Virus record (IMG/VR): IMGVR_UViG_3300042691_047776
Location: 1 to 21,036 of that record
Reading direction: 5' to 3' (one strand)
From: a virus
DNA length: 21,036 bases
Part shown: piece by piece, positions 1-21,036 of the stretch
How positions within the stretch are numbered: the stretch's first letter is position 1
Layout of the letters: the number at the start of each line of letters is the position of its first letter
Made by a program: the position numbers and the translations under genes
Notes under the pieces: model-generated
What the model was told of the DNA's origin: nothing
Database searches by the model: none
The model's input: the letters and a program-made list of their open reading frames with translations, nothing else

Positions 1-1
1 T

Positions 2-334
2 ATCACCCTATGTGTGTATGCCAGCACCGAATACGTGGGCATTATACAAAATCAAGATGATGCTGTGACCACAATCTATGATTTTGGCGCCATACAAGAC
101 GTAGATCAAAAACGCAGATTCCTAGAGCTTGCCAATGTGTGGTGGTGGGAGTCCAATCGCTCCATACCCATCAACATTTTCCTTAAAACTGAATGGAATC
201 CATTCAGAGGTTATATCAGAACCTTTGTCAACAAAGATCTGGAAATCCTGCATGGTCCTGTGTGCAGTTTGAGCGAGATGGCTCGCAAAAAAAGCAAACG
301 TAAAAGTATTACGCTGGTTCGCAGGATTGACTGA
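2..334 (+). CDS. Conserved phage protein of unknown function, 5' partial
   Basis: The reading frame is open to the left edge of the window, so the true start lies outside; the first possible in-window start is a GTG at 14. About 110 residues are visible. The centre is rich in tryptophan and aromatic residues (a WWWES motif followed by RSIPINIF), and the tail is basic (RKKSKRKS). From memory, similar short proteins with this WWWES-(R)-PINIF arrangement occur in marine T4-like phages without known function; this could not be checked. No catalytic motif is seen. It is the only plus-strand gene in the left half, and its last 26 bases overlap the end of the convergent minus-strand DnaE-like gene. 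The gene call is fairly sure; the function is unknown. Confidence 0.75.
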   Translation: MTLCVYASTEYVGIIQNQDDAVTTIYDFGAIQDVDQKRRFLELANVWWWESNRSIPINIFLKTEWNPFRGYIRTFVNKDLEILHGPVCSLSEMARKKSKRKSITLVRRID

Positions 335-887
335 GCAGGTTCATGTGCAAGGCCACCAAGGCCGCATAACTGATGGCATGACTTTGTTTAAACACAAATC
401 CCTGTGACGCATCGCCATCCCACACTGTGGCAAAAACATCTGCCCAGGGCTTATTTTGCAGGTGCGCTTTGCCAGGTCTGATAATAGATATGAAAGCTGC
501 CATCCTAGGGATGCTATCTGGTTGCATGGTGGTCAACAACTGTGTGTAGTTGCCCACATGCACCAATTGCTGTGCCCACGCTGGATCAGTCCATAATCTT
601 TTCCATGGTGGTTCCAGGGCCAACATATCCTGATAATGCGCCGGATCTTGGATCAACTTGTACACAGTCATATTCAGCAAATCAATCTTGAAATAGCCCA
701 GTTGTTCGGCTTGTTCATAGTCAATAGCAGCACAGGCATTCACAGGATCATAGGGAATATCTGTAACATATACCCCACTGTTGTGTCGACGCACTTGCTC
801 TTGATGTATTTGACGTGCCGGGGCAACCTTGATAAGTTTAAGTAGCTGATCTCTGTCAGCCAAATCAATATCGATATCTGCACTCAT
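309..887 (-). CDS. Miniature DNA polymerase III alpha (DnaE) palm-like protein, 192 aa
   Basis: The protein follows the order of motifs in the C-family polymerase palm in a much shortened form. DIDID at residues 4-8 matches the PDxDxDF motif that carries two catalytic aspartates. SGVYVTDIPY at 37-46 matches the GGVVIAP region. YFKIDLLNMT at 65-74 matches KFDFLGL, which carries the third aspartate (here D69). IRPGK at 136-140 matches the YRPGP region, and FKQSHAISYA at 166-175 matches FNKSHAAAYA. The PHP domain, most of the fingers, and the clamp- and tau-binding regions are absent; bacterial DnaE is about 1,160 residues. The start cannot be later, because the first motif begins at residue 4. 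It is transcribed from its own TTGATC-17-TATAAT promoter with almost no leader. Whether it polymerises, mimics host alpha or does something else cannot be told. The homology call is my reading of motif order, not a search. Confidence 0.75.
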   Translation of the reverse strand: MSADIDIDLADRDQLLKLIKVAPARQIHQEQVRRHNSGVYVTDIPYDPVNACAAIDYEQAEQLGYFKIDLLNMTVYKLIQDPAHYQDMLALEPPWKRLWTDPAWAQQLVHVGNYTQLLTTMQPDSIPRMAAFISIIRPGKAHLQNKPWADVFATVWDGDASQGFVFKQSHAISYAALVALHMNLLSQSCEPA

Positions 888-892
888 ATTAG

Positions 893-921
893 ATTATAAC
901 ATTTATTTTTGTTGAGATCAA
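893..921 (-). promoter_or_regulatory. Sigma70-like promoter for the mini-DnaE gene
   Basis: On the minus strand, TTGATC (916-921), a 17-base spacer ending in TG-T, and TATAAT (893-898). Only five bases (CTAAT) separate the -10 box from the ATG at 885-887, so the predicted transcript starts at or within the start codon. The promoter overlaps the 3' end of the glycosyltransferase gene upstream. Confidence 0.7.
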
Positions 922-2084
922 CTACGAACATGTTTTTGTATCACAAGGTCAAACTTCTTTACGGAATCTAAATCACAGTTGCAAGTTAAAAAATTCCTTT
1001 TATTTGCATCAACCATTTTAGAAAATTCCTGACTTGAAAAAACAGTTGGGTTTTGTTCAAACCATTTCAGACACTCTACTGTAGCCTGATATCGTTTGTC
1101 ATGATCTAACTCGCTGTCAAACAATTTCAATTCAACTGGGAGTAAATTCCAAGCTGTATAAAATCCAATTTCATTGTACAATTTATTTACATTGGCACCT
1201 GCTACTGGGAAAGGCAAACACCCCGCATAAAAACATTTAAGAGCTTTTTCAGTAACATTTAGTTCATTGTTTTGCCAACCGCTTTCAGGAAACACCACAC
1301 AGTAATTTTCAAAATACAAAGGCAGTATAAAATATCCCGGAGGTACAAGTCCAAAGCGACCATTTATGCCAATCACAGGTGATTGATCATAATACAAATA
1401 ATCACTGTGTTCCATCCACACTGTTTGGTACAAGTTATTGACAAAGTTTTTAAATTTGATATCATGGTCAGATTCCCATTGGGAGTCTGCTACTTCAACG
1501 ATTTTTTTGCCAAGAGAACTTTTTATCTGTAAATTTAATTTGGTTTTCAAACATAAATCAATAAAATACTGTCTATTGGATCTTGGTTGACCATTGATAA
1601 ATGTGATGAGGTCTTTTCTTGGTAACAGCTCGTAGTTTTTGTTTTCAAAATATTGTGGATAAAAATGTCTGGTCCAGTAATCTCTACAATTTTGAACATA
1701 GGGAGAAAACCAAATTGTTTTTGTGAACATTTCGTGATCACACGTTAGATAACTGTTTGATACCAGATAGGTATTGTGATGTTGTGATAAGATTTTTTTG
1801 ACAGCCGGTGAGCCCACATGCAATGGTTCTGCACCATTGCAGATCAAAATCAAATCATATTGCGAGTAAACATGTTCATCCAGGGTTTCGGCTTGTTGTA
1901 CTCCTAGCAAAATTATACGAAGGTCATATGATTCTTGGTCGAGCTCATGTATCTGATCAGTCTCGGTCCATTGAATATCGCAAAAATAATTGTTTTCTTT
2001 GCAGAAATGCTGTTGATAGGCGTGCCAGCTATCTAGAATTTGGTGACCAATCCCCTCTTTTAGTTTATGCAATAGTATTTTCAT
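918..2084 (-). CDS. Glycosyltransferase-like protein, 388 aa
   Basis: Probably a GT-B-type glycosyltransferase of a kind common in phages. Two features support this. FINGQPRSNRQYFIDL at residues 162-177 is the asparagine-glycine/arginine signature that often opens the second half of such proteins. FPESGWQNNELNVTEKALK at 265-283, followed by AGCLPFPVAG, resembles the nucleotide-sugar-binding C-terminal region of fucosyltransferase-like (GT10-like) enzymes, where the pattern is E-x(n)-N-x-x-x-TEK-x-x-K. Acceptor and donor cannot be told. The ATG overlaps the upstream stop as ATGA, so it is translationally coupled to the 83-aa SGNH-like remnant. By eye it is more AT-rich than the UvsW and zinc-finger genes nearby, which fits an accessory insertion between core genes. 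The coding call is firm; the enzyme class is moderately sure. Confidence 0.75.
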   Translation of the reverse strand: MKILLHKLKEGIGHQILDSWHAYQQHFCKENNYFCDIQWTETDQIHELDQESYDLRIILLGVQQAETLDEHVYSQYDLILICNGAEPLHVGSPAVKKILSQHHNTYLVSNSYLTCDHEMFTKTIWFSPYVQNCRDYWTRHFYPQYFENKNYELLPRKDLITFINGQPRSNRQYFIDLCLKTKLNLQIKSSLGKKIVEVADSQWESDHDIKFKNFVNNLYQTVWMEHSDYLYYDQSPVIGINGRFGLVPPGYFILPLYFENYCVVFPESGWQNNELNVTEKALKCFYAGCLPFPVAGANVNKLYNEIGFYTAWNLLPVELKLFDSELDHDKRYQATVECLKWFEQNPTVFSSQEFSKMVDANKRNFLTCNCDLDSVKKFDLVIQKHVRS

Positions 2085-2332
2085 TTGGGCAAATTCGGTA
2101 AGAATATTTCATCCACCCACTTTTCATGCGCCAACGTCACAGGATGATTCTTTATGATTTCAAATTGATTGTCTCGAACAAATTTCAAACAATCATGATT
2201 ACTTTGATAAAAAATAAAATTATTCCAATCAATATTATCCCAGGGATACAGGTAGTACTGACCGTTGCCACAGGCGTTTTGATAGTTATCTTTGGTAAAA
2301 TTACAACCGGTGGCAAGCAGTTTTTTTTGCAT
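2081..2332 (-). CDS. Small SGNH-hydrolase-like remnant, 83 aa
   Basis: The N-terminus, LLATGCNFTKDN (residues 5-16), resembles block I of phage SGNH/GDSL-type hydrolases (GCSFTxxN). The C-terminus, NHPVTLAHEKWVDEI (about 62-76), resembles block V, the region with the catalytic histidine (HPxxxAHxxWADxI). The roughly 100-200 residues that normally lie between are missing, and the position of the nucleophilic serine holds asparagine (GCNFT). The protein is therefore probably an inactive, internally deleted descendant or a repurposed small protein. Its ATG directly follows the TAA of the zinc-finger gene, and its stop overlaps the next start as ATGA, so it sits in a coupled chain and is likely translated. 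The family assignment rests on short motifs only; the alternative is an unrelated small protein. Confidence 0.6.
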   Translation of the reverse strand: MQKKLLATGCNFTKDNYQNACGNGQYYLYPWDNIDWNNFIFYQSNHDCLKFVRDNQFEIIKNHPVTLAHEKWVDEIFLPNLPK

Positions 2333-3007
2333 TTACCAACCTGCTTTATGTAACATCTCAGTCACGTATTCTTGGTCAGCCACATAGTCGCTGAACTTTT
2401 TCATCCATACTTCTGAGTCAATGTAAGGCCATAGCATGGCTATCTGCGTGGCATCTAGTTCGCTCAAAAAACCTTGTCCACTTTTGCAATTATAAATGAT
2501 CCAAGGGCTGATGCGTCCTGCAGTCACGGCATAGACCATGGCATTGGTATTGCCATAACGCAGGCAATCTTCGGCGGGATTGCCAGTTTCTTCAGCCCAG
2601 TCTATACCAAACTCCATGGCACGGGCCAAGGCATCGTTGACATTTTCCACACGTAAGTAATCGACCAAATATTCAGTATACATGACGTCAGTGCACCATC
2701 GATCAATTTTTTTATTGTTCTTGAGCAACCACTCAGTGAATCTGGCCGGGTTGACAGCACGTACCGCCACGCAGTATCTTCCAAACTTTACAAATGCCCG
2801 ATAATAAGAACTTTCACAAAAGTCATCGTGGGTTTTCAGGCGTGCCGATCCTTGAGTAAGTTCATAAAACTTCAAGTATGCCTGGAACCCTAGTCGCACA
2901 CCTGACTCATCTCGCTCTTGTCTGCGGCGGCGTGGTTCACAAGAATGCACAGCAAGACTGGCTTCTCTCACAAAGTCTTTGCGACAATACTGACAGGTAT
3001 AGGTCAT
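2333..3007 (-). CDS. Zinc-finger phage protein of unknown function, 224 aa
   Basis: The N-terminus carries one compact CCHC zinc finger: C5 and C8 (CQYC), then H21 and C23 (HSC), followed by an arginine-rich stretch (EPRRRRQER, 24-32). This would suit nucleic-acid or protein binding. The remaining 190 residues are helical-looking, with many aromatic residues and no recognisable catalytic motif. I recall similar zinc-finger proteins beside replication genes in marine T4-like phages, but this is memory, not a search. The ATG overlaps the preceding stop as ATGA, placing it in the operon that begins at 3950. Its neighbours (gp62-like protein, UvsW) suggest a DNA-metabolism role; this is inference from context. 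Confidence 0.8.
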   Translation of the reverse strand: MTYTCQYCRKDFVREASLAVHSCEPRRRRQERDESGVRLGFQAYLKFYELTQGSARLKTHDDFCESSYYRAFVKFGRYCVAVRAVNPARFTEWLLKNNKKIDRWCTDVMYTEYLVDYLRVENVNDALARAMEFGIDWAEETGNPAEDCLRYGNTNAMVYAVTAGRISPWIIYNCKSGQGFLSELDATQIAMLWPYIDSEVWMKKFSDYVADQEYVTEMLHKAGW

Positions 3008-3450
3008 TTTTTCGTGTCTTGCCCGCTGGCTTTTAAGTAGGCATCTATGTCTTTTTTGGTGTTGATCCGACTCATCAATTCTACTTCGTCATCTTTCAAG
3101 TGTGGATACATTTCAGCCAATTGTTTTCTGATGCCGCTGGCACCTGGTTCTTTTTTTCTGGGAGCGATCCACGGATGTCGTTGTGGGCCTAATCCCGGAC
3201 TCACTGTGGTAGCTGTCAGCCACTGTAGTCGAGGATGGCGGTTGATATCAAAAAATCTTTTGTTCAATCTTTCGTTACAGGCTATCAAGTAAAACTCTTG
3301 CAAGTCTCGTGATCCTTGCACCGCTGACCCCCAGCGTATCATGAGATAGTTACTGAACTTTCGGCGTTCTTCATCAGTGAGGCTGTCATAGAACTCACGA
3401 TTCTTGCGATCAAATTCGGCCATCTCATTGGCTATGCTGAGCTTGTCCAC
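3004..3450 (-). CDS. Candidate clamp-loader small subunit (gp62-like), 148 aa, GTG start
   Basis: T4 gp62 joins gp44 to load the gp45 sliding clamp. This protein has a gp62-like outline: a phenylalanine/serine helix start (RKFSNYLMIRW, about 30-40), a conserved asparagine-containing helix, a short leucine/tryptophan segment ending in a proline and basic turn (RHPWIAPRKK, about 91-100), and a helical C-terminus of a type seen in marine gp62 proteins. Identity is too low to be certain by eye. It starts with GTG, which shares its G with the upstream TAG stop (TAGTG), so it is coupled to the 166-aa gene. T4 gp62 is about 187 residues, so this is a little short. No gp44 or gp45 gene is in the window to confirm it. 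Alternative: an unrelated conserved phage protein. Confidence 0.5.
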   Translation of the reverse strand: MDKLSIANEMAEFDRKNREFYDSLTDEERRKFSNYLMIRWGSAVQGSRDLQEFYLIACNERLNKRFFDINRHPRLQWLTATTVSPGLGPQRHPWIAPRKKEPGASGIRKQLAEMYPHLKDDEVELMSRINTKKDIDAYLKASGQDTKK

Positions 3451-3950
3451 TACCAGGCCCGATTATAGTTGACCACTTCGCAGTTCCTGCTAATATCTTT
3501 GACAAAGTACACACAATCTGGTTTGGGGCCTTCGCCGACAGGCACACACAGCATCTGACCGTTTTTGAGTTTGGGGGCATACCATGTGACTTCTTGATAC
3601 ACATCAATGATTTCTACATCCAAGAAACTGGGTCTAAAACTGCTAAGTGGATTGAACTGGAATGCTTTGAATCCACGATCGTTAATGGCGGTCAGAGGTA
3701 GCACTTCCAGGTCACCTAGGTCAGGTTCTCCGATGAGTATCTGCCAGTCTACCGGCATCCGAATGCGATGTTCGCCTATGCGTAGCACCAGAGCCGGGGC
3801 CGTGAAGCTTTCCAGAAAGATCAAGGGTATGTAGTGATAGTCAGGATCTTTGGGATCTGAATTGTCAAAAATGGCGAAACGCATGTCATCTACCTCTTCG
3901 GGCAAGTGATCCAATTCAAAGTGCTGATTTTCTAGGGTGAGTATTCTCAT
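3450..3950 (-). CDS. Conserved phage protein of unknown function, 166 aa
   Basis: A beta-rich protein with no recognised catalytic motif. Distinctive segments are PLIFLESFTAPALVLRIG (residues 42-59), DLGDLEVLPLTAINDRGFKAF (76-96) and FVKDISR near the C-terminus. I recall close relatives as conserved hypothetical proteins beside replication genes in marine T4-like phages, but no function. It is the first gene of the operon 3950 to 918, with its own promoter at 3957-3984. That promoter lies so close to the start that the transcript is predicted to begin on the ATG. No Shine-Dalgarno sequence precedes the start. It is followed by the gp62-like gene with a one-base stop/start overlap, which hints at a replication-linked role (inference). 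Confidence 0.8.
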   Translation of the reverse strand: MRILTLENQHFELDHLPEEVDDMRFAIFDNSDPKDPDYHYIPLIFLESFTAPALVLRIGEHRIRMPVDWQILIGEPDLGDLEVLPLTAINDRGFKAFQFNPLSSFRPSFLDVEIIDVYQEVTWYAPKLKNGQMLCVPVGEGPKPDCVYFVKDISRNCEVVNYNRAW

Positions 3951-3956
3951 AAGTTG

Positions 3957-3984
3957 ATTATAACATGTTTTGTGGCAAGTGCAA
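3957..3984 (-). promoter_or_regulatory. Sigma70-like promoter, operon 3950 to 918
   Basis: On the minus strand, TTGCAC (3979-3984), a 16-base spacer ending in an extended -10 TG (TGT), and TATAAT (3957-3962). Six bases (CAACTT) lie between the -10 box and the ATG at 3948-3950, so the predicted +1 is the A of the ATG. The -35 box lies just before and across the UvsW stop region. Confidence 0.75.
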
Positions 3985-3987
3985 CCT

Positions 3988-5451
3988 TTATTTCCAACTC
4001 AGTTTCTCTTGTGTAAACGGATAGTTGGCTTCACGATAGAAAACTTTTCTTTTTTGTAAATGTCGTTTGGCAAATCTACAGGTTGATGTCACGTCCCAGA
4101 TCTGCACATGGTCCTTGTCCTCAGCCTTGCGGATACCGCGTCCTATACTTTGAATAACACGGACAAAGGATTTACCTGGTTCAATGAGCACCAGGTTAAA
4201 AATCCTAGGTATATTGATACCCACAGCAGCAACGCCATAAGTGGCCACGATGATCTTGCCATCTGCCACAGCCACTTCATCATATTCATCTTGTCGGTCC
4301 TTGGCTTTGGTTGCACCGCTCACAAATACTGCATCCTCTAACTGATCTACCAGTGCTTGCCCAGCGGCAATGCGATCTACCAGCACAAGAGTGTTGCCTG
4401 TGGCGTTGACCTGACGCACCAGATCAGCAATGGTCTTTAACCTGTCGGGTTCTTCTAAGAGATATTTTAATTCACTCTGATAGTTGGTGAACTCGGCATG
4501 ATCTTCTAACTGCACGATGTTGACATGACACTGTGCCAGCACACCTTGACTTTGCAGTTCGCTGGCACTGAGTTTAGATATCACAGGACCCAGACTGACC
4601 AACAAGGCCACGCTTTCAAACTTTTCTTTGGGTATGGTTCCTGTGAGTCCCCAGCGTATGGGTATACGACTCATCACACCTGTGAGCAAGGTTTTCAGTG
4701 CATCTGCTTTGGCCATGTGTACTTCGTCCACAATCACACATACTACACCTTCTATGAACTCGCCAATGGTGCAATCATCTTCTGTGGTACCGTTTTTTGT
4801 GTTCTTGAGTAGCACGTTAAGGCTTTGCCAGGTGCATATGGTATGTTGGCGACCCCATTCTTTTCGGTCGCCAAAATAAACACCCACATCCAGTCCCATG
4901 TTGATGTAGTCTCGTTCTGTTTGCGTGACCAAGCTCTTGTTGGGCACGATCACGATGCTACGGCCATATGCGGTCACAGCGTCGCTGAGTGCGGCTGTCA
5001 TCACAGTCTTGCCTGCTCCTGTGGCCACTTCTTGCAGGCACTGTGGATTGTTCAAAAAGTTGTTGATGATCTCTACCTGATAGTCACGTAGCTTCATGGG
5101 TTCGCCTGCGGCCGGATGACCCTTGGGCCAGGCTATGTGGCTATAACTGTCTTCGGTGACTTGTGCAAATTCAAACGTGGTTGAGTAATCACGTTGGTCA
5201 TCTATGCTGATATCATAGTTGAAATTTTCCAACACCGGTAGTATTTCTGGCAACAAGTTCACGTAGGTACTGCCGCCCAGTTGGAAATAACTTACCTTGC
5301 CGTCCCAACGACCTAGTCTCACTGCTGGCAAATATCTGGCATATGGCACATCGTATTTGAATGTGCTTACCAGTTTGCGCCGAGCATCCAGCTCGAGTCC
5401 TTCAATTTTGATATTGACTTCATCGCGTAGAACAATAGTGGCTCTTCTCAT
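3988..5451 (-). CDS. uvsW: UvsW-like superfamily 2 ATP-dependent helicase, 487 aa
   Basis: T4 UvsW is an ATP-driven RNA/DNA and branched-DNA helicase (503 aa) that unwinds R-loops, promotes branch migration and shuts off origin replication. This protein has the full set of motifs: RDYQ at 122-125, Walker A ATGAGKT at 143-149, DEVH (motif II) at 242-245, GLTGT (motif III) at 268-272, and QSIGRGIRK (motif VI) at 434-442. Before the helicase core, about 110 residues including LPAVRLGRWDGKVSYF match the small N-terminal DNA-binding domain of UvsW (RxGxWDGxI). That alignment leaves no room for a later start. The gene abuts the oxygenase stop with zero spacing and has no Shine-Dalgarno; its promoter is at 5458-5486. 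It is intact and of normal length. Confidence 0.95.
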   Translation of the reverse strand: MRRATIVLRDEVNIKIEGLELDARRKLVSTFKYDVPYARYLPAVRLGRWDGKVSYFQLGGSTYVNLLPEILPVLENFNYDISIDDQRDYSTTFEFAQVTEDSYSHIAWPKGHPAAGEPMKLRDYQVEIINNFLNNPQCLQEVATGAGKTVMTAALSDAVTAYGRSIVIVPNKSLVTQTERDYINMGLDVGVYFGDRKEWGRQHTICTWQSLNVLLKNTKNGTTEDDCTIGEFIEGVVCVIVDEVHMAKADALKTLLTGVMSRIPIRWGLTGTIPKEKFESVALLVSLGPVISKLSASELQSQGVLAQCHVNIVQLEDHAEFTNYQSELKYLLEEPDRLKTIADLVRQVNATGNTLVLVDRIAAGQALVDQLEDAVFVSGATKAKDRQDEYDEVAVADGKIIVATYGVAAVGINIPRIFNLVLIEPGKSFVRVIQSIGRGIRKAEDKDHVQIWDVTSTCRFAKRHLQKRKVFYREANYPFTQEKLSWK

Positions 5452-6141
5452 TTAGATATTATACAGCTTTTTGTAAGAATTAACAACGATATTTTGGAAA
5501 TTTTCATCGAACTGTTGATGAACAATAATATGCCATCTTGCCTGTTTGCTATTATTAAACACGGCGTGATTATTAGAAAGATCTAACCAAAAGGCAGTAC
5601 CTGGAGAAAAGGGAACCGTTCCTTGTCGCTCCATCACGAACTGACAACCGTCTGGCTGTGTAACAGCTATATTGATCGCCGTCAATTGGGATATTTTAGT
5701 ATCGGTATGCATTGAAACATACCCTCCTGGGTCCAACAGCATTACCCGTAATCGAGAGAATTTGGATCCTGGCCAGGATGTAGAAAAATATTTTACTGTG
5801 TTGGGCATTAAAGTTTTGGCTTGAGTTGTCCAACCGTGTGGACGATCGTCATTGTAATAAGAGTCTTCTCTAGTTGCATCATAACTTTTGCCATGTATGC
5901 AAAAACTTTTCCACCCTTGATGTTCGTTGTACTCACTGTCTCTATGATTGCAAAGAAGATGTTCTATGTTTGGAATTTCTTGCAAGATCGTTTCTGTAGG
6001 AACATCAAGATCTAATTGCAACCATGGTAATCCTGAGTGCTTTTTGATCCATTCAAAATCAGCAGTCGGATTGTAGATAGGTAATTGAAGTGGTTGTCCA
6101 GCATACTTTTTGGCCATGAGTTGACTGATCTGATGTTTCAT
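5452..6141 (-). CDS. 2OG-Fe(II) oxygenase, aspartyl/asparaginyl beta-hydroxylase-like, 229 aa
   Basis: The C-terminal half is a double-stranded beta-helix oxygenase. The iron triad is H145-x-D147 (MHTDT) plus distal H192 (NNHAVFNNS), and R202 in ARWHIIVH is in place to bind 2-oxoglutarate. LRVMLLDPGGYVSMHTD and GTAFWLDL fit the aspartyl/asparaginyl beta-hydroxylase branch of the superfamily. The substrate cannot be read from sequence; phage relatives could act on protein side chains or on small molecules or glycans. The start overlaps the stop of the 380-aa gene as ATGA, and its stop directly precedes the UvsW ATG. By eye the gene is AT-richer than UvsW, as are the two genes before it, so the three look like one accessory cassette. 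Confidence 0.85.
   Translation of the reverse strand: MKHQISQLMAKKYAGQPLQLPIYNPTADFEWIKKHSGLPWLQLDLDVPTETILQEIPNIEHLLCNHRDSEYNEHQGWKSFCIHGKSYDATREDSYYNDDRPHGWTTQAKTLMPNTVKYFSTSWPGSKFSRLRVMLLDPGGYVSMHTDTKISQLTAINIAVTQPDGCQFVMERQGTVPFSPGTAFWLDLSNNHAVFNNSKQARWHIIVHQQFDENFQNIVVNSYKKLYNI
5458..5486 (-). promoter_or_regulatory. Sigma70-like promoter for uvsW
   Basis: On the minus strand, TTGTTA (5481-5486), 17 bases, TATAAT (5458-5463). Six bases (ATCTAA, including the TAA stop of the oxygenase gene) separate it from the ATG at 5449-5451, so the predicted +1 is the A of the ATG. It lies inside the last codons of the oxygenase gene. The -35 match is moderate (4 of 6). Confidence 0.6.
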
Positions 6142-7280
6142 TTTATCTTAGATTGAAAAATATTATATTCTTCTACGGTGTTATGCAACAATGTCCATTT
6201 GTAATTTAGAATATTTGAACACCAGATGTTATCATAATTACTTACGTCATTGTTGATGACCCAATTGATCAAGCTACCATTAAAGAATTTCACTTGTTTT
6301 GTTTGCTGAGCATTTTGCCAGCGATCGATAAAATTTTTCCCTGCCAATGTTGTAAATTTATCATTGACATAATCAACAAACGTCGATCGTTTTTTAAGTG
6401 TCAATTTTTGTAACGGTGTCAGCCTCGGGTCATCAAGTTGATAGTGGACCAATTTATTTTGTGATATAAAATTCCAAACAAAGGTTCCGTAATCTATCCC
6501 ATTCCACTTGGTCCATAATTGATGACAAAAATTTACCTGCGTCCGACTTATATCAACTATTTGTATTTCTTCAGTGCTGTCATTAACAATATTTAACATC
6601 CAGGAAAGACCCGAGCCAGGAGTAACTAGTCTAGGTTGATTGGTGACTATCACTGGTTCATTGTTAAATACCCATAATTGATTTTCAGCTATGTTTTTAT
6701 AATCCTGATATTTGGTCAAATCTATTTTGCCATTGTACAAGAAAAATTTCAAATCTCTGCTGGCGCGATTCCAATTTACTATACCTCGATTACGTTGTAA
6801 TTGTTTGGCAATAATTCCTTGCCCAAAGCCATCAACCTGGTATTGTGTTATTTCCTTGCCTGGCTTTACCCATAACGGAGTATAATTATCATGCAAATTT
6901 TGTTCGCTCCTAAGCGGCATGGGATGGCAAACAGTCTTGACCGAAAAATCATCTAGCGTGTAGTTGTCAACAGCCATGAACCAACATTGATCATTGAGCT
7001 GTAATTTTTTGTCTGGATGCCAAATTAGATGTGCTATCAACCCGGTATGTGGGTATGTATCAACCAACTGTTTCCACTGTTTCCAATCTGTAAACATGGT
7101 TCCGCTTTTGACAAACAGTGCGTAGGCATGATTGTTTTTCTTGGCCCAGGTAAATCCTTCACACCAATCATTGCAAACAAAAATTTCTTGTCCGGTAACA
7201 TCCCCGTGATTATCGTATTGTATTCCACTCAGGGTTTGATTTCTGTATGGGCCATCTAATACAATCACCGGCCATGTCAT
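6138..7280 (-). CDS. Uncharacterised two-part phage protein, possibly methyltransferase-like, 380 aa
   Basis: I do not recognise a named family with confidence. The first half (about 30-140) has features of phage sugar-related proteins: a FVKSGT segment (56-61), LNDQCWF (95-101) and HDNYTPLW (130-137). The second half contains TPGSGLSWMLNIV (220-232) followed by QIVDISRTQVNFCHQLW (240-256). This pattern, a glycine-rich turn and then an acidic strand end, resembles a Rossmann or SAM-binding fold, and the C-terminus SNILNYKW would be a later strand. A methyltransferase-like function is only a guess. It overlaps the upstream gene and the downstream oxygenase by ATGA on both sides, so the three genes are one translationally coupled unit and probably act together. 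AT-rich relative to neighbours. Confidence 0.75.
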   Translation of the reverse strand: MTWPVIVLDGPYRNQTLSGIQYDNHGDVTGQEIFVCNDWCEGFTWAKKNNHAYALFVKSGTMFTDWKQWKQLVDTYPHTGLIAHLIWHPDKKLQLNDQCWFMAVDNYTLDDFSVKTVCHPMPLRSEQNLHDNYTPLWVKPGKEITQYQVDGFGQGIIAKQLQRNRGIVNWNRASRDLKFFLYNGKIDLTKYQDYKNIAENQLWVFNNEPVIVTNQPRLVTPGSGLSWMLNIVNDSTEEIQIVDISRTQVNFCHQLWTKWNGIDYGTFVWNFISQNKLVHYQLDDPRLTPLQKLTLKKRSTFVDYVNDKFTTLAGKNFIDRWQNAQQTKQVKFFNGSLINWVINNDVSNYDNIWCSNILNYKWTLLHNTVEEYNIFQSKIK

Positions 7281-8080
7281 TGAAGAGAAACCTTTTCTGG
7301 AATCGCTCCGCTTTTTAAACAGTTTGTTAACTGTTCGACCTGTAAAGTCTTGCCGAAAACACTAATACCAAACATATTCTCAACTGTCCATTGTGTCAAA
7401 CCCCAGTATTTTACCCAGTCATCATGATAATCTTTCCACCAAGAGTCAAATGCTTGAAGCTCTATATTTTCTAACAAATCAGTATCTTCAAGTGCGATAT
7501 AGATTTTTGGTCTTAACTTCAGCCAAGGTTTAGCTAGTTCACACAGTCTTGTAAGATCATCCGGTTCGTTGTTCTTCCAATAATGATAAGGGGTCTTCCC
7601 CAGCTCTGACCATTTTACAAACAAATCTCCCGCCCGGACTTTTGTTTGTGTTGCTGTGATCCAGTCTGACTGCATGGGCCTCTCCAAAAGGCCAGATTTT
7701 TCTCGATAATCTATGCAAAAAAATTTTTTGTATTTTTGAGAATCGGATTCGCAGATGTGTATATGTTCATGAAAATCTAGCCAAATTGGATTGCCGTCAT
7801 AGTTTTTTTCGTATATTTTGTGTAACTGATTGAAATACGTTTGATCAAGACCTAGACACTTCTGACGATCAACATTGATCGATAATTTTTTTCCATGATC
7901 TATCAAGTGATCAATTAGATCTGCATGAGCAATGGAGAGTTTGTAGAAGGGATTGTCCCAACTTCTCCAGGGAATTGGCACTCGTGAAAGATTCTTATAA
8001 ATCTGTTGATATGTGCTACCAAGAGAGCAATCGTTTATAATCAAATCCACGGTTTGATCATTTGAAAATAATAGTTTCAT
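7277..8080 (-). CDS. Uncharacterised phage protein, first gene of the oxygenase cassette, 267 aa
   Basis: The frame is open as far as 8200, but a start there would run across the terminator of the ATPase gene and the promoter. The ATG at 8078-8080 (protein begins MKLLFSNDQTV) is therefore chosen. Recognisable but unassigned motifs are FHEHIHIC (103-110), with paired histidines and a nearby acid, DYREKSGLLE (124-133) and GDLFVKWSELGKTPYHYW (151-168). The histidine/acid cluster could bind metal, but no known active site is evident. Its stop overlaps the next ATG as ATGA. The gene is transcribed from a promoter at 8090-8117 that contains a perfect palindrome, so it may be separately regulated. 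I know no function for it. Confidence 0.75.
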   Translation of the reverse strand: MKLLFSNDQTVDLIINDCSLGSTYQQIYKNLSRVPIPWRSWDNPFYKLSIAHADLIDHLIDHGKKLSINVDRQKCLGLDQTYFNQLHKIYEKNYDGNPIWLDFHEHIHICESDSQKYKKFFCIDYREKSGLLERPMQSDWITATQTKVRAGDLFVKWSELGKTPYHYWKNNEPDDLTRLCELAKPWLKLRPKIYIALEDTDLLENIELQAFDSWWKDYHDDWVKYWGLTQWTVENMFGISVFGKTLQVEQLTNCLKSGAIPEKVSLQ

Positions 8081-8089
8081 GATTATTGT

Positions 8090-8117
8090 ATTATATAGCA
8101 CGTATTTAATACGTGAA
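8090..8117 (-). promoter_or_regulatory. Probable promoter of the oxygenase cassette
   Basis: On the minus strand, TATAAT at 8090-8095 inside TGCTATATAAT, with a weak -35, TTCACG (8112-8117), at 16 bases. The ATG is nine bases below the -10 box, giving at most a leader of a few bases and no Shine-Dalgarno. The region between the boxes is filled by the palindrome at 8099-8115. Confidence 0.5.
8099..8115. repeat. Perfect 17-bp palindrome, candidate operator
   Basis: CACGTATT-T-AATACGTG: two perfect 8-base arms around one central base. It lies between the -10 and -35 boxes of the promoter for the 267-aa gene and just beyond the T-run of the ATPase terminator. The position suits a repressor binding site; a secondary hairpin of the terminator is the alternative. 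Confidence 0.55.
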
Positions 8118-8142
8118 AAAAACAGGCACCAAAGTGCCTGTT
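8116..8142 (-). terminator. Rho-independent terminator after the AAA+ ATPase gene
   Basis: Nine-base-pair stem AACAGGCAC (8121-8129) with GTGCCTGTT (8134-8142) and a four-base loop. On the minus strand it is followed by seven T residues (8116-8122). It lies about 40 bases past the ATPase stop. Confidence 0.9.
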
Positions 8143-8149
8143 GTAAAAT

Positions 8150-8169
8150 GGGCAGTGTTGCCACTGCCC
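8150..8169 (-). terminator. Second hairpin between the ATPase stop and the main terminator
   Basis: GC-rich eight-base-pair stem GGGCAGTG (8150-8157) with CACTGCCC (8162-8169) and a four-base loop, followed on the minus strand by ATTTTA. The weak T-run makes it an auxiliary or partial terminator, or a 3' end stabiliser. Confidence 0.55.
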
Positions 8170-8181
8170 AGGAGCTACCGA

Positions 8182-9207
8182 TTATGAGTTTTTCATGCAA
8201 GTGCTTGCAGCCAAAGCCTTCCAGTTGTCGGCACTGACCTTGGTCAAGTCTGCGATTTTGAGTGCCATACGCAGGCTCATTTCACGTAGTCGATCCTTGT
8301 TGGCATCCATGAAGTTCAGGATTTCGTCACCTTGTTCTGGACTGAAATCATAGTCATTGAACAGTTGTCCTTGGCGGAAGATCTGCTTGATACGCAAGAA
8401 ACGATCACGCATGGTATTGAGAGTCAAGTCCAAGAAGTGGCAACGACTCTGCAAGGCTTCCAAATGGTCTTGCAATTTCTTGCTCTTAAGATTGCTGAAC
8501 TGCAAATTGGTGATGAAGATACAGGCACCTTTGAAGTCAAAGCAGTCAGGCACACCTTCACGTCGTAACATGGCCGAGTCCGAGTTCCAGTAGATCCTAC
8601 GTTTCTTGCCTGAGTCCAAGGCGGCCTTGAGAATGTTCAATGACAAGTCATCTTGGAACACCGAGTCACAGTCGTCAAACACCAAGACGTTGTTGGGATC
8701 TGAATGTTTGTACAGAGTGCAGTAGAGACCGATAGGAGTCATGGCACCTTTGATCACTTCATATTTGATCTTGCGACCACTGAGCTTGTCAAACAAGCCA
8801 GACTTCTCCAGTTGTTTTTCTACACCGTAGCTCTTGCCCACCCCAGGAGGGCCCACAACGATCATGGCACGCACATCACCGGCTATGGTGGCCTTGGTCA
8901 TTTGGTCCAGGATGTCGAACCGTTGTTCGATACGATCCATGACTTCATCATCGGTTTCTGCTGGTTCCACGGTCTGGTCCGTGACCTTGGGTACATCCAC
9001 AGGCTGACCGCCGGTGAATTCTAGGTCTTCGATGGTATCCACTTTGATACGCACCACATCTGGAACATCTGGGCCAAAATAGCCATCTGCTTGCACTGTC
9101 ACATAGCCTCCCTTTGCACCAGTTTGAAATCCCTTGACCAGGTTAAAGATCATACCGTTGACGGGTTGATTGCGATACGATCCATTCTTAACGAGAATAG
9201 TTGACAT
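8182..9207 (-). CDS. AAA+ family ATPase, phage type, 341 aa
   Basis: Residues 1-65 form a small separate N-terminal domain (SYRNQPVNGMIFNLVKG). An acidic linker (EPAETDDEVMD, 81-91) follows, then the ATPase core. Walker A is GPPGVGKS (119-126), Walker B VLVFDDCD (174-181), sensor 1 FITN (231-234), and an arginine that could be a finger lies at LQSRC (252-256). The rest is a helical lid. Such proteins occur in marine T4-like phages; their partner and target are unknown to me. It is a single-gene unit: a consensus promoter at 9243-9271, a strong Shine-Dalgarno AAGGAGCT at 9214-9221, and a terminator at 8116-8142. This dedicated strong promoter suggests high early expression. The ATPase fold is sure; the biological role is not. 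Confidence 0.9.
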   Translation of the reverse strand: MSTILVKNGSYRNQPVNGMIFNLVKGFQTGAKGGYVTVQADGYFGPDVPDVVRIKVDTIEDLEFTGGQPVDVPKVTDQTVEPAETDDEVMDRIEQRFDILDQMTKATIAGDVRAMIVVGPPGVGKSYGVEKQLEKSGLFDKLSGRKIKYEVIKGAMTPIGLYCTLYKHSDPNNVLVFDDCDSVFQDDLSLNILKAALDSGKKRRIYWNSDSAMLRREGVPDCFDFKGACIFITNLQFSNLKSKKLQDHLEALQSRCHFLDLTLNTMRDRFLRIKQIFRQGQLFNDYDFSPEQGDEILNFMDANKDRLREMSLRMALKIADLTKVSADNWKALAASTCMKNS

Positions 9208-9213
9208 ACATCT

Positions 9214-9221
9214 AGCTCCTT
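9214..9221 (-). promoter_or_regulatory. Strong ribosome binding site for the AAA+ ATPase gene
   Basis: AAGGAGCT on the minus strand, six bases before the ATG at 9205-9207. It is one of the few strong Shine-Dalgarno sites in the window and contrasts with the leader-free starts elsewhere. Confidence 0.85.
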
Positions 9222-9242
9222 CTTGATTGTTTTAATAATACT

Positions 9243-9271
9243 ATTATAGCAAATGGGTAATTATTGGTCAA
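9243..9271 (-). promoter_or_regulatory. Near-consensus sigma70 promoter for the AAA+ ATPase gene
   Basis: On the minus strand, TTGACC (9266-9271), exactly 17 bases, TATAAT (9243-9248), with the extended context TTTGCTATAATAGT. The predicted leader is about 30 bases and holds the Shine-Dalgarno. The same core sequence and spacing recur at 9588-9616. Confidence 0.9.
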
Positions 9272-9292
9272 CCAGCCCAAACTACGGGCTGG
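9272..9292 (-). terminator. Hairpin after the small membrane protein gene
   Basis: Seven-base-pair stem CCAGCCC (9272-9278) with GGGCTGG (9286-9292) and a seven-base loop. There is no proper T-run: on the minus strand the next bases are the TTGACC box of the ATPase promoter. It is a weak terminator candidate that directly abuts the promoter. Confidence 0.5.
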
Positions 9293-9318
9293 CCGCGGGT
9301 GTTGTCCAAAAACAACAG

Positions 9319-9540
9319 TTATTTTTTGGCTATTTTCTTGACTTCATCTTCGTAGCGGATCTGTGCCAGGAAAACTGTGTAGATAAGAAAAATGCAAGAC
9401 GTGATGCCCAAACAGATAACGATCGTGGGCACCATGTCGGGGGTGACCACCTGACTCAACCAATGGAAAAATCCGGTTACTGCTATAACAATGGCTATCA
9501 TGCCTGCTGTCAATGCACCTGCTCGTAGATATTGATTCAT
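9319..9540 (-). CDS. Small membrane protein with two transmembrane segments, 73 aa
   Basis: Two hydrophobic segments, roughly residues 9-32 (LTAGMIAIVIAVTGFF) and 37-60 (VPTIVICLGITSCIFLIYTV), are joined by a short turn with TPDM. The C-terminus is charged (RYEDEVKKIAKK). By the positive-inside rule the basic C-terminal tail is likely in the cytoplasm. There is no signal peptide cleavage site and no known domain. It is a single-gene unit with its own consensus promoter (9588-9616), a leader of about 40 bases with only a weak AAGAAAG Shine-Dalgarno, and a hairpin after it. A host-membrane role early in infection is possible (inference from promoter class); the function is unknown. Confidence 0.75.
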   Translation of the reverse strand: MNQYLRAGALTAGMIAIVIAVTGFFHWLSQVVTPDMVPTIVICLGITSCIFLIYTVFLAQIRYEDEVKKIAKK

Positions 9541-9587
9541 ATTTGTCTTTCTTGAAAAATGTTGCTAAAAAACTACAGTATGAAACT

Positions 9588-9616
9588 ATTATAGCAAAAA
9601 GAATCTTTTTGGTCAA
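9588..9616 (-). promoter_or_regulatory. Near-consensus sigma70 promoter for the small membrane protein gene
   Basis: On the minus strand, TTGACC (9611-9616), 17 bases, TATAAT (9588-9593), in the same extended context TTTGCTATAATAGT as the promoter at 9243-9271. It begins just past the terminator of the virion-type protein gene. Confidence 0.9.
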
Positions 9617-9620
9617 CCAT

Positions 9621-9646
9621 AAAAAAACCCTACTATAAGTAGGGTT
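9621..9646 (-). terminator. Rho-independent terminator after the virion-type protein gene
   Basis: Eight-base-pair stem AACCCTAC (9626-9633) with GTAGGGTT (9639-9646) and a five-base loop, followed on the minus strand by seven T residues (9621-9627). About 20 bases past the stop codon. Confidence 0.9.
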
Positions 9647-9664
9647 AATTTTGTTTATGATTTT

Positions 9665-10222
9665 TTAAGGAGCCACATAGTTGTCAATGTTACCTACGAC
9701 ATTTCCCACTTGCCCAAGGCTGATATTCCAATTGTAAGTCATCGTGCTACCACTTAACACCCGCCATACATCGCATCCTTCTGGATCAAGTGCCACAGGT
9801 TGCAACACACCATCGATTGCCACGTTGCTTCTGGGATCTGTGGTGCTATCTGAATTAGAAGGTTGCCCAAAATAGCAAAGTTGAAAATTATTTGCTGTTC
9901 CTACCCCAGGATCAATTTCTACGTTTCCGGTATAGTAGTTACTGTTAATTAACCCCAACAACGCCCCACTGCCATTTGAAATCGTAATAGCCATTGACAC
10001 ATTTCCAGCAAAATCGGTATTTAAAAGTGCCGAATCGGACAAAGTAAACAATACTGTGGTTCCAACTTCTGCTGGTGTAGGATATGGCCATGGATCAATG
10101 GCCTGATCAACCGTGGTTACAGTGCCTGAAAATATCTCGGTGCTGTTAACGCTTGCTGTGACTGTTACAGGAGTATTACCATACCCAAGTCCATAAAATT
10201 TAAAAGTTCTATTAGCTGCCAT
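9665..10222 (-). CDS. Beta-rich virion-type phage protein, 185 aa
   Basis: The ATG at 10220-10222 (protein begins MAANRTFKFYGLGYG) is chosen over one 30 bases upstream, because an AGGAG Shine-Dalgarno at 10231-10235 serves it. The sequence is rich in threonine, serine, glycine and valine, with alternating hydrophobic residues typical of immunoglobulin-like or beta-sandwich virion proteins. The repeated ideas are an opening YGLGYGNTPVTVT, then SGTVTTVDQ, then a late RSNVAIDGV and a closing MTYNWNISLG. I recall related proteins in marine phages as small structural or decoration proteins, but no experimental role. A GATAAATA late-promoter match lies at 10243-10250 and a strong terminator follows, so it seems to be made alone and late, as expected for a virion part. 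The specific role is inferred. Confidence 0.75.
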   Translation of the reverse strand: MAANRTFKFYGLGYGNTPVTVTASVNSTEIFSGTVTTVDQAIDPWPYPTPAEVGTTVLFTLSDSALLNTDFAGNVSMAITISNGSGALLGLINSNYYTGNVEIDPGVGTANNFQLCYFGQPSNSDSTTDPRSNVAIDGVLQPVALDPEGCDVWRVLSGSTMTYNWNISLGQVGNVVGNIDNYVAP

Positions 10223-10228
10223 ATTGAA

Positions 10229-10235
10229 ATCTCCT
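10229..10235 (-). promoter_or_regulatory. Ribosome binding site deciding the start of the virion-type protein
   Basis: AGGAGAT on the minus strand, six bases before the ATG at 10220-10222. It supports the downstream start over the ATG at 10250-10252, which has no such site and overlaps the previous gene. Confidence 0.8.
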
Positions 10236-10242
10236 ATGTGTT

Positions 10243-10250
10243 TATTTATC
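10243..10250 (-). promoter_or_regulatory. T4-type late promoter candidate (GATAAATA)
   Basis: GATAAATA on the minus strand matches T4 late consensus TATAAATA at 7 of 8 positions and the relaxed NATAAATA form reported for marine T4-like phages. Transcription about six bases downstream would give a leader of about 15 bases that just contains the AGGAG site. Confidence 0.6.
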
Positions 10251-10983
10251 AAGACCAGTGTGCTAATATTATCGAATCCTGCAAATCAGCGGGTTTGGGT
10301 TGTCCGTGAAACACTATCACGCTGTTGCGGTGATTTAATCGTGTTCCTGCTCCGGGTGTTTTATAGCATTTTCTGCTGAAATTATATCCGCCATCTTTGC
10401 ATTGCCAGCGCCAGCTGACCACCTGTTCCACGTCAAACAAGCGTCGATCTGAGTCTGAGACAGCATTGGATATGTAATCTTGATCCCCATGATTTCTGCT
10501 CATGATTTTGCGCAGATCTTCGCGCTGGAAAGCTGACCATACAGATTCAAACCGCCGGGTATCCCACCACATGATGCTACTGTTTACTCTGTAGTCGTGC
10601 GGTCGCCATAGATATTTGAAATCTCTCACTGCCCAAAAATATCTCAAAGGTTGTTGCCAAATCCAGTCTATGTTACCAACAATCACAGTGTCTAGATCAA
10701 AATACAACAAAGGTCCAGCATGATGTTCGGGATTAAACAACTGCATCTTGTACCACCAGGCCCGACGTGGCCCGCTGATACTCCAGTCTGTGAGAGCATG
10801 CTTGATCATGGGTGCAGGTACTGGTCTATCATTCTCGGTGTACACATGCAGTCGTATGCCCGGGGTGACGTGGCGGCTCAGCATGTTGTACAGGTGTTCC
10901 ACATAGGTCCAGCTGTAGGCATCGCCGTGGATCACACAGGCGCAGTCTATAGGTCCAATCGGGGCTGTAGGCGTTGTAACCAT
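10249..10983 (-). CDS. GT-A type glycosyltransferase with DLD motif, 244 aa
   Basis: IDCACVIHGDAYSWTYVEHLYNML (from residue 12) is a typical opening of phage-encoded glycosyltransferase-like proteins. LLYFDLDTVIVGNIDW (92-107) carries the DxD metal and nucleotide-sugar motif (D96, D98). The C-terminus has an HG near the end (VIVFHGQPKP), as in GT8-like enzymes, where a histidine contributes to metal binding. It probably transfers a hexose from a nucleotide sugar; donor and acceptor are unknown. The start lies 37 bases inside the previous gene's end; the conserved opening motif leaves little room for a later start. It follows the capsule-type glycosyltransferase and probably shares its transcript. 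Confidence 0.8.
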   Translation of the reverse strand: MVTTPTAPIGPIDCACVIHGDAYSWTYVEHLYNMLSRHVTPGIRLHVYTENDRPVPAPMIKHALTDWSISGPRRAWWYKMQLFNPEHHAGPLLYFDLDTVIVGNIDWIWQQPLRYFWAVRDFKYLWRPHDYRVNSSIMWWDTRRFESVWSAFQREDLRKIMSRNHGDQDYISNAVSDSDRRLFDVEQVVSWRWQCKDGGYNFSRKCYKTPGAGTRLNHRNSVIVFHGQPKPADLQDSIILAHWS

Positions 10984-11807
10984 AGTCCTTTCTTGATTTC
11001 TTCAACTGTGTATTCGGTATGACAGATTTCAGTCAACCACTGATCACGATCTACTGTATAGGGCTGATCAATATTTTCTATTTGTATACTCACAGGATGG
11101 GCCAGGCTGCTGGCATCAACAATGGGCCTGGTTCCTGCAAGTGCGGCCTGTATGCCAGGACCCGAATTGTGATTGACCATGGCATGGCAATCAAAGGCCA
11201 GGTTGTAGCTGTCATAGGTGTTGGTTACCTTGACAGGTTGTTCTATGACCACATCCGGGGGCAAGTGTACCAGTCCAGCCCAATCTAATGCACTTCTAGG
11301 GTGAGGGCGCACCACAATAGGACGGTCGGTAACCCTGCGTAATCGTTCTACTTGTTGGACCACCCATCCTTCCATGCTGGACAAACCTACCACCTGCAGA
11401 CTGCGGGCGTGCTGTGCGACGATCACAATCCTGGGATTGCGGCTGACATTGATGGCCAAGCTGATACCCAGGCGCTTGGGACGATTCCAGTCCAAGTTTT
11501 CTGTGTGTCCATAATAGCCGTTGGCTGTGATGGAGTTTAAGGCTATCTTCCAAGTTTCGCCGCGGTACAAGGCACCCACATCAATGACAATGACCGGACG
11601 ACCCAAACTTCTATAGTGACTCCACACTGCCTGGTTGGCAGCCATGCGTCCGGACCACAATACCGACCATACAATAACGGCATCTGCGTCCCAGCTATTT
11701 TCCTGAACATGCACTCCTGCTTGGCGCAAAGAGTCCAGCATGGCACTCATCACAGGCACGCTGTTCTTGGCACACTGCAAAGGAAAATAGGCCACTGATT
11801 TGATCAC
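10947..11807 (-). CDS. Capsule-polysaccharide (KpsC/LipB-like) glycosyltransferase, paralog 1, 286 aa, GTG start
   Basis: It belongs to the capsule polysaccharide biosynthesis superfamily (Kdo-transferase-like GT-B fold). The diagnostic core is RPIVVRPHPRS (162-172) followed by NHNSGPGIQAALAG (212-225). In these enzymes a basic RPHP loop and a conserved serine/glycine helix bind the nucleotide sugar. The C-terminus ends in the signature shared by all five paralogs here, W-L-x-x-I-C-x-x-x-(Y/F)-T-x-x-E (WLTEICHTEYTVEE). The start is GTG at 11805-11807 with no Shine-Dalgarno. It diverges from the plus-strand operon across only 11 bases. The sugar and acceptor are unknown. This copy and the one at 14381 keep RPHP, while the other three have RxxK at the same place. 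Confidence 0.75.
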   Translation of the reverse strand: MIKSVAYFPLQCAKNSVPVMSAMLDSLRQAGVHVQENSWDADAVIVWSVLWSGRMAANQAVWSHYRSLGRPVIVIDVGALYRGETWKIALNSITANGYYGHTENLDWNRPKRLGISLAINVSRNPRIVIVAQHARSLQVVGLSSMEGWVVQQVERLRRVTDRPIVVRPHPRSALDWAGLVHLPPDVVIEQPVKVTNTYDSYNLAFDCHAMVNHNSGPGIQAALAGTRPIVDASSLAHPVSIQIENIDQPYTVDRDQWLTEICHTEYTVEEIKKGLWLQRLQPRLDL

Positions 11808-11818
11808 TAAATATCCAC
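11806..11818 (+). promoter_or_regulatory. Late-type promoter candidate abutting the ATG at 11819
   Basis: ACTAAATA (11806-11813), then TCCAC and the ATG. It matches T4 late TATAAATA at 6 of 8 positions. The sequence TAAATATCCA-(C/T)-ATGAAA is repeated before the gene starting at 17563 on the other strand, at the same distance. The predicted +1 is the A of the ATG. Confidence 0.45.
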
Positions 11819-12658
11819 ATGAAATATACTGTAATTACCTCATTTCACGACGAAGGTCTAAAACAATACGGACAACGCATGGTCAACACTTTTGAGTCTA
11901 ATTGGCCAGCCGAAGTCGATCTGGTTGTTTGTGCTGAAAATTGCCAGCCCAAAACCACTCGCCCAAACACCCAAGTTTATGACCTGCTGGATGTCAGTGC
12001 CAACTGTAGAGCGTTTGTAGAACGGCATAGAAACAATCCCTTGGCGCACGGTCAAGCCGGACCAAGCGGCGCTTGGGATCCTAAAAAAGCCTTTAGATGG
12101 AACGCCGTACGATTTGCCTACAAGGTTTTTTCAGTCGCTTTGTGTGCCAACAATATCAGCTCGGGCTGGATGATCTGGATAGATGCCGATACCCATACTC
12201 ATAGTCCTGTACCTTTGCAATGGTTAGAAAAGGTTTGTCCCAGCACTGCCATGATCAGTTATCTGGGCCGTGGAGAAAAATACCACAGTGAATGTGGGTG
12301 GGTGGCCTACAATCTTGATCACCCGGCTACAAGAAGCTTCGTAGCCGACTTTGTCAACCTGTACAACACTGATCGTATATTCAAAGAACAAGAATGGCAT
12401 GATAGTTATATCTGGGATCTGGTCAGAAGAAAATACAAAGATAACCACGAGTTTTTAAATTTGAATCCCAGCCAAAACGACAAAGGTCTAGCCGGACATC
12501 CATTTATCAACAGCGAACTGGGTCTTTACATGGATCATGCCAAGGGTGATAGAAAAAATCTTGGACACAGCAAGCCCAAGGAGGTAGTGAGTCATCCAGA
12601 CCATCCATACTGGCAAAGAGTTAAAACTCAAGGTAAAGTAAATTTCAATCTAGACTAG
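11819..12658 (+). CDS. GT-A type glycosyltransferase-like protein with DAD motif, 279 aa
   Basis: WMIWIDADTHTHSPVPL (117-133) holds the DxD motif (D122, D124) at the end of a hydrophobic strand, as in GT-A nucleotide-sugar transferases. The N-terminus MKYTVITSFH and the long loop around DPKKAFRWNAVRFAYKV (87-103) match a family of phage glycosyltransferase-like proteins I recall as uncharacterised. Sugar and target are unknown. It is the first gene of the plus-strand operon; the ATG has no Shine-Dalgarno, and a late-type promoter motif ends five bases before it. The next gene follows after seven bases. Confidence 0.75.
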   Translation: MKYTVITSFHDEGLKQYGQRMVNTFESNWPAEVDLVVCAENCQPKTTRPNTQVYDLLDVSANCRAFVERHRNNPLAHGQAGPSGAWDPKKAFRWNAVRFAYKVFSVALCANNISSGWMIWIDADTHTHSPVPLQWLEKVCPSTAMISYLGRGEKYHSECGWVAYNLDHPATRSFVADFVNLYNTDRIFKEQEWHDSYIWDLVRRKYKDNHEFLNLNPSQNDKGLAGHPFINSELGLYMDHAKGDRKNLGHSKPKEVVSHPDHPYWQRVKTQGKVNFNLD

Positions 12659-12665
12659 GACAACA

Positions 12666-13310
12666 ATGCATCAAGCACACCGCTGGTGGTTTCCAGACCA
12701 AGACACGCATTTTGCAAAAATGCTGTCCAGAAATATTGCCAAGGGCGGCCAAGCAGTGTATCAAGAACCTGTACGCAGAGCCAGCATAACTTATTGTAAA
12801 AAACACGATGTGGCCATAGACATAGGTGCCAATGTGGGCCTATGGACCCGAGATCTTTGCCAGTTTTTCCAACAAGTGCATGCCATTGAACCTGTGGCCG
12901 ATTTCAGAGATTGCCTAAGCAAAAATGTTCCAGCCACAAATCTACAAATGCATGATTGTGCATTGGGTGTAGAAAATAGCATGATTGACATGATCATCAC
13001 GCCAGACAATACCGGCCACAGTCATGTGGATCCTGCTAGTTTTGGTCTGGGCAAAATACAAATGAAAACCTTGGACAGCATGGATTTGCCTGTGACTGAT
13101 TATATCAAAATAGACTGCGAAGGTTATGAACACAATATTATCTTAGGTGGTGAAAACTACATCAAGGCCTGCAGACCTGTTATAGTGGTCGAACAAAAAT
13201 TCCACAAAGACACTGGCATAGTAGACAACGGCGAAGCCGTGGAACTGCTGAAAAGTTGGGGAGCACGATTGTTGCAGCAGGTCAAACACGATTTAATCAT
13301 GGGCTGGTAA
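12666..13310 (+). CDS. FkbM-family SAM-dependent methyltransferase, 214 aa
   Basis: FkbM-type enzymes O-methylate sugars or other hydroxyls using S-adenosylmethionine. Motif I is IDIGANVGLWT (51-61), the acidic strand 2 end is AIEPV (73-77), and the family hallmark DYIKIDCEGYE (145-155) is followed by ILGG. The C-terminus has the usual strand with VVEQKFH. The length is normal for a compact phage member. AGGA (about 12657-12660) lies six bases before the ATG, a usable Shine-Dalgarno overlapping the upstream stop region. In this operon it most likely methylates a sugar on the glycan being built (inference from neighbours). Confidence 0.88.
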   Translation: MHQAHRWWFPDQDTHFAKMLSRNIAKGGQAVYQEPVRRASITYCKKHDVAIDIGANVGLWTRDLCQFFQQVHAIEPVADFRDCLSKNVPATNLQMHDCALGVENSMIDMIITPDNTGHSHVDPASFGLGKIQMKTLDSMDLPVTDYIKIDCEGYEHNIILGGENYIKACRPVIVVEQKFHKDTGIVDNGEAVELLKSWGARLLQQVKHDLIMGW

Positions 13311-13311
13311 C

Positions 13312-14388
13312 ATGTATCTGGTGCTGAACCGTGATGAGGTCTTGTCCGAATTGGCCAAACGCATGCTGGCACAACAACTTAAAAAGATACAGCCCGAGTG
13401 GTCCAGTACCACTGCTTATATCAACAAATGCCGCAAACGCTGGGCTAAATCTGGTCTTGTGGACATTGATTTCAATACAGTAAACGCACAGCTCAGGCAG
13501 GATCTTGAAGCCTACAAAGACGTCATAATGACCCAATACAAACGCCAGTATCGACCTTTGATAGCCTGGTTGGAAAAAAACTATGATCGGCTGGGCATTG
13601 ATCGTCAACGTCTAGTAGATTCCTATGTGGCCAGTGACACAAAAAACTTTGTCAAAACCCTGGGACAACAAGTGACCGATCAACCAGTCTGGATCGTTGC
13701 CGGGGACTCAGTGCCTGATGATCAGCCGGTGATCATTAGAAACATCATCAACAATGAAGCCCTGTTGCGACATAGATTGGCCAACAGCTTGCCTTTTTGG
13801 TTCATTGATTCTGGATACACCAACTTTCTGACCAGTAAAAAACTCTGGCATAGGTTAGTGCTCGATAACTTGCATACCAACACACCCCATGGTTATTTTC
13901 CTGCAGATCGTCTGGGTCTGTTGCCCAGCATGCCTGTGCCCTGGCGGCGCGAAGGTTCTCGTATTGTTGTGGTGTGTGCCAGTGACAACCACCATCTGAT
14001 CATGGGTACAACTCAAGAAATTTGGCAACAACAGGTCAAAAAAGAAATTAGACAGCACACAGATCGACCCATAGAGTGGAGGAAAAAACAACTGTCAAGG
14101 AAAACACGTACCAGCGTGTTTGAAGATTTACAAAACGACAAAGATGTGTATTGTGTGATCAGTGACAGCAGCGCAGCTGCCATTGAAGCCATATGGTTGG
14201 GCATACCTGTGATAACCTTGAGTCGGCACATTTCCAGTGCCGTGGCACGCAGCGACTTGTCTCAGATCAATGACTTGTATCGTGGACCCATGGGCGATTG
14301 GTTGTGTGCGCTGACTTACAGTCAGTTTACAAAAAAAGAGATGTATGATGGCACTGCGCTCAAACTCATAAAAAAATATCATGTATGA
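13312..14388 (+). CDS. Capsule-polysaccharide-type glycosyltransferase, paralog 2, 358 aa
   Basis: The largest of the five paralogs. The C-terminal core has DRPIEWRKK (251-259), VISDSSAAAIEAIWLG (282-297) and the closing signature YSQFTKKEMYDGTA. It is longer than the others because of about 120 extra N-terminal residues rich in charged helices (AKRMLAQQLKKIQPEW and onward), perhaps an added binding domain. Loop residues RKK replace the RPHP seen in paralogs 1 and 3. The start follows the previous stop by one base. Its last eight bases overlap the next gene. It is closest by eye to the paralog at 15277: WFIDSGY/YYTDNGY, YSQFT, DGTA. Confidence 0.72.
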   Translation: MYLVLNRDEVLSELAKRMLAQQLKKIQPEWSSTTAYINKCRKRWAKSGLVDIDFNTVNAQLRQDLEAYKDVIMTQYKRQYRPLIAWLEKNYDRLGIDRQRLVDSYVASDTKNFVKTLGQQVTDQPVWIVAGDSVPDDQPVIIRNIINNEALLRHRLANSLPFWFIDSGYTNFLTSKKLWHRLVLDNLHTNTPHGYFPADRLGLLPSMPVPWRREGSRIVVVCASDNHHLIMGTTQEIWQQQVKKEIRQHTDRPIEWRKKQLSRKTRTSVFEDLQNDKDVYCVISDSSAAAIEAIWLGIPVITLSRHISSAVARSDLSQINDLYRGPMGDWLCALTYSQFTKKEMYDGTALKLIKKYHV

Positions 14389-15280
14389 TGTTGTAGTTTA
14401 TCTATCCAGCCTGCCTAGGATTGCTGACCGCAATCGCAAGGTTGAAGTGTTACGGGCTTTTGCCCAAGGTGCACAAGCGAAGGGTGCTCGGGTGCTGATT
14501 CAGACTCAACCTCAAGTGGTTGATTGTAGATTGGCTGTGATCTTGGGCTGGGTTGGCGCCAAGATACGTGGACCACACATACAACTACGGCAAAATGTCA
14601 TTGACCATCAACGACACACTGGTCATCATGTCATGCCTATAGATGCTAGTTGTTTTAAATTTGTAGATACAGACAGTTATTTTTTGCGTTACAGTTTAGA
14701 TGGTGTGTTTTACAACACCAACAACTATGCCAACACCAACAGCAATGATCACAAATGGCAAGAGATCAAGGCCAAACTTGGACTAGACTTGCAACCTTGG
14801 CGGGATCACGGTAATCATGTGTTGGTATGCTTGCAACGTGATGGTGGCTGGAGCATGAAAGGCACTGATATGGCGGCATGGACTTATCGTACTGTGCGGC
14901 GCCTGCGTGATCTCACAGCAAGGCCCATTGTGATCAGACCTCATCCCAAACACCTGATGGATCTCTCAACTCTAACCCGCTTGCCCGGAGTCACACAAAG
15001 CAGGCCAGGTCATAGTCTGCAACAAGATCTTTCTGGCGCATGGGCCGCGGTATTTTGCAACAGCTCCAGCAGTGTTGCGGCTGCTTTGGCTGGCGTTCCT
15101 GTTTTTGCTGATGACGACGATTGTGTGGCCTGGGCAGTGGCCAACTCGGATCTGGCGCGGATTGAAACTCCTGACATGCCAGATAGAATTCAGTGGTTAA
15201 ACGATCTATGTGCGTCCCACTGGACTGACTCGGAAAGTCGTAGTGGTGCTGTCTACCGACACTTTGAACAGTATTTTTAA
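14381..15280 (+). CDS. Capsule-polysaccharide-type glycosyltransferase, paralog 3, 299 aa
   Basis: The core motifs are RPIVIRPHPKH (181-191) and FCNSSSSVAAALAGVPVF (225-242), the classic capsule/Kdo-transferase-like arrangement of a basic RPHP loop followed by a serine-rich helix start. The C-terminal signature WLNDLCASHWTDSESRSG matches the other paralogs. The ATG overlaps the end of paralog 2 by eight bases and is preceded by no clear Shine-Dalgarno, so translation is probably coupled. Its TAA shares a TTAA with the stop of the convergent paralog 4. The acceptor and sugar are unknown. Confidence 0.75.
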   Translation: MYDVVVYLSSLPRIADRNRKVEVLRAFAQGAQAKGARVLIQTQPQVVDCRLAVILGWVGAKIRGPHIQLRQNVIDHQRHTGHHVMPIDASCFKFVDTDSYFLRYSLDGVFYNTNNYANTNSNDHKWQEIKAKLGLDLQPWRDHGNHVLVCLQRDGGWSMKGTDMAAWTYRTVRRLRDLTARPIVIRPHPKHLMDLSTLTRLPGVTQSRPGHSLQQDLSGAWAAVFCNSSSSVAAALAGVPVFADDDDCVAWAVANSDLARIETPDMPDRIQWLNDLCASHWTDSESRSGAVYRHFEQYF

Positions 15281-15285
15281 CTGTT
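15267..15285. terminator. Weak hairpin between convergent operons
   Basis: Six-base-pair stem AACAGT (15267-15272) with ACTGTT (15280-15285); the loop contains five T residues and the shared TTAA stop site. It could act as a weak bidirectional stop for the two converging operons, but there is no T-run outside the stem. Confidence 0.3.
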
Positions 15286-16125
15286 GAGTATGTTCCAAGC
15301 AGTGCCGTCGCTCATTTCAGTAAAGGTAAACTGACTGTAACTGAGATGACGCAACCAAGCCTCGCGTTCATCTTCGGTGGGAAACTTGGGATTTTCCACT
15401 TCGGACAAGTCTGTGCTGGCTACCACTGAAGCCGCATTTGGTCCCAAACATATGGCCGGTTTACCCAGCATGACAGCTTCCACAGCTGCCACACTGTTAT
15501 AGGTTATCAAGCAATGAACATCATCGGCTAGAGCTTCATACATGGTATTTTCTGCCAGTCGATCTGCTCGTGAACGTTTGAGCCGGATTTCAATAGGCCT
15601 ATCAGTGAATTCTTTGAGTTGCTCTACGACTTGGGCCACCCAGACTTCTGGATCCATGTCCCATAGACTGAGACTTTTATGACTGGGTGGAGCAATTAAA
15701 ATTTTACGTCCTGTGGTATGAGGTAATGTATAAAAATCACACACATCTAATCTATTTCTATCACGTGGAATTATGGGTCTGATGTCATGCACATGATCTT
15801 TGATGATCCTAAACCAAATTTTGGTGCGCACATTGCCAAGATAACCGTTGTCGGTATAATAAAATGTTCGACCTGTGCGCCAGCAATCGTTGATGGCTGC
15901 TGCAAACTTCATCCCACGTAAGTGCCATGGATTGGTGTCAGGATAATCTCGTGCTTCCTGATAACTTACCAAATGACTGGGTTGTCCGGCACATTTGGCT
16001 CCAATTAAAAATCTTTCAACAAAAGCAGTCTGCCTGGGTTTGACTAGTTGATCATGTAGTTTGCGATCGATACAAAGCAAATCTGTTGGTTGTATTTCAG
16101 GACGTGGCTGGATATCGGGTTGCAT
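15277..16125 (-). CDS. Capsule-polysaccharide-type glycosyltransferase, paralog 4, 282 aa
   Basis: The ATG at 16123-16125 is chosen: it overlaps the previous stop as TAATG and has AGAGG about six bases upstream. The frame extends to a TTG at 16143, but that would overlap more and lacks a site. The core has DRPIEIRLKR (175-184) and ITYNSVAAVEAVMLGKP (207-223); the end has WLRHLSYSQFTFTEMSDGTAW. The YTDNGY segment (about 91-96) matches WFIDSGY of paralog 2, so these two are the closest pair although they lie on opposite strands. Last gene of the second minus-strand operon. Confidence 0.73.
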   Translation of the reverse strand: MQPDIQPRPEIQPTDLLCIDRKLHDQLVKPRQTAFVERFLIGAKCAGQPSHLVSYQEARDYPDTNPWHLRGMKFAAAINDCWRTGRTFYYTDNGYLGNVRTKIWFRIIKDHVHDIRPIIPRDRNRLDVCDFYTLPHTTGRKILIAPPSHKSLSLWDMDPEVWVAQVVEQLKEFTDRPIEIRLKRSRADRLAENTMYEALADDVHCLITYNSVAAVEAVMLGKPAICLGPNAASVVASTDLSEVENPKFPTEDEREAWLRHLSYSQFTFTEMSDGTAWNILNS

Positions 16126-16805
16126 TAGATCCTCTGTTGACAATATTCAGTGAGTATGCGTTCTCTGTGCCATTCTTCGCCTTGTGGTGTATCGGCAAAT
16201 TCAGTGAAGCAGGGTGTGCCCAAGGTGTAATGTAGAAGTTTTGCATTGTCATTGGCACCAAATTCATCTGGCAACCAGTTCCATTCTATGGGCAATTCCC
16301 CTATGCGTTCATCATCTAGCCAGCTAAATCTGTGTAGGTAACTGCCAGGTTGGCTCTGCACAAAGGACGGAGTAAGTTTTCTGTTGGGCCAGCTACTGCA
16401 ATTCCACAGGATCACACTTGACCAATTCTTTCTGGGATAGTCTTCGTTTTTGGCACCCATGTATTTTTCTGTCATGCGTGTTCGGTAATCGTGCTTGACC
16501 ACCATGACGTCGACATGGCTTTCTTGCAGATTCCAAAGTTTGACAATGTCATCTCGAACAATCATATCACCATCAATAAAAATTGCCCAACCTTGATAAC
16601 TCATCAAGTGTGGCACCAAGAATCTAGTGTAAACAAAATGATTGCTGTTGTCGCCGTGTGTTTCTTCGTAGTCCTGGAACAGATTTAGTGCCACTGGCAC
16701 AATGGCCACTGGCTGACTGGCATATCTAATAATACTGTTCACACAGGTATGATAGGCTATGGCTTCTCTAGGATCGTATCCTACAAAAATTGGAATTGGT
16801 GTCAT
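16125..16805 (-). CDS. GT8-like glycosyltransferase with DGD motif, 226 aa
   Basis: The start IPIFVGYDPREAIAYHTCVNSI (residues 4-25) and WAIFIDGDMIVRDDIVKLW (73-91), with metal-binding D78 and D80, are typical of the GT8-like proteins that occur in phages and in cell-surface gene clusters. A later SSVILWNCS (about 129-137) is the usual acceptor-side strand, and LLHYTLGTPCF near the end supplies the conserved histidine. It would transfer a sugar from a nucleotide donor; the specific sugar is unknown. The ATG overlaps the upstream stop as ATGA, and its own TAA overlaps the next ATG (TAATG), so it is tightly coupled on both sides. Confidence 0.85.
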   Translation of the reverse strand: MTPIPIFVGYDPREAIAYHTCVNSIIRYASQPVAIVPVALNLFQDYEETHGDNSNHFVYTRFLVPHLMSYQGWAIFIDGDMIVRDDIVKLWNLQESHVDVMVVKHDYRTRMTEKYMGAKNEDYPRKNWSSVILWNCSSWPNRKLTPSFVQSQPGSYLHRFSWLDDERIGELPIEWNWLPDEFGANDNAKLLHYTLGTPCFTEFADTPQGEEWHRERILTEYCQQRI

Positions 16806-17563
16806 CTACGTTCTATGTCCTCTTCCACACAATTCACGCCATACTGTATTTCTACCACACGCAGAGGTTGATCGGTTTCGTTGCACAATTGATGCCATTC
16901 CTCACGATTGATATGTATGTGTTGAAACTGTGTGAACTCGCCCAGTAGTTCTTGATCGCTTTTGCGATTGATAGTGTAAACTGTGGCAACACCTTCGGCC
17001 ACGTGCCAGTGCTCAGCACGATCATGATGACGTTGCATGCTGAGCCTTTGACCTGGCATGACTGTGAGTTCTTTGACCTTGGTGCCAGGTACTTCATGCA
17101 ACACACGATAGTAGCCCCAGGCACGTTCTGTTTTAGGCGCTTTCCATTCTTCTAAAATCCAGGAGCTGGAGTTGGCCTTGTTGAATCCGCCCACACCAAA
17201 CGCAAACTTAAGATTGGTGTCATTGACATCCATTTCTGGAATGTTTTTATCTGTGCGATCACCACCATTGGCAAAAATGATATGATCCTGCGGATAGCTT
17301 TGACGGGTCATCTGTATGGCATGTTTAGCTGTGCCATCGGCATCATCAAAGTCAATAACAAAATCCACACAAGACAGGGCCCGAATTATAGCACTGCGTT
17401 CGCGCCAGGGCATAAATGCCTGACCTTTTTTACGTGTGAGCCAGGCGTCACTGTTTACCCCAACTACTAAAATATCGCCCATCTTTTTGGCCGATTCAAG
17501 ATAGGCGATGTGACCGCTGTGTAGCGGATCAAATCCACCAGTTACCAACACTATTTTTTTCAT
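16802..17563 (-). CDS. Fusion of HldE/RfaE-like nucleotidyltransferase and type II phosphomannose isomerase cupin, 253 aa
   Basis: Residues 1 to about 140 are a cytidylyltransferase-like domain: GGFDPLHSGH (9-18) with the HxGH motif, then VVGVNSDAWLTRKKG (33-47), as in the HldE adenylyltransferase that makes ADP-heptose. Residues about 147-253 match the cupin domain of type II phosphomannose isomerase/ManC: RAWGYYRVL (147-155), PGQRLSMQRHHDRAEHWHV (170-188) with metal-binding residues, and EIQYGVNCVEEDIER (238-252). In bacteria these activities belong to separate sugar-nucleotide pathways. The ATG at 17561-17563 is chosen; the frame runs to a TTG at 17593, but that would overlap the upstream gene. 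It likely supplies an activated sugar to the glycosyltransferases around it. Confidence 0.85.
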   Translation of the reverse strand: MKKIVLVTGGFDPLHSGHIAYLESAKKMGDILVVGVNSDAWLTRKKGQAFMPWRERSAIIRALSCVDFVIDFDDADGTAKHAIQMTRQSYPQDHIIFANGGDRTDKNIPEMDVNDTNLKFAFGVGGFNKANSSSWILEEWKAPKTERAWGYYRVLHEVPGTKVKELTVMPGQRLSMQRHHDRAEHWHVAEGVATVYTINRKSDQELLGEFTQFQHIHINREEWHQLCNETDQPLRVVEIQYGVNCVEEDIERR

Positions 17564-17568
17564 ATGGA

Positions 17569-17576
17569 TATTTATG
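17569..17576 (-). promoter_or_regulatory. T4-type late promoter candidate (CATAAATA)
   Basis: CATAAATA on the minus strand (7 of 8 to TATAAATA), followed by TCCAT and the ATG at 17561-17563. The predicted +1 is the A of the ATG. There is no Shine-Dalgarno. It would split the minus-strand operon at this point. Confidence 0.6.
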
Positions 17577-17583
17577 TGCGCAG

Positions 17584-18369
17584 TTATTGACAAATTTGGT
17601 ATTGTTCTACCAAATCAGCCGGAGTAGTTGTGAAAAATTCAGCAAGATTGAATTGACTCCAACAGATGTGTTCCCACCAGGCCGTACGATCAGGCCTCAG
17701 AGGAGTGGCCAAGTTTTCTATGTTGCCCATTAACAAGCTACTCATGCTGATGTCCACAGTAAATCCAGGCACGCCCAACAGGCATGCTTCGACAGTGGCC
17801 ATGGTGCGCTCACCTATTACTGCGTGTGCATTTTGTAATTGTTCAACATAACTGTCAAATCTTCCTGGTTTGCGTCCTCCACGTTTTTTACGCCAGTGTA
17901 TGGGACCAGACCAGTAAGGTTGTATGGCCAGGGTCAATCGATCTCGGAACTGCTGTAAATTTTCTCCGGTGCGTTGCAACAAGATTTCTTCCACGGGCTG
18001 TATGCCAATAACGTATTCACCCGGAGTGTTGCGCCAGGGCTGATGTACTGGAACTGGAAACAAGTCAGCGCGACTGTGGGGCACTGGTCTGATATTCATG
18101 TTGTGGTGTCCACAATAGGTCACTCGGCGTGTTTCTCTCCTGGGTGTGTCAGGACCCCAGTAACCGTACTCAATTTCTATCCAGGGCCTGCCCTCGGCGA
18201 TGTATTCTTTCAAGGGTGACCACCAGGGTGCAAAATGATTGGCTATCAATACATGGGTGTCTGGCACGTCGGCCACACGATCAAAGTATTCTAGGCCACG
18301 TTGTTGCCATGGTCCCAGTGCCCAACCAGGACCTTCTCCGGGCATGTCTCGAGCAAAGGCGTATTTCAT
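17584..18369 (-). CDS. Capsule-polysaccharide-type glycosyltransferase, paralog 5, 261 aa
   Basis: The most divergent of the five. The core is seen as GPIHWRKKRGGRK (155-167), VIGERTMATVEACLLGVPGF (184-203) and the end signature WWEHICWSQFNLAEFF. The segment before the core contains many prolines and aromatic residues (IEIEYGYWGPDTPRR, 64-78), including an EYGYWG that may correspond to the DxGY of paralogs 2 and 4. The ATG overlaps the upstream stop as ATGA. It is followed after 20 bases by the fusion gene, with a late-type promoter in that gap. The assignment is by shared motifs and could be wrong in detail; the gene itself is clear. Confidence 0.68.
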   Translation of the reverse strand: MKYAFARDMPGEGPGWALGPWQQRGLEYFDRVADVPDTHVLIANHFAPWWSPLKEYIAEGRPWIEIEYGYWGPDTPRRETRRVTYCGHHNMNIRPVPHSRADLFPVPVHQPWRNTPGEYVIGIQPVEEILLQRTGENLQQFRDRLTLAIQPYWSGPIHWRKKRGGRKPGRFDSYVEQLQNAHAVIGERTMATVEACLLGVPGFTVDISMSSLLMGNIENLATPLRPDRTAWWEHICWSQFNLAEFFTTTPADLVEQYQICQ

Positions 18370-18986
18370 AATGGATACAGTTTCCTGTGTTTGCTTTTGT
18401 AGTGTATGATCTTAGCCTGGCTCTGATCACCTTTGAAATAAAAGTTATTATAGACCATACAAGGAAAACAACGTATGCGAGTGTCACCGCGAAGCACGGT
18501 CTGGTCCATGTCGTCTCGAGTCAACTCAGTCAGAGTATTCAATGCCCATTGATCGCCGTTGAGTTCGTCGGCACGCTGTGCCCAAATTTCCAAAAACTTC
18601 TGGGACTGCGGTGTGTTACGAACAAACACTATGCCGGCATTGATGGCACTGACTCTGGGATCTGGAGCAGGTTTGGCCCGCAAGGTGACTCCTATGTCAT
18701 AGTCTTCGCAGATCTCGTCTATTCTAGTCTGCATGATGGCATCAGCATCCAGGTATACCAAATAGTGATTCACAGGAATGTCTTGCAAGGCATCCAACAT
18801 CAAGGCTGGCTTGCAGGGTATGGTTTGCAAGGGTATGTTGCTGACTCGACCATCAAATTTCTTTCCAAAACCCAGATCGCCTAGATCATAGATCACAGTA
18901 GTATAACCCAAGGCCTGGGTGGTTCGCTGGCCATTTTCAATGTAAGGGCGGAAGTTTGCATCTCCGGCTATAAGAACTGTGATCAT
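18366..18986 (-). CDS. GT-A type glycosyltransferase (nucleotide-diphospho-sugar transferase-like), 206 aa
   Basis: YLVYLDADAIMQTRIDEI (75-92) contains the DxD motif (D80, D82) at the end of a hydrophobic strand. INAGIVFVRNTPQSQKFLEIW (about 114-134) is the acceptor-side strand and helix typical of the nucleotide-diphospho-sugar transferase family. IIHYKSKHRKLYPL at the C-terminus supplies the conserved late histidine. Small and complete. Donor and acceptor are unknown. The ATG overlaps the stop of the asparagine-synthetase-like gene as ATGA, and its own stop overlaps the next ATG in the same way. Confidence 0.83.
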   Translation of the reverse strand: MITVLIAGDANFRPYIENGQRTTQALGYTTVIYDLGDLGFGKKFDGRVSNIPLQTIPCKPALMLDALQDIPVNHYLVYLDADAIMQTRIDEICEDYDIGVTLRAKPAPDPRVSAINAGIVFVRNTPQSQKFLEIWAQRADELNGDQWALNTLTELTRDDMDQTVLRGDTRIRCFPCMVYNNFYFKGDQSQAKIIHYKSKHRKLYPL

Positions 18987-20290
18987 CGTTTGTCTTTTAT
19001 ATGGAATCCTAATTTTTCATTGGGTTGATAGGGCCAGTTATTTACTTGTAAGTATTCAGCCAGGGCACTTTTGTATTTGCTGTTTTTCAAGGTTGCACTC
19101 AGCCACAAGAACTCTTGCACCAACTCACGATCCAGGAATGGATAGCGGGTTTCTATGCCAAAATGGCCGGCCACATATTCTTCTTTGTTGAGGTACTGTA
19201 TCTGTGTGCCATCATAAAAACTGTACCAGGGCCAAAATCCTTCCAGGGTGTCCGGAAATAGTCCACCAAACTCACTGTGCTTGAATATCTTGCGTCCGGC
19301 ATGGCCATAGTCACTGATAATTTCATCGGCGCCTTGTCCGCTGAAGTAGATGCGGCGTCCTTCTTGTCGAGCACGAGTACATATGGCTGCCAAGCCCATG
19401 CTGGCTTGATCCTGTTTGATGTTGTAGTATTTGTAACGACCAGCGTATTCAAAGTCTTCACAGTCTACTAGAAACGTTTTCCAGTGACTGTATTCTTGTT
19501 TGTGCATGACAAACTTTTCGGCATTGACCAATCGAGCAATGCGAGCATCTAGCACGGCCATGTTTTCATTGTTGATGATACTGTAGGCCTTGAATGACAC
19601 TTGTTGCCTATGCAGTTCACAGGCTATAGCTCCAGAGTCATAGCCAGAACTCAAACCCACAAACATGCCAGCCTGTGTGTTCTTTGTGCGTTTGGCAATG
19701 CTGCGTTGAAATGCTTGCATCCAATCATCAAATGTGTGTTTGTGTTGCTGTAGATCAAATTTGGTGTTGACAATGTATCGCAACACTTCATGGGTGGCAA
19801 GATCTACAACCAAGGTGGTGTTGGCCAATAACTTTTTGCTGGCAGCAAAGCCTAGTCCCTGCAACTGACTTTGATAACTGGCCACGCCAAACCGTCCGTC
19901 GACGAATTCATACCATAAGGGCTTGCAGGCAAATGTATCCGTGGCCATGACTATTTTGTTGTGTGCAAAATCTATCAGGCAAATGGCAAACTCACCATCC
20001 AGGTGTTGTACAAATTCAGGGCCCAGTTGATTGTAAAGATCAATCAGGCATTCACCATCAGTTGCATAGGTGCCAAAGGTTTGATAGTTGTAGATCTCAC
20101 CGTTGAACACACAGGCCACGTCGCCTTTGACAAATGGTTGGGTCACCAGTTCGCCGGTGATGTGTAAATGATTGTGGAGGAACTCTATGCCACGGACGGT
20201 GCGCTGATAAGTGGCGTCAGGTCCACGTGGCTGACAGCGTGCATTGACTTGATCTAAGCCAACCAGATTGGTAACACCAAATCCGCACAC
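18983..20290 (-). CDS. Asparagine-synthetase-like glutamine amidotransferase, 435 aa, GTG start
   Basis: The frame is open to an ATG at 20470, but that would overlap the upstream gene by 179 bases. The GTG at 20288-20290 is chosen: it lies one base after the upstream TAA and makes the protein begin M-C-G-F-G. Cys2 then becomes the N-terminal nucleophile of the class II glutaminase domain once methionine is removed. Other glutaminase signs are RGPD (22-25) and NGEIYNY (63-69). The synthetase half has the PP-loop LSSGYDSG (213-220), SGQGADE (317-323) and ETRYPFLD (380-387). It is shorter than bacterial AsnB (550-650 aa), but all motifs are present. In a glycan cluster it may amidate a sugar acid rather than aspartate (inference). 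Confidence 0.88.
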   Translation of the reverse strand: MCGFGVTNLVGLDQVNARCQPRGPDATYQRTVRGIEFLHNHLHITGELVTQPFVKGDVACVFNGEIYNYQTFGTYATDGECLIDLYNQLGPEFVQHLDGEFAICLIDFAHNKIVMATDTFACKPLWYEFVDGRFGVASYQSQLQGLGFAASKKLLANTTLVVDLATHEVLRYIVNTKFDLQQHKHTFDDWMQAFQRSIAKRTKNTQAGMFVGLSSGYDSGAIACELHRQQVSFKAYSIINNENMAVLDARIARLVNAEKFVMHKQEYSHWKTFLVDCEDFEYAGRYKYYNIKQDQASMGLAAICTRARQEGRRIYFSGQGADEIISDYGHAGRKIFKHSEFGGLFPDTLEGFWPWYSFYDGTQIQYLNKEEYVAGHFGIETRYPFLDRELVQEFLWLSATLKNSKYKSALAEYLQVNNWPYQPNEKLGFHIKDKR

Positions 20291-20291
20291 G

Positions 20292-20861
20292 TTAGGCCCG
20301 GATAAACAACATGCCAGTTTCTCTGATATGTTTGCTGTTTGCAGCCAAGCGTTGTATCTCTGTGGTGTCTTCGGGACTTGGGCGGAATCCTCTAGCGGCC
20401 AAATGAGCTTCCCAGTAACTGGTAGGCTGGCAGTTGACATGGTGATAACCTTTTTGTCCTGGCACAGCATGAGTCATGAACAAGTATCGACCTGCACAGA
20501 TAGTGGTCAGCAAGTTGTCTAGATACCGTTCTTCGATGTGTTCAACGACTTCTATGCAGTTGACCATGTCTACATCTTTGACGTAGGCACCTTCAGTGAG
20601 ATCAAACAAGTCAGTGGGATATATGGCATGGTTTACATTTTCTTTGAGCCCTTCTACAGCGTAGGCTGTGAGACCTTGATCTGCAAACCAGCGTGGCGCA
20701 TGACCTTGCCCTGATCCTACATCCAACACACTCCGGATGTTGTATTTGCGGATCACATATGACCAGGATTCTGGACAAAAGGTTGCTGGGTTCAGTACAG
20801 CAAAATTTCCACCCAGGTGTGGTTTGTCGGGATCTACTACATAATCTATTTTCTTGCCCAT
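20292..20861 (-). CDS. Class I SAM-dependent methyltransferase, 189 aa
   Basis: The motif I strand and loop are SVLDVGSGQGH (44-54), followed by a helix. The acidic residue ending strand 2 is in AVEG (68-71). Motif post-I/III is MVNCIEVVEHIEE (99-111), the common IEVxEH pattern of UbiE/Methyltransf_11-type enzymes. The C-terminal half, with YLFMTHAVPGQKGYHHVN, is as in several phage and cell-surface-cluster methyltransferases. The substrate is unknown; given the neighbours, a glycan or its precursor is likely. An AGGA Shine-Dalgarno (20868-20871) overlaps the stop codon of the gene upstream. It is followed by the amidotransferase after one base. Confidence 0.85.
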   Translation of the reverse strand: MGKKIDYVVDPDKPHLGGNFAVLNPATFCPESWSYVIRKYNIRSVLDVGSGQGHAPRWFADQGLTAYAVEGLKENVNHAIYPTDLFDLTEGAYVKDVDMVNCIEVVEHIEERYLDNLLTTICAGRYLFMTHAVPGQKGYHHVNCQPTSYWEAHLAARGFRPSPEDTTEIQRLAANSKHIRETGMLFIRA

Positions 20862-20869
20862 GTTGGTTC

Positions 20870-21036
20870 CTATTCGATATATGCTACCATGATGTTGCCA
20901 GGTAAGTGGCTATCCACAAATTCAAATTTGTATTTGAGATTGATTGAAAGTATTTTTTCCTGTACAGCCCGCAAAGGAATGTTGTCGTGTGCGGCTTTGT
21001 CAAAGCAGGCCAGATCATCCACGATCAAGGTATGAG
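20870..21036 (-). CDS. C-terminal end of a protein, possibly methyltransferase-like, 5' partial
   Basis: An open minus-strand frame runs from the right edge to a TAG at 20870-20872, giving 54 visible residues. They include TLIVDDLACFD (2-12) and end SHLPGNIMVAYIE. The pattern of a hydrophobic strand ending in DD, then a helix with ILSIN-x-KYKF, then a final GNIMVAYI strand resembles the last third of class I SAM methyltransferase-like proteins in phages (LIIDDIR...ILVA), but this is a weak guess. Its stop sits inside the Shine-Dalgarno of the next gene, so it probably heads or continues the same operon. The coding call is good because the frame is clean and joins the operon without a gap. Confidence 0.6.
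   Translation of the reverse strand, partial: HTLIVDDLACFDKAAHDNIPLRAVQEKILSINLKYKFEFVDSHLPGNIMVAYIE

Follow-up and report, generated by a model that had tools for sequence, protein, structure and literature searches.

Most discussion of leaderless translation treats it as characteristic of entire bacterial lineages or of single phage repressors, and the cI mRNA of phage lambda is made from PRM. A review describes leaderless mRNAs in the bacteria Mycobacterium, Streptomyces, and Deinococcus and names the lambda cI mRNA as leaderless (PMC9031893). In Deinococcus-Thermus, a -10 motif abutting the ORFs has been reported (PMC12340547). In the paper on the jumbo phage AR9, the UTRs of this phage were 26–491 nt long, and phage transcripts were remarked to be often leaderless.

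Here, we analyzed a complete virus record of 21,036 bases (the window, i.e., the whole stretch of DNA studied) together with its relatives. Comparison of their sequences suggests, with a probability that we put at about 0.88, that sigma70-type promoters in these phages are placed so that the transcription start falls on the A of the ATG, giving leaderless mRNAs that would be translated beside mRNAs with Shine-Dalgarno leaders. By its UvsW, 166-aa, and mini-DnaE genes, the window sits beside the jumbo phages PA5oct, 121Q, Atu_ph07, and Phosso (UvsW identity, 49–55%), and tblastn found homologues of all three proteins in these four phages and in Xanthomonas jumbo phages. The clade of the window is large and uncultured, with at least 600 stretches among the matches listed; UvsW was 80–95% identical across the 80 contigs kept from these. 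Assignment of a host was rejected, the single match in genome_contigs, a gammaproteobacterial MAG contig at 63% identity, being too weak for naming one. Variable cargo (a hydroxylase and genes without assignment) was located between conserved core genes at 918–2332 and 5452–8080, and the lengths of both cargo gaps differed greatly among relatives. A long gene run at 10249–20861, in which genes resemble by eye those for sugar transfer, nucleotidyltransferase, methyltransferase, and asparagine synthase, is possibly a glycan-modification island.

Promoters next to start codons in the window

Three sites on the minus strand combine a TATAAT box with a nearby ATG: TATAATCTAATATG (TATAAT-N5-ATG, 885–898) at the gene for a 192-aa DnaE-like protein (mini DNA polymerase III alpha, mini-DnaE; 309–887, phrog_11778, E = 5e-53), TATAATCAACTTATG (TATAAT-N6-ATG, 3948–3962) at the gene for a 166-aa protein (3450–3950, phrog_11279), and TATAATATCTAAATG (TATAAT-N6-ATG, 5449–5463) at the gene for a UvsW-like DNA helicase (3988–5451, phrog_16, E = 6.6e-75, Pfam ResIII), all three genes being on the minus strand. 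The mini-DnaE promoter (893–921, minus strand) consists of the -35 box TTGATC, a 17-nt spacer with TG before the -10 box, and TATAAT, followed by 5 nt to the ATG at 887. The promoter of the 166-aa gene (3957–3984, minus strand) has TTGCAC (3979–3984), a 16-nt spacer, TATAAT (3957–3962), and 6 nt to the ATG at 3950, and that of uvsW (5458–5486, minus strand) has TTGTTA, a 17-nt spacer, TATAAT, and 6 nt to the ATG at 5451. The boxes, their -35 matches, and their positions were thus as given in a preliminary description of this DNA. That description had also placed the three -10 boxes at nearly the same distance from the ATG, and this distance is 6 nt for the 166-aa gene and uvsW and 5 nt, not 6, for mini-DnaE. 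A Shine-Dalgarno sequence, said to be lacking at the three sites, is indeed impossible there because the -10 box takes up its position.

A fourth case, proposed at 8078–8095 as a weaker one, is so by its 9-nt gap and poor -35 box: the promoter (8090–8117, minus strand) has TTCACG, TATAAT, and 9 nt to the ATG at 8080. When the window was scanned at all ATG-initiated ORFs of 60 aa or longer with a threshold of 9/12 matches, a promoter ending 4–9 nt before the ATG was found at exactly these four sites. The genes at 8182–9207 and 9319–9540 proved to be leadered, as had been proposed, with distant TATAAT boxes in both and an AGGAG Shine-Dalgarno sequence in the first. Consensus matches alone do not prove promoter function. 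TATAAT-N6-ATG occurred twice in the window against 0.19 expected, a count reached in 1 of 100 shuffles, and TATAAT-N5-ATG occurred once against 0.26 expected. Since this excess over chance is modest and no more than suggestive, the case for leaderless genes rests on the relatives, which take it far past chance.

Distance from promoter to start codon in the clade

From 3.0 Mb of related contigs, we collected 915 distinct strong sigma70 promoters after removal of exact duplicates, with -35 and -10 hexamers 16–18 nt apart, and counted the ATGs of ORFs of at least 60 aa behind the -10 box. There were 155 ATGs at 6 nt, and 31, 13, 11, and 8 at 5, 7, 8, and 9 nt, respectively; other nearby positions mostly held about 1–10. 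In a smaller set of 80 uvsW loci, strong promoters had 96 ATGs at 6 nt behind their -10 boxes, and the other positions held 0–16; at the same loci, TATAAT or TATACT boxes without a -35 box gave no peak at 6 nt, indicating that the peak depends on the -35 box. Five long relatives pooled had 23 ATGs at 6 nt, compared with approximately 1.6 expected from neighboring distances (Poisson P of approximately 5e-19). A distant relative with 63% UvsW identity carried TTGACA-17-TATTAT-6-ATG before uvsW. Approximately 14 of the 199 entries in the catalogue of leaderless promoters had the ATG within a longer in-frame ORF, including a 274-aa family that was discarded because it proved to be an artefact of coding sequence within the ATPase gene.

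None of the 155 ATGs at 6 nt was preceded by a Shine-Dalgarno sequence. A second group of promoters was located approximately 30 nt from the start, and 118 of these 163 had a Shine-Dalgarno sequence, which bears out the proposal that the phage uses two translation modes. Comparison across related phages had been suggested as one means of refuting the leaderless layout; it instead revealed a -10 to ATG distance peaking at exactly 6 nt throughout the clade. No ATG was found at 6 nt among 451 promoters of PA5oct, 121Q, and Atu_ph07, and Phosso had two, so that the 6-nt layout appears to be derived in the uncultured clade.

The peak was specific to ATG. At the 6-nt position of the 915 promoters, GTG, TTG, and CTG occurred 1, 5, and 2 times, respectively, and did not form a peak; leaderless starts were ATG in 119 of 119 cases compared with 153 of 166 other starts (Fisher P = 9e-4). 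In the leadered promoters, A(+1), at 7 nt behind the -10 box, had a frequency of 0.53 and T(+2), at 8 nt, one of 0.55, and a pyrimidine preceded A(+1) at a frequency of 0.65 (all family-weighted). The leaderless promoters bear their ATG in the same register, with a pyrimidine before it in 0.80. This initiator register lends independent support to the A of the ATG as the probable +1, so the earlier proposal of a transcription start on this A agrees with both the 6-nt peak and the A(+1)T(+2) pattern of leadered promoters. Transcription might alternatively start 1–4 nt before the ATG, giving mRNAs with short leaders that are nearly but not strictly leaderless, as the gaps of 7–9 nt in the clade and at the 8080 gene of the window would allow. 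We regard this as unlikely because in the main peak the A occupies the standard +1 position and the leadered promoters agree in register, and such mRNAs would functionally belong to the same class.

Genes and gene contexts

By prediction, no gene of the clade was leaderless more consistently than the 166-aa gene, whose family in the catalogue contained 65 leaderless and 0 leadered members. Among 94 distinct upstream regions, 74 passed the 9/12 threshold at 5–8 nt, 67 of them at exactly 6 nt. Most of the remaining 20 still have a TATAAT-like box approximately 6 nt before the ATG with a weaker -35 box, or have a misassigned start; the relative L213 is a genuine exception that has a leader and starts with TTG. 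The distance to the ATG was thus conserved at 6 nt in nearly all 94 distinct relatives, and it was held while the intergenic length varied from 9 to 67 nt and the -35/-10 spacer from 16 to 18 nt. The best promoter ended 5–7 nt before the start in 53 of 94 orthologues of the 166-aa gene, 28 of 106 of uvsW, and 10 of 85 of DnaE, compared with approximately 0.5% in the shuffled null. The sequence evidence supports the leaderless reading well for the 166-aa gene and at the level of the clade. The predicted structure of the 166-aa protein had low confidence (mean pLDDT, 48.8), and the protein had no sequence match in PDB.

The best account of these observations is that RNA polymerase, presumably that of the host, would begin transcription on the A of the ATG, so that the mRNA would have neither a 5′ untranslated region nor a Shine-Dalgarno sequence. 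We infer that translation would then take the leaderless pathway, with the ribosome and initiator tRNA binding the 5′-terminal AUG. The leaderless units would act as compact restart promoters in short gaps after terminators or between two genes, driving core genes of replication and repair (166-aa, UvsW, primase, mini-DnaE, and UV endonuclease) and whatever cargo gene comes behind the terminator. In many relatives, the region downstream of the ATPase gene contains a hairpin, then an intrinsic terminator with a U-tract that continues into a -35 box, and then the promoter. The -10 box of this module lies 5–7 nt before the next ATG, whatever gene follows, in 40 of 77 distinct regions. The fourth site of the window is such a module, with an intrinsic terminator at 8121–8142 (minus strand), the U-tract of which extends into the -35 box of the promoter that follows, and, behind it, the first cargo gene (7277–8080, minus strand, no known family); its gap is 9 nt, while most relatives carrying the module are leaderless by a distance of 5–7 nt. 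In total, 43 of the 199 leaderless promoters were located directly behind a terminator, and others were found where cargo genes break a core operon. Approximately 31 gene families, one of them an artefact, had at least one leaderless candidate, including primase (phrog_47) and a UV endonuclease-like family (phrog_8420).

uvsW is the weakest and least certain of the three sites in the window because its promoter lies within a reading frame, that of the hydroxylase (ORF 5452–6141), at its 3′ end. The -10 box encodes Leu-Tyr-Asn, the -35 box (TTGTTA) is weak, and the hydroxylase TAA abuts the uvsW ATG, so that coupled translation from a readthrough mRNA is possible. Six relatives bearing the hydroxylase keep the -10 box at 6–7 nt, although in several of them the ORF reads past the uvsW start. 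uvsW was scored as leaderless in 15 of 15 relatives without cargo upstream, i.e., directly after the ATPase terminator, and in most relatives with cargo upstream it was coupled to the last cargo gene; the window has cargo upstream of both uvsW and DnaE. A leaderless uvsW in this window is plausible. DnaE was also coupled in most relatives, and its promoter was present in only a minority: 0 of 28 when the gene abuts its partner compared with 16 of 57 with cargo between them (P = 9e-4). The leaderless promoter of mini-DnaE would thus be used only where cargo parts the gene from an otherwise translationally coupled partner, and the case for a leaderless DnaE is good. The stand-alone 192-aa protein carries a DIDIDLADRD motif and is conserved in RaK2- and PA5oct-like phages as well as in the clade.

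These two genes bear on the possibility that the TATAAT boxes abutting ATGs are idle and that translation of the genes, on longer operon mRNAs, is instead coupled to the stop codon upstream. Consistent with coupling, an open upstream frame ended between -14 and +8 of the start in 60 of 74 non-leaderless uvsW and 66 of 72 non-leaderless DnaE relatives, as at uvsW in the window. As an explanation of the promoters, however, coupling is highly unlikely: it needs no exact 6-nt distance from a -10 box with a -35 box and would not predict a bias to ATG alone, many cases stand behind an intrinsic terminator, and the gaps before the 166-aa gene reach 67 nt without a Shine-Dalgarno sequence. That the boxes arise by coincidence, through the AT-richness of intergenic DNA or through codons such as Leu-Tyr-Asn, would fit the modest excess in the window, the uvsW box, and the one artefactual family, but it is extremely improbable and is refuted at the clade level by a sharp peak that requires the -35 box, depends on ATG, is conserved across families, and has no counterpart at 6 nt in the related, more AT-rich PA5oct and 121Q.

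The leadered gene upstream of the terminator-promoter module encodes an AAA-type ATPase (8182–9207, minus strand, phrog_1250), whose Shine-Dalgarno sequence AGGAGCTA (9213–9220, minus strand) is the exact complement of TAGCTCCT (8170–8177, minus strand). TAGCTCCT, just after the ATPase stop, and a hairpin (8149–8170) form a 3′ element (8149–8177, minus strand) beside the terminator of the module. This octamer and its complement occurred nowhere else in the window, and no Rfam match above the gathering score was found at 7900–9700. In relatives such as L037, L065, L038, L066, and L177, the Shine-Dalgarno sequence and the 3′ element change together (GGAGCCAACC/GGTTGGCTCC, GGGCTAGAAA/TTTCTAGCCC, and GGGCTAGTAA/TTACTAGCCC), and several matched changes are needed to account for the A, C, D_A, and D_T types. 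In several types, a GC-rich hairpin carries the 3′ copy in its loop, and the copy lies up to 984 nt from the stop. Own pairs were counted against swapped pairs, a MAFFT alignment having shifted the register of one type; own pairs gave 185 paired cells, compared with a mean of 162 and a maximum of 181 in 2000 swaps, a figure that is not a strict probability since swapping ignores relatedness. The complementarity may reflect 5′-3′ UTR pairing with autoregulation, or a small RNA derived from the 3′ UTR. Pairing of the 5′ and 3′ UTRs over the Shine-Dalgarno sequence is described for icaR mRNA of Staphylococcus aureus in PMC3971182, which cites Ruiz de los Mozos 2013. In both icaR and the phage ATPase gene, the 3′ UTR contains a complement to the Shine-Dalgarno sequence of the same gene, and they differ in that the phage element belongs to an ATPase gene, stands next to or in a hairpin before a terminator, covaries in its pairing, and is predicted from sequence.

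The ribosomal protein bS21 was encoded in 7 of 7 long relatives (G001–G005, G011, and G012), and its gene does not itself look leaderless. bS21 was rejected as a cause because it is also encoded in PA5oct, Phosso, Atu_ph07, and Vibrio phage 2.275, and it thus does not separate leaderless from leadered phages. Phage-encoded IF3 was not found in the seven long relatives. More speculatively, and rather doubtfully, the leaderless promoters may be sockets of a second translation channel, in which a terminator-promoter plug would start whatever gene is inserted, with no need for a ribosome-binding site, and leaderless messages would evade control based on the Shine-Dalgarno sequence, including the ATPase 3′ element of the clade, and possibly changed ribosomes (bS21 in the long relatives).

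Comparison with known leaderless systems

Bacterial leaderless mRNAs (PMC9031893) share with the phage clade the 5′-terminal AUG, which is predicted in the clade, and the lack of a Shine-Dalgarno sequence. They differ from the clade, a giant phage clade, in its full -35/-10 promoters, its Shine-Dalgarno leaders alongside, and its ties to terminators and cargo junctions. In Deinococcus-Thermus (PMC12340547), a fixed gap of a few nucleotides between the -10 motif and the ORF gives a leaderless mRNA, as proposed here; the motif there is TANNNT with an optional -35 box, whereas the phage clade has TTGACW and TATAAT/TATACT at 16–18 nt spacing and exactly 6 nt to the ATG. The lambda cI mRNA resembles those proposed for the clade in being a leaderless phage mRNA made by host polymerase, which is presumed for the clade; cI is one repressor gene of a temperate phage, whereas in the clade about 30 families are involved, among them genes of replication and repair. 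Leaderless genes are thus of a known kind, and their scale and context in a phage clade were not found in the open-licence papers searched. For gene finding, starts in such phages could be called from the promoter instead of the ribosome-binding site.

The closest comparison is with the cultured relatives. PA5oct, 121Q, Atu_ph07, and Phosso have homologous uvsW, 166-aa, and mini-DnaE genes and 0, 0, 0, and 2 promoters at 6 nt, respectively. A Shine-Dalgarno-like leader was present on uvsW in 6 of 6 cultured relatives checked and on the 166-aa gene in five, whereas in the clade of the window these genes are predicted to be leaderless or coupled. A widespread uncultured clade of jumbo phages appears to have shifted core replication and repair genes to leaderless expression while its cultured relatives kept leaders, and comparing the two offers a natural way to ask how and why genes change their mode of initiation.
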